From contig JBANSL010000005.1 in assembly GCA_037127255.1 (NCBI GenBank), forward strand, positions 81,721,160 through 81,785,159: 64,000 nt of DNA, in the 5' to 3' direction. The notes beneath the pieces were generated by a model. It made no database searches. It was not told the origin of the DNA and saw only the letters and a list, made by a program, of their open reading frames with translations. The position numbers and the translations under genes are program-made. The stretch comes from Persicaria tinctoria (Eukaryota > Streptophyta > Magnoliopsida > Caryophyllales > Polygonaceae). Positions 1 through 64,000 of the stretch are shown here, piece after piece. Positions within the stretch are counted from its first letter, which is position 1. Each line of letters starts with the position of its first letter.

Positions 1-743
1 TAAACCTCTTCTTCAAGCTTTCCGTGCAAGAAAGCATTGTTAACATCAAGTTGGTATAGAGACCAGTTCTTGACAGTTGCAACAACAATAAGAATTCTCA
101 CAGTGGCAAACTTAGCCACCGGTGAGAATGTATGTTTATAATCTTTCCCTTTAATCTAATTATAGCCTTTGGCAACTAGTCTTGCCTTATATCTTTCAAT
201 TGTCCCATTTGGTCTATACTTGATCTTATAGACCCATTTACTGCCAATAGCTTTCATGCCATCTGGAATATCAGTCATCTCTCATGTGTCATTTTTCTCC
301 AGGGCTTGCAATTCAGTTTCCAAAGCATCTACCCAGTTAGGATTCTGAACTGCTTGCTTATAAGTATAAGGCTCAGGCTCTGCAGCCATACAAGAAAAGG
401 AATGAACAATATCTGGATCAGATTGGAGAACATCTCCTAAGCATTAAGCTGGGAAAGATTGGGACATGGAATTTCTTTGCCTGTCATTTCCACAAACAAA
501 ATCATCTAGCCTTCTAGGCATAATATGATGTCTCGTTGACCTCCTCAATGGTGGGAAGACATTCATATCTTGCAACAATTCAGGTGTCATATGATTAGTA
601 TGGCCATCAGAGGCCAAGGAATCTGCAATCTGTGAAGGCAAGAATTATGAACTAGGTTCTGATTGCATTGGCTCAGTTGTATGAGGAGGTGTAGTACTAT
701 ATGTGGGCACTGTATGAATATGATAATCATCATCCAAGGCAGG
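1..743 (-). pseudogene. Copia element A: reverse transcriptase N-terminal part and preceding linker (broken)
   Basis: Read on the minus strand, this is the integrase-RT linker and first part of a Ty1/copia reverse transcriptase. The linker carries RRSTRHHIMPRRLDDFVC, typical of copia polyproteins, followed by [28 protein letters not shown] and [11 protein letters not shown], the RT fingers and motif A. The reading runs off the left edge of the window, so the YVDD motif and RNase H are not visible. At least two stop codons interrupt it (a Trp-to-stop after KNDT and a stop after KGYN), so it is dead. It continues upstream, in element order, at position 5801 once the 744-5800 insertion is removed. 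Confidence 0.9.
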
Positions 744-2201
744 TGACGGAGGGAAAACCTGTCGTTGATCCGTCAAAGAAAACTCAAACCTATAACTAGT
801 ATAGCAATAAGTAAGAGGTCGATCCCACAGGGAAATTCGCTATTCAAGTGTGATTTAGATGCCAATCAAGTAACCAAAAGGGATTTTGATGCGTGAAAGT
901 TCCGCCTTTTATCAAAGCGGATTGAAGCAAACAAAAGTAAATGGTTTTAATTCAGACAATTAGGAGAAGCAATTCTACCTACAATTTTTCACTTTATTGG
1001 ATTGAAGCGATCCTCGTAACTTCTTCTCGTCCTATTAAGTTTCCTATGAATGCCCTTGTCCCGACCTAATATAGTTACTAGTACAACCAGTCCTAGCAAA
1101 CCCTTATCAATCGAACAGTCCCTAAAGAAGAATTTAACCCAATTGATAGCTTTAAGTTCAGAGATTAGCCAAGGTATTTGCAGTCCCTAAAGAGGGATTT
1201 AACAACACATTCAACTTCCTACTCATTCAATTAGTTCAACCAGCCCTAAAGGAACAAGTTTGCCACTTAGGTTAAGGTTCACAACCAGGAATCTACAAAA
1301 CCTTAGCAATTGAATTGATCTAACAAGTTGGCCAGGCAAGATAGAACAAATCAATAAACAATCAAGCACAAAGAAGTTGAAGCATTCAAATATAGGAAAC
1401 AAGGAACGAGAATTAGAAACTCACAATCAATCCAAATAAAGCATCAAATTGTAGGCAGAATAGATGATTTAGTTCCTCATGGAAGACATCGCTCAAAATC
1501 TCGAAAGTGTCTGATGAAAGAATGAATAGAATAGAAGTGCTGGAAAAATAACTAAATTTGGCCTTATATATGACCCAAAGTCGGCCAAGAAACAAAGTAA
1601 TAGGCTCTAGGGGTTTTAATAATCAAAACAATGCGCACAGCGCTGACGCCCAATGCTGCGGCCGCGACATGGATGCTGCGGCCGCGGCATCAACAGCTCT
1701 CCCATATCCCGCTGCAGCGGCCCTTGCGGCGGCCGCGGCAATCATGCTGCGGCCGCGACATATTGTCTTTCACGGAAAATCTGTTTCGAATTTGCTCTTC
1801 TTGTCAAAATGAAAGTTGTAGCTCTTTGAAAGAGCTTTCCAACGCATGGTCATAAAAGTCAATCGGACAACCGAGGCCTCCAGAAAGTGCAAAACAAGTT
1901 CAGCATGTCTGGCGGCAACTTCTGCAGACTTGTTCTTCGTTTAGGTCCACTTCTTCTTCTCAGGACCTCTTGAGATCTTCATGTAAGCTTCTCCGATCAA
2001 CTAGACATTCTCATCTAATGCGTTAACAACTCATGTCTCATCATCGGATCCACGATTACCTGAAATAATCAATAAAAGTGTGTAGATTCCGACTCCACTA
2101 ACTTAGAGAGCAAATATGCAAATTGTACTTAATCCATCCATGAAATGCATCTTAACTAAGCTAAATGCAACCTATTATGTCTACCTAAATGCATGCTATC
2201 G
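744..2201 (-). repeat. 3' LTR of the 744-5800 element
   Basis: Matches 4389-5800 along its length with small indels. In plus orientation it starts TGACGG and ends GCTATCG (the other copy ends GCTATCA). It contains a CpG-dense patch at about 1640-1760 with four exact GCGGCCGC octamers (1658, 1678, 1729, 1749) in otherwise AT-rich sequence. Confidence 0.88.
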
Positions 2202-2217
2202 AACTCCCCCACACTTA
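2202..2217 (-). other. Polypurine tract of the 744-5800 element
   Basis: On the minus strand it reads AAGTGTGGGGGAGTT immediately before the 3' LTR. It is preceded by TTGAGGACAAG, the usual lead-in to the tract in TR-GAG and Tat-like elements. Confidence 0.75.
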
Positions 2218-3590
2218 ACCTTTTCTTGTCCTCAAGCAATGATAGAATGAACATGAATCAACACATCCCACAGGAAATCCCTTCAAGTTTCAACCTCATC
2301 AAAAAGCAACATCATAGCAAGTGAAAACATAAGCCAAGTAAACAAACGTCATATCATGTATTCCAGTGATCAAAGCTTAGAAGTAGACATCATCCAACCT
2401 CACCAGAAATACGTGTTTCACTCATGTGTTTAGGCTTTAAGGTACAACTCTCAACTCAATCCAAAATGCACTAAGCTCATAGACATTGACCACCATATCA
2501 CCAAATATCTACCAAAATGTCATTACTTGCGGGACACAATAAAGAGAACCAAATAAAACGTGACACTTTTTTTTCTTTTTTTTTTTTCTTTTCTTCTCTT
2601 TTTTTTTCTTTTTCTTGTCTTGGTGCTTTCCTTACGCGAGGCGCAAACATGGGTGTCATGAATGACCACGGTCTATCAACACCTCAACCTACTAATATGA
2701 AGTCCACTTGAACATCTTTTGACGCAAGTTACAAACATGGGTGTCATGAATGAACCTGGTTACTCAATGATCAAGCTTTCTTTCCTAGTGGATAGTTTTC
2801 AACACCTTTTTGCGCGAATCATACCCTTGGGTGTCATGCATAGATTCGGTTACTAAGTGCATCAACCATTGCCACCTTATTCACTAAATATGCACAAATT
2901 CAAACCAAAAGACTCAAAATATAAACATAAACTCCGCAAGCAACAAACATGTGAGTCGGTCTTGAAAAATAGATAATGCAGTCAATGCCAAGAGGTAGCA
3001 ACACAAGGAGAGTAGTTCACACAATTGAGCAAAAGATTTCAAATAAGGCTAAACATTCTCACAAGGTCATGTTTTTAGGACTTCAATCATACTTTAGCTC
3101 AATTATACATGCTCAATTATATTTGCCAGCTCATGTTCCACAAAAATCAAATAAAGACAAAACCAAAACATCCAGAACTCCATGTGACTTTTATGAACAT
3201 GCTTGAAATTTAAATTAGAGGACAAACTAAGCCAGATGGATATTTGAATAACACATAACATATGTATGCAATGCATGATTATTTTTGGATTTTTCGAATT
3301 TTTTTTAATACGAAAATAAACAAAAATTTATAAAATGATTACAGAAATTAAACATGATGCAGAAATTTAAATATGATCTCCTATATGCATCTATATATAG
3401 AATTCCTCTCTCCCACACTTAAAGTTTTCATTGTCCTCAATGAAACAATAAAGATAACAAAAGTAAATCAGATATAATCAGGGTGAAGGAAAAGAAAAAG
3501 GAAAAAGAAAGAAAGACTTACCTCGGGTTGCCTCCCGAGAAGCGCCTTGTTTCATGTCGTTGGCTCGACGTAGTGTTGAAGCTCAAGACA

Positions 3591-4286
3591 CTAATCGGAC
3601 ATAGTCAAAGCCCTCATCAACCTGTCAAACTCTTGTGCACAACTAACAAACAAACATGCACTACATACAAATAAATTGAAACTAAATATTAATACATTTA
3701 AGAATTGTTTCAACTTATTGTATTCATGAGCTTGACAACCCACAAAGGGTGTATAATACCACCAATTGAGTTCTATTGGTGACTTGTCAAAGTAGCAGTC
3801 AAATGGATCAACGTATCCACCAATATTCTCTGTAGTGCAGGAGACAACCTTTACTTGCTCTGTAGCCTCAGCAGTAGGCTCTATATCAGATTCATCAATG
3901 GGGGAGCTAGGGATGATCTCGTCAGATGGAGTGTGGTCTTCCTCTACCTTCTCAATGTGATTTTCCACCATGACCTCAAGAGGTGCAACATAGGTCTCAA
4001 CGATTTGAGATACGAGAGGAAGTGACTCATTCTGCGCACATTGATGATCCATGTAGCAGAAAAATTCCCATATCTCCGAGAGTCCCATATCTAATAAACC
4101 TTCATCACTCATGCGCTCAGCAAGACTCCGTGTCTCAGAAGTCATGCCATCAAAGATGCATAAAAGCACTTCCCTTATACTAGCTTGATATCCCCATGAA
4201 TAAACATCGTTCATGTACTCCTGCAATCTGATGAAGTATTGATGAAAACACTCTCCGTCTAACTGCAATAACCTCACCTTCAACAT
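3591..4286 (-). CDS. Gag-like ORF of the non-autonomous element (231 aa)
   Basis: The only sizeable minus-strand ORF inside the element. It begins about 100 bases downstream, in element order, of the primer site. The N-terminal third (LLQLDGECFHQYFIRLQEYM and the following helix-like stretch) resembles the short gag-type helical region of TR-GAG elements. The middle is very acidic (Glu/Asp-rich, about residues 105-145), and the C-terminal third is hydrophobic and Cys-rich without a zinc knuckle. I do not recognise a specific family. It could be a translated remnant rather than a functional Gag. Confidence 0.45.
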   Translation of the reverse strand: MLKVRLLQLDGECFHQYFIRLQEYMNDVYSWGYQASIREVLLCIFDGMTSETRSLAERMSDEGLLDMGLSEIWEFFCYMDHQCAQNESLPLVSQIVETYVAPLEVMVENHIEKVEEDHTPSDEIIPSSPIDESDIEPTAEATEQVKVVSCTTENIGGYVDPFDCYFDKSPIELNWWYYTPFVGCQAHEYNKLKQFLNVLIFSFNLFVCSACLFVSCAQEFDRLMRALTMSD

Positions 4287-4366
4287 ATGTTAGTAGCACG
4301 AGTGCAGACCGTGTAAGTGGTCCACACCAAAAATAAGCAACAAAAACACACAAGAATCAATAAATT

Positions 4367-4384
4367 TCCCCGGCAACGGCGCCA
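4367..4384 (-). other. Primer-binding site, tRNA-Asp type
   Basis: The minus strand reads TGGCGCCGTTGCCGGGGA, complementary to the 3' end of plant tRNA-Asp, four bases inside the 5' LTR (4389-5800). This fixes the element's orientation. Confidence 0.88.
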
Positions 4385-4388
4385 AATT

Positions 4389-5800
4389 TGACGGAGGGAA
4401 AACCTGTCGTTGATCCGTCAAAGAAAACTCAAACCTATAACTAGTATAGCAATAAGTAAGAGGTCGATCCCACAGGGAAATTCGTTATTCAAGTGTGATT
4501 TAGATGCCAATCAAGTAACCAAAAGGGGTTTTTATGCGTGAAAGTTCCGCCTTTTATCAAAGCGGATTGAAGCAAACAAAAGTAAATGGTTTTAATTCAG
4601 ACAATTAGGAGAAGCAATTCTACCTACAATTTTCCACTTTATTGGATTGAAGCGATCCTTGTAACTTCTTCTCGTCCTATTAAGTTTCTTATGAATGCCC
4701 TTGTCCCGACCTAATATGGTTACTAGTCCAACCAGTCCTAGCAACCCTTATCAATCGAACGGTCCCTAAAGAAGGATTTAACCCAATTGATAGCTTTAAG
4801 TTCAGAGATTAGCCAAGGTATTTGCAGTCCCTAAAGAGGGATTTAACAACACATTCAACTTCCTACTCATTCAATTAGTTCAACCAGCCCTAAAGGAACA
4901 AGTTTGCCATTTAGGTTAAGGTTCACAACCAGGAATTGATCTAACAAGTTGGTCAGACAAGATAGAACAAATCAATAAACAATCAAGCACAAAGAAGTTG
5001 AAGCATTCAAATATAGGAAACAAGGAACGAGAATTAGAAACTCACAATCAATCCAAATAAAACTTCAAATTGTAGGCAGAATAGATGATTTAGTTCCTCA
5101 TAGAAGACATCGCTCAAAATCTCTAAAGTGTCTGATGAAAGAATGAATAGAATAGAAGTGCTGGAAAATAACTAAATTTGGCCTTATATATGACTCAAAG
5201 TCGGCCAAGAAACAAAGTAATAGGCTCTAGGGTTTTTAATAATCAAAACGATGCGCACAGCGCTAACGACCATGCCGCGGCCGTGGCATCAACAACTCTC
5301 CCATATCCCGCTGCAGCGGCCCTGGCGGCGGCCGCGGCATGCATGCTGCGGCCGCGGCATATTGTCTTTCACGGAAAATCTGTTTCGAATTTGCTCTTCT
5401 TGTCCACAGGAAAGTTGTAGATCTTTGAAAGAGCTTTCCAACGCATGGTCATAGTAGTCAATCGGACAACCGAGACTTCCAGAAAGTGCAAAACAAGTTC
5501 AGCATGTCTGGCGGCAACTTCTGCAGACTTGTTCTTCGTTTAGGTCCGCTTCTTCTTCTCAGGACCTCTTGAGATCTTCATGTAAGCTTCTCCGATCAAC
5601 TAGACATTCTCATCTAATGCGTTAACAACTCCTGTCTCATCATCGGATCCACGATTACCTGAATTAATCAATAAAAGTGTGTAGATTCCGACTCCACTAA
5701 CATAGAGAGCAAATATGCAAATTGTACTTAATCCATTCATGAAATGCATCTTAACTAAGCTAAATGCAACCTATTATGCCTACCTAAATGCATGCTATCA
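4389..5800 (-). repeat. 5' LTR of the 744-5800 element
   Basis: TG...CA ends in plus orientation (TGACGG...GCTATCA), homologous to 744-2201. It carries a shorter GC patch at about 5270-5360 with two exact GCGGCCGC octamers. It differs from its partner by small deletions and many substitutions, so the insertion is not recent. Confidence 0.88.
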
Positions 5801-5805
5801 GCAGG

Positions 5806-7551
5806 ATTGACCAGAGGCAAAGACAAAGCATCATGAACACTCACTGGTTCATCAATAATACTGTCATTTTTTAAGGGAAATATGTCTTCCCTGCATACCA
5901 CATCTCTGCTATAAAACACAACTTTTGAGTCAAGATCCCACAACTCGTATCCTTTTTTACCAAAAAGATATCCTAAAAGAACACATCTTCTGGCTTTAGC
6001 TCACATTTTGTCTCTTTCTGAGTGAGCAACTGGTGCATAGCATAAGCAGCCTATAATTCTCAATTCATCATAGGTAGCAGGCTTATCAAATAACCTCTCA
6101 TGAGAAGATTTCCAATTCAATATCTTCGTGGGCATCTTGTTGATCAGGTGAGTGGCTGCCAATAAGCACTCTCCTCTAAACTTAATAGGCATACTTGCAT
6201 GGATTCTTAGACACCTTACTGTCTCTACCAAGTGTCTATGCTTTATCTCCACCCTACCATTTTGTTGTGGAGTGTATAGGACTGACTTCTGATGAACAAT
6301 CCCTTTGGATGCAAACAATTCTATGCATTGTCTCTGCACAAACTCAATGCCATTATCCGTCCTTGTGACTTTCACTGGAAGACCAAATTGATTTTTCACA
6401 TAATTGAGAAAATCTTTGATAGTTTGCAACACCTGCAACTTATTTTTCAGTAAAAAGATCCAAGTGACCCTTGTATAGTCATCAAGGATAGTAAGAAAGT
6501 AAGAATATCCATTATAAGTGACATGTTTATAAGGACCCCATAAGTCCATATGAATCAAATCAAAGGGTTTAGCAGCAATGCTCAAACTTCTCTAAAAAGA
6601 AAGTCTATGATGTTTTGATAAAGAACAAGAGTCGAATTGGAATTCATCCAACTTTGAAGAACTAAACATTCTTAAATGTCTTAACTTAGAGACAGAATTG
6701 TGACCAAGTCTAGCATGAACAGTTTGAAAGTCAACACTAGCTTTATTACAACTTTTCATTCTCCATTTCTCTGTGTCACTTGAAGTTGATGATTCTGAGA
6801 AGACCTTGTAAAGACCATGCTTTCGGACTTCTGACAACATCACCTTCTTAGATTCAGGGTCCTGGAAATGGCAATAAGTTTTGGTGAATATAGAAATCAA
6901 GTCAGTTTCATCAAGCACTTTCCCAACTGATAATAATCGGTACTAACAAAACATCACTTAGAATAATATGATCTGTCAGGTGCAACATTCCCATTTCAGT
7001 CACTGTTTTGATAGATCCATCTGGCAATCCAATATGAACAGGCTGATTTAATCTTCTTTTGTTGAACAATACATGAGAATCAGCAACCATATGATCTGTA
7101 GCCCCGGTATTTATTATCCATTCAACAAACACAACACTTTGTGACACACTATTTGCAACTGTAGGAGAAATCATACCTGCAAAATTTGCAAAGGATCCAC
7201 TGCTGCTTTCTGCTTGATTTCTTCCTCTCATTCTCTTTAGCACTTCTTGGTAAACTGCATTTACCATAACATAATCAACATTTCCTTCTCCTGCATCATC
7301 ATTCAGAGGGCTTCCTTGCATCTGGTTGCCCATTAAACCTGCTATGTAAGCTATACTTTTACTGGAAGTCCCACTCTTCTCCTTTCATCCGACAATGGGA
7401 GCACTTAGAATTGGCTTTTATCCTTTTCAATTCTTGCCAATCCTTCCACTCTCTCTTGACCGGCTTACTTCCGATCCACCAGAAGGTTTGTACTGGTAAC
7501 ATCCTCCGCCTCTATTAGCAGCCATTGCACTTGAATCAGTATTAATTCCCT
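5806..7551 (-). pseudogene. Copia element A: protease, pre-integrase and integrase region (broken)
   Basis: In minus-strand order this shows a protease segment with WIINTGATDHMV (about 7110-7080), where the catalytic Asp of the usual DSG/DTG is Asn. A GAG-pre-integrase segment follows (HARLGHNSVSKLRHL, then DSCSLSKHHRLSF). The integrase core at 6001-6585 carries HMDLWGPYKHV, DDYTRVTW, TRTDNGIEF and TPQQNGRVE, which include the DD(35)E residues. Frameshifts separate 6911-7333, 6592-6918 and 6001-6585. It joins Gag at 9486 once the solo LTR at 7557-9485 is removed, and joins RT at 743 across the 744-5800 insertion. Confidence 0.92.
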
Positions 7552-7556
7552 GCGGG

Positions 7557-9485
7557 TGATGTCTCCAAAGTAGCCATGTCTTAATGCATATTTCAGTTCC
7601 ATATTCTTTACATTTTGCATATTTTGGGTTGGGAATATGTCAGATTTATGTAGTATATGCTTATTTGTCAAAAATGGAGATCTACATAAGTTTCTGTTTA
7701 ATATCGCAAAATATGGAACCATTTCGGAGAAAATTAAGAAGCGAGAACCGGAGCACAAAGCTACTCGACATCGACAAACCCTAGTCGATCTCGACAAGCC
7801 ATGCCTAGACACCTGCCAGGATCGAGGAGCCTATGTCGAGAAGCTGAAGACAAAGAACCCGGCTCCACACCCTCCTCGAGATCAAGTCCCACAACTTCAG
7901 ATCGACAAGACCTCGGAGAACAACCCGGAGTCGAGGAAAGCCTGCCCGAGGAGACTGAGGAAGAGAGTACCCGACCTGGCGCCCAGACACATTACTCGAT
8001 GTTGAGGACCATACTCGATGTCGACGAAGCAGTTGAAGACCATGTCCGAGCATGTCGAGAAGGGTTCCTCGACAACACCAGAAAGCCGTAGTCGACGAAC
8101 CTCTCTTCTCGATGTCGACAAGGGGTCCTCGAGATCGATGAGTGCTGAGAGCCATGACCGAGCCACACCGAGGACCTGCTAGCCGAGATGTCGAGCCAAG
8201 CCCAGTGGACAACACTCCTAGTCGAGATCGAGTAGGCTCTACTCGAGATCGACGACGGTTTCAGAAGCCGCGTGACGCGTCGACGCAATTCTACTCGGAT
8301 TTGGGATTCCTTGGGCTCGAAGTTGCTGATTCTATCCGATCTATCAAGATACATCAAGGAAGGAGAAGATCTATCCGTTGAAGACTTTTAGATATATTTC
8401 CCTATTTTAGATTTAATTCCTTTATTTCCATTTATTTATCTTTTAAAGTTTTAGATATAGTTTTAGATATAGATAGATGTTTCTATCCTTGAGTAGAAAG
8501 GAATAGAAGGCTATAAATAAAGCCCTTGGGGCTGATTTTTATAAAAAGACAATTTCAGGAGAGAAGGAAGTAGGAAAAGTAGAGAGAGAGTGAGCGGCCG
8601 ATTGGAGTTGTGAAGCGAGAGCGGAATTGGCTTCAAGCGGTTGTAAACTTTGGTTTATTTTAATGCAATTAGTTATTTCCTTTCAATCGATGATGTCTGA
8701 GTTTGCGATGAAGCGCGAGTAGTCCACCCACTTCTAGGGTTGGGGCAAGCCCAACAATAGCCCTGCATGTTTGAGGTAAAGATCTGACTTTTATCATGTT
8801 TTGAGCATCTGCTACTTGTTTATGTGTTTATTACCCATCTAATGGAGATCCATGCTAACAACTTGGATTGTAAACATAAAATCAGTAGAGACAATTAGGG
8901 TTCCTTGAAAGAGTTGTCTAATTGTTGGAAAAGGCGAAAGCTTGTCCTTTGATGCAATTTACATGATTATCTGTTTTATTCTTACCTTATGCATACTTGG
9001 TTATTGTTGTAGCAAACCCCAATCTTGGAAGCCTTTTACATTAAGTTTAGTTCGAAATCCCAAAGTAATTGTTTTTACTTTCTTTCGTTTCGTTTTAGTT
9101 TCTGTCTCCTCGATATCGAATAGCACTCGTCGATATCGAGTACTGATCTTCGACCCATCTCGCTGTAGCTTCTGTGTGCAGGTAGTCGACGAAGCCTACT
9201 CGATCTCGAGTACCCTCTAGTCGAGATCGACTACAACCTGTGCTTGCTGCTGCGCTGTGCTCGACTGTCCGATCTTCTGTCGACTAACTCTAGTCGAGAT
9301 CGAGGACATCTGTGGTCGACTTCCGTGAGATTTCACCGCTACCTAGGATCCGCTGACACGCTTCCTCGTGGATCGATCCTGACTTCCCACTGCTGCATAG
9401 GGAGGAGGTCTTGTAATTATTTGCGTGGGCAGAATCTGGTTTGATTTAGTTTGTTATATTTCATACTCGATTTCCTCCTACAACA
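7557..9485 (+). mobile_element. Solo LTR of a gypsy-like family, rich in GTCGA motifs
   Basis: A single TG...CA unit (TGATGTCTCC...CTACAACA) with near-identical 5-bp flanks GCGGG (7552-7556) and GTGGG (9486-9490). Removing it restores a continuous copia A frame (GTSVPQGINTDSSAM). Its second half clearly matches the LTRs at 34729-37739 and 40315-41951: CTATAAATAAAGCCC, a GAGAGA tract, GGGCAAGCCC, TTGAGGTAAAG, and AATTAGGGTT followed by CTAATTGTTGGAAAAGG. The first half carries a dense array of TCGA-based motifs. There is no interior or second LTR, which fits LTR-LTR recombination. Confidence 0.8.
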
Positions 9486-9490
9486 GTGGG

Positions 9491-10209
9491 ACAGAAGTAC
9501 CACCTGAAGCCTCGTTGCCCCTCTTTACCTGATGCTCGGCAAGGGATCAGTAGCCAGTATAGAGTTCCTTACAGCATCATACCCATCATTCAAGCTAACC
9601 AAAAACTGCATAATTGTTTCTAGATTCAATCTCAGCAATCTTTCTTTTCAAATCATAGGTACAAGTAGCACCACAAACATATTCAGGGACACTCTCTAAG
9701 ACTTGCAACTCATCCCAATGACGCTTAAAAAGATTATATAGATCTGCTAGATTCATGTTACCCTGATTTATATTTCCAAGTTTCTTTATGATTTGAAAAA
9801 TAAGTGGAGCATTGAATTGACCAAATCTCTCCACTATCTCATCCCAGAGACCTTTAGAAGAATCCATAAACATAAATCCCTCAGCTATACTCTTAGTCAT
9901 AGAGTTGAGAAGCCAACATCTCACCATGTAATCCACTCTTATCCACCTCTCCAAATCAACAAATCCAGCAGCTGACTTAACACAAGAGCCATTAATGAAG
10001 CCAAGTTTGCATTTGGCTCCTAGGGCTATCATAACTCCACGGCTCCATGTCATATAATTACTTCCATCAAATGGAATTGCAACCAACTGGGCATCGGGAT
10101 GATTAGAATTAGAGAGAAATAGGGGATCTGCCAGATTAGCCTGAACACTCATATCTTCAGGTATCATTTCTCCAGAATTAGAACTATCACTCACAGTGAA
10201 CATAAACAC
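9491..10209 (-). pseudogene. Copia element A: Gag (retrotransposon gag_3/UBN2-like)
   Basis: An almost uninterrupted minus-strand ORF (9595-10209, 204 aa). It starts MFMFTVSDSSNSGEM and contains PLFLSNSNHPDAQLV, FDGSNYMTWSRGVMIALG, MVRCWLLNSM and LWDEIVERFGQ, the hallmark order of copia Gag. It lies about 45 bases downstream of the tRNA-Met primer site. The zinc-knuckle part lies around the 7557-9485 insertion and is decayed. Confidence 0.88.
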
Positions 10210-10255
10210 ATAAATCAGCTAAAAATGCAAGGAATAACAATGAGAATCGACTGCA

Positions 10256-10267
10256 GCTCTGATACCA
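10256..10267 (-). other. Primer-binding site of copia A, tRNA-Met type
   Basis: The minus strand reads TGGTATCAGAGC, the standard initiator tRNA-Met site of plant copia elements, directly abutting the LTR that begins at 10268. Confidence 0.9.
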
Positions 10268-10600
10268 TGTGAAAACATGCCAAATTTGATAAAAGCAAAA
10301 TACAGAAATAAGCAAATAAACATCAAGAGCAGGCCATCACAGGGCACTGTTTCATCAGCAATGCAGAGAATAAAAAATGGCTTGTCATAGCCTTCATTAG
10401 TGCGGCTGCAATCCCCAAAACCCTACTAATTGGGAAGGGAGAATGCTAGCTTATATAGTAGGGTAATACACCAACTTGTGCCTTGCACATGAGGTACCAA
10501 AAGAGGACAAAAGCCCTTATTACAGAAGACGACAAAGGGTACTGAAAACTAAAGGAAATACAGCTAGAATGCAGCTCATATTCAGATAATGCAAATGAAG
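10268..10600 (-). repeat. 5' LTR of copia element A (right end approximate)
   Basis: The LTR begins immediately beyond the primer site with TGTGAAAACATGCC in plus orientation. A TATA-like CTATATAAGC on the minus strand near 10450 suits the promoter. The matching 3' LTR lies outside the window, so the outer boundary could not be fixed; 10600 is an estimate. Confidence 0.65.
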
Positions 10601-10707
10601 GAAATAAGAAGATTATGATGAAGACATATAATCTTCATAGTTTTCTCTGTTTCCGATTTAGTTTGAATCGGACTTGAGGAATCCAGAATTTGAGTGAGTT
10701 CTCAACG

Positions 10708-12492
10708 ATGGACGAAGAGCAGGGATCCTTGATGTTGGTGATCCGCTTAATGTTCATGCGTATGATAATCTAGGAGCTATCCTGGTGTCAAAGGTGTTCA
10801 ACGAAAAAGGATTTCGTTCATGGAAAAGAGCGATGCAGATCGCAATTTCGGCCAAGAACAAGAGTGGCTTCATCGACAACTCCTGTGAGAGATCTACTGA
10901 TGATGAAGTCAGAAGAAAAACTTGGGATCGATGCAACGATATGGTAATATCGTGGATCGTCAATGCTCTTGACAAAGATATTGGAGAAAACGTGTTATAT
11001 TTCTCCTCGGCGAAAGACATTTGGCATGATCTTCAAGATAGGTTTGATAAACCGAATAGAGCTCACGTGTATCAAATCAAGAAGGAGATAGCTTCAATCA
11101 GTCAAGGTAAGGATCGATTTCCTGAATATTTTACAAGAATCAAACAATTATGGAATGAGTTATCTTGTATGCATAAACTTCCGGTTTGCAACTGTGGTTC
11201 GCAAAGGGAAACTATGAAGCGGGAACAAGATGAGAAGTTGATGCAGATGTTAATGGGGCTCAATGAGTCATATACATCTGTGAGAGGAATGATTTTGGAA
11301 ATGAACCCTCTTTCTTTGGTTAGCATGGCTTATTCTCTTCTTGATCAAGAAGAGACTCAGCATGAGGTGAAATAAAATGTGCGGTTTTCAAATGATTCTG
11401 CTTCTTTGAATGCTTCTGGCCACTGAGTGTCAGAAGCAATTTTTTGATAGTTCGAAGCAACAATCAGATAATGGTTCAAGGCAATTTGCTTTGTCTCAGT
11501 CCACAGTGATATGTGATCATTACAAGAAGCAATGACACCCGAAGGAGAGATGCTACAGGATCATCGATTTTCCTTCTAATTTCAATAACAACAGAGGGAG
11601 CAATGTTGCAGGCAATGCAGAGGTTGAGCCCAGCACTAGCTCAATTGTTATTGGCTCTTCCATCTTGTCTGATGATCAGATTCATCAGATCATGAGTGTG
11701 TTGAATGGTCTCAAAGCTCAGAATTCTTCTCATATATGATGCCAGTGAGGCCAATGTGAATTTTGCTGGTACTTTCTCTCTTCTTTCACACTATTTAAAT
11801 TCCGATAATGGTAGTGTGAAGATTGATAGCAGTAAATGGATCATAGATTCTGGAGCAAGTGAGCATATGACTTTTGATAAGACTTTATTGTCAAACAGCA
11901 TACCTCTTTCTCATCCTTGTCTAGTGTCTTTGCCTAATGATAACAAAGTTGGAAGTCAGAGTTTGTGGTGATATTTTGTTCAGTTCAGACATTCATCTAA
12001 GGAATGTGTTGCTTTTGCCTTCATTCCATTACAATTTTTTGTCAATTCAGAGGTTATGTTCAGATGCTCAATGTTTGGTTATTTTCACTCATAGACAATG
12101 CATTGTGCAAGCCCCTTCTCTGAAGAGGCCACTGGTAGTTGGTGAGGCTCGCAATGGTTTATATATGATGTCCTAGGGAGCTGAGAAACTATTACAATTG
12201 CTTGAGAAAGCTTGAAATGCAGCTTCTTTTGCTGATCAGTCAGTTTGGCACTCAAGGCTGGGACGTCTTCCCCAATAAAAACTTGTACAGCTTTCAGCTT
12301 TCCTAGATATTAATAAAAGTTATAGCACTTCCACTCTTGATTCTTGTGTGGTATGTCATAAGGCTAAACAACATAGACTTTCATTTCCTTCTTCTGTAAG
12401 ACAGTCTTGCTCTTTATTTGAGCTTATTCATGTTGATGTATGGGGACCCTATGCTTCCCCTACTCATTGTGGACAAAAATACTTCATTGCCA
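10708..12492 (+). pseudogene. Copia element B: Gag, protease and start of integrase (broken)
   Basis: Gag is mostly in one ORF (10785-11375), with NEKGFRSWKRAMQIAISAKN, VISWIVNALDKDI, IWHDLQDRFDKPN and LMGLNESYTSVRG. A likely ATG at 10708 is out of frame with it. The protease region around 11840 has WIIDSGASEHMTFDKTLL with an intact DSG. A GAG-pre-integrase and integrase start lie at about 12240-12492 (SCVVCHKAKQHRLSF, LIHVDVWGPY, YFIAI). Frameshifts and stops break every part. The sequence stops at 12492 and resumes at 23983 with VDYYSRAT, so the integrase is split by the Helitron. No 5' LTR or primer site was recognised between 10600 and 10708. Confidence 0.88.
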
Positions 12493-13228
12493 TCTATCTA
12501 TTATGTATTATCTATTATCTATTACTAACTATTAAAACAAAAACCTTAGCGATGACATGTCGCCCTCTCCTTAATTCTAGGCCTTTTAACCAATCACTTT
12601 AGCCTAAATTACAATTTTAATAGTTTAAAAAAAACATCTATTATCTATTACTAACTATTAAAACAAAAGTCTTAGCGATGACATGTCGCCCTCTCCTTAA
12701 TTCTAGGCCTTTTAACCAATCACTTTAGCCTAAATTACAATTTTAGTAGTTTAAAAAAAACAATGGGATTAATTCAAAACATAAAATTAATAATAAGGAA
12801 ATATAAAATTAATATTAGTAATTTGTATCTATATATATCTATATATACTACTTTAATTATTTTTTCAACCATCTATTACTAACTATTAAAAAAAAGCCTT
12901 AGCGATGACATTTCGCCCTCTCCTTAATTCTAGGCCTTTTAACCAATCACTTTAGCCTAAATTACAATTTTAGTAGTTTAAAAAAAACATCTATTACTAA
13001 CTATTAAAACAAAAGTCTTAGCGATGACATGTCGCCCTCTCCTTAATTTTAGGCCTTTTAACCAATCACTTTAGCCTAAATTACAATTTTAGTAGTTTAA
13101 AAAAACAATCTATCTATTACTAACTATTAAAACAAAAGCTTTAGCGATGACATGTCGCCCTCTCCTTAACTCTAGGCCTTTTAACCAATCACTTTAGCCT
13201 AAATTACAATTTTAGTAGTTTAAAAAAA
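12493..13228 (+). repeat. Tandem copies of the Helitron 5' terminal region (left block, about five)
   Basis: Units begin TCTATTACTAACTATTAAA and continue through CTTAGCGATGACATGTCGCC, CCTTTTAACCAATCAC and TTTTAGTAGTTTAAAAAAA. Units start near 12512, 12637, 12870, 12990 and 13109. Most are about 120 bp. One is extended by about 110 bp of AT-rich sequence ending ATATATACTACTTTAATT. Confidence 0.9.
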
Positions 13229-13230
13229 GA

Positions 13231-13259
13231 GAAAATTTGTGCCGAAGGCACAAATTTTC
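13231..13259. repeat. Perfect hairpin at the left terminus of the MULE
   Basis: GAAAATTTGTGCC, a 3-base loop GAA, then GGCACAAATTTTC: a perfect 13-bp stem starting two bases inside the element end. The right end lacks an equivalent stem. Confidence 0.9.
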
Positions 13260-13484
13260 GGCCAAATTAGGCAAGTATACACGTTTTTGAGAAAATTGCA
13301 AAAGTATACATGATTTTAAAACACACCCCCCCCCAACTGCTCACTCCCTCTCTCTCTCTCGTTTCTCACTCTCTCCATTGCGGTTTTCACTCTCTGCATC
13401 TGTTCTTTGACGATTTCCTTCGACAAGCGGCATTTTCCGGACGTTGTTGTGCTCGTTTTCGTGTGTTATTGAAGGTTATTGAGT

Positions 13485-16400
13485 ATGGCTAGCAGCGCAG
13501 GTAAGCATTTTGTTGATTTTTTATGGTTTCTGTGTGTTAGGGTTTTGTTTATGTCAGATTATGTGCTGGTGAGTATGTGCGATGGCACGATGTTTGTCGT
13601 TAGGGTTTTTTTGGATGAATATGTGTTGTTCGTTCTCAATCGCACTAGTATGTGTGCCTGATTTTGCAGTTACGACTTCTATTTGTAATGTTGACCTCGA
13701 TTTTGGCATCTTATTCTGTCCTTTTGGAATCCATCTCCATCCTTTTGCATGTCCACTCTTTGTCTTCTTTGATTTTTGGCGTGTTCTGTTTGTGGTGTAT
13801 GTATGTTTGTGTTTGATATCATATTTCTGTGGGGCTGGCATCTATTTATCTTTTGTTTATCTTGTTTTTGTTATGTTCACAGGGACCTCAACTGATCTTG
13901 ATATATACAAATGCAAGTTTGATGTGAGTCTATGAAATTTATATAGCAGTTTTTGTCATTGTGTTTGCTTCAAATGCTGACATGTGCTTTTGTATTCAAT
14001 CTGTATACTTTTTTTGCAGAAATTGAAGTTCTGTATTCTATATAAAGAACGTTTCCATGCCAGATCTAACCTATACTCTCGCCCTGAAGTCTGTGACATT
14101 ATTAAACAACATTTGTTGCCTGAGCACTATAAGATGTTGAAGGAGAGTTTTCTGGGATGGGTGCTCTCCCAGGGCAACAATATGACTGTTAACTTTCAGT
14201 TAATCCATCAAATGATGTTGCGACAGGTTAAGACTAAGAAGAAGAAGGAACTCTGGTTCAAAGTTGATGGACTTATAGCTCGTTTTTCGTTGGCTGAATT
14301 TCATGTAATGACTGGTCTTCCATGTGAAGACCGTGTCTACAATCCGTTGAATGCAATGACTTTTTCTGATTTTCTTGGGATGGATAGATGCTCCCATGAT
14401 GATTTGATCAGTTGTTTCAAAAAGATGAAGAAGACGTCGAAGAAGAAGCTAATTTTAGCGAGGTTGTTGCTCATTGAGATGGTTGTGTGTTATAGGCGGA
14501 TAGACTATATCACCGAGGCAAATCTATCACCTGCTTGTGATGACGAGAAGTTTGGACAATATCCATGGGGCAGACAGTCCTATGAATATCTATTGAAGGC
14601 CTTGAAGAAGTCATCTACGATGGATCGCAAGAAAGCTAGTCCTTCTTATGAGTTGTATGGATATTGAATTGCTTTCCAGGTATTCTGTTTACTTGTTTCA
14701 TATCTCTTTTTAATCATTCCTCACTATGTGTCAGCATTGTAGGTATTCCTTACTACGTGTCAGCATTGTATGTATTCCTTAATATGTTTCAGCATTCATC
14801 ACTTGTGTCATCATTCTTCACCATGTGTCAGCATCTTATGCATTGTTATTGTGTTTGCATGACCACTTGTTTTGTTTTTATAGGCCTGGATATTTGAAGC
14901 TTTTTCGGCGTTGTATGATAAGTTTGAATGTAATTTGAGGATGAATGATAAAGATCATCATTCTTTGCATTGGGTTTGTAAGGTTAGGCATACTTATGAT
15001 GAAGCTGACGAGCTATTTGATGGTGACTTGGTAAGAGAAATATATCAGTTGTGATTCCAACTCTGTGTTCTTATATACATGTGTTTTCTTATTTATATTT
15101 TTTTTTGATGTGCATCATAGACACCGATGTTCCCAAACTATGGAGAGTTTGCAAGAACCCTAGGTATGGGTTATATTGATGAAGAGGCTGATGATGTATG
15201 TGATGCCATTGGTGAGCCTATGTTTTCTCAACCACCTACTGATCTTCTGTATGATTGTCGGCATATGCGCAAGTATGCATATGAAAACAAGTTTTTACGT
15301 AATGATGGTTCAGAGATTGAATCGTTCCTGTCTCTCGAGTATGGATTTGTTGAAGGAGAGGAAGAGGAGATATCTGCTGACATAGAGAAGCGAACGAACA
15401 TGAAACTTGCGGTTGATGAAGGAAATGTTGAGGACAAATTTGTTGATGTAGAGAAGGGGAAAAAGAGGAAACATGCTGACATAGGAAAGCCTTCTAAGAA
15501 GAAGCAGAAAGGTCCATCCACTGAGATCCAGGTGAAGAGAGTCGTTGTGAGGAGAGGGCGTTCTATTGGACCTCCACGAACCAACCCTCAGGCTGACATA
15601 GAAGTTATTAAATCAATCAGGAGGAAGGCTGGGAGGATTAGAAAGAAGGTTGTTGACTTTAAGAGAGGTGAGGAATCTAAGAGAGATGTGATTCTTTATG
15701 ATGACACAGAGACAACCACAGTGGATGCAGACAAGGGGTCTAAGAAGCGTGGTGCTGACAGGGAGGAGGCTGTTGTCCAGGCAGAAAAATATGACCAAGT
15801 TGGATATGCTTGTGATACATCTGATGAGGATAAACCTATTCAGTATGTTTTGAAGAAGAGGAAGAAGGCTATGGGAAGTACAGGGAAACGTAGAATGTTA
15901 TATAAAAGTAGCAGTTCAAACAAGTCTTCCTCCATCCCCCAAGCCCCCTTGATGTGTTGTTATCTCCTGTTGAAGTTGTGAATGATGCATGTAAAGTGAT
16001 TGTACCGTTTGTTGAGGTGCAAGGTGAAGCTCAGGCTGACACAGAAAATGCTGACCACAATGATGATCAACTTGATGGCAGCCAAGGTGTTGGTGTTGAC
16101 ACAGAGAATGCTGACCCCCATCATGGAAGTCAAGGGTTTGATGATATCAAGGTTGATTCTGGAACTGTTTCTCCGTTGGCTGCTCTATTGCTTTTGAATA
16201 AAGGAATGGATGGTAGTTACGACATGAAGATAGTTGATGAAGATGTTGTTGTTGATGGCCAAAATGCTGACACTAGTGGTGATGACAAGCTGGAGATAGG
16301 TGGCAACAGAGACAAGGGTGATTGTGGTGACAACCAGAAGGGAGTGTCTGATGAGCATCCAAAAGATGCAGAGATGGATGGTGGTGATAAAGATGAAACT

Positions 16401-18467
16401 GCAAAGGACGATGGTGTTGCTGGTGAGGCTGACGCTAAATCCAACCCAGTTTGGGTACGTGATTTAATTAAAAGGATTCAAAAGCTTGAAGAGCTGCCTG
16501 CACGTGTAGATGATTTAGTAAGAAGGATTGAAAAGCTTGAAGAGCTACCTGCACGTCTAAATGAGTTGGGTTCTCGTGTTGATAGGGCGGTTGAACTTGT
16601 TGCAATGGTTACAGACCTGATGGAAAAGTATAACTCACTTGAGAATAGGTTCACACTGCATGAATCTATTGTTGCAAGGTCACAGTCATCTGTCAACATT
16701 GATCAACCAAGTACCAAGATTGTGAATGATGTTATTGCTGACATCAAGATGGGTGTTATCCCTGAGGATGTTATGGCTGAGGAGGAAGCTGAGTTGGATT
16801 CACCCGAAGATTGTAAACAACTGAAGACACCTATTTGTGGTGATGAGGGAGATGAACCCCAACAACTGACAGTTGATGTTGTAATTCCGGAGTCTATCAT
16901 TCCTGTCACATTGGTTGAAGGACAGAGGACATTAGAGTCAGATTCAGTTCACTTTGCTGTTGTTCTAGGTCGTGATTCTGATTTGATGTCCATGGAGCCA
17001 AGAGATGAAGAGTTTAAGGACAGCAACGATGGACTTCATGAAGATGCTGACAGGGGATTGCAGAGTACTGGTGAGGATGTAGAAGCTGATCTGCTGGTGA
17101 AGTCGAGCAATGAAGAGTGTAAGGAGGTCATTGCATGTGGTGATGCCAAGGGTGTTGTTACCCCATCAGGTGGCAAGGGTGATGGGGATGAGAAGGCTGA
17201 TGTTGCAGTAACTCCACCTCCTACCATTGCACCACTAGGGACTATCAACTTGGATTCTGCTGAAGGTGATGAAAATGCTGACACGGTTGAATTGCCTGTA
17301 ATCAGTGACTGGGTTGCCTACAGCAAGCATCCTAAAGTAGTTGAAGAGATTGAATTACTAAGGCGATCCAAGCGTATTCCAAAAGCTAGTACCTTCCTGA
17401 CGAGTCCATATGAGCAGCAAGAAAAGAAAGGGAGGTGGCCAAAGCACAATCCGAAGAAGTCACTTTTAAGTGAAGATGATCATGAGTTTATGTACAAAAC
17501 TATGAGTAGTAATCGGTATTTTTTTTTATCTTTTTACTCGATATATATTCATGAACTGTCTTGTGCTGACACTTCTACCTCTTATGATCTTGTGTTTAAT
17601 TCACAATTTTTGCTTGTTTCCAGGGATTTTTCTGTCATTGTTGCTTCTGGACGGGTTGATAAATCGTTTTTTAAACCAATTCTAAACAAGGACATGTGGT
17701 TGGACTGTTCGGTAAATGTTCTGACAGTAGCTTGTTACTGTGTGTTGTAGCATATTGAAGCAGGTTTGTATTATTTGAGGAAGAGGATTCATGAGGAAGC
17801 TGACAAGTATGCAGATTTCGTTGTCTTGGATTGGGTGTTCTATCAGAACTACCTGCCATCTAATGCTAGAGCGTACGAAGTAGATTTGCCTGTGTCAGAC
17901 ATGACTGCGAGTTATTTCTTGGGTCTTTACCCTGACCAATATGGTAAGCCATGGGCATCTGCAAATAAGATTTACACACCCTTCAACGTTGTCAACAAGC
18001 ATTGGGTTGCTTTAGAGATCATAATTGATCAGAAGGTGATTAATGTCTATGACTGCAATGTCTATGACGTTGGCAAGGGTATACTAGATGCAGAACTCCA
18101 ACCTATTGCTCACTGGCTTCCTATACACTTGGTGAAGTGTAGAATATATGAAAACTTTAGCTCTACACCATTTGAGATAAGGAAGGTTCCTGACATGGTC
18201 CATGATAAATCTGGGTTTGTACTCTTACCCAACTTATATATTAATTGCTGACATACATTTATTTTCTATTTATCTTTTGTTGACACACCCCTATTTGTCT
18301 GTTTTGTGAGTGTGTGCAGAAGTGCTTGTGGGGTGTTCACAGTGAAAGCAATCGAGGTTGTTGTATTTGGCGGAGATCTCACAACAATCACAAATGAGAA
18401 GCTATTCCGCTACAGAGAGCTTATTTGCTCAGACTTGATTAAGGAGTCTTGGAGCTTCATAATTTGA
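13485..18467 (+). CDS. DUF1985 / Ulp1-like cysteine protease gene of the MULE, 8 exons, with two lesions
   Basis: Exons fitted to GT-AG sites and phase are 13485-13500, 13883-13923, 14020-14679, 14884-15030, 15121-17515, 17624-17711, 17751-18214 and 18320-18467, about 1,320 codons. Exons 3-4 hold a DUF1985-like domain (ELWFKVDGLIARFSLAEF, VMTGLPC, then AWIFEAFSALYDKFE). Exon 5 encodes a long charged, Lys-rich then acidic region with heptad-like coiled-coil repeats (IQKLEELPARVDDLVRR twice). Exons 6-8 form a C48 protease: HWVALEI (His), VYDCN (Asp), and GSACGVFTVK (Cys), the last created by splicing. Lesions are an in-frame TGA at 14665-14667 and a one-base loss near the C-run at about 15936-15950. 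Apart from these the phases all close. Ulp1 proteases act on SUMO; the role inside MULEs is unknown. Confidence 0.82.
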
Positions 18468-18959
18468 GCAATGCTGACACCATCATTTTGAGTACTTAGT
18501 TTAAGTGACATTGTAGGTTATGATCTTAGTCACATACTATGGATATGTAGTTGGATATGTCAGTATTTAGTTGGATATTAACTGTTTCCATTGAACATCG
18601 TTCGCGTATATTGAATGTATGTATTTTGTTGTGTTAAAGTTCTTATTCGGAATTAAGCATCTGGCTTTTTACATTAGATCGAGTTTGATATAGTCTCCAA
18701 TCACATACAATGTATAAAATCCAATATGACAGAAGTAATGCTGAAACAAAGTGCATTCAATTTATTTGAAAACATATGGGAATGTATCTGTGTCAGCATT
18801 GCCCATAATGCTGACATGGTTTTATGTATACTATGAAAAAGTAATTTCTAAACAGAACAGGTTTATTGTATGCAATACATATCACTGGGTGGTTCTAAGT
18901 GATTGTATCTTAGAAGTATATGATATAAAGCGAGCCGGTCTTGAGCAATGCTGACACCA

Positions 18960-21370
18960 TCATTTTCTTGAGTACTTAAGTCTCCTCTTTAGCTCACACG
19001 CAGACACCAGTCTCTTAGATGGAGGTCTTCCTGGTCCCCTCTTAACAACAGGAGGGTAAGACTTTATAGATCTTATTGCTTTAGGGACGTCTGATTCATC
19101 GCCTGTCAGCACTGGGTATATTGTTTCGTCATAAGCTAATTTCCAAGCTTCAGTTGTGTAAAATCTGGCAACAAAGTCTGATACATTTGCCTTAATTTTT
19201 ATGATGGCTGAAAGAGCATGAACACACGGGATCTTCTCTAGATCGAAAAACTTGCAAGTGCATGTTTTTGCAGACAGGTCCACCATTGCATGAGACCCTT
19301 GCCCTTTTACTTCAAATTTATATTCATCCAGCCTCTGAACCTTGTATGATCCAGCTTCATCTTGTAGGTTCCTAATCAGATCAAGTATTTCTGGCATCAA
19401 CTTGTCCTCATGTTTGGATGCCTTTTCTCTACGCTCTTGGAACCATGTTCCGAGTTTCTCTCTAGCAAAATTCAACAGTGCAACAATAGGATAATTCTTC
19501 TTCCCCTTGAAAATGGCATTTATGCTTTCTGCATTATTAGATGTCATCATGTTGTATCTGGTGATTGGTGAATGTGCTCTAGCCCACCTATCCACTCCTG
19601 CTGACAGTAAATATTTCGACATCTTCGGGCAGCTTTCCTTTATGCGGTCAAAATATTTGTCGAACTCCCCAGTAGTATAACTATCTGCTGCTTTCTTGAA
19701 CCAATTTCCCAAGTATCTTTTCTTGAAGGTGCTTCTAATGTTTTGTTCCATGTGCCATCTACAAATGCAGTGATGTGCACTAGGGTAAACCAAGCCAATT
19801 GCTCTTGAAATGCTGACATGTCTATCAGACACAAACACTAAATCATTTGATGGAGGAACAACCTTCAGCAGCTGTCGAAGAAACCACTCCCAAGAGCTGT
19901 TGTTTTCTGTGTCAGCAATGCCAAATCCAAGCGGGAAAATATTTCTGTTTGCATCTTGCGCTACTGCTCCAAGCAAAGTCCCTTTGTATTTCCCAGTTAA
20001 AAATGTTCCATCAATAACAACCTGTAAAATAATGATTATAAGTTGTGTGATGACAATGAAACATTCAAAAGTGATTACATAGTCGCTGTGCTGACACTGA
20101 TAATTTCATACCTTTTTCAACATAGGGAAGGCCCGAATACACTGTCCAAATGATAAAAACAAGTATTTAAACCTGTCATCATTATCTGTTGACATCAATG
20201 CCACAGTTCCATCATTTTTCTCCATAATCATGTGACAGAATAATGGCAAGTCAGCAAAGTTTGATTCCAGTGTCCCTTTGTCCCTTTCTTGTGCAATTCT
20301 TCCTGACCGCCACGATGTCCAATAACTAATGGGCATTTTCTTTTCGGTCCTCATTTTATCCACTATCTGCTTTGGATTGTAACCGCTGTTGACACTGTAA
20401 TATTGTATACATTAGAATGAATAATGTGATACTTGAATTGAGAGTTATTTTGATGACATATAGACACTTACATTGGCTGGATTATGCTTGCTATCACTGA
20501 GGAAGGTGCTTTCCTGCAATTGCTTGTTCTCACATCCCACGTGCATGTGTGCACATCATTGTACGCTAACACCTCGTAGCAAGTATGAGAAATAGTATTT
20601 ACGTGTAACTTCCATCTGCAGCTATTATCCACACAATGCGCCCTAAAATACTTGGGTTCTGATCTTTTTACTCGGTACCCAAATGTTTCTGTCACTGATA
20701 ATATACGTAAAGCATCGTTTATTTCCTGCTTTGATTCAAAGATTCTCCCAATGTACATTGTGTTGGATAAGGTATTGTTGAAAGTACTCATGCTAGAGTT
20801 GTCATCCCTGTAATCTTCTAGTGTTTTATCTCTACTGCGCATTGAAGAATGTAGTCTCCTCCAGGTGTCAGCATCATAATCAATGTCATTATCATCATCC
20901 ATATCATCATCCATATCATCATACATATCATCTGACGCCAATGTCTGCATTTGAGTGTCAACAATCATATGATTTTGCTCCATGTCATACTCAATCAATC
21001 CAACTGATTTCCTACTCTCCCTGTCATCTGTGTCAACAATTGCAAGTGTTTGTGCCTGTATGCTGACACACAACTCAACAGCATAGTTTACACCATCTAG
21101 TGCTGATATATTAAGGAATTCTTTCAAATCAGAGTCACAATCAACTGTAAGTGGGGCTTTCAGCTTTTTGCATAGGTGCAAATGACTAAATTGCAATTCA
21201 AGCACATTGTCTACATTGAATCTAGTGCACACCTTTCTCTTCAAGTCATGTAGTGTGGTTGAATCATACAGCAAAAACACTTTTGATGTTGTATTTCCAA
21301 CGAATTCCAGGCCTGTGTCAGCAAATACCCATGATCCACCAAATGCTATTGTAATCACATGAGGTTCCAT
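18960..21370 (-). CDS. mudrA: MuDR-type MULE transposase, 3 exons, apparently intact
   Basis: Exons are 21370-20472, 20394-20112 and 20021-18960, totalling 2,244 bases (748 codons with stop), with consistent phases and GT-AG borders. Domains: an N-terminal PB1-like segment (about 1-105); an acidic Asp-rich linker; a MuDR N-terminal zinc-binding domain (about 210-300; CVDNSCRWKLHV, then HTC); the MULE DDE core with D398 (VIDGTFLTG), D460 (VFVSDRH) and E559 (NNAESINA); a SWIM zinc finger C648-x-C650...C660-x-H662; and an AT-hook-like KRGPGRPPSK near the C-terminus. It would cut and reinsert the element in the nucleus. The start is the first ATG (MEPHV), with no competing upstream ATG in frame. 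No lesion was seen, unlike its partner gene. Confidence 0.92.
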
Positions 21371-21394
21371 TTATGTTTGACCTATCAATTAATT

Positions 21395-21607
21395 ACAGAC
21401 AATATGCAAACAACTACAACGAGTTACTTCTGATTCCGTGTCAGCATGATAGAAATAAGTTAGATACAGACAATATGCAAACAAGTACAATGAGTTACTT
21501 CTGATTCCATGTCAGCATGATAGATATAAGTTAGATACAGACAATATGCAAACAAGTGCAATGAGTTACTTCTGATTCCGTGTCAGCATGATAGATATAA
21601 GTTAGAT
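21395..21607. repeat. Three 71-bp tandem repeats upstream of the transposase gene, one motif each
   Basis: Units start at 21395, 21466 and 21537 with ACAGACAATATGCAAACAA. Each contains TTACTTCTGATTCC followed by GTGTCAGCATGAT or a one-base variant. They lie 25-240 bases upstream of the transposase ATG (minus strand), the promoter/5' UTR position. Confidence 0.92.
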
Positions 21608-22257
21608 ACATGTTATTTATTTACGAAATCTCAGACAGTGTCAGCATTACACAACGAATCCAGAATTTAAAACAGATCTATGTAGAACAATTTATACAAT
21701 TATTTCCTTTCAATTCATTCAAGCACAACATTTTGAATTCATTGAACAGACAGATTTAAGTTTCGTGATGTTGACAGATCGAGTATATATTAACGAAGCA
21801 GATCAACGAAGAACTTGAAATTCTATATATTGTCGACGACCTACTCTGATTTATATTGAAACAGCAACAAACGAAGTGGAAATTACACGATCTACACTAT
21901 ACGAGTTCAGCAATTGGATATAAAACGATATTTACACACGAATTGAAGTTTTTTTCACAGATCTATGAACGACAGATCTATCCACTATACGAATGCTGAC
22001 ATTAAAACCACAATCCAGTAATGCTTGGATGTTAGAAGGATGTAGTGCCGAGATTCAGGAGGAGATCGGAGTCGATCAATACCTACAACGATCAAAATCA
22101 GATCCTCTACTGTCGTGTCAGCGCTGGCGAAGAAGGAGAGATCGGGGAGGCAAGAGCGCGTGTGGGGAGAGTGTTGTGTATAATTTGCTAATATTCCCAC
22201 AACTTTGTATAGTTCCCTAATTTAGCCTTATTATTTGTATACTTTGCAAACCCACCC

Positions 22258-23100
22258 TTAAAAAAACATCTATCTATTACTAACTATTAAAACAAAATCC
22301 TTAGCGATAACATGTCGCCCTCTTCTTAATTCTATGCCTTTTAACCAATCACTTTAGCCTAAATTACAATTTTAGTAGTTTAAAAAAAAACAACTATCAC
22401 TAACTATTAAAACAAAAGCCTTAGCGATAACATGTCGCCCTCTTCTTAATTCTAGGCCTTTTAACCAATCACTTTAGCCTAAATTACAATTTTAGTAGTT
22501 AAAAAAAAACAATCTATTACTAACTATTAAAACAAAAGCCTTAGCGAGGACATGTCGCCCTCTCCTTAATTCTAGGCCTTTTAACCAATCACTTTAGCCT
22601 AAATTACAATTTTAGTAGTTTAAAAAAAACAATGAGATTAATTCAAAACATAAAATTAATAATAAGGAAATATAAAATTAATATTAGCAATTTGTATCTA
22701 TATATATCTATATATACTACTTTAATTGTTTTTTCAACCAATCTATTACTAACTATTAAAACAAAAGCCTTAGCGATGACATGTGGCCCTCTCCTTAATT
22801 CTAGGTGTTTTAACCAATCACATACTTTAGCCTAAATTACAATTTTAGTAGTTTAAAAAAACAATCTATTACTAACTATTAAAACAAAAGCCTTAGCGAT
22901 GACATGTCGCCCTCTCCTTAATTCTAGGCCTTTTAACCAAACACTTTAGCCTAAATTACAATTTTAGTAGTTTAAAAAAAACAATGGGATTAATTCAAAA
23001 CATAAAATTAATAATAAGGAAATATAAAATTAATATTAGTAATCTGTATCTATATATATCTATATATACTACTTTAATTGTTTTTTCAACCAATGGGTTT
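22258..23100 (+). repeat. Tandem copies of the Helitron 5' terminal region (right block, about five)
   Basis: Same unit as 12493-13228, starting near 22270, 22391, 22511, 22741 and 22864; two copies carry the 110-bp AT-rich extension. The MULE interrupts the array at a TTAAAAAAA that every unit contains. Confidence 0.9.
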
Positions 23101-23955
23101 AATTCAAAACATTTAATTATCTAAACTTTTACTATTATTTTATAATATTAATTTAATATATTACTAAGCTTTTATTTATAAAAAATAACAACATAGCGCC
23201 GGGATATAATATCATTTCTATTTTTATGATGATTAACATATGCTTTTGGTAAGTCAACTATCGTATAAAATAGCTTAATTGATTTGATCATTATTATAAT
23301 TATAATTCATATTTATATTCTTTTTATGATAACATGTGCACACTTTCAACATTACCTAAATATATAAATATCTACTTTGCTATCCAATATCTAATGTAAT
23401 ATATACTACTTTTGATTTCTTTTTCACTCATCCACCCATTTTTTAATGCATGAAAATTCAAATGGTTAGTTTAATTTATAATGTATATCCACTTATGGGA
23501 TATTTCAATATGATTAAATTTTTATGATTATTCTTAATTATCTTATTGCCTTTACCTTTTACCGAAAATCTAATTGGTTAATTTAATTTTGAATGATATC
23601 CGTTTAGGTAATATTTTTATTTGATTTTATTTGATTCTATCTACAAGATCTACAAGATTTTTCTTAATTATCTTTTTACCTTTTACTTTTGTCCAACTAT
23701 CTTATAAATAATACACTCGGTACTGAATATTGTCAGTCATCCCAACCGTTTTCTATTATCCTTATTTGCTAGGTTAAAAATGACAAGAGTGGTTGACTTG
23801 GCAAAGCAGTTTGTAGGCGTTTACGAAATCATCACAACCGTTTACATACTACGTATTATACAATTTACTCTATTATTTTATAACCGTTGATATGTGTATT
23901 TTTGTCGACAATTGTTTTGTACTATTTAATATTCATAACTTGACTATTAAATTAT

Positions 23956-23982
23956 GCGCTATTGGCGCGGGTATAGGACTAG
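23956..23982 (+). other. Helitron 3' terminus
   Basis: A small GCGC stem (23956-23959 with 23965-23968), then GGTATAGGA and the CTAG end. The next base, T at 23983, is the host side of the A^T target. Confidence 0.75.
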
Positions 23983-24166
23983 TTGTTGATTATTACAGTA
24001 GAGCCACTAACAATGCATATGAACTTGGTTCTAACAATGAGGGTAAAATGTTCTTTACTGAAAAAGGCATTATCCATCAATCTTCTTGTGGTCAAAGTAG
24101 GAGTAGAATCAACTCAAATATTTCAAACCTTCACCTCATCCATCCGGACTACTTTGTATCCTGTCT
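23983..24166 (+). pseudogene. Copia element B: integrase continuation (broken)
   Basis: Reads VDYYSRATNNAYELGSNNEGK then FTEKGIIHQSSC, the DDYSR...SDNG-E...GIIHQ-SC order of the copia integrase core, with a large internal deletion between DYYSRAT and the SDNG region. A degraded GRVE-like stretch follows. It ends at a poly-T run at 24168, where another element begins. RT and RNase H of copia B were not found. Confidence 0.75.
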
Positions 24167-25237
24167 ACTTTTTTTTTAGCAAGATAAGAATTCGGTTAGC
24201 TAGACAAGCCTAGCTAAACCAAGAGACCGGTCAAGCCGATAGGTGGACTAACCATCATTTACAACCAAATAAAAAAACAAAAGCAAATGACATAATGGAA
24301 AAACATGAACCAAAAACAGAAACAAAATGCGAAAATAAAATAAATGTGCAGGCTATCCTACATTTTAAAACAAAACCAACGGCAAACGAATCAATCAGCC
24401 AACGGAGGACGCACACAGAGAACTCTGGGGACACTGGCGGACATCTCAGATTATGGACTTCGAACAAAGAGCCATCAGATATCGATTGAAAATCCACGAC
24501 GTCTTCGGATACAGCTAATCAAACAACGTTCACAAAAGGCCTGCATCACTACAAGAACAACACAACACACCGTACCGAAAAACTAACCCCAAGCCAAACC
24601 ATTGCCCAATTAAACCCCCAACCCGTCTCACCCTCAAGGACAATAACGAGATCGCAAGCGACTACTAAGTAGTCAATTAGTGGCGACAGAGACGGGGCAG
24701 AGAAAAGAAATTGAACAACAATACAAAGGCAAAGGGAAAGAAAGACGGAATGGAAAAGAGAACTCCAAGCGTGTGAACAACGCTAAACACAAGCTAAAGA
24801 GGACCGACCCAGGAAAGCCTCGAAATGAGCCTACGGCGCCGCCAAGAAGGGTCGGCTGAGGACGGAGCCGAGGACAGAGTCGAGGGTGGCCTCGGAGAGG
24901 TCTGAACCGAGAGAAGAGCCGAAAGGCGGAGCCGCGGTAGCCCTGGTGTGGCCGGAGTCGAGGGCAACAGAGGAAGGCAGAGGAGGCGGTCACCATGGCA
25001 GCAAGAGGTGCCGATGCGAGCCAAGGGAGGCGAAACAGAGGGAGGAGCCCAGCGAAGCGGCGAAAGGCCGACGGCGGAGGCGGAGAGAACAAAGGCTCTA
25101 CCGGAACCAACGCCGAAAGCCATTGGAAATTTGGGTTTGGAGACGAAGGGGATGGGGGATGACGGTGGTGTACCAAGCGCTCCCGAAGGTGTGGCCGGAA
25201 GCAGGTTGTTGCTGGGCACAGTGAATAGGGCGGCGGC

Positions 25238-26121
25238 CAGGGCCGGCCCATGGGGAGTGCGAAGGGTGCAACCGCACAGGGCCTCAAAATTTTGGGAGCC
25301 TCGTATAGGTATTATAATATATATGTATATATATGTACAAGTAAATTGTGTAGTGTAACATGTTGGTGTGGTAGAGCAGTTGGTAGAAGGACTTGTGACA
25401 GGAAGGGCGTGGGTTCGAATTCTTGCGGCAGCAAATGCTGGAACTTTTTTTTATAAAAACAGTACAACAGGGACAGCCCATTCTCATATTTTTAGGCCCA
25501 GCCCATTTCGTTTCTTTCTTCCCTAAAAAATTACACAAGTGGTCACCTTTTTTTTTTTTCCCCTAACAATTTACAAAGAAACCCTAATATAGGTCCAATC
25601 AATTTAACTTATTCAACCATTGTAATCGTCTCTTCAAACTCAACGATTTCGATAAGTAGTCTCAAATTTCAACTATATTCTTTTGTTAGTTTTTACTTTT
25701 TAATTTCTTAGATGATCATATTTTTTTTGTTATTGTTTTGAACCTTTCTACCTTAGAAATCACTAAGTTCGGATTTAAAAAGATAGAATGTATCCTAGAA
25801 GATTCGAAAGTGGTCATGCCAAGCGCAAAAGAAAAGAGAGATAGAAAATTGGTTGAAAGTAAAAAAGAAGCTATTCGCAAGTTTGTAGTCCTACAACCAA
25901 ATGAGTCGATACATAAGGAGGATGAGAGTGCTAGATTATCATGCTCTCCGGTAAAAGTTTAGTTTTAGTTAATAATTCTTTGTAATGACTTTACATCTAC
26001 GAGAACATCTCTTTTGTATGTTAGTGGATTTGGTGAATTATTTTTTCCATTTGAATTAATTAAAAAAAAGGCCTCAACATGTAAGTTGCACAAGGCCTCA
26101 AATCCTAACGGAACGGCCCTG
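25238..26121 (+). mobile_element. hAT-type DNA transposon, degraded/non-autonomous (884 bp)
   Basis: Ends CAGGGCCG...CGGCCCTG with an exact 8-bp TSD GCGGCGGC at 25230-25237 and 26122-26129, diagnostic for hAT. Inside, 25738-25962 encodes AKEKRDRKLVESKKEAIRKF, which resembles the basic N-terminal start of TTF-type hAT transposases. The zinc finger and DDE core are absent. A tRNA-like segment with pol III boxes lies near its left end. Confidence 0.85.
25361..25440 (+). other. tRNA-like segment with A and B boxes inside the hAT element
   Basis: A-box-like TGGTAGAGCAGTTGG (25369-25383) and B-box-like GGGTTCGAATTC (25411-25422), spaced as in tRNA genes and followed by a T run at about 25446. I could not fold a full cloverleaf, so it is tRNA-related rather than a tRNA gene. 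Similar A-box-like text recurs at 32965 and 33083. Confidence 0.55.
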
Positions 26122-26701
26122 GCGGCGGCGCGAAGCAAAACGCCTCATAACGAGAGCGTATTAGGTCGCGGCCCTTGTACTAAGGGAGAACCGGGAGAGA
26201 CCGGTAGGGGGCGATGGTGAGCCGAGGTCGAAGGCGGAACCAAGGATGGGTGATGGAGAGCCATGGTAGGTGGTGACGTTTGGTGGAAACCGGTGGAGAA
26301 GGGCAAGGATTGCTGATGGGCAAAAGTCGGTGGAAACCGACGTTTGGAGGCGGAATGAGGGCGGCGGCCTCTGAACTTTCTACTTAGTGTAAAATAATAC
26401 TCCGTATTATGAGGCTTTAGCCCTCCTTTTTACCAAAAATAAAATCTAGAGAAAAAGGATCTAAGGCTCTGTTTGTTATGAATGTTGCAATCGAAACGGA
26501 CTCAGAAAATCGTAATAACCCATTACTGGGCTCCAACGCCTTTTTGGTTTTTTGAAGCGGGTTCAGTTGGTTACGAAAAGTCATGGTACGGGGTTTGTTA
26601 ATGGCGATTTTGTTTTTTCATAGAGTTGGTTTTACTATTTAAAAGGCGTTGGAGCCCAATTTGTTACGAGACTTCCAACCAACTTTATGTAAGCCATCTT
26701 T

Positions 26702-26703
26702 AC

Positions 26704-26745
<42 letters not shown>
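26702..26745. repeat. (AAT)n microsatellite at the 5' edge of LINE copy 1
   Basis: About 14 uninterrupted AAT units immediately before the truncated LINE sequence that begins at 26746. Confidence 0.95.
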
Positions 26746-26746
<1 letters not shown>

Positions 26747-27553
26747 TAAGCCCAATTTCACACAGATTACGAAAGATGCAGAGACTACCTTTTCCGTATC
26801 ACGGCGTCAGATGGCTTTGTGGAGTTCTCAACGTCGAGACCATGCTACTGATTGGCTTAGAGTTGTCCCTATCTCTGGGTTGGGTCAGACTATGAATGGT
26901 AAGACGTACCGTTGTGTGTTGTGCTATCAGTTAGGCATCCCTTTGTTTTCCATTTCGAAGCCTTGTTCTTCTTGCTCCAGGGTTTTTGAGGGAGACATTT
27001 TTGGAGATCATGTTGTGTCGTGTGATGGTATTTTGGGGATTAAACATCGCCATAATGCTGTTCGTGACACTTTAGTGAATGTTTGTTATCGATCTGGGAT
27101 CTCAGCTGGTAAAGAAGTTGATATTGGCCTGTGTGGGGGAGACGGGAAACCCCTCCGCCCTGCAGACATGCTTCTGTATGCGTGGGACGAAGGGCTGGAT
27201 GTTTGTGTTGACTTGATAGGGTCTTCTCCCTTGACGCAATCTGGGTTGAGGGATTTTGTTCCAGGACATGTGGTGGCGGAGGCAGCTCGTCGTAAGCGGG
27301 TCAAGTATCAAGATAAGTGTAAAGCCATTGGTTATGGGTTCTTACCCTTCTCTGCATTGGGGGAACTTGAGACAGACGCCATAGCCCTTCTAAAGAGGAT
27401 TCAGAAATTTGCTCAAGCTCACGATATGGGGGCCCATAATGCAGCTCATATTTTCACTAGGGTAGGGTTTTCTATTGCTAAAGGAGTGGGCCGGGGCTCA
27501 GATTGTCTCTCGGCTTCCCACTAATTCTTTGTAAGCTCCTATATTTCTATTAT
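26746..27553 (+). mobile_element. 5'-truncated copy of the RLE-type LINE (copy 1)
   Basis: The ORF at 26811-27524 matches the last quarter of the protein at 28313-31489: SGLGQTMNGKTYR, CSSCSRVFEGDIFGDHVVSC, IKHRHNAVRDTL, GKEVDIGL, LRPADMLLYAWDEG, DVCVDLIGSSPLTQSG and LLKRIQK. The zinc-binding cysteines and restriction-like endonuclease residues are kept. Compared with copy 2 it lacks everything upstream of the last domain. It is bounded by (AAT)n on the left and a long (TAA)n on the right. Confidence 0.9.
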
Positions 27554-27555
27554 AT

Positions 27556-27646
<91 letters not shown>
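27554..27646. repeat. (TAA)n microsatellite between the two LINE copies
   Basis: About 30 units, serving as the 3' tail of copy 1 and directly abutting the 5' region of copy 2. Confidence 0.95.
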
Positions 27647-28216
27647 TCGTCTGCTAGGGCACGCGATCTGCTAGGGCACGCGATCAAGAGGCGATCGGCG
27701 ATGTGGTCCTCTCCGGCTCATCCCGGTGCCTATAGGCCACTTCCTCTCCGTTGCGCCTCCTCTCGGTACTGGTAATTAGGCTGTCCGGGATGGCGTCTCG
27801 ATGCCGGACGTCTCTTCAGGTTTGATTTCTTCCTCTTGGTACGGTGTCTGCGTGTTTGATCGGGTTTACTTTCGTTCCGATCGTTGTTGCTTCTTCACTG
27901 GCTTGTCATTTCGTTTCGATCGTGGTTGTTTTGTTGTTGCTGCTGTGTCGTTGTTCTTCTCCGGCTATCTCCTCCGGCTGCTGGTCAACGTTGGTTTATC
28001 AGGTTGTTGGTCGGCAGTCTTCTCCCGGCCGGTTGCTGTCGTGTTGTTGGTTTTTGGAGCGGCATCGTCGACTTGTTAATTGGGTTGTTGATCGGCGTTG
28101 TGGTCAACTCCAATTGATCATCAACCGGTTGCTTGCAGTGCTTTGTTGAAGATTTAAGTTTTCCCAATTGATCATTGCTCGGCCGGTTGCTTGCAGAGCT
28201 TTAATGGAGATTTAAG

Positions 28217-28217
<1 letters not shown>

Positions 28218-28265
<48 letters not shown>

Positions 28266-28266
28266 T
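28218..28266. repeat. (ATT)n microsatellite just before the LINE ORF
   Basis: About 15 ATT units, opposite in strand sense to the AAT tails of the LINE copies. Confidence 0.95.
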
Positions 28267-28312
28267 TAATTTAGATTTGAGTGCTTTGTTGGATATTGTG
28301 ATCGGGTGTGGG

Positions 28313-31300
28313 ATGCCCGATCTTGTTCGGTATCATTGCCCTTTTGTGGGCCTTTGTGGGTGTCTAGATGGTGGAGGTCGAGGTCTTGTTAAAACCGCTA
28401 TGCTTAGACATCTTCGTGATCGACATTGCAGTGGTGATGCTCAGGTGCTTACCCGTCAAACTCTATCTGAGAGTTCGACTATTTATTCTGATGCTGAGAT
28501 GACTTTCAAGCGTATGGGGGTTTGGTTATGTGGGGTATGTCTTAAAACACATACCTTTCGTGCTCGGTGTCGGCATAGTCAAGATGATTTTGTGGCGCCT
28601 CCAGACTGTGGTGATGGGCTTGTTCGTTTTGTTATTTATGATATTCCCCGACCTTCAGCTCCATTTATGTCGGTTCCCTTGTCTGATGTTGGGGTCGTTC
28701 CTCTTGGTTGGTCTATATCTTTGTTAGACCGTTTGCTCTCTTTGGGGTTACGTACCGTGAGATCCATCCCTCCTAAGTGTCGTTTGGGATTTTCACGGGT
28801 CTTGAAAGGGGCGTTAGATGGTGTGGTTGACTCTCCTGGTGACCTCTCCTACTGGATTCGCTTGCTTGTGATGCCTCTTTGTATACTTAAGACCTTTTCT
28901 CCCCGGAGTAATCTTGAGTGTAGGACTGCTGTCAAACGTCAACGTCAGGAGGAGAGTATTGCTAGTGCTATTCGTGCTTGGGGCGTGCCTGGCGGCAGTT
29001 TGCAACTTGTTCAGGAGACCTTAGCTGAGATTCCGCCTCCTTTTAGTGTGGAGGAGGACCTTGATGTGAGTGAGCTTAACCTTCGACAGTGTCGAAGGAA
29101 GATTTGTGATGGTCATTACACTGCCGCTGTTCGGGTGCTTTCTTCATCAGGTATTGCTCCTTATTCTGATGCCACTCTTGAGGCCCTGCGGGATAAGCAC
29201 CCTACTGCCCCATCTCCCGAATTGACGCATTTGCCTGTTGATCACCATCCTCTAGTTGCCTCTTCGACTGTTGTTTTGGATATGATTCGAAGTTTTCCGC
29301 GGGGCACGTCGTGTGGGAGGGATGGGTTTCGTGCTCAGCATCTTTTTGATTGTTTGGGTGGAGCTGCTATTGCTATTTCTGATGATTTGGTCTCCTCTAT
29401 TACTCGAGTGGTTAATCTTTTCCTGGAAGGCCGTTGTCCGCAGGATCTGGGTGAGTATATTGCTAGTGCTCCGCTCACGCCGCTTGTTAAACCAGGTGGA
29501 GGCATTCGTCCCATTGCTGTTGGCACTATTTGGAGACGCCTTGTCTCTAAGGTTGGTGCATGTTTAGTTGGTCCCTCTTTGTCGGGCTATTTTGCCGGTC
29601 TTCAGTTTGGGGTCGGGGTTTCCGGTGGCGGAGAGGCTATTTTGCATGCCCTGAATCGGCTTGTTGAGGCTCGTGGTAGTGAGGAGGGTCTTTCTATGTT
29701 GCTGGTTGACTTTCAGAATGCTTTCAACCTAGTTGATCGTGTGACCATGTTACAGGAAGTTCGTCGTCACTGCCCAGTTCTATCCCGGTGGGTGGAGTTT
29801 TGTTACTCTACTCCTGCCCGACTGTATTATGGGGAACATAGCTTATGGTCTTGTCGGGGGGTTCAGCAAGGGGATCCCTTAGGGCCTCTACTTTTTGCTT
29901 TGGTGTTGCATCCTTTGGTGTGCAAGATCAGGGATTCTTTCACCTTGAGTATGCAGGCTTGGTACTTAGATGATGGCACTGTTGTCGGGGACACTTTGGT
30001 GGTGGGGAAGGTCTTAGAACTGATTATGGCAGATGGTCCCCGCTTTGGTCTTCATCTTAATGTTGATAAGACCGAGGTTTTTTGGCCTACAGAAGACCCC
30101 AGAAGTCGGCTTCTTGGTGTTTTCCCCCCCTCTATTGCTCGGCCTTCACGTGGTGTCAAAGTTCTTGGGGGGCCTGTTAGCACGTGCCCTGTTTTCGGCA
30201 GCGACCTTATGGCGAAGAGAGTGACTAGGACAATAGAGCTTATGGATTCTGTCGCGAGGATTGAGGATCCACAGTGCGAGTTGCTTCTGCTTCGGGCTTG
30301 TACGGGTATTTCTAAACTTTACTTTGCTTTACGTACTTGTTCTCCGCGTGTCTTTGGCCCAGCCCAACTCTCATTCGATGCGGCACTTCATTCTAGCTTG
30401 GAACGTATTGTCACTGCGTCCGGGCCTGGCTTTGGAGATTGGCAGTGGCGGCTTGCCACCTTCCCCTTTCATTTTGGTGGGCTCGGAGTGTATGCTGCTA
30501 GTGATGTCCTACATTATGCTTTTCTGGCGTCTCGTTTGCAGTCTGCTGAGTTGCAGGCTAAGCTCCTACGCCACTCTGGTATTACTGCTAGTGGTCCTAT
30601 TTTTTATGATGCTTGTCAGGCTTTTAATGAGACCACAGGTTCTGATCTTCTACGCGATCCTAGTGAAATCGCTGCCCCCAAACTTATGAAGAAATTGGCA
30701 GATATATATTTCACGAAGGTTGCTGCTACATCAGACTCCGTTTTCTCTTTGACTTCGCGACAGGTGGCATTGTGGAAGTCTCAGCAGGGTGCTCACTCCT
30801 CCGATTGGTTGCGTGCAGTTCCTATTTCTGGGTTGGGGCAAACTATGAATGGAAGGACCTATCGTAGTGTGCTTAGTTATCGATTGGGTGTTCCATTGTT
30901 CACAGTGTCTAGGCCCTGTCCGGCTTGTTCTCGGGTCTTTGATGGTGATGTCTATGGAGATCATGCTGTCTCCTGCGCTGGTACTGTGGGCATTAAACAT
31001 CGACACAACCTGGTGCGTGACACCTTATCGGATATCTGCTATAGGGCTGGGATTTCTGCCGGTAAGGAAGTTGATATCGGTTTGTTTGATAGGCATGATA
31101 AGCCTCTTCGTCCGGCAGATTTGCTTCTTTATTCATGGGATAAGGGACGAGATGTGTGTGTTGATCTGACGGGATCCTCCCCTTTGACTCAATCGGGGGT
31201 GTCTGACTTTGTCCCTGGCCGTGTTGTTTTTGATGCTGCTCAACGTAAGTGTGTCAAGTATAGAGATTTGTGCACGGCGGCTGGATATGGTTTCCTACCC

Positions 31301-31489
31301 TTCTCCTTCTCTTCGTTGGGGGAGCTGGATACAGATGCGGTTGCCTTGCTGAAGCGGATCCAGAAAATCTCGGTATCTCAGGATGCAGGGGCTCGTGCTG
31401 CAGCTTATATTTTCACTAGACTTAGCTTTGCTATCGCTAAAGGAGTGGGTGCCCAGATAGTGTCTCGGCTACCCACTAATTTCTTGTAA
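28313..31489 (+). CDS. LINE polyprotein: zinc fingers, reverse transcriptase, C-terminal restriction-like endonuclease (1,058 aa)
   Basis: Uninterrupted ORF; the first ATG at 28313 gives MPDLVRYHC (the open frame starts 36 bases earlier). The N-terminus holds a C2H2-like finger (CPFVGLCGC...HLRDRHC) and a second Cys/His cluster (WLCGVC...RCRH). The RT core runs from about residue 330 to 620, with RDGFRAQHL, PLTPLVKPGG, LLVDFQNAFNLVDR (motif A), GVQQGDPLGPLLFALV and the catalytic YLDDG at about 551. The C-terminus has the cysteine/histidine motif CPACSRVF...HAVSC...HRHN (about 869-900). It is followed by KEVDIGL, LRPADLLLY (about 932) and DVCVDLTGSSP, reading like a PD-(D/E)xK restriction-like endonuclease. 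Such proteins nick target DNA and prime reverse transcription. No stop or frameshift was seen, so it may be recently active. Confidence 0.88.
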   Translation: MPDLVRYHCPFVGLCGCLDGGGRGLVKTAMLRHLRDRHCSGDAQVLTRQTLSESSTIYSDAEMTFKRMGVWLCGVCLKTHTFRARCRHSQDDFVAPPDCGDGLVRFVIYDIPRPSAPFMSVPLSDVGVVPLGWSISLLDRLLSLGLRTVRSIPPKCRLGFSRVLKGALDGVVDSPGDLSYWIRLLVMPLCILKTFSPRSNLECRTAVKRQRQEESIASAIRAWGVPGGSLQLVQETLAEIPPPFSVEEDLDVSELNLRQCRRKICDGHYTAAVRVLSSSGIAPYSDATLEALRDKHPTAPSPELTHLPVDHHPLVASSTVVLDMIRSFPRGTSCGRDGFRAQHLFDCLGGAAIAISDDLVSSITRVVNLFLEGRCPQDLGEYIASAPLTPLVKPGGGIRPIAVGTIWRRLVSKVGACLVGPSLSGYFAGLQFGVGVSGGGEAILHALNRLVEARGSEEGLSMLLVDFQNAFNLVDRVTMLQEVRRHCPVLSRWVEFCYSTPARLYYGEHSLWSCRGVQQGDPLGPLLFALVLHPLVCKIRDSFTLSMQAWYLDDGTVVGDTLVVGKVLELIMADGPRFGLHLNVDKTEVFWPTEDPRSRLLGVFPPSIARPSRGVKVLGGPVSTCPVFGSDLMAKRVTRTIELMDSVARIEDPQCELLLLRACTGISKLYFALRTCSPRVFGPAQLSFDAALHSSLERIVTASGPGFGDWQWRLATFPFHFGGLGVYAASDVLHYAFLASRLQSAELQAKLLRHSGITASGPIFYDACQAFNETTGSDLLRDPSEIAAPKLMKKLADIYFTKVAATSDSVFSLTSRQVALWKSQQGAHSSDWLRAVPISGLGQTMNGRTYRSVLSYRLGVPLFTVSRPCPACSRVFDGDVYGDHAVSCAGTVGIKHRHNLVRDTLSDICYRAGISAGKEVDIGLFDRHDKPLRPADLLLYSWDKGRDVCVDLTGSSPLTQSGVSDFVPGRVVFDAAQRKCVKYRDLCTAAGYGFLPFSFSSLGELDTDAVALLKRIQKISVSQDAGARAAAYIFTRLSFAIAKGVGAQIVSRLPTNFL

Positions 31490-31509
31490 TTTGTAATTAC
31501 ATTGGTGAT

Positions 31510-31510
31510 G

Positions 31511-31577
<67 letters not shown>
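31510..31577. repeat. (AAT)n tail of LINE copy 2
   Basis: About 22 units directly after the short 3' UTR, followed by tandem GCTACAAAATTGGGAATGGA-type repeats in the host. Confidence 0.95.
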
Positions 31578-31735
31578 GCTATAAAACTGGGAATGGAAGA
31601 TTACCTAATATTTTAAAGAGAAAATAATAAGCTACAAAATTGGGAATGGAAGATTACCTAATATTTAAAGAGAATGAAATGAGCTACAAAATTGGGAATG
31701 GATGATTTCTGAGAATCATTACGATTCCAAATTTC
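31578..31735. repeat. Three imperfect tandem repeats, about 50-57 bp
   Basis: Units begin AGCTATAAAACTGGGAATGG or AGCTACAAAATTGGGAATGG near 31577, 31630 and 31680, each followed by AAGATTACCTAATATT (changed in the third). The rest of 31735-32005 is AT-rich with a (TA)n run at about 31946-31966; I see no gene there. Confidence 0.8.
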
Positions 31736-32005
31736 TTTCATACCAAAAACTTAAATCGAAAATCATCTATTACGATTATCAGTTTTGATTTCCGAAAATG
31801 GATACCAAACAAGCCTTAATATCGTTTGTTGTTTATACTAGCCAGCGTCTTTGACCCATTAAGGTTTTGACCTCGAATCTACTCCCCAACTGCATTCCAC
31901 CATATACTGGCCGATGCTGACAACTTGATGTAATTAATGGAATATATATATATATATATATATATAGGGACGGATTTAGGGGTGAGCCGATGTGTGCTGC
32001 AGCTA

Positions 32006-32902
32006 GGCCTGATACATGAGCCGAGTAGCTCGGGTTCGGCTCGGGCTCGACTCGGAAAAAGCTCGGCTCGAACTCGTTCGAATTAGAAAACGAGCCGAGT
32101 TCGAGCTCCCAGTCGAGCTCGAGCCGAGCTCGAGTAGGCTCGGTTAGCTAAATTTCAATTTTTACCCCTAGGTTAAAACTACCCTAATCTTGTGTGGATA
32201 TGTCTGCCCCATTGAGCGCAGCCTCCATTTCAATATTTCTCAAGCTGATGTCTCTCCCTCTCCCTCATCATCATCACTGGTTCTCACTTCTCAAGCCGCT
32301 CCGGTGCTCCCTCCTCTGTCAATCTCAGCCCGGTAGCCGGTGGCCGTCGTATTCTTCTCTGGCCGGCGTCGCGAAATCTCTCATCCGTCAGGTATACGCC
32401 GTCGTCCTCTCCCTCCTCTGTCAATCTCAGTCCGGTAGGCGGCGGCTGTCGTATTCTTCTCTGGCCGGCATCGCGAAATCTCCCATCCGTCAGGCATGCG
32501 CCGTCGTCCTCTTGCTGTTTGTAGATCTCGAATCGAACGATTGTCCGTCTCCTACCTCCTCTTGTCTCGGCTGGTCGAGCTCTAATCTCGTCGAGTAGAC
32601 CAACAAACCACTGCTCTAATTAATCTCTCTCATCCCCCTCGCAGGTACTGGTGGTGGAGCCCTAACGAGCTCATCGAGCTCGAGTTCGAGCTCGTAACGA
32701 GCCCAACCGAGCTTATCGCTCGACTCGAGGACAAACGAGCTCATCGAGCCGAGCTCGACTTCTAAACCTTGTTCGCGAGCCGAGCTTGAGCACATGTATA
32801 TACTCGAATAGGAATTGAGCTCGAGCTCGAGCTCGGCTCGTTTATAAACGAGCCGAGCTTGAACAACAAGTACTCGAGCTCGTAGGCTCGTATATCAGGC
32901 CT
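32006..32902. mobile_element. Inverted-repeat element packed with GAGCTCG palindromes (897 bp)
   Basis: Ends GGCCTGATACATGAGCC and, inverted, AGGCCTGATATACGAGCC, flanked by AGCTA at 32001-32005 and 32903-32907. The outer 150-250 bases on each side are runs of GAGCTCG, GCTCGGCTCG and close variants, which are self-complementary. The middle holds a CT-rich stretch with a 100-bp tandem duplication (copies starting near 32312 and 32417). An ORF across it (32194-32598) reflects the duplication and resembles no known protein. The superfamily is unclear; a 5-bp TSD fits none of the commonest TIR groups. Confidence 0.65.
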
Positions 32903-32925
32903 AGCTACAGCCCATCCCATTTAAC

Positions 32926-33125
32926 TAGTAATATATATAATATAGGTAGTATGGATATTAATGCTCTGGTAGCGTAGTTGGTAGAAATGTAAGACAAGGC
33001 TAAAGTAGTCGCGAATCCCTCCGGCTCCCACCCCATTTAACTAGTAATATATACAATATAGTTAGTATGGATATTAATGCTCTGGTAGCGTAGTTGGTAG
33101 AAATGCAAGACAAGGCTAAAGTAGC
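32926..33125. repeat. Two tandem copies of a tRNA-like/SINE-like unit
   Basis: The unit CCATTTAACTAGTAATATAT through GCTCTGGTAGCGTAGTTGG and AAGACAAGGCTAAAGTAG occurs at about 32926-33008 and 33036-33122 with few changes. The TGGTAGCGTAGTTGG core resembles a pol III A box, and the B box is weak. The flank GGGACGGATTTAGGGGTGAG at 31969 may be the left end of the same element, interrupted by 32006-32902. Confidence 0.6.
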
Positions 33126-33510
33126 CAGCGAATTCTTCAATTTTTTTCCTAATTCTTCTTCTTTGCTGATATCATGTTCCAAATGCTGTTTACAGAGTAT
33201 TATCATTCCCCCCCCCCCCCCCTCCTCCTTTGATGTCATTTCCTGAATGACCACAAATCTTGGCCGTTGATTAGTTGAGATGGAGAGTGGAGATTAATTA
33301 GCTCATTTGTTTAATTGCCTGCATAGATAATTATTTGGTCGAGTATAAATGATTATAAACTAGTATATGAAGGATTATTTATTCGCATGAGTCTGTCTAG
33401 TAGGTTAGTCATTTTGATTATTCGATTATTTCACTATATTATTCGATCGTATTGACGGATTATGCGATTGTATTGCTTTATTATTCAATGGTATAGCTTA
33501 ATTTTTCGAT

Positions 33511-33643
33511 GGGGTGACAATATTATTCGATCGTATTGACGGATTATGCGATGGTATCGATAGATTTTTCTAATAGGTAGCTCCATGAAAACGCCCCTAA
33601 CTTTTACCTAAAAATTACCGTCAATACGATCGAATAATAATGT
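33511..33643. repeat. Inverted repeat, 32-bp arms with one mismatch
   Basis: GGGGTGACAATATTATTCGA...CGTATTGACGG at 33511-33543 is inverted at 33612-33643. Related TTATTCGATCGTATTGACGG text also occurs directly at about 33440. The surrounding 33125-33755 is AT-rich with a C-run at about 33211; no gene is seen. Confidence 0.85.
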
Positions 33644-33798
33644 CACCCCTAACGTTAAGGGGTGGTTAAGTGAAAACACCCGTATTTAAAGGATGGTTTT
33701 TGTAAATTTCCCTTTAAAAAAAGTATAAATTGGCCTGACCGCACCATGAAACCCAATTGAGTTTCAATCTCAAAACTACAAAGCTACTATTTTTGGAG

Positions 33799-34283
33799 AT
33801 GGATCTTTGGAGCATTATGGTACAGCTCATCTTTGCGTGGGCTGCGACGGACTACCTTATAACGCTGCTAAAACGCAGCAAACTAAACCCAAAACGACAA
33901 CCCCCGGGGCCACTTCCCCTTCCAATCGTAGGCAACCTGTTTAGCCCCGGAAAAAAGCCACACAAGTCGTTGGCGAAACTTCCTAAGGTACATGGCCCCG
34001 TTATGCTTGTCAAAATCGGATACAAACGCAATCCCATCGTCGTCGTGTCTTCTCCTTCAATGGCTAAAGAGATTCTCAAGACCAAGGATGCCTCCTTCTC
34101 TGGCCGTAGTGTTGTCCACGCACTCACGGCTTTGGACCACCATTTGTCGTCGGTTGGTCTGTTGCCTCCCGATGCTCATTGGTGGGCCTTTGGCAAGATT
34201 TGCGCTATGCAGATCTTCGCGAATAGCAGGTTGGATGCTACTCAACATCTTCGGCGGAAGCAAATTTCTAAGTTTCTCTCTAA
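33799..34283 (+). pseudogene. Cytochrome P450, CYP76-like, N-terminal fragment
   Basis: About 160 residues from ATG 33799: an N-terminal membrane anchor (MDLWSIMVQLIFAWAATDYL), the proline hinge PPGPLPLPIVGNLF, then KPHKSLAKLPKVHGPVM, SSPSMAKEILKTKDASFSGRS and ANSRLDATQHLRRKQI. The order and wording match the start of CYP76-type P450s (terpenoid and alkaloid hydroxylases of the ER membrane), which are normally about 500 residues. The I-helix, ExxR and heme-binding Cys regions are missing. The frame runs straight into the TRIM LTR at 34284, and no continuation is found after the TRIM chain at 42680. This is the only clear host gene remnant in the window. Confidence 0.88.
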
Positions 34284-34481
34284 CAAAGTCCGACTCGGAC
34301 CGATGACTGGGGGTCGTGTGCACGGGCGCACATGCGCTAGTAGCCTAGCACATAAGCCGAGTGGGGTTTCATTCTAAAACCAATTGGCAATAGAAGGAGT
34401 AGCCCACCGACTCATATAATAGGGCTTGATATGTTCAACTTTCCGATGTGGGACACTTTTGGTCACATTCACATCTCAACA
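34284..34481 (-). repeat. TRIM LTR a
   Basis: Homologous to 42181-42379 and 42488-42680; on the minus strand it starts TGTTGAGATGTGAATG. The shared core is CCAATTGGCAATAGAAGGAG and TTCCGATGTGGGACAC. Near-matching flanks CTCTA (left) and CTCTT (after 42680) may be the TSD of the whole chain. Confidence 0.85.
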
Positions 34482-34589
34482 CGCCCCCGCAAGTCCAACT
34501 AGGAATGATCATCTAGTTGAGACTTGGACAACTAGGTAACCCAGACTAGGATCGACACGGGCTATTAGGCTAACCGCTTTGATACCATG
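34482..34589 (-). mobile_element. TRIM interior a with tRNA-Met primer site
   Basis: A 108-bp interior. The minus strand reads TGGTATCAAAGC at 34576-34587, a one-mismatch tRNA-Met primer site, and AGTTGGACTTGCGGGGGCG as purine tract next to LTR a. It has no coding capacity, as expected for TRIMs. Confidence 0.85.
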
Positions 34590-34728
34590 TTAAAGTCGGC
34601 TGGGCCCGGTGAGGCTAAGACAAGCTGGAGGGAGGTCGTGTGTGCGGGCCCACATACAGGATACTCGAACAAAACATAAACCCGAACAGGGTTCCATCTC
34701 AAAAGAAATTGGCAATGAGAGGAGTAGC
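34590..34728 (-). repeat. TRIM LTR b, first part (continues at 41957-42022)
   Basis: Shares GTCGTGTGTGCGGGCCCACA, GGTTCCATCTCAAAA and GGCAATGAGAGGAGTAGC with the other TRIM LTRs, diverged. It is cut at GTAGC by the TR-GAG element, and the rest (CCTTCAACCTTATATG to GGGACAACCACATTCCAACA) follows the second GTAGC. Confidence 0.75.
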
Positions 34729-36999
34729 TGTTGTGAGTCTAATTTGCCATGTCTTACACTTACATTTATATCGATTTTTGCATGCATTTCATACACTTGG
34801 GTTAGAATAGTACAGAATCTATGTAGTTCACACTTATTTTCCAAATTATGGAGTCTACACTAGTTTCTGTTTAATTTCGCAGAAATCGGACGCACTTTGG
34901 AGCTTAAAGGAAAGTCATGAAGAAGCTAAGGATGGTGCATCCGGAGAAAACTTCATTTTTCACCATTCATCGTTCTGAATCAAGCTTTGATGTCTTCATG
35001 AAAGTTGTAGCCTTCGAAAAGAGCTTTCCAACGCATGCTCATATGCGTTAATCGAACGAACGAGGACTCGGGAAAGTGCGTTTCAAGAACTGAGCAGAAT
35101 GTTGAAAGCGCACAGAACTAGGGATGGGCATCCGGTCTGGACCGGACCGGACATTCCGGTCCCGACCCGATCCGGTGGACCGGAATTTTTGAAAACATGG
35201 ACCGCGGATCGGACCGGGACCGAGAAATATGGTCCCGGGTTTTTCGGTCCGCGGACCGGAATTGTCCAAGTAGCCACTGTTTTTTTTCTTTTTAAACCAC
35301 AGCAGGCCCTATTTGCATTTAGTGTTGGCCAAATTGGACGGGGTTTAACACATACAGTACATAGCTTTGATATACAAACAATTCCTCAGCTAATTCAAAA
35401 CTCTATACAAAGTACTGTTGAAGACTTAATACAAGTTTTCAGGTTATTACAAGCATTTTCTAATGGTAACATGATGATGGATGATGAATGAGGATTTTTT
35501 TTATTTAAAGGTTAAAATTTATTAATATAGACAAGGGGTACAACAAGTTCCTGCTACAAAAACATCCACATGGAGAAGACATGAAGACCAACTTCTCTTT
35601 ATCTTCCAAGGACCACCAGTCATACCAAGGGAGGATCAAAGCAGCTAGATGAGTAGAGAATCTAGTCCAAATCAATGCTCCGAAGGCAGCCCGCAAGAGC
35701 AGACAACATGCGATAGACCAGTGAGGAACCTACAAAGCAGCCCCCAAGTTTGATCGAAATGAAGCATCCCAATGAGATTCTTTAACATTGACATTTCTTA
35801 AACCCTTAAATTTAAAACCGAACCTAGATCTAAAAGTATTACAAATTGAAATTTCTTAACCCTAGATTTAAAATCGGGATGAGATTCTTCAACATTAGAC
35901 TAGAATACTTATGATTTCTCTAAATCTATACTAAAATCAATATTAATTTGTAAAAATATACCTAAAAACCTAGATCTAAGAGTGAAATTGAGAGAAAGAA
36001 AGACTTACCGGGAGAGCCGAGAGTGATGGTGCCGATAGCCGAGGGCCGACGGGCGTGTGGCTTCTCGCGAGGGAGCGTTGAGCGAGGGCCTACGGGCGAG
36101 TAGGACAAGTAGGTGGTGTTGTGGTGGTGAACAGAGAGAGACTGAGGTTGGCAGTGGCGGTTATCGAGCGCAGGGAAAGAAAGAAAGGGTTGAAGAAATG
36201 AAACTATGAAAGTGGAACGCGTTTCTTCTTTACTCTTCTTCTTTTGTTTCATTCTTTTTTCTTTTAATAATGTGGATTCCGGTCCAATTCCGGTCCGGGC
36301 CGGAAATTCCGGTCTGGTTCCGGGTTTAGACCGGAACCCGGAAATCCAAAAATCTTGGACCGTGGACTAGACCATAATATCCCGGTTCGATCCAAAGACC
36401 GTAAATTCCGGTCTGATCCCGGTCCGATTACAGTCCGATCCAAAATTTGCCCAGCCCTACACAGAACTAGTCGACGTCAACCAAACTGGTCAGCGTCCAG
36501 TAACTTTTTGGTCGACTTGTCTCCCAGAAGTCGAGAATGAGCACCAGACCACTCGAGAGCACAATTCTTGTCGATGTCGAGTACACCCGACGAGTCCAGA
36601 ACCTGCTCGAGCTCGAGTGCAACCCCGGAGGAAAAATCCTACTCGACGTCGAGGAGTTTGGTCGACATCGAGGACAATCCATAAGCATATTGAGTCCGAG
36701 ATCGAGTTGTGTCCAAGAAGATAGAGTTACTTGCAAGCCAAGAGATGTGGAATTTTATCCAACCACATCAAGATCTATCAAGTCAAGAAGGATTTATCCA
36801 CAAATAGCTTTATTTCCTTAGGGATTTATTTGTTTTATTTTCAAATTTAATCATTAAGCTTTAGATAGATAAATTTAGATATAGATAGATAGTTCCTTCC
36901 TAGAATAGCTTAGATTGGAGCCTATAAATAAAGCCCTAGGGGGTTGATTTTCAAACATTCAAGCCAAGTCGACTTCGGGCGCAAGGAGAGAGGAGAGAG

Positions 37000-37057
<58 letters not shown>

Positions 37058-37739
37058 ACGCAAGGAGGAGGAGAGAGAGAGGAGGAGGAACTTTTGGAAG
37101 GTTTTGTAAGTTTTAGATTTACTTTAATGTTACAGTTATTTTCTTTCATCATGTTTGCTTTCTAATTTCCTTCTTCGAGGGTCGGGGTGAGCCCGACGAT
37201 AGTCATGCACACTTGAGGTAAAGTTTTGATATTTATTATGTCTTGATCATCCACTGCCTTTTATATATTTATTGTCTACTCAAAAGAATAGAGATTCATG
37301 TTAACAACTTGAATTATAAACATAAAATTGGTAGATACAATTAGGGTTACTTGAAAGGGTTATCTAATTGTTGGAAAAGGTGAAAGCTTGCTCCTTTGAT
37401 GTGATTACATAACTATTCTATCTTATCTTTTGTGTGTTTGATTATCGTTGCGGTGATCCCTTACCTTGGAAGTTTGCACCTTTATTACTTTATTTCATTA
37501 TTTACATTCTGCACAAATTTTACCCGACACCAACCACCATTCCCTGTCCATCCCTCGACATCGACCCATCCTTAGTCGACATCGACAACAACCCTCATCA
37601 CCTTTTCCCGCTATTCCCTGAACCCCAAACACACTAAAACCTAAAACCGCCGACTTCTCTCATGAGGACGAACCTGACTCCACTATCTTATAGCGTGGTC
37701 TTGACTACAAATTTATTTGGTCGAGAAACCCTCTCGTCA
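34729..37739 (+). repeat. 5' LTR of the TR-GAG element (with hAT insertion)
   Basis: 1.66 kb without the hAT at 35119-36459 and its duplicated target. It contains CCTATAAATAAAGCCC as a TATA region and a (GA)n tract at about 37003-37056. The GTCGACGTCGA motifs intact in the 3' LTR are partly mutated here (for example GTCAGCGTCCA). Confidence 0.88.
35119..36459 (+). mobile_element. hAT-type element inside the 5' LTR (1,341 bp)
   Basis: Ends TAGGGATGGGCA and, inverted, TAGGGCTGGGCA, with an exact 8-bp TSD CACAGAAC at 35111-35118 and 36460-36467. Both subterminal regions are full of CCGGTCC/GGACCGG motifs (35130-35270, 36280-36440). A reading at about 35285-35490 (ALFAFSVG then STVEDLIQVFRLLQAF) vaguely resembles the C-terminal dimerisation region of hAT transposases. 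The middle is AT-rich with no gene. The target duplication is visible because the 3' LTR has the uninterrupted sequence. Confidence 0.88.
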
Positions 37740-37917
37740 AATTGGCGCCGTTGCCTTTTTCTTACTAGTTTAGTTGTGTTTAAGGTTGAGAAAAGCCCAT
37801 CCCTTTTTCTTACTATCACATACCCTACCACCACCTACCTCATCGGTACCAACTGGGTGCCAAGCTTTTGCCACTAATTTGTGTTCTTGATTGTGATTTC
37901 AAAGCTTAGGTACAAAG

Positions 37918-38650
37918 ATGGAAGACTTTGTCAAAGGGAATCCCGCATGGGAAGAATGGTTTCAAGATTTGAGACGGAGAAATAGGATCGCAGTGGAGGA
38001 GGCACGATTAAAGGAAATAGCTCAGCTAGAAGACAAAATCTGAAGGCTTGAGGCTTCCATTCAGTCTAAAGGACCATGCCCTCCTCCCAATGAGCCAATT
38101 AACCCACTCGATGTCGACAACCAGGTATGTCCTTCCTCGAATTTCATTCCTACTTTGCTACCTATATATTGTTGATGAATCATATGAAAGATCCCAAGAC
38201 GAAATAGCACTAGAAGAGAAGAAAGCGGACATTGTTGCCCAGAGTGTTACAAGGTCGCTTTTACCTTACAAGGTAAAGGCCATCCCCGACAATTTTGAGC
38301 AACCGATGTTCATATTCAAGTATGTGGTCCTAGCAAAGTGTCATGAAGCTCCGCAAGATAAGGAGGAAATATCTCTTCCCACTCTATCGTTCTGTGTTGG
38401 TGGAGATACACAACCAAGTCAACCTATGGAACGGAAGAGGTATGATGATGAGGTATGTATACTTCCTTTATGTCTTCCTTTATGCATGCTAGCTGGAGCT
38501 CGGGAAGATGAATGGGTGAAGACATGGAGTGTTCACTCGGGGAGATTCAAGCTTCTTCATACGATGCCCCCAGATGACATCCTACGCTTCCCACCACCGG
38601 AGGAACCACCAGATCCACCTATACCTCCGGACAAAGATGAGTCAGGATAA
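37918..38650 (+). pseudogene. Gag-like remnant of the TR-GAG element
   Basis: MEDFVKGNPAWEEWFQDLRR from ATG 37918 runs to a stop at about 38043. A second frame (38048-38650) contains DIVAQSVTRSLLPYKVKAI and a proline-rich acidic tail (PPPEEPPDPPIPPDKDESG). No protease or RT. Directly after it comes the GGGAGGCAACCCG segment shared with the 744-5800 element. Function as Gag is inferred from position only. Confidence 0.45.
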
Positions 38651-40314
38651 GACTTGAAGGGAAGTAGGTCAAGTTAAAGACTTCAAATTTAGCGCTTACG
38701 GGAGGCAACCCGCTATTTCTTATTTCTTAGATTTTAGATAATGTTGGTTTCTATTTTTTAAACATTATTTTGGATTTGCTATTGTGGATTTTTTCTTTCT
38801 AACAGAATCTTGCAGGTACGAAAGAGTTGCAGAAGTACTCGACTTCGAGTAAACTACTCAACGTCGACCACCCCTATCGAGCAAAATGGCATGTGATCGA
38901 CAAGGATCACCCTGGAGGCTTTCACTGTACTCGATGTAGAGTAACTGAAGTCGACGTCTACTACTTCACTCGAGATCGACCACTTCTGCACAAACTTCAG
39001 CACTTGATTCCGAAGTTCGGCACACTTGTCTAGTGAGTTTCTTTCTTTACCCCTTGTTTTTTATACAGTGAGAACACTGTAATGTTTAAGTATGGGGTGG
39101 GAAAGGGCTTACTTTATGCATATTTGATTTTATTTGACATTATGTGTGCATATTTTTAAGTTTATTTCTGGAATTGCTTATGCATGGCTACTTTGGATTT
39201 CATTGATATCTATGTTCTTATATGCATGTTGTTTTCCAAAGTTTATAAAAAAAAAACCCCCATCAAAATTTTTGATTAGTGTCATAGAAGCTTAAATTGA
39301 ACTTGACGATGCAAAATTAGATTCATTAGAGATATAGCATGAAATTGCCTAGTAAAGGGAAGTCACAATGAAGTGCATTATTTTTTAAAACCATGAAAGG
39401 AGGTAAATTTGATGTTGCTTTTGACATGTTGCATGATAAGAGGATGGATGACTTTATATTTTTCATATAATGCTCATATTTTTATATTCCCTAGCCATAC
39501 CTATGCTTATGCATCACAAAAGCCATAATATGCCTTATTTCAATTATTGCTCCACATGATCTAAATATTGACCATTCTTTACCTTATTTCCTATCCGGGG
39601 ACTATGTTGAGAATGAAAGTACATTATGGAGATTATTATATGGTGTTTGTGTTGTTATCATATTTGGAGTTTGGCAGGAAATTGAAAAGTTATGGAAAAT
39701 TTAATGAGTGAAAGAAAATCCAGTCAGTTCAGGAGATAAAGGTAGATCAACCCTGCCTGCGTTGAGATGTTAGTTCCACAGGATGGGACACCAAGGTGAG
39801 GAGTCCGAAGCACTAAGTATCCGGGGTAATTCATGACACATATGTTTGCGACTCGTGAGAAGGCAATGCTGAGGTTAGAGAGGTAAAAGCATATAAGTGA
39901 AAAAAAGAAAAGAGTGATTTATGTAAGGATGAGTGATGTGGAAATTATGATGGGAGAAGGTGCATCAAAGCAAGAAAGCAAGTTTGAAGAAGTTATCCCC
40001 AGATTTAGCACCACATTGCCCAAAAATAGCCCACCACTATACCTTTTACCTTTTCTTCACTATGAGCTTAATTGAAGTCTTCTTGATTATTAATGTTTTG
40101 TCACGAATGAATGTTTTTGCATAACCCTCCTTTTATGTGCGAAGTTGCTTTTTTTGACATGCATGGATTTGATGACATTAGTACCTTTGCAAGGATGGTA
40201 ATTGATTGTAGGGACATATGAGAATGAATCTTTGATGTTGAGAGTTTAATTTCTTCCCCTGTATGACCAATAAAAGTATTGCTTGAGGACAAGCAAGCTT
40301 AAGTATGGGGTGTT

Positions 40315-41222
40315 TGTTGTGAGCCTAATTTGCCATGTTTTCCACTTCCTTTTATATCGATTTTTGCATGCATTTCATATCTTTGGGTTAGAATAGTACA
40401 GAATCTATGTATTTCACACTTATTTTCCAAATTATGGAGTCTACACTAGTTTCTTTTTAATTTCGCAGAAATCGGACGCACTTTGGAGCTTAAAGGAAAG
40501 TCATGAAGAAGCTAAGGATGGTGCATCCGGAGAAAAAGCCATTTTTCACCATTCATCGTTCTGAATCAAGCTTTGATGTCTTCATGAAAGTTGTAGCCCT
40601 CGAAAAGAGATTTTCAACGCATGCTCATATGCGTCAATCGGACGAATGAGGACTCGGGAAAGTGCGTTTCAAGAACTGTGCAGAATGCTGAAAGCGCACA
40701 GAACTAGTCGACGTCGACCAAACTGGTCGACGTCGAGTAACTTTTTGGTCGACTTGTCTCCCAGAAGTCGAGAACGAGCACCAGACCACTCAAGAGCACA
40801 ATTCTAGTCGACGTCAAGGAGTTTTGGTCGACGTCGAGTACATCCGACGAGTCCAGAACCTGCTCGAGCTCGAGTGCAACCCCGGAGAAAAAATCCAACT
40901 CGACGTCGAGGAGTTTGGTCGACGTCGAGGACAATCCAGAAGCATGTCGAGTCCGAGATCGAGTTATGTCCAAGAAGATAGAGTTACTTGCAAGGCAAGA
41001 GATGTGGAATTCTATCCAACCACATCAAGATCTATCAAGTCAGGAAGGATTTATGCACAAATAGCTTTATTTCCTTAGGGATTTATTTGTTTTATTTCCA
41101 AATTTAATCATTAAGCTTTAGATAAATATTTTTAGATATAGATAGATAGTTCCTATAAATAAAGCCCTAGGAGCTGATTTTCAAACATTCAAGCCAAGTC
41201 ATCTTCGGGCGCAAGGAGAGAG

Positions 41223-41272
<50 letters not shown>

Positions 41273-41951
41273 GCAAGGAGGAGGAGAGAGAGGAGGAGGA
41301 ACGTTTGGAAGGTTTTGTAAGTTTTAGATTTACTTTAATGTTAAAGTTATTTTCTTTCATCATGTTTTCTTTCTAATTTCCTTCTTCTATGGTCGGGGTG
41401 AGCCCGACGATAGTCATGCACACTTGAGGTAAAGTTTTGATATTTATTATGTTTTGATCATCCACTGTCTTTTATATGTTTATTGCCTACTCAAAAGAAT
41501 AGAGATTCATGTTAACAACTTGAATTATAAACATAAAATTGGTAGATACAATTAGGGTTACTTGAACGGGTTATCTAATTGTTGGAAAAGGCGAAAGCTG
41601 GCTCCTTTGATGTGATTACATAACTATTATATCTTACCTTTTGTGTGTTTGATTATCGTTGTGGTGATCTCTTACCTTGGAAGTTTGCACCTTTATTACT
41701 TTATTTCATTATTTACATTCTGCACAAATTTTACCCGACACCAACCACCATTCCCTATCCATCCCTCAACATCGACCCATCCTTAGCCGACGTCGACAAC
41801 AACCCTCATCACCTTTTCTCGATATTCCCTGAACCCCAAAACACACTAAAACCTAAAACCGTTGACTTCTCTCCTGAGGACGAACCTGACTCCACTATAC
41901 TATAGCAGGGTCTTGATTACAAATTTATTTGGTCGAAAAACCCTCTCGTCA
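40315..41951 (+). repeat. 3' LTR of the TR-GAG element
   Basis: Uninterrupted partner of 34729-37739. Contains repeated GTCGACGTCGA-type motifs at about 40705-40935 and a (GA)n tract at about 41229-41269. The stretch 38660-40310 before it has AT-rich non-coding sequence only, with short GTCGAC motifs near 38840-38980. Confidence 0.88.
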
Positions 41952-42022
41952 GTAGCCCTTCAACCTTATATGTTTTTCAATTATTCTCTATATAGCCGAT
42001 GTGGGACAACCACATTCCAACA

Positions 42023-42680
42023 CACCCCCTCAAGTGCAACAGCATTTTGAGCCAACAAGTTGCACTTGCCGCATGCGCTTAAATGGGAACTCAATGCCCG
42101 CGACATGTTAACAAGGCCAGCAACCCCACTAATCCGTAACCCATACCGCAACTAGCCGAACTTGGCTCTGATACCAATACTGAAGTCCGTTGGGACTCGG
42201 GATCGGGGGTCGTGTGCACACGTGCGCCCTTGGGGTAATATCCTAGCACATAAGTCGAGCGGGGTTCCATCCTAAAACCAATTGGCAATAGAAGGAGTAG
42301 CCCACCGACTCGTATATTAGGGCTTGATATGTTCAACTTTCCGATGTGGGACACTTTGGTCCCATTCACATCTCTAACACGCCCCCGCAAGTCCAACTAG
42401 AAATGACCATCTAGTTGAGACTTGGACAAAGGGGTAACCCAGACCAAGATCTACACGGGCCGTTAGGCTAACCGCTCTGATACTATATCAAAGTCCGACT
42501 CGGACCGATGGGTCGTGTACATGGGCGCACATGCGCTAGTAGCCTAGCACACAAGCCGAGTGGGATTCCATTCTAAAACCAATTGGCAATAGAAGGAGTA
42601 GCCCACCGACTCATATATTAGGGCTTGATATATTCAACTTTCTGATGTGGGACACTTTTGATCACATTTACATCTCAACA
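42023..42680 (-). mobile_element. Rest of the tandem TRIM chain: interior b, LTR c, interior c, LTR d
   Basis: Interior b is 42023-42180, with minus-strand TGGTATCAGAGC at 42165-42176, an exact tRNA-Met primer site. LTR c is 42181-42379, interior c 42380-42487 (primer site with one change at 42474-42485) and LTR d 42488-42680. With LTRs a and b this gives four LTRs and three interiors in a row sharing LTRs, all minus strand. Confidence 0.85.
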
Positions 42681-42792
42681 CTCTTTTTTTTTCCAGGTAT
42701 ATACATAAAGACCTTTTTCAATAACAACTATATGGAATTTTTTTTAAAAACAAAATGAGCAAATTAAATTAATTGAGGATTGGCTGGGAATT

Positions 42793-43010
42793 AGGACTGT
42801 GCATAATCGGGTATCCGACACGACACGACACGGTATGTCAGATACCCGAAACCGATAACACTCAAAAGGCCGTTCCGAACACGACACGATAACTACCGGG
42901 TATCCGACACGAAAATACGAAACGGTTTCGTGTCGGATACCCGTATAACACGGAACGATACGATAATTATATAAAAACTTTTCTTTTGTGTCGTACAGTA
43001 CTACAGTGTG
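42793..43010 (+). mobile_element. Left-end fragment of a CGGGTATCCGACACG-type hAT-like element
   Basis: TTAGGACTGTGCATAATCGGG followed by repeated GTATCCGACACGA motifs, like the ends of 43620-44697. No matching right end was found. The following 43010-43619 is low-complexity host or element interior without a recognisable gene. Confidence 0.5.
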
Positions 43011-43619
43011 CACAATACGACAAATGATTGTGTTCTTTTTTTACTGGATGAACAAATTAAACAAGAAGAACAAAATCAACGGAGGTTACAAATATCAACA
43101 TCAATTACAAGCACATCAAGCCAATTCAAAGAAGCAATTACAAAGTTCAACCACAATTACAAGCCCTAAATAAGGATTTCGAGCAATCAAGAATAGGTAA
43201 GAACAAATTACCCATAAAGATGTTCATAAACCCTAAATAATTTTTCAATTTCACCGTAATTTGAGTTCAGTATAGAAATGGAGAAGGGCATTGGTTGGGA
43301 ACACCGTTCAGGGTTCGTCCATTTCAACGTAGCCACAGGAGAAGCCGAAGATGAACAACCCCTCCAGAACTTGTTGAGATAATTGGAGAATCCGGATATG
43401 GAGAAGTGGGCATTCATCACCGTCTCATACTCGGCGCTCCGGAGAAGATCGAGAGGGATAGCAACAGATCTGGAGATGACGATCTACAGAACTCGAAGAT
43501 GAACATAAAAGGAGAAAGACGGAGGCGCGGATGAGTGGATCTGGTGGTTTGAGTTTGAGTGAGAGAGAAGAGAGAGGTTTGGATCTGATAATTACTGTAT
43601 TTCTATATCTATATCTATA

Positions 43620-44697
43620 TAGGGGTGTGCATATCCGGGTACCCGACACGAACCGGATAATCGTGTCGGGTACCCGAAACCGTTAAGCCCCAAATGACCG
43701 AACCGTACACGGACCACTTTAACCGAGTACCCGACACGGTTAAGCTATTCGGTTCCGTGTCGGATACCCCGGGTACCCGACACGAACCAGATGATTTTTT
43801 CCCCTGTGCAGCCAGTTTGGATCTGAGAGTGAGAGGACGAACTCAGATGAAGAACGAAGATCAATTACACCCAAATACACAGCAAATCCCCACAAATCGG
43901 TTAGAATTACTTACTATGGTTTCGAGCGGTTGTCAGCCGAGGATCTGAGAGTGAGAGGACGAACGAAAAGTTGATGGCCGAGGATCTGAGAGTGAGAGGA
44001 TGAACGAAAAGTTGAGGGTCTCGATTTCAAATCTCGATTTCGGATTGAGATTTGAGAAAGTTAGAGGTTGTCAACCACTCAGCCGAGGGTGTGAGAGTGA
44101 GAAGACGAACGAACAGCCGAGGGTCTTGATTTCAGATCTCGATTTGAGAGAGTTCAAAGTTTGGGACCTTAGGGTTAGGGTTGGTCGGCGTCGCTAGTCG
44201 CGGAAGTGGTACGATTGTCCTTGTTTGGTCGACTATGGTGTGTGAATACTGGGAAATAAAAACGCGGCTCTAAGGAGGTGGTCTGAACTAGGTCTTCAAA
44301 AAAAATTCAGAAGCGAGAGGGGAGGTCTTCAAAAAAATTAATTAAGAAGGGAGAGGGGAGGCCTTAAAAAAAGGCTCCTTCAGGAATCGAACACGAGCTA
44401 TTTGGAATTTGTCCAAACCATTTATTTCCCTTCAGCCAACTGAGCTAGCAAATTTTGTTGTTACATTAAGGATTCTTTCTATACTAATATTATAACACAT
44501 TATCTAAAAATTAAAAAAAAAAAATTGGTTCTTGTCAGGTACCTGATAAGGAGATTTGCCCGACCCGAACACGAACCATTTACATTCGTGTTTTTTCGGT
44601 TCGTGTCATTATCGTGTCGTGTTTTTTCGGTTTCGGGTTTTTTCGTTTCGTGTTTTCGTGTCGTGTTTTCGGTTTCGGGTTTTTCTGCACACCCCTA
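43620..44697. mobile_element. hAT-type non-autonomous element (1,078 bp)
   Basis: Perfect ends TAGGGGTGTGCA...TGCACACCCCTA with an exact 8-bp TSD TATCTATA on both sides, although the flank is itself a (TATATC)n run. The subterminal parts carry GGGTACCCGACACG and GTTTCGTGTCGTG motifs. The interior contains short GAGGATCTGAGAGTGAGAGG repeats (at least three, about 43815-44010) and a tRNA-like minus-strand segment. No transposase. Confidence 0.8.
44382..44450 (-). other. tRNA-like segment inside the 43620-44697 hAT
   Basis: The minus strand has an A box TAGCTCAGTTGG (44436-44447) and a B box TGTTCGATTCCT (44382-44393) with roughly tRNA spacing. No clean cloverleaf or CCA region was apparent, so it is tRNA-derived rather than a working tRNA gene. 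Confidence 0.55.
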
Positions 44698-44991
44698 TAT
44701 CTATATCTATACTATTTAAAAAAAGCCAACTCTCAAATGAATAGTAATTTAACGGTGTTACTGTAATTACGTTAGTGTTAACGGCGTTTTGAAATGACAG
44801 TTACTTTCCACAGGACCACAAAAATGCCCCAAATCACCTCCGAAATCCAAGCCCAAACACAGAAAGTTTTCAATTGTGGAAGCTCTGAGTGATGAAATCA
44901 GTAAACCCCAAAAAATCCCCAAACCAACAAGTCATGAAAAATCGAAGTTCTTCAGCAAATCCAAGTCAGGTCAGAGAAGCTTATTCAAGTC

Positions 44992-45172
44992 CACTGCCTA
45001 TCAATGGAGACGAAGTCGACGACAAGCAAGTGAAGTGTGAGGGGCGGCATCGACGGACGATCTTTCGCCCAACAGAAGGTGTGACAACCACTGCCTTCCA
45101 ATGGAGACGAAGTCGCCGACGAGCAAGTAGTGTGAGTGGCGGCATCGACGGACGATTTTTCGCCCAATAGAA
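44992..45172. repeat. Tandem duplication of about 90 bp
   Basis: CCACTGCCTATCAATGGAGA through GGCATCGACGGACGAT and CGCCCAAC-AGAAGGTGTG occurs at 44992-45080 and again at about 45089-45176. The wider 44698-45500 stretch otherwise holds AT-rich sequence. CTATACTATTTAAAAAAAGCC at about 44705 is a possible Helitron-like 5' start, with no matching 3' end seen. Confidence 0.8.
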
Positions 45173-45784
45173 GGTGTGCTTTCGATTTTTCTTTTGAAAT
45201 TTCCATAATTTAGGGTTTAGGTGTTTGAATTTGAGAATTTGATTAAATCGAAATTTGGAATTTAGGGTTAGTTTGTTTTGAGTAATGGGCCATCAAATTT
45301 GAAAATTTAGGGTTTAGGTGCCGGAACATCTTATTCATATGATTTATCAAAGTTGGCTTGAGTGCTTTTTTTTGTTTGATGATATACCCTGCTCTTTTTT
45401 ATTTTTCCCCCCTTTTAGAAGTTGTTAAAATGGCAAAGGTTCATTGCTTAATGAGAAAGAAGAAGAAAATAGAGAAAGAAGAAAATTGTAGAGTATAAGG
45501 TGTGCTTGTGTAGTGAAGGGCAAAATGGTCATTTTAGCTGCTTCCGTTTCTGTTACATTTCTGTTGCTGCTTCTGTATAAATACAGAGAGCTTGTATTGT
45601 ACAGCTGGTGATTTTGGTTCAATAATCAGAGTTTGTTAGTTACTCTCTCAACCGAATTCAGTTTCAATTCTTGAAATGGTATCAGAGCTAGTTTGATCTC
45701 CTTGAGATCAATTGTTGCGTTTTTCTTCGATCTGTGCATCTATTCGACGATCGTCGTGTTTTCGGCTTCAAGTAATCTCTCGAC

Positions 45785-47815
45785 ATGGTCGGGAGAGGAA
45801 GCAATCAGATGAATCAAGCTTCTGGAAATGGAGGCGTAGGTGGCGGAAATGGTGCTGGAAGAGGCATATTCGTTACACCTCTAGCTAATGGATTTGGAAG
45901 AGGGATCAATGGAGTTGGAGCTGCTGGAATACCAGGAATTGGCCAGAATCCGATTTAATTCGGCGAATTCTTGCAAGGTATGAATACTGTGCATATCAAT
46001 CCTTATTTCCTGTCAAATTCCAACCATCCAGGCATGCAGCTGGTGTCGAATTTGTTCAATGGCTCAAATTTTACCAGTTGGAGTAGAGCTGTGCAAATGG
46101 CGCTTGGCAATAAGGTGAAATTAGGATTTATAACTGGAGCCTGTGTTAGGCTTGAGGAAGATAGTGATGATTTTGAAAGGTGGAGTAGAGCCGACTATAT
46201 GGTCATGTGCTGGCTTGTGAACTCCATGAATAGCGAGATAGGTGAACATTTTATGTATGTTCAATCCTCGAAAGAACTTTGGGATGAGATTAGGGAGAGG
46301 TTTTATGAGTCAAATGATCCACTCATATACCAGCTTAGGCGTGAAATTGGTTACTTAAGGCAAGAGAATATGTCGGTTCCTGCCTACTATGGAAAACATA
46401 AAAAGATTTGGGATGAGTTACAGTTTCTTGATCCTTTGCCGATCTGCAGTTGTGAAGGTATTAGTCATTGCAGTTGCACTATTCTGAAAAAGATTGTAGA
46501 CAGGGAGAATAAAGCCAAAATCATGCAATTCTTGATGGGATTGAATGAGGCTTATGAGCATCTCAGGAATAACATCTTGTCTATGGATCCAATGCCTGGA
46601 TTGAACACGGTCTTTCAAATGGCAGTTCAAATTGAGCGTCAGAAACGTATTACTGGGCTGTAAACTGATGTGAATGCTTTGAATGTGGGAAGGAGTGTTC
46701 AAACTGATAGCACTGTGTTTGCTGTTGGAAATAGAGCTCCTCAAGGGAAGGGATCTGAGCAGTTCCAGAAGGATTATAAGAAAGCAAAGTTTGATAGATA
46801 GTGTGAATATTGCAAGGAGAAAGGTCACACTAAGGATTATTGTTTTAAACTTGTGGGCTACCCCGAGTGGTTTAAGGGTCCTAAAGAAGGTGAAAGACAG
46901 TATGAGAAGGGCAGTACCAGTTCCAATAGATTTGCTGCTAATACTGAGGGATAGCAAATGGAGTTTGATAGCCCCCTAGACAGTGAGATAATGAAGCCAG
47001 ATCCTAGCATGGTTAATGTTGTTTTCCATGAAATTGTCAAGATGATGAAAGGCAAAGCACAGATGGATGGAGCTGATAGCTCTGTCAACCATGCATGCCT
47101 TTGTCAATTTTGCAGGTAACATGAGTTTATCTTTCTTAGTTGGGAATCATAAAGCTGATAAGCGGTCATGGATTGTGGACTCGGGTGCCACATATCACAT
47201 TGCTTTTGACAAAACTGTTTTTTCTGAGTTGCATAGCTTAGACAAATTGGTTTCTCTTGGTTTGCCTGATGGAACATCTATTTTGGTCAAGATGTCGGGC
47301 ACTGTTGTTATTTCAAAGGATTTACAGTTGAAGCATGTGCTATTTGTACCTCAGTTTCAGCACAACCTTATGTTTGTGTCTAAGTTGTTGAAGGATCAGA
47401 GGTTGAAATTCAGTTTTAACTCAGTCTCTTGCATATTACAGGACCTTACAACTAGATCCTTAGTTGCCAAAGGTGTTGAGAATGGAGGCTTATACTACCT
47501 GAAAGCTGGATCTTGCAGTGTTGTTGCTGACTACAAAGATTGTTGTGATTTCAGTTCATATGTTTCCTTAAATAAAGCTCATAGGAGCAATTGTAATAAG
47601 GTTGAGAACCTGGATTTGTTTCATGTAAGGTTTGGGCCCCTTTCTGTGTCTAAGATGAAGCACTTAGAAGCTTGTAAAGGATGTGATCTCAGTACTTTTG
47701 CATGTGATTCTTGTGATATGACTAAGCATCACAAGCTACCATTTTCTTCAAGTGAATTCATTGCTCCTTCTGCATTCCATTTGGTACACATGGATCTTTG
47801 GGGACCTTACAAGAA
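45785..47815 (+). pseudogene. Copia element C: Gag, zinc knuckle, protease, start of integrase
   Basis: From ATG 45785 (MVGRGSNQMNQASGNGG, Gly-rich leader), with an in-frame TAA near 45957, into Gag (45971-46663: YFLSNSNHPGMQLV, SWSRAVQMALGNK, FLMGLNEAYEHLR). A CCHC knuckle CEYCKEKGHTKDYC follows near 46800, after a stop. The protease (WIVDSGATYHIAF, intact DSG) and GAG-pre-integrase are in the ORF 47067-47879, which reaches VHMDLWGPYKKVAL before the insertion at 47826. Several stops make it non-functional. Confidence 0.9.
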
Positions 47816-47825
47816 GGTTGCTTTG

Positions 47826-50373
47826 TGGTGTTGCTCGAGCCCTTTTTTCTTTTTAGTGATATTTTTATTTTGGTGGTAAAGTAGGGGATGGGGGTTGAAG
47901 GATATGTGATGCAAGATCCCGAGGGTATCGCGCCCTTAGAATCTCCAACACTCGACCAAAGACACCCTCCGAATCGCACTTCGGGTGTTGTTGATCCTTG
48001 TTGTCGTCGGTGTCGCGCCTAGGACAACTTTCTCGTAGGTATCGCGCCTAAGAGAGATCGATTTAGAATCGCACTAAATCTGATTTTGTGGAAACACAAA
48101 GAGAGTTTTGTTCATTCAAATTCAACTTCTCGAATCTAGCCATGTTCTTACAATATATATAGGAAAAACACAAGGAAAATGCAAAGAGGGAAGGGCAAAG
48201 GGTGGCCGGCTCCTAGGGAAGGGGAAAGGAATGGTCTTGAGTTGATTATGGCCATCAAAGAGATGGAAGGTCGGAAATCCCTAAAGCCCCGTCATTTAAT
48301 CCGACTTTATTGATCGCATTCCGTCTTCCTTTATTGCATTTCCGACAAGTTGCCTGATTTTTCGGACCGATCCAAAGATCCCAGATTTCGGCCTTGTTCC
48401 AATCTGAATGGACGATTGCATCCTTCAACAAAGTTGTAGCCGCTTAAAATATCTTTCCAACAAGTGTTCATTAGCTTCAATCGGAATTTTATACAATCCG
48501 TTGGATCCAAAATACCGATGTATCACCGATCTATTTTCTCAATTGAGATTTCGTGTGACTCATGCTCATATGGTAATATGATCACATCATCCTCCTCCCC
48601 TTGAAAAGGATTCGTCCTTGAATCCGTGATAGAAATGAATGACTTCTTCGAACATGCTTCTTCTTCTTCTTGAATCGTGAAAGGCAAGCAAGACGGAATG
48701 AAAGAAGTCGAATCTAACCACTTACTTGACATGGAATTCAGAAAGTTAGGCATGTCGGTTGGCATTCGTTTCCTTCATGAAAAGCGCAACCTTGGGAACT
48801 TGAATGATTTCTCCATCTTTCTTAAGCTCAGGGTTGACCTTCGCAATCTCAATATAAACTTCCTTGGACTTGCCTTCTTCAATCTCAAGTGTCTCACCCA
48901 CGGCCGTAGAGGATTTTGTCTTTGAAGAAGGAGGTGGGGTTGTTGTGGGCTTCGATAGCGTCGCCCCCAATGAGTTGACGATTTTTCGAAGTTCCTTTAC
49001 TTTTTGCAATGAATCTTCCGCGAGCTTGCGGATCTCTTGCCGAGGTAGTGTAGCCTTCTTCTTACGCCGAGCCTCATCCTCTCGAGCCCTTTTCTTTCGG
49101 TATCTTCTCTGGAGCTCTTGATCAACTACATCATATGTAGCGCCATCCATGTCAATCCAACGAAGATACCCATCATCATATGCTCGAATAGCCCATCAGA
49201 TGTACTCTTCGGACAAAGGCTTGAAACTCGTTTTCTCGAACATTTTGACCCCAAAGCTTGAGGAACCCTTGTCGTTGCTCTGATACCACTTGGTGTGCTT
49301 GGGCCCGGGCTCGAGCAAGAGGATCGGCGACGAGAGTTGCGAGAGGTCGGGAGGTCTTGGTCAGTTTCTGGAGCAGCAGATCAGTCAACAAAGAATATCA
49401 ATTTCCCGTTGATTCGCTTGGCCTCTGGGGACGTGCGAGTACTAGATTTGTAGCTCTTGAAGTCGCGGTCGTGGATTGGGGCGGATCTTGGCAATCGGAG
49501 GTGAGACAAAGCGGGAAATCGCGTTTTACCGAGACGTTTCCTGTGCAGAGACGATTCCGAAACTGGGTTCGTTTGAGGGGTATTGAGGGCTGCTTTGGAG
49601 TGACGTTTTGGGGGTGGTTTGAGGGTGATGGTGGGGCTGTGGAAGGCCTTATAATGGTGGTAAAGTAGGGGATGGGGGTTGAAGGATATGTGATGCAAGA
49701 TCCCGAGGGTATCGCGCCCTTAGAATCGCCAACACTCGACCAAAGACACCCTCTGAATCGCACTTCGGGTGTTGTTGATCCTTGTTGTCGTCGGTATCGC
49801 GCCTAGGACAACTTTCTAGTAGGTATCGCGCCTAAGAGAGATCGACTTAGAATCGCACTAAATCTGATTTTGTGGAAACACAAAGAGAGTTTTGTTCATT
49901 CAAATTCAACTTCTCGAATCTAGCCTTGTTATTACAATATATATAGGAAAAACACAAGGAAAATTCAAAGAGGGAAGGGCAAAAGGTGGCCGGCTCCTAG
50001 GGAAGGGGAAAGGAATGGTCTTGAGTTGATTGTGGCCATCAAAGAGATGGAAGGTCGGAAATCCCTAAAGCCCCGTCATTTAATCCGACTTTATTGATCG
50101 CATTTCGTCTTCCTTTATTGCATTTCCGACAAGCTGCCTGATTTTTCGGACGGATCCAAAGATCCCAGATTTCAGCCTTGTTCCAATCTGAATGGACGAT
50201 TGCATCCTTCAATAAAGTTGTAGCCGCTTAAAATATCTTTCCAACAAGTGTTCATCAGCTTCAATCGGAATTTTATACAGTCCGGTGGATCCAAAATACC
50301 GATGTATCGCAAATCTGTTTTCTCAATTGAGACTTCGTGTGACTCATGCTCATATGGTAATATGATCACATCA
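47826..50373 (-). mobile_element. Small non-autonomous LTR element inside copia C's integrase
   Basis: LTRs 49291-50373 (5') and 47826-48589 (3'), TG...CA ends (plus TGGTGTGCTTGGGCCC...GATCACATCA). The 3' LTR lacks about 320 bp near its outer end. Flanks CTTTG and CTTTT are a near-TSD, and removal restores KKVA-CGEKYFLT of the host integrase. On the minus strand the exact tRNA-Met primer site lies at 49277-49288 and the purine tract AAGGGGAGGAGGA at about 48590-48602. The interior is only about 690 bp. Confidence 0.85.
48746..49150 (-). CDS. Charged ORF in the small LTR element (134 aa)
   Basis: MDGATYDVVDQELQRRYRKK and a strongly basic Arg/Lys-Glu helical stretch, then a Ser/Pro/Thr linker and an acidic tail. 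It is probably a coiled-coil-forming remnant upstream of a lost polyprotein. No family recognised. It lies between the primer site and the purine tract, so it is the element's only coding candidate. Confidence 0.4.
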   Translation of the reverse strand: MDGATYDVVDQELQRRYRKKRAREDEARRKKKATLPRQEIRKLAEDSLQKVKELRKIVNSLGATLSKPTTTPPPSSKTKSSTAVGETLEIEEGKSKEVYIEIAKVNPELKKDGEIIQVPKVALFMKETNANRHA

Positions 50374-50380
50374 CTTTTTG

Positions 50381-53011
50381 TGGGGAAAAATACTTTCTGA
50401 CTATTTTGGATGATCACACTAGAGCCACTTGGGTGTATTTGATTCAAGATAAAACTCAGGTGTACAGAATGATTGTTGCTTTCTTGAATATGGTTCATAA
50501 TCAGTTCAATGCTTCAATTAAGGTGATTAGGACTGATAATGGTACAGAATTTACTCAGAGATCTTGTGTTGAATTGCTTGAGAAATTTGGGATTGTTCAC
50601 CAGAAATCTGCCCCAGGGGTGCCTGAGCAAAATGGAAGAGTTGAAAGAAAACATAGGCATTTGATAGAAACTGCTCGTGCTATCAGACATTTTGCTAAAT
50701 TACCCATAAAATTCTGGGGTGATTGTGTTTTGAGTGCCACTTATTTGATAAATAAGATGCCCTCGGCTGTGTTGAATTGGAAGTCACCCTTTGAAGTGTA
50801 GTATGGGAGACCTCCGGGTCAAAAGGCTTTCAAAGTGTTTGACTTAGATAGAAAACCTTAGAACTATTGGCTGTTTATGCTATGCTTACCAACCCAATGA
50901 TCCAAAGGATAAATTTGGGGTCAAGTCTAGAAGATGCATCTTTCTAGGCTATCCTTCGGGTCAAAAGGCTTTCAAAGTGTTTGACTTAGATAGAAAATCT
51001 ATGCTAATTAGCAGACATGTCAAGTTTCAGGAACACGTGTTCCCCTACAAAGATTCTCATTTTCATATTGGGTTGCCTGATCAGTGTAAAGGTCTTCCCC
51101 TTGTTAATCCTGCTTCTACTGAGTTTACATTGCCAGTATACAGCTCCCCTCACAGTTCTACAACTAGTCCTTCTTCTATGAATGATTTGAATCAAGACAC
51201 TGCTGTCAGTGATACTTCTCCCACAGCTGCTTCACATGAAAATGCACACTCTACTTCTCTTATGCCAGACATTGTGCCTCAATCTCCTAGTCCATTGGCT
51301 CATGATTTGCCTCCAAAGAGAATTATTCATAGACCTCAGAGATTCAATGACTACATCTGTTCAGATATGCCAAGCAGAAGTGAATCTCAGTCACAGTCTT
51401 TCTTAGTGTTTTCCACTCAGCACTTGGCTCATTTGACACCTTATTATGTACAGTCCCTTGTGAATGTTTGCACTGTGTTTGAACCTAGAACCTACAATCA
51501 AGCAAAGGATGATGTGAGATGGCAAGCTGCTATGGATGCTGAAATCACTGCTCTAGAATCCAATCACACTTGGTCTATCACAGACTTGCCTCCTGGCAAA
51601 AAGGCCATTGGTTCTAAATGGATTTTTAAAATTAAATATAAGCCTGATGGTGAGGTAGACAGGTTCAAAGCCAGACTTGTAGCTAAGGGTTATAATCAAG
51701 TCAAGGCAAAGATTATAAGCAAACTTTCTCTCCAGTGGCAAAACTCTCAACTGTCAGAATTGTGTTGGCTCTAGCAGCAGCTAAGGGTTGGAAATTGCAT
51801 CAACTAGATGTTAATAATGCTTTTTTGCATGGTTTTTTTGGAAGAAGAAGTGTACATGACTCCTCCACTGGGATATACAAAGACAGCTCCTGGTCAAGTT
51901 TATAGACTTCTCCGATCTTTATATGGATTGAAACAGGCAAGCAGCCAGTGGAACCTAGAACGTACTCACAAAGTTCCTAGGAAAGCTGGGCTTTGTTCAA
52001 TCTTTGCATGATTAATCTTTGTTCACCAAGTCAGAAAATGGTTCCTTCACAGTGGCTTTGGTTTATGTGGATGATATGTTGATAATGGGGAATGATGGAA
52101 ATGAAATTGTATCCACTAAGCTTGCATTGGATAGAGCTTTTACCATTGAGGATTTAGGGACTGCTAGATATTTTCTGGGGATGGAAATCTCTAGATCATC
52201 CAAAGGCATCCTTTTGAATCAAAGAAAATACATTTTGGATATTCTTAAGGATGTTAACATGATAGAATGTAAGACAACCTCATTTCCTATGCAAAGGGGT
52301 TCCAAGTTATCTGCTAATGAGGGAGATATACTACCTGAGCCAGAACTGTATAGAAGGTTGATTGGTCGATTGTTTTACCTCACCTTCACCAGACCTGACA
52401 TCTCTTTCACAGTTCAACAACTGAGCCAGTACATTAAGTGTCCAAGGCAACCTCATTGGAAAGCTGCTTTGTATCTCCTAAGGTACTTAAAGGGAAGTTT
52501 CAATGCTGCCTTTGCCTATCCTGCTATATCAGATCTCAAGCTCTCTGCCTTCAGTGATGCTGATTGGGGCAACTGTCCAGACTCAGGCAGATCTCTATCT
52601 GGCTATTGTGTTTTTCTTGGAGGTGCTCTGGTTTCATGGAAATCTAAGAAGCAAAAAGTGGTGTCCAAATCGTCTGTAGAAAGTGAGTACAGGGCAATGT
52701 CTTACACAACAAGTGAGTAAATATGGATACAAGGCTTATTGTCTGATCTTCACATAACTATATCATTGCCTGTCACCTTGTTTTGTGATAACAAGGCTGC
52801 ACAGAGCCTTGCTTCAAATCCAGTTTACCATGAAAGGACTAAGCATGTGCGCATAGATTGCCATTTCATCCGAGAACTCATCCAACAAGGATTCATGACC
52901 ACATCCCATGTCTCAACTCAACTCCAAACTGCTGACATCATGACTAAGCCTCGTGGAGCTCATCAACACCATGTGCTCTGTGTCAAGCTTGGGCTTGTGA
53001 CAAGCAAGTGA
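50381..53011 (+). pseudogene. Copia element C: integrase core, reverse transcriptase, RNase H (broken)
   Basis: Integrase (50406-50801): DDHTRATWVYL, IRTDNGTEF, VPEQNGRVERKHRH. After a local 45-bp duplication and stops, the linker and RT start are in 50977-51774 ([47 protein letters not shown]). Frameshifts follow in motif A (NNAFLHG then EEEVYM). The ORF 52019-52720 has the catalytic LVYVDDMLIMG and the RNase H start SKSSVESEYRAMS. A stop at about 52718 is followed by 52739-53011 (LFCDNKAAQSLASNPVYHER, ADIMTKP). Order and motifs are complete, but the reading is broken several times. Confidence 0.92.
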
Positions 53012-53013
53012 AG

Positions 53014-53557
53014 TGAAGGGCAAAATGGTCATTTCAGCTACTTCCGTTTTTGTTACATTTCTGTTGCTGCTTCTGTATAAATACAGAGAGCTTGTATTGT
53101 ACCGCTGACGATTTTGGTTCAATAATCAGAGTTTGTTAGTTACTCTCTCAATCGAATTCAGTTTCAATTCTTTAAAAAAATATAGAAATCCCAACACTCG
53201 ATCAATGAGTCATTAGAAATTCATTGCCATAGAGCAGAGGTTTCAGCCACCAATCATCTCATAGCTCATGAATCTCATTCTTCTTTCTATGATTTGTGTA
53301 TTAATCTAATCTGTTTGATTCATTTAATTAGGTATAAAATTTGATCTATTAGGAATGTTTCTTGAAATGTAATTGTAGTCCAAATCGATCCTGACTTGAA
53401 ATTCTTTTGCGATTTATTGAGGATTCATAGTTAGGATTCGAGTTTGTACATTAAATTTGATCTATCCATCTACATCGGATGATGTTTTGAGTTATGGTCA
53501 TTATCCTAGGGAATTAAGGGAAGAGGAAATCCAGTGCATATTTATGGTTTACTTATG
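53014..53557 (+). repeat. Left arm of a 544-bp inverted duplication (copia C 3' LTR plus flank)
   Basis: Starts with the LTR (TGAAGGGCAAAATGG) and continues through CCCAACACTCGATCAATGAG to GGTTTACTTATGG. It is inverted almost without change at 55595-56139. Confidence 0.93.
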
Positions 53558-53618
53558 GTTCGACTAATTTCTGGTGACTTTCCCCAATTTGGGGAAAGTC
53601 ACCAGAAATTAGTCGAAC
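53558..53618. repeat. Perfect 61-base palindrome at the inverted-duplication breakpoint
   Basis: Arms of 30 bases, GTTCGACTAATTTCTGGTGA...CCCCAA and its exact complement, around a single T at 53588. It begins at the base where the 544-bp arm stops matching. Confidence 0.95.
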
Positions 53619-55594
53619 ACTGACGAGAAAGGAAGGAGGAATGAAGGAGGGAACCGCCGGAGAAGAGCAGGTGCGGGATGTCGTGGTAGATGAACAAAGA
53701 GAATCCCCGGAGAAGGAGAGTCGGGGAAGGAGAATCGCTGGGGAAGGAGAAAGGAGGAAGAGTCGGGTGTTGGAGAAAAGAAAGGGGTCTAAACTCCTAC
53801 TAAAAATTTAATAAGGTCTACCACGGCTAAAAAAATAATTAAAGAGGCTAACTACCTAATCAAATGTGCTTAGGGGTCTAAACTACCACATTCCCTCCAA
53901 AAAAAACACAACTGAGCAAAGCTAAAAAATTGAATGAATTGCACAGTTTTAGAATTTTTAAGTTTAAGACCTTAGCAGGGTATTTATATTAAATCTAAAT
54001 GCAAAAAATGGAAATTCATGTGTATTTATACGAAATGTTCAATTCATTAAGAATCAACCAGGCATTCTTTGGCCTCATGCTCTAACCCTAATTGCCCACT
54101 GTCCTCTGTGCAATATTTAAAATCTGAACCAATTGGATATGGAAATTCATGTGTATTTTTAATTTAAATCTTTTGATATTATTTCTGTTTTGTGAAAATG
54201 AGTATGGAAGGACCAATTGAGGAGATGGCGAAGATGGAAGCCGAAGAAGGTGGATCTTTGCTCAAAGATTTGCAAATTCCAGTCTGTTTTTAACCCTTTT
54301 TTACCCTCCCCTCCTCTTTGCTTATATCGGACTGATATGAGTTAAAAGTTTTCGGAACTTCTGTTTAATTAGTTGGATTTAACTTCCAGATTTTACTACA
54401 ACTTTTGAACTCCCAAAAACAACACGTAAGCCCTAAAATCAATATCTAATGGGTAGAGTAAACAAATAAATGGATTAAGCATTTCATCGGGCCATAAAAA
54501 TACCCGGCCTCTACAAATAAAAATGCAACAGAAACCAAATATCACCGACACATAAGATCAGGAATCCAAAAAAACGAAGGTCCTTGCAGCTGTAAAAGTG
54601 AAACAAAAGAGGAACAAGTGAACAACGCCGCTGGTTACAGAGTAGTTATCTAATTAATTAATTAAATGTTGTTTAGGTTCTAATTAAAATGATTAAATAA
54701 TGCATTTCGGTTAAAGAAGCTTATTAATTTTGATCTTTTTTTTGATCGAGTCTGATATACATATATATTTCTGGATACTACATCAGGTGTTTTTTTCTTG
54801 CAATTGGTAATTTATTAGAGGTATATAAATGAACAAGTGATGTTACAAATTACAAATTATACATCAACACAAAAATCAGTAGACATTACACACCCAAATA
54901 AGAACTTGAAGAGAGTTAAAAGGACATGTATGGCTGTAAACTGGATTTGATCTGTTCGTACAACACCTAAAGCAGAACCCCCCCAATCACAGAATCCCGG
55001 ACCAAACCCTTTAATTACAGGGCGAATGACGAAGGTTTCAGAACCAATGCCAGCGGTTGTTTTTCCATCAAGATCTCTAAACCACAAGTTTCCTTGATCG
55101 GATACAAGGGCGTAAATCACCCCATTCAAATGGCCTTTCCCAACAGTACATAGCTGGCCTGAATTTCCCTCAAAACAAGTTGAATCTTCTTCATAGTGAG
55201 GCTTAGATGTATACTTTAGGCTCTGGTTTTACTTGTAAAATATGATAATGTTAAGACCTCGTTTGATATCGATATGATCTAGATATCAGTTATTGGCTTA
55301 TATATATGATTAATTTGAGGCAACTTAATATTTTGGCCAAGGAATCCTTAACAACATTAGGAATGAGATGAAAGAATGAGAAAGATAACAAAAATAGATC
55401 AATTCTATTGTAACCAATTGCAGCATCTATATATAAAATCAAAGCTCTTCAAGTACTTGATTCTTCCTGCGCTCAAAGCTTATTCATGAAACTTAACTAA
55501 CTAATTGCCATAGTAAGGAATCGAAACGGATGATAACCAAAGATCTCAATTCAAGGGATTTTGTTTAATTTTGAAAAAATTCAGTTCATGGAAT
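53619..55594. other. Spacer between the inverted arms; no confident gene
   Basis: 53620-53790 is GA-rich (AAGGAGAGTCGGGGAAGGAG-type runs). At 54199 a short plus reading MSMEGPIEEMAKMEAEEGGS ends after about 29 codons. On the minus strand 55210-54857 reads an open stretch containing GQLCTVGKGHLNGVIYALVS and VIRPVIKGFGPGFCDWGGSA, about 115 codons to a stop. Its composition is protein-like, but I do not recognise it and it has no clear start. It may be a host gene exon or captured fragment. The rest is AT-rich. Confidence 0.4.
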
Positions 55595-56139
55595 CCATAA
55601 GTAAACCATAAATATGCACTGGATTTCCTCTTCCCTTAATTCCCTAGGATAATGACCATAACTCAAAACATCATCCGATGTAGATGGATAGATCAAATTT
55701 AATGTACAAACTCGAATCCTAACTATGAATCCTCAATAAATCGCAAAAGAATTTCAAGTCATGATCGATTTGGACTACAATTACATTTCAAGAAACATTC
55801 CTAATAGATCAAATTTTATACCTAATTAAATGAATCAAACAGATTAGATTAATACACAAATCATAGAAAGAAGAATGAGATTCATGAGCTATGAGATGAT
55901 TGGTGGCTGAAACCTCTGCTCTATGGCAATGAATTTCTAATGACTCATTGATCGAGTGTTGGGATTTCTCTATTTTTTTAAAGAATTGAAACTGAATTCG
56001 ATTGAGAGAGTAACTAACAAACTCTGATTATTGAACCAAAATCGTCAGTGGTACAATACAAGCTCTCTGTATTTATACAGAAGCAGCAACAGAAATGTAA
56101 CAGAAACGGAAGCAGCTAAAATGACCATTTTTTCCTTCA
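55595..56139 (-). repeat. Right arm of the inverted duplication, carrying a single copia C-type LTR
   Basis: Inverted copy of 53014-53557. The LTR (about 55985-56139) contains CTGTATTTATACAGAAG, the inverted TATA region. Beyond the LTR the sequence passes directly into the L1 reading frame (about 56155). Confidence 0.93.
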
Positions 56140-56154
56140 CTACACAAGCACACC

Positions 56155-58600
56155 AGTAATCTCTAATAGTTCTGTTCTGCTCCTCCTCCGCCAGACTCCT
56201 ATCAATCACTCCTTCAAGACTCTCCTCCAACAACCATCTATCCTTCCAGAAGAGGATCGACTGTTCATCTCCGACGACCCACTTTATACCCTCATTCACC
56301 ACCCTATTGAGGCTTCTTCTCATGCTCGCCCAGATTGCTGAACATCCCACCATCACGGTACCATTGTCGCGGACGTATTTGGCCTGCAAAATCCTGCACC
56401 ACATTGCGCTGTTATTGTTATTAATAAACCTCCAAACCAATTTACCTGTGACCGCAATGTTCAAATCCTTCATAGATCGCACTCCCAGACCTCCGCTAGC
56501 TTTCGGCTTGCAAACATCCTCCCAAGCAACTAAATGAATCTTCCTTTGAACATCATTATCTCCCCAAATGGAGCCCCGAACCGCCTTGTCGATTGCTTCA
56601 CACATCGCAGCCGAGAGTGAAACAGTGGCCATGGTGTAGATTAGTATCGAATTAAGGACAGATTTAGCTAGCGTCACCCGACCCGCCAGACTCAGTCGCT
56701 TTTGCCGCCACCCCGCCAATCAGTTGGTCACCTTATCGAGCAAAGGGTTGAACGTATCTTTCTCAATTCTAGTATGTAAAATCGGCATCCCGAGGTAACT
56801 ACCCAGGTTAGTAGTCACTTCGAAACCGCATCTTGCTTTCAGATCCTCAACGACGGCCTCAGACACATTGGGGGACACAAACAGCTTCGACTTGCTGATG
56901 TTCACCCGCTGCCCGGAAGCCTTGCAAAACTCCTCCAGAACCTCTTGTATAACTGTGAGTTGTGAGATAGACGCCTCCGCCACCAACACAATGTCATCCG
57001 CGAACATGATGTGTGAGATCTCTGGTTCGTTCCTCGTAACTTTAGCCGGTTTCCAGCAGCCTCTATGCACAACCCTCTCCACCATGTGACTGAGTCTTTC
57101 AATGCACAACACGAAGAGATAGGGAGAGATCGGATCCCCTTGTCTGATGCCCCTAGAGGGTTCAAATTCCTCCGTAACCTCACCATTAACAAGAACACGT
57201 GTATTTACGGAACTCATGCATTCCATGATCCACTTTTTCCACTCCTTGGGCAGCCCCGTATCGACAAGAGTATCAGCAACGAAGTCCCAATGCAGCCTGT
57301 CATAGGCCTTTTCGAGTTCGATTTTGAGTATCATCCAACCGACTTTGCCTTTCTTCCTTCTCATGGAGTGCACCATCCCTTGCATAACGACGATATTGTC
57401 CGTAATCTGCCTCCCCGGAACAAAACTACCCTGCATAGGTCCAATGAGAGATCCCAACAGAGGCTTAATCCAGATCGCCAGAACCTTGGTAATGATCTTG
57501 TAGATGACGTTGCATAGATTGATCGGCCGGAACTGGAATATCAATTCAGGCCTATCCACTTTAGCTAAGAGGAAAATAAGAGTCTCGTTCGCAGCCCTAG
57601 GAAGCTTACCAGTAGTGAAGAAGTCCCTAACAAACTTGATAACATTGCAACCCACCGTCGACCAACATTTTTGGAAGAAGATAGCTTGGAATCCGTCAAT
57701 TCCAGGTGCTTTGAAGGCGTCCATTTCCTTAACGGCATTATATATCTCCACATCCGAGATCTTCTTGTTCAACTGCTCCAAGTCTTCCGACAGGATTTCA
57801 GGGAAGGCTCCCCTCTCCAGATCAATGGGAACCCTTTCCGCATCCGGGATGGTATAAAGGTTCTTGAAGAAGTCCACAACCTTACCTTCAATCACCTTCA
57901 TATCCAGCGTCTCCGAGCCGTCTTCATCCTTCAAAACCTGGATCCTGTTTCTCTTGCGCCGGATAACGGTCGAGAGGTGGAAATAAGAGGTGTTTCTATC
58001 TCCGGCTTTCAACCAATTCTCTCTGGATTTCTGAAACCAAAGAAGTTCCTCCTGCTCAAGCACTTTATTTAAATCGGATTGAATTCTGCTCTCCTCGTCA
58101 ATCAATTCATTCATCGGACATCTGTTAATCTCCACCTGGACCCTACGCAGCTCCTCCGCCACCTTACTTTTCCTTTCAAAAATGTCACCAAACACCTCCC
58201 GGTTCCATTTGAGTAAGCAATCTTTGAGATGTTCCATGGCCGCAGGCGCATTCTCGTCTCCATTCCACTCCTTATCCAGCAAACCATTGAACTCCGGGTG
58301 AGTCAACCAAGCAGCTTGGAAACGAAACGGCCTTCTACTCTTATTAAGGTGCATCGGCGGATTCATCGTGAGCAATAAAGGAGCGTGATCGGAATTGAAC
58401 TTCGGCAAGTGGCGAACCATAGCTTCCGGCCAATCCAAACGAGCCTCTGCATTTCCCATCACCCGGTCAAGGCGTCTCTCCTTCAGAGTATCCACTGTCT
58501 TACCTCTCGACCAGGTAAACGTAGGTCCCACGAACCCCAAATTAATCCACCATCCCAAACTCATCAATCCAGCTTCTGAAAGAGTCCAAATCCGGAGAAA
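56155..58600 (-). pseudogene. L1-type LINE: reverse transcriptase and C-terminal region (broken)
   Basis: Minus strand, from the end of the endonuclease (TFTWSRGKT, SDHAPLLL) through the RT: KAPGIDGFQAIFFQKCW, FRPINLCNVIYKIITKVLA, LKIELEKAYDRLHWDF (motif A, with Glu where the catalytic Asp is expected), GIRQGDPISPYLFVL, and HIMFADDIVLVAE (catalytic FADD). A TGA at 56717-56719 interrupts KVTN-LAGWRQKR. The following region (56155-56716: LSLAGRVTLAKSVLNSI, ASGGLGVRSMKDLN, FWKDRWL) is the usual post-RT zf-RVT area. It is truncated by the copia LTR arm, so its 3' end and poly-A tail are absent. Confidence 0.92.
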
Positions 58601-59098
58601 GGTTGTCGTCATCCTCATTTTGCTCCCAGTTGTTAATGATGCAGTTGAAATCCCCGCCGACCACCACAGGACCAGCAATATTCTCCGTCGCAGTCGAAAG
58701 ATCCCTCCAGAAACCTCTCATGTCCTGAGCATTCAGATGACCATAGACAACAACCAGGTGAAACTTCTTCCCATCATACCCAACTTCAGCGACGACAAAT
58801 CTCTCATGAGCCCTCCTGATAGTAATATTAACCGTATCATCATTCCACAGAAGCCACACGCCTCCTTTAAAACCGTTAGCTTCCACAATATACCTGCAAG
58901 AAAAATCCATACGATCACACACCTCTTTCGCCCGAACCCCGGAAATTTTGGGTTCGAAAATCGCTAAGACATCAACTTTGTGACGCTTCAACATATATCT
59001 AATAGCCCTGCGGAACCCGTCACTACCGGCACCACAACAATTCCAAAGTAGGCAATTCATCAAAACAAGTTGATAAAGAAACCGGGAGCACCAGGACA
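58542..59098 (-). pseudogene. L1-type LINE: APE endonuclease domain
   Basis: Starts at ATG 59098 (MSWCSRFLYQL) just after the end of ORF1. Contains LLWNCCGAGS, VDVLAIFEPKISG, VVVYGHLN, and GGDFNCIINNWEQN, the conserved steps of the exonuclease-endonuclease-phosphatase fold. A 4-base insertion near 58545 (GATTAATTT) puts a stop after EFGMVD and shifts the frame into the RT ORF. Confidence 0.88.
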
Positions 59099-59100
59099 TC

Positions 59101-60124
59101 TTAAGCAGATTCCCTATCAATACCGTCTTCAACCATCATCGTCACCTCCATAGGTGCGCTAGAATTGGTCGCATCCTTACCTTCATCCGTATCCAACCTT
59201 TCTCTGTTCGCTGTGTTCTCCGAACCCTGAACCACATTGATTTCGACCTCCGGATATACCTCAACCCTCTCGCCGTCTTTACTGGTATTGGCAAGGGGAT
59301 TACCCTGTACCCCTTCAACATTAATATTCATCCCTCTAATTGGGTTGGAATCTTCCTGGCCCGGGCCACTTCCAATCACGAGACCTTTGAGATTTTGGAA
59401 ATAAGATTCCGGATCTGTCCTCGGCCTTTTAAGTGGCCCAGTCTGGTCTCTCGCATTCAGGCCCGTCTCATTGGGCCCTTTTCCCTTCCCCTTCGGCCTT
59501 CTAGGTTTACTCTTCTTACTAGAATCGCCAATCACAAAATTTATTTGTCATTGGTGCTGTGTAGCCTGCACCTGCACATTCTTTTTGCCATTCGCCTCAA
59601 CACCGTTCTTCTTGCTTTTATCCCCATCAATTCCAACGCCTTCATTAATGGTATCCCCTTCAATTCGCGCGTTATCCTCATTACTCCTCCTTGCGGCTCC
59701 CGAGGGATTCTTTACGGATTCCACCTGACCGTTGTCCACCCCTGGCCCGGCGTCCCCACCGACCCTACTGGTTTCCTTTCTTGCTTTGATTCCGGCGCCG
59801 GCGACTGACTTCCATCCACGACCCATAGCAACCTCTATTCTCCTCCATAGTTTCCCGGGTGTCCGTTCCTGGAGTTCTTCCTTCCCCCTTATCAACTCCT
59901 GGATTACCGTCTGTCTCCATGTCTTTCGTCTCGCCATTACTCCCTGGTTCCTTTCTATGTTCCTTCCTTGATTCTCCTCCAATATTGCACTGCATCGCCA
60001 GATGGCCAAACCTGCCACATTTGAAACAAATTTTGGTAAGTCCTTCGTATTCAAGAAAATAAACACATCCATTGATTGTTATGGTTCCTTTAAGAGGCTT
60101 CACCAGATCTACTATATTAAACAC
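59101..60124 (-). pseudogene. L1-type LINE: ORF1 with zinc knuckle (5'-truncated, frameshifted)
   Basis: GTITINGCVYFLEYEGLTK leads into the CCHC knuckle CFKCGRFGHLAMQC (about 60040-60000), typical of plant L1 ORF1 after a DUF4283 region that is missing here. A charged linker and basic C-terminus (KKSKPRRPKGKGKG) follow in other frames (59548-60072, 59101-59535), so at least two shifts occurred. The 5' edge lies in a 24-bp direct repeat. Confidence 0.82.
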
Positions 60125-60142
60125 ATCGATTGATTGTTATGG
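60060..60142. repeat. 24-bp direct repeat at the 5' edge of the L1 element
   Basis: TAAACACATC-C/G-ATTGATTGTTATGG ends at about 60083 and again at about 60142, 59 bases apart and identical but for one base. One copy lies inside ORF1 and the other just outside. Confidence 0.9.
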
Positions 60143-60157
60143 ATTATATAATAGTAA

Positions 60158-61039
60158 GAGCATCTGCCACCATACCTTAAATTTGGTAGGCTATATCTTT
60201 GGTTTTAGCATATGGAAAAGGCTAACTTAAAAAATAGCCATACATATTTTTTTAACTCCTCCCACCATAGTGTATAAAAGGGTAGGTTTTATTTAAAATT
60301 ATGAACAACAACTAGTTTACAAAACTAAATACTTGCTATATTATACATTACAAATTATAATGTATAATATATATGTTATTTTAAGAAACCTTAAATAATG
60401 ATTATGTATTAAATTAATTTGGTTCAATTATATTCAAATATTAGTCTCAAATTTACAAGCTTGTTTATGAGTTTGTAACATTATAATTTTTATAATTCGC
60501 TGACTCCGTACGTCGACTATGATCGATAAAAAGATGTCATTATCAGGCTCAAATACATAATTATTAATTTATTGAATGGTTTTGTTATTTTTTCAAAGTG
60601 TTATGAAGATGTCATTATCATATTGTGTAATTTTTTTTTATGTTGTATTACGACACATTAATTAATGATTATGTATTGAAGTCATTTTGTCCGATTATGC
60701 TCAATATTAGACTTATATGAAAAAACTTGTTATGAATAATGTATTGGCATAATTTTTATTTTTATCAAAATTTAATAGCATAAAATTAAAGGGCAAAAAT
60801 AAATTTAACAAAGTATACATGTGAAATAAGAATAATAAAAAAGGGTAAAAAGTGAAAAAAGGCAAAAAGAATAATAAATAGAAGGAGTATAGCATATGAG
60901 TTGAAATGGCATATATAGCAAGCTCCTGTAGACAATTGGTAAAAAAAAATTTGGGGAGATGTGAGATACACTACGGTGGGAGTGATTATATGGTATAATT
61001 GGGGTTTAGAGGGGTTTTGGGGTACGGTGGTAGATGGTC
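60158..61039. mobile_element. MITE-like element (882 bp)
   Basis: Inverted ends GAGCATCTGCCACCATACC and GACCATCTACCACCGTACC (17 of 19 positions alike). Flanks TAATAGTAA and TAATACTAT agree at seven of nine positions, suggesting a Mutator-like 9-bp TSD. The interior is AT-rich with no coding potential. Confidence 0.7.
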
Positions 61040-61079
61040 TAATACTATATTAAATATAGATTTAATTTTTTAAAAAAAA

Positions 61080-61246
61080 ATAAACGGTTCGTGTTGGATA
61101 ACCGACAAGGGTAAATGCCCGATCTAAATACGATCCGATTATTACCGTGTTTTAACGTGTCGTGTCATTTTCGGTTCGTGTTTTTTCGTGTCGTATCATC
61201 GTGGTTTCGTATCATGTCAGTCGTGTCGGATTTTTCTGCACACCCC
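61080..61246 (+). mobile_element. Right-end fragment of a GTGTCGTG-type hAT-like element
   Basis: Repeated CGTGTCGTGTC and GGTTCGTG motifs ending TTTTTCTGCACACCCCT, identical in style to the right end of 43620-44697. No left end found. Confidence 0.6.
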
Positions 61247-61289
61247 TGGTGGGAATGAGGCAAAAGGGGGATATGATTAAAATCCAATC

Positions 61290-61945
61290 CTAATATTCTA
61301 CTCCACCCCCTACAACCCTCCCTACTCCACTATATTTTTTTACATTTATTTAATTTTTAAAAAATTATATTTACATTACTAACATCTATTTTTATATATT
61401 TATAAAAATTTATTTTGAAAAATCATGTTTTATAATTGTATTTTGTAAACTATTATCTTTTTAAATTTAAAAAATTGTAAAACATGATTTTTCAAAATTA
61501 TTTTTTTTAAATATATAAAAATAGATATTAATAGTATAATTATAATTTTTTAAATTTTTTTAAGATTAAATAAATATAAAAAAAAATATTTTTGTGATGT
61601 AGTGATCTCCGGTGTTTAAAATCTTCTAATTCTATGAAATCAATGAGGATTTTCTACTCCCCTCCCTACTCCCTCCCCTACTCCACCAAAATAATTTAAC
61701 ATATATTTAATTTTTAAAAAAAAATAAAAAATATAGATTTATATTTCTAATGTCTATTTTTATATATTTGTGTAATTTTATTTTGAAAAGCCATGTTTTA
61801 ATTTTTTTTAATAATTATATTTTGTAAAATATTGTCTTTTTAATTTTTAAAAATAATTTTTCAAAATAAAATTTAATGAATGTTAAAAAAATTTACAACT
61901 TAAATAAATGTTAAAATAAATGAATGTTGTAGGGAGTGGAGTAGA
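61290..61945. repeat. AT-rich fold-back region
   Basis: ATCTATTTTTATATATTTAT through TTGAAAAATCATGTTTTA (about 61383-61434) is inverted at about 61477-61530, and similar text recurs at 61745-61800. CT-rich CTACTCC(A)CC blocks at 61301-61330 and 61655-61690 are inverted as GTAGGGAGTGGAGTAG at 61930, so this may be one or two MITEs of a CTACTCCAC-ended family. No gene. Confidence 0.6.
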
Positions 61946-62483
61946 GAGTGGATCCTTCTTGCTATGAAATATAGCGATCATGGTACAAATATCCTGTTAG
62001 GAGTCAATTCCCGAAAGAAATACTACAAATTCCTCAAAGAAATTAATTGGCGTTCAAATTGTTCATTGAAGTATAAATTCATGAGACGTAATTAATGCTT
62101 ATGAGTTATGACTTATGACTTATGACCAATACATTTAGACCAACCCAATTTTTTTCATTTTTTTAATACAGAAATATACGTAGTACAGTATTTAATTAAT
62201 TACGTATTTCCTAATTCCTACGTACAATATTTGACTTTGAAGATCAAAAATTAAAACCTCGCAACTCAATATTTGACTTTTAATATCATAATAACGGGGT
62301 TAATAAACCGACTAAAATTATAAACATGGTAAAAATTTATAAAGTGTTGGTAAAAGTCGTTAAAAATTTATGAAAAAAATATAAACTCCGTATGGGACGA
62401 AAAACAGTTTATTTGTAAAAAGTGGAGTTTATTTGATTGTTATTAGGGGTATTGTGGTACTTTCAATCCAAAATAATTCACAA
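61946..62483. other. AT-rich stretch, no feature recognised
   Basis: No ORF of note, no repeats beyond short AT runs. Some CTCCGTAT-type text (about 62386) common in plant repeats. Confidence 0.5.
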
Positions 62484-62513
62484 CTAGCCTATACCCCGTG
62501 CGCTACGCACGGG
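62484..62513 (-). other. Helitron 3' terminus (second Helitron)
   Basis: The minus strand reads a perfect hairpin CCCGTGCG-TAG-CGCACGGG (62513-62495), then GTATAGG and CTAG ending at 62484, followed by a T. This is a textbook Helitron 3' end and shares GGGTATAGG with the 23982 terminus. The body would extend to higher coordinates. Confidence 0.85.
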
Positions 62514-64000
62514 ATTTTTAAAATTAATCGACTCATGGGATTTTTAAAATTAATGTATACTTATCTTATTTTTTGAATGAATGTTATCATATTAATCAAC
62601 GCGTTTTAGATGATAAGAGTTTAAATATCTTGTAGACTATCTATGCTATGTGTAATTATGTAGTTATCATGTTGCTTAACTTTTGGTCTTTTGTGATCAA
62701 TTGAAATAGAATTTAGATTAAAAAAAAATTCATAAACAAAAAGCTTGAAATTACAGAATTTGAAAGTACACAATTAAGAAAAACAATCAAAGCTAAATCC
62801 ATGCCCATACATGACAGCAATGGTTGAATCGAAGCTAAATAAAATATGTATGCTGTCAAAATTCAGTAGTTGTAAATACGAAAATTGGAAGATGCTCCTC
62901 AAATTGACGCTGATTCTCCCGTGCCAATGTCAAATCAGTGACCTCAAAGTAGGAAGGATACCAAAGGATTACACTCCTTTGTACCAAAAACCAACATCAA
63001 ATAGCGGGCAGAAACTATAGTCTCGACATACAATCCCCTCCATCTTAGGCGTGAATTGTGCACCACACTGATGCTTCAACTTTGCAAGTATACTTCTTTC
63101 ATGATCATTGTTAGGACTCTTATTAAATAGCAAGCATAGAGATACAAAAAATTATTGATTAAATCGGCTAACCTATAAAATTCTGGGAAGCAGTAGTATT
63201 AGAAAAGTTAGAACCTAGGAGTGAGAGGTCCCTAACATGGATTATTTGACATCATTTCTTAGTGTTTACAATGGAGTTTTGGGTTGTGTCATAAAAATCC
63301 TATTCAGATTCCAACCTTTTATCAGTGTAATAAAATCAATAAGGTGCTAAAAATCTCAAGTGTCACATACTTACATCCAGAGTGGATTTACGAGAGCACC
63401 CTCTCTTCCAAAATAGATGATCTTTTATGTTTTCTAGGTAGGCAGTTGTAATAATTTGTGTTGTTGACTTTTTAAAAAAATTTGATTGGTTAAAATATGT
63501 AGTGTGTATTAAAAAATATTAAAATTTATGAAAAAAGTTAGTGAAATAATGATTTTTTTTAAAATGAAGTGTTTTATTAAAACTTGTGCATAAAGCTAAA
63601 AGCCCATTTATTTTGTAACGAATGGAGTAGTATCCACAAAGAGTCTTTTGCTGGCAAGCAATAAGCATAAACGACAAAATCAGTAACATGGTGTTTTAGT
63701 AACATTTACTTGTTAACAAACTGGATGCAAAAATGGTACGATGTCCAAGTCAGAAAGAGGAGAAAACAAATCATTGAGGAGACATAAGTTTGATCGATAC
63801 TAGTCATACTAATAGCGTAATAGCATAACCTAATCAGATAAGCTCAGTTCATAAAAATTGTGAGAAAACATATCTATTGTTTTGATCCTAGGTAAGGTGA
63901 CTTAAGTGGGAAATGCCACCTTGAAAATAAGAGCTTTTACCTTGTTTGTAAGAAGGAAGTAAATGAAAATGAGGAAGTAGAAGCACCTTAAGAACCTTAA
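62514..64000 (-). mobile_element. Probable body of the second Helitron, or flanking DNA; no gene seen
   Basis: About 1.5 kb of AT-rich sequence with only short ORFs (the longest, 62811-63020 plus, resembles nothing known). No Helitron 5' start was found before the window ends, so the extent is unknown. Confidence 0.4.

Follow-up and report, generated by a model that had tools for sequence, protein, structure and literature searches.

A MULE carrying a dispersed octamer in coding and non-coding DNA and a putative VANC-type anti-silencing system

Structure and gene content of the element

The window, by which we mean the whole 64-kb stretch of DNA analysed, contains a MULE with a full length of 9,029 bp, bordered on both sides by a 9-bp target-site duplication (TSD). 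The TSD is an A-rich site, and its exact limits are therefore less sure. An initial annotation had placed the MULE at 13976..22122; its size of about 9 kb holds, whereas those limits give way to the ones in Table 1, the first octamer lying at 13975. The outermost ~20 bp of the two ends do not align and the inverted similarity beyond them is patchy, which fits the VANDAL-type trait of absent or short degenerate TIRs; the passages cited for VANDAL-type MULEs describe this as the expectation, although some members of the clade have TIRs (PMC6446971). The word TATACA recurs near both termini, which hold five of its 14 copies in the element.

Table 1. Features of the element, with positions in the window
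Feature	Positions	Strand	Remarks
Whole MULE	13229..22257	.	TSD TTAAAAAAA at 13220-13228 and 22258-22266
Left end	13229..13410	+	Degenerate inverted similarity to right end, starting after ~20 bp; TATACA at 13276 and 13305 (spacing 29 bp)
DUF1985 - acidic AD-rich linker - Ulp1/C48 gene	13485..18467	+	Exons read by eye
Exons of the DUF1985-Ulp1 gene	13485-13500, 13883-13923, 14020-14679, 14884-15030, 15121-17515, 17624-17711, 17751-18214, 18317-18467	+	
Field of 30 exact TGCTGACA	13975..22001	18 on +, 12 on -	Exact count
DUF1985 domain	14215..14598	+	PF09331, E 9.6e-24, 84.4 bits (cut-off 35.1)
Intron cluster of three related motif-bearing units	14713..14844	-	Motifs at 14729, 14758, 14826
Ulp1 protease region	17751..18467	+	Piece 17751-18251 matches PF02902, E 1.1e-8, 35.6 bits (cut-off 20.7)
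MULE transposase gene, 747 aa	18960..21370	-	Exons 21370-20472, 20394-20112, 20021-18960, read by eye
Motif inside the MULE domain	19910..19917	-	Read within GIADTEN
71-bp tandem trio upstream of the transposase	21394..21610	-	One motif per unit (21439, 21510, 21581)
Right end	22092..22257	-	TATACA on the minus strand at 22236, 22206, 22177 (spacing 30 and 29 bp)

The transposase frame has no internal stop, and separate pieces of it match the Pfam domains MULE (E = 7.3e-23), SWIM (E = 9.1e-9) and DBD_Tnp_Mut (E = 3.4e-8). A search yielded 31 homologs with identity of at most 41%; among the 12 best-scoring matches, ten are from Brassicaceae and one is from Olea. The SWIM finger of the MULE transposase and the 9-bp TSD are VANDAL-type traits. 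A CCHC knuckle beside SWIM, tabulated for the VANDAL group as a trait rather than a definition in the part of PMC6446971 cited here, is absent from the 747-aa transposase; a CxxC...H...C stretch follows in several of the aligned homologs.

The assignment of DUF1985 and Ulp1/C48 to one gene rests on our by-eye reading of the exons, and the Ulp1 triad of His, Asp and Cys was likewise recognised by eye only; the last exon, which presumably holds the catalytic Cys, gave no Pfam match when scanned alone. In this copy the gene is broken, with an in-frame TGA at 14665 and a frame change near 15,930-15,950. The presence of Ulp1/C48 alongside DUF1985 in a MULE gene is a Kaonashi (KIU) trait, and DUF287 had no match in the scanned pieces (a set without the 14884-15030 exon). 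Our search returned no homologs of the DUF1985-Ulp1 protein; as the Pfam matches are good, this reflects a limit of the search and not absence. One scan each of a genome and a viral contig collection yielded no relatives with DNA. A single-sequence model of DUF1985 had a mean pLDDT of 36.9, which makes it useless and leaves no structural clue to DNA binding.

CpG is scarce and TpG and CpA are abundant in the element. Its observed/expected CpG ratio is 0.45, with a value of 0.35 for the transposase coding sequence; of the 13 4-kb bins that lie wholly outside the element, 12 have ratios of 0.52-1.00 and one has 0.44. Such depletion suggests that the element was methylated over a long period and was not steadily free of the mark.

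Distribution of the octamer and tests against chance

The octamer TGCTGACA/TGTCAGCA is found in 32 exact copies in the window, 30 within the element, where the last starts at 21994, and two outside it (31915 and 52930). These numbers agree with the initial annotation, which had given 30 in the MULE and about two elsewhere; it had also counted 38 GCTGAC cores in the MULE, and our recount of 39 (49 in the window) upholds their abundance and corrects the exact figure. We located copies in every compartment it had named: seven in exons and six in introns of the DUF1985-Ulp1 gene, seven in exons and one in an intron of the transposase gene, four between the 3' ends of the genes and five upstream of the transposase gene. 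There are 1.8 and 3.1 copies per kb in the two sets of exons and 5.7-8.1 in introns, intergenic DNA and the region upstream of the transposase, so that exons are ~2-5 times sparser; accordingly, coding sequence makes up 69% of the element yet has only 14 of the 30 octamers (P = 0.016).

Mean spacing in the element is ~280 bp; once duplicates are removed, the 26 remaining sites show somewhat more regular spacing than random ones (P = 0.019; P = 0.10 for all 30 sites). The first 746 bp of the element, the left end included, have no TGCTGACA, nor do the 255 bp that precede the first ATG in the DUF1985-Ulp1 gene; the final exact copy stops 256 bp short of the right terminus, and the right end holds a single TGTCAGCG at 22116. 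Helical phasing near 10.5 bp was not found in 27 tests (lowest P = 0.073), for which the sparse sites leave low power. The base directly 5' of the octamer is A in 20 of 30 copies, and the base 3' of it is C in 17, T in nine, G in four and A in none, giving an extended preference for ATGCTGACAY. Two one-mismatch forms are also frequent, TGTTGACA (9 copies, 1.4 expected) and TGATGACA (7 copies, 1.0 expected).

The octamer count was compared with Markov models of the element (taken as 13230-22255; 200 simulations per order), which gave means of 0.67, 0.72 and 2.03 copies at orders 1, 2 and 3; across these simulations the maximum was six for the octamer itself and ten for any octamer. Orders 4 and 5 give 9.5 and 23 copies; models of that order have presumably absorbed the octamer from the sequence. 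When the words of the window were ranked by number of dispersed sites (at least 150 bp apart, low-complexity words excluded and overlapping shifts of TGCTGACA set aside), TGCTGACA came first, with 22 sites in 9 kb; the runner-up, with eight, is its own one-mismatch variant, and no other word in the window exceeds eight. The words GAGCTCGA, GACGTCGA and CCGACACG were considered as a second motif field and rejected as local clusters, GAGCTCGA lying mainly within a small element and GACGTCGA mainly within a pair of long direct repeats.

We then shuffled synonymous codons 5,000 times in each gene, preserving protein and codon usage (a few bases at the DUF1985-Ulp1 frame change were excluded). The seven octamers in the transposase exons compare with a mean of 0.62 and a maximum of four, and the seven in the DUF1985-Ulp1 exons with a mean of 0.77 and a maximum of five. 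Together with the Markov models, this is the shuffled-control comparison that the initial annotation had called for, and the octamer stands well above both kinds of control. The shuffles, the non-coding copies and the mixed orientation rule out codon usage or an Ala-Asp-rich protein as the cause. Because copies occur on either strand and also in the space separating the two 3' ends, an RNA or peptide signal is unlikely as well, which argues that DNA is what is read.

That the DNA word has shaped protein sequence, as the initial annotation proposed, is supported by the shuffles in both genes and by two further observations. The DUF1985-Ulp1 gene encodes 19 Ala-Asp pairs against 7.6 expected, 14 of them spelled GCTGAC where its own codon usage predicts 18%; in the transposase the number is only five against 3.7. 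Among the peptides attributed to the motif, ADIEKR, ADIGKP, ADTSGD, ADIKMG and ADTVEL do come from exact copies, whereas ADTENADH comes from the near-misses GGCTGACA and TGCTGACC. Within the MULE domain of the transposase, the motif encodes Ala430 at a conserved position where 14 of 15 homologs have Val and one has Ile; this alignment used the best 16 of the 31 homologs, the other 15 (12 from Setaria) being left aside.

Relation to VANC-type systems

VANC proteins carry DUF1985 (cited passages of PMC5735166), and the DUF1985 exon found here probably places the element in the same kind of system. The comparison with VANC made in the initial annotation is thus borne out, and the likeness is closer than it had stated, whereas its suggestion of an independent or parallel origin is not: the element is probably of the VANDAL/Kaonashi (KIU) kind by descent and not an independent invention.

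As described in the cited parts of PMC5735166 and PMC10398659, the VANC21 and VANC6 systems of Arabidopsis VANDAL21 and VANDAL6 likewise pair a MULE-encoded DUF1985 protein with a single short word that has built up within the same element; tandem units, an intron and the region upstream of the transposase all hold some of the copies. The word differs by family: YAGTATTAY for VANC21, AGTTGTCC/AGTTGTAC for VANC6 and TGCTGACA(Y) here. In the same passages the VANC21 and VANC6 words are described in non-coding tandem repeats, the VANC21 signal is stronger outside coding DNA, and binding was much poorer for two exon control probes without the word; the present element has two small tandem clusters, but exons hold 14 of its 30 copies, and most copies are scattered and differ in their flanks. 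The Ulp1 domain is a further difference from these two systems, as is the unmatched DUF287. Like this element, Kaonashi (KIU) MULEs combine DUF1985 with Ulp1/C48 in a single gene next to the MULE transposase, and their ends are degenerate; according to a 2026 review, the targets of Ulp1-bearing VANC genes (KIU) are motifs of their own element kind, and the KIU passage of that review places the motifs in non-coding regions and leaves exonic ones unmentioned, unlike the exonic copies here (PMC13317346, PMC6117577, as excerpted). Relative to VANC21 and VANC6 as described, what differs is a word in exons and mostly dispersed; the VANC/KIU-type system itself is already known.

Sasaki et al. (EMBO J, 2022) reportedly found DUF1985, DUF287 and Ulp1 domains, and motifs, to be gained and lost across eudicots. 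The helical periodicity of Arabidopsis VANC target motifs that they are said to have described, a property rather than a definition, is not seen among the octamers here.

Proposed mechanism, alternatives and implications

We consider the element to be a VANDAL/Kaonashi-like MULE with a VANC-type anti-silencing system that has its own word, TGCTGACA, and the DUF1985-Ulp1 protein as putative reader (probability roughly 0.6). The protein would be supplied by presumed intact sister copies and would bind the octamer, preferring its extended form, all along the element; once bound, it would remove or block silencing marks and so render the transposase and DUF1985 genes expressible. Selection for dense coverage may then have fixed the copies: in introns and intergenic DNA by substitutions, with some contribution from tandem duplication, and in exons by changes both synonymous and altering amino acids. 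We suggest, at slightly below even odds, that exons, including those of the transposase catalytic domain, were rewritten by single substitutions into roughly even putative docking sites, gene bodies being protected directly and not by spreading from non-coding arrays. Against the anti-silencing reading count the broken DUF1985-Ulp1 gene in this copy, the octamer-free stretch before its first ATG (where a promoter-directed system might want a copy), the absent phasing, the CpG depletion and the uninformative DUF1985 model.

The reader could instead be the transposase, with TGCTGACA serving as internal binding sites for it. Its DBD_Tnp_Mut domain, SWIM finger and uninterrupted frame in this copy speak for this; but the termini lack TGCTGACA and carry TATACA at 29-30 bp spacing instead, and internal sites over 8 kb would have no evident use in end cutting, so we regard it as unlikely. 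We give similarly little credence to a host DNA-binding protein, such as an activator exploited by the element, with the DUF1985-Ulp1 protein doing something else. Words of octamer length are typical of host transcription factors, and binding by the element's own proteins is only putative; however, a host activator would be expected to favour promoters, not exons or the space between 3' ends, and the first ATG of the DUF1985-Ulp1 gene has no octamer in the 255 bp ahead of it.

Still less probable is that the word has no function and was multiplied by mutation alone, through conversion, duplication or short templated patches. In favour of this are two small tandem clusters, the 71-bp trio and the intron trio, and the short partial repeats found around some of the exonic cores and copies (families D11, D12 and D19); yet when 20+20 flanking bases were compared and sites joined at 55% identity or more, a threshold of our choosing, the 30 sites fell into 25 groups. 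Tandem duplication therefore explains few copies and is ruled out as sole cause, including the recent duplication that the initial annotation had named as a possible refutation. Mutational spread is further opposed by the mixed orientation, the lower density in exons and the evenness of the de-duplicated sites. Finally, decay of methylated sites (TG and CA from CG, or changes at CTG) suits the base composition of the element and a word that begins with TG and ends with CA, but we reject it as very improbable because the presumed ancestors are nearly absent (CGCTGACA 1, TGCTGACG 0), the CHG decay forms are lopsided (TGTTGACA 9, TGCTAACA 0) and order-3 Markov models retain the TG/CA richness yet yield only 2.0 octamers.

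In the cited passages of PMC10398659, VANC proteins lift silencing over coding regions and bind mainly non-coding ones, and their role in coding regions is called enigmatic by the authors. The exonic word would be a natural test of this: if marks are removed locally over gene bodies, coverage matters, and otherwise spreading does. The word and the putative DUF1985 reader also offer a new pair for learning how such proteins choose their words, a matter touched on by the unpublished study of VANC structure and target to which the cited part of PMC12859917 refers. If the anti-silencing reading is true, the element would clearly exemplify two proteins whose amino-acid sequences are constrained by a signal in the DNA.

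Abundance and distribution of the octamer

The octamer TGCTGACA occurs 32 times in the 64 kb of the window (exact copies, both strands), and 30 of these lie within one element, between positions 13975 and 22001, as the initial annotation had counted by eye (30 in the element, ~2 elsewhere). Element sequences simulated under Markov models of orders 1, 2 and 3 (200 simulations each) contain on average 0.67, 0.72 and 2.03 copies, and the maximum for any octamer is 10. In a window-wide word scan, which counted sites 150 bp or more from one another and excluded low-complexity words, TGCTGACA ranks first, with 22 spaced sites in 9 kb; apart from its shifted forms, the next best word, TGTTGACA/TGTCAACA, has eight spaced sites and is one of the octamer's own variants. 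Duplication is ruled out as the sole cause by the 25 flank-similarity groups into which the 30 sites fall when sites with 40 flanking bases at least 55% identical are joined, a threshold chosen by us. Codon usage is ruled out by synonymous-codon shuffling, which preserves protein and codon usage and yields means of 0.62 octamers in the transposase exons and 0.77 in the exons of the DUF1985-Ulp1 gene, against seven observed in each (0 of 5,000 shuffles reached seven in either gene). The excess claimed initially holds against simulated and shuffled controls alike, and the octamer signal is real and very strong.

As first described, octamers are found in coding and non-coding DNA alike: 14 are exonic, 7 intronic, 4 are located between the genes and 5 precede the transposase gene, with 18 on the forward strand and 12 on the reverse; none lies in the 255 bp preceding the DUF1985-Ulp1 gene. 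Densities per kb are 1.8 and 3.1 in the two sets of exons, 5.9 and 6.0 in the two sets of introns, 8.1 between the genes and 5.7 upstream of the transposase gene, and the exonic fraction (14/30) is below the 69% coding share of the element (P = 0.016).

The base 3' of the octamer is C in 17 cases, T in nine, G in four and never A (n = 30), and the base 5' of it is A in 20 of 30. The 24 one-mismatch words together number 34 in the element, against 11.7 expected; TGTTGACA (9 versus 1.4 expected) and TGATGACA (7 versus 1.0) stand out, and position 3 of the octamer therefore seems tolerant. Flank preference is weak in these two variants (A after in 1/9 and 2/7, A before in 2/9 and 2/7, respectively). 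When two copies are removed from each tandem trio (a trio of 71-bp units upstream of the transposase gene and an intron trio in the DUF1985-Ulp1 gene), the remaining 26 sites are more evenly spaced than random (CV 0.65, P = 0.019) and the largest gap is 777 bp (P = 0.013, or 0.040 without the element ends); with all 30 sites, P is 0.10 for CV and 0.039, or 0.10 without the ends, for the largest gap. This is weak evidence for even spacing. Helical phasing near 10.5 bp was not found among the sites in 27 tests.

The element and its surroundings

A 9-bp direct repeat, TTAAAAAAA, stands on both sides (13220-13228 and 22258-22266) and so sets the limits of the MULE at 13229-22257 (9,029 bp), inserted in an array of ~120-bp repeats (12508-13228 and 22260-23094; 10 copies at 60% identity or above). 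Its ends are poor inverted repeats, with ~20 bp unaligned and then gapped inverted similarity; TATACA recurs near both, and nine further copies lie in the interior. Exon limits were read by eye from splice signals and open frames, without a gene-prediction program. The transposase frame is uninterrupted (747 aa, three exons); a CCHC-like knuckle, present after the SWIM region in several homologs, is absent from it. In the forward-strand gene, a long acidic linker connects DUF1985 (84.4 bits against a cut-off of 35.1) to a Ulp1/C48 domain (35.6 bits against 20.7). Because of an in-frame TGA at 14665 and a frame change near 15,930-15,950, the present copy probably does not make the full protein; assembly error is a possible source of both.

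Elsewhere in the window, GAGCTCGA/CTCGGCTC cluster near both ends of a ~0.9-kb stretch (32000-32900) with inverted AGGCCTGATA-like ends by eye, which we take to resemble a small non-autonomous hAT-like element. Direct repeats of ~1.3 kb at 36460-37739 and 40697-41951 share 90% identity, and in both of them GACGTCGA/TCGACC clusters lie close to the start; the pair may represent LTRs of a small retroelement. A cytochrome P450 piece, whose PF00067 match (E = 7.3e-12) covers only profile positions 1-106, lies amid transposon remains at 33739-34377.

Table. Octamers and repeated sequences by location (window coordinates)
Feature	Position	Detail
DUF1985-Ulp1 gene (+)	13485-18467	7 octamers in exons, 6 in introns
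Between 3' ends of both genes		4 octamers
Transposase gene (-)	18960-21370	7 octamers in exons, 1 in intron
Upstream of transposase gene		5 octamers
TATACA, left end	13276, 13305	29-30 bp spacing
TATACA, right end	22177, 22206, 22236	29-30 bp spacing
Long repeat pair	744-2200 and 4389-5799	94-98% identical, among copia- and LINE-like fragments
Long repeat pair	47865-48589 and 49649-50373	94-98% identical, among copia- and LINE-like fragments
Long repeat pair, inverted	53008-53558 and 55595-56145	94-98% identical, among copia- and LINE-like fragments

The octamer in protein sequence

The proposal that a DNA signal has shaped protein sequence is supported. Ala-Asp is in excess in the DUF1985-Ulp1 gene (19 versus 7.6 expected; 14 spelled GCTGAC), where all exact exonic octamers lie in the linker exon and none in the DUF1985 or Ulp1 exons. 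In the transposase, Ala-Asp occurs five times (3.7 expected; four spelled GCTGAC) and the octamers are scattered along the protein. At one of these sites the alignments clearly suggest a displaced residue: the octamer at 19910 reads GIADTEN, and its Ala is aligned to Val in 14 of 15 homologs, Ile in one and Ala in none, its Thr to Ser in 10 and Thr in one. A residue may perhaps have been displaced at a second or third site, at 19599 (Ala535 common to 1 of 14 homologs, Ser534 to none of 14) or 19811 (Val463 common to 1 of 16). The remaining sites are permissive, their columns being variable or the residue common (Val102 7/10, Ser464 7/16). The order of the changes we can only infer, because the homologs are distant; evolutionary statements here all rest on a single copy of the element and on 31 protein homologs with at most 41% identity. 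No relative was found in the genome and viral contig collections, which are non-plant.

Candidate readers of the octamer

The occurrence of copies in both orientations, and also between the genes, suggests that the octamer acts as a DNA signal. The transposase is the poorer candidate for its reader, because the termini lack the octamer and carry a different repeated word, TATACA. By family, the best candidate would be the DUF1985 protein. A figure legend in PMC5735166 shows both DUF1985 and DUF287 on VANC proteins, the anti-silencing proteins of Arabidopsis VANDAL MULEs; in that paper, the word bound by VANC21 is YAGTATTAY, and AGTTGTCC or AGTTGTAC is present in the targets of VANC6. A 2026 review (PMC13317346) gives the name KIU (Kaonashi) to VANC genes that include Ulp1 and describes them as acting on the motifs of their own kind of element.

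CpG depletion counts against an anti-silencing reading. The CpG observed/expected ratio of the element is 0.45 and that of the transposase CDS 0.35, both below 12 of the 13 4-kb bins wholly outside the element (range 0.44-1.00), and TpG/CpA is 1.39 against 0.89-1.24 in those bins; the depletion thus suggests that the element was long methylated, or that CpG was shed under selection.

According to PMC5735166 and PMC10398659, the word bound in VANDAL21 is found outside coding sequence, frequently within tandem repeats; two control probes taken from exons, which do not contain the word, bound much more poorly, and the authors find base substitution hard to square with accumulation of the word. 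In contrast, the present field is almost half exonic and most of its flanks are unrelated. Among the titles and abstract openings listed, none reports VANC motifs in exons; the Sasaki 2022 eudicot survey lies outside that coverage. The octamers most probably form an anti-silencing target field of the VANC/KIU type with a word of its own, and the exonic reach of that word is unusual for such a field.
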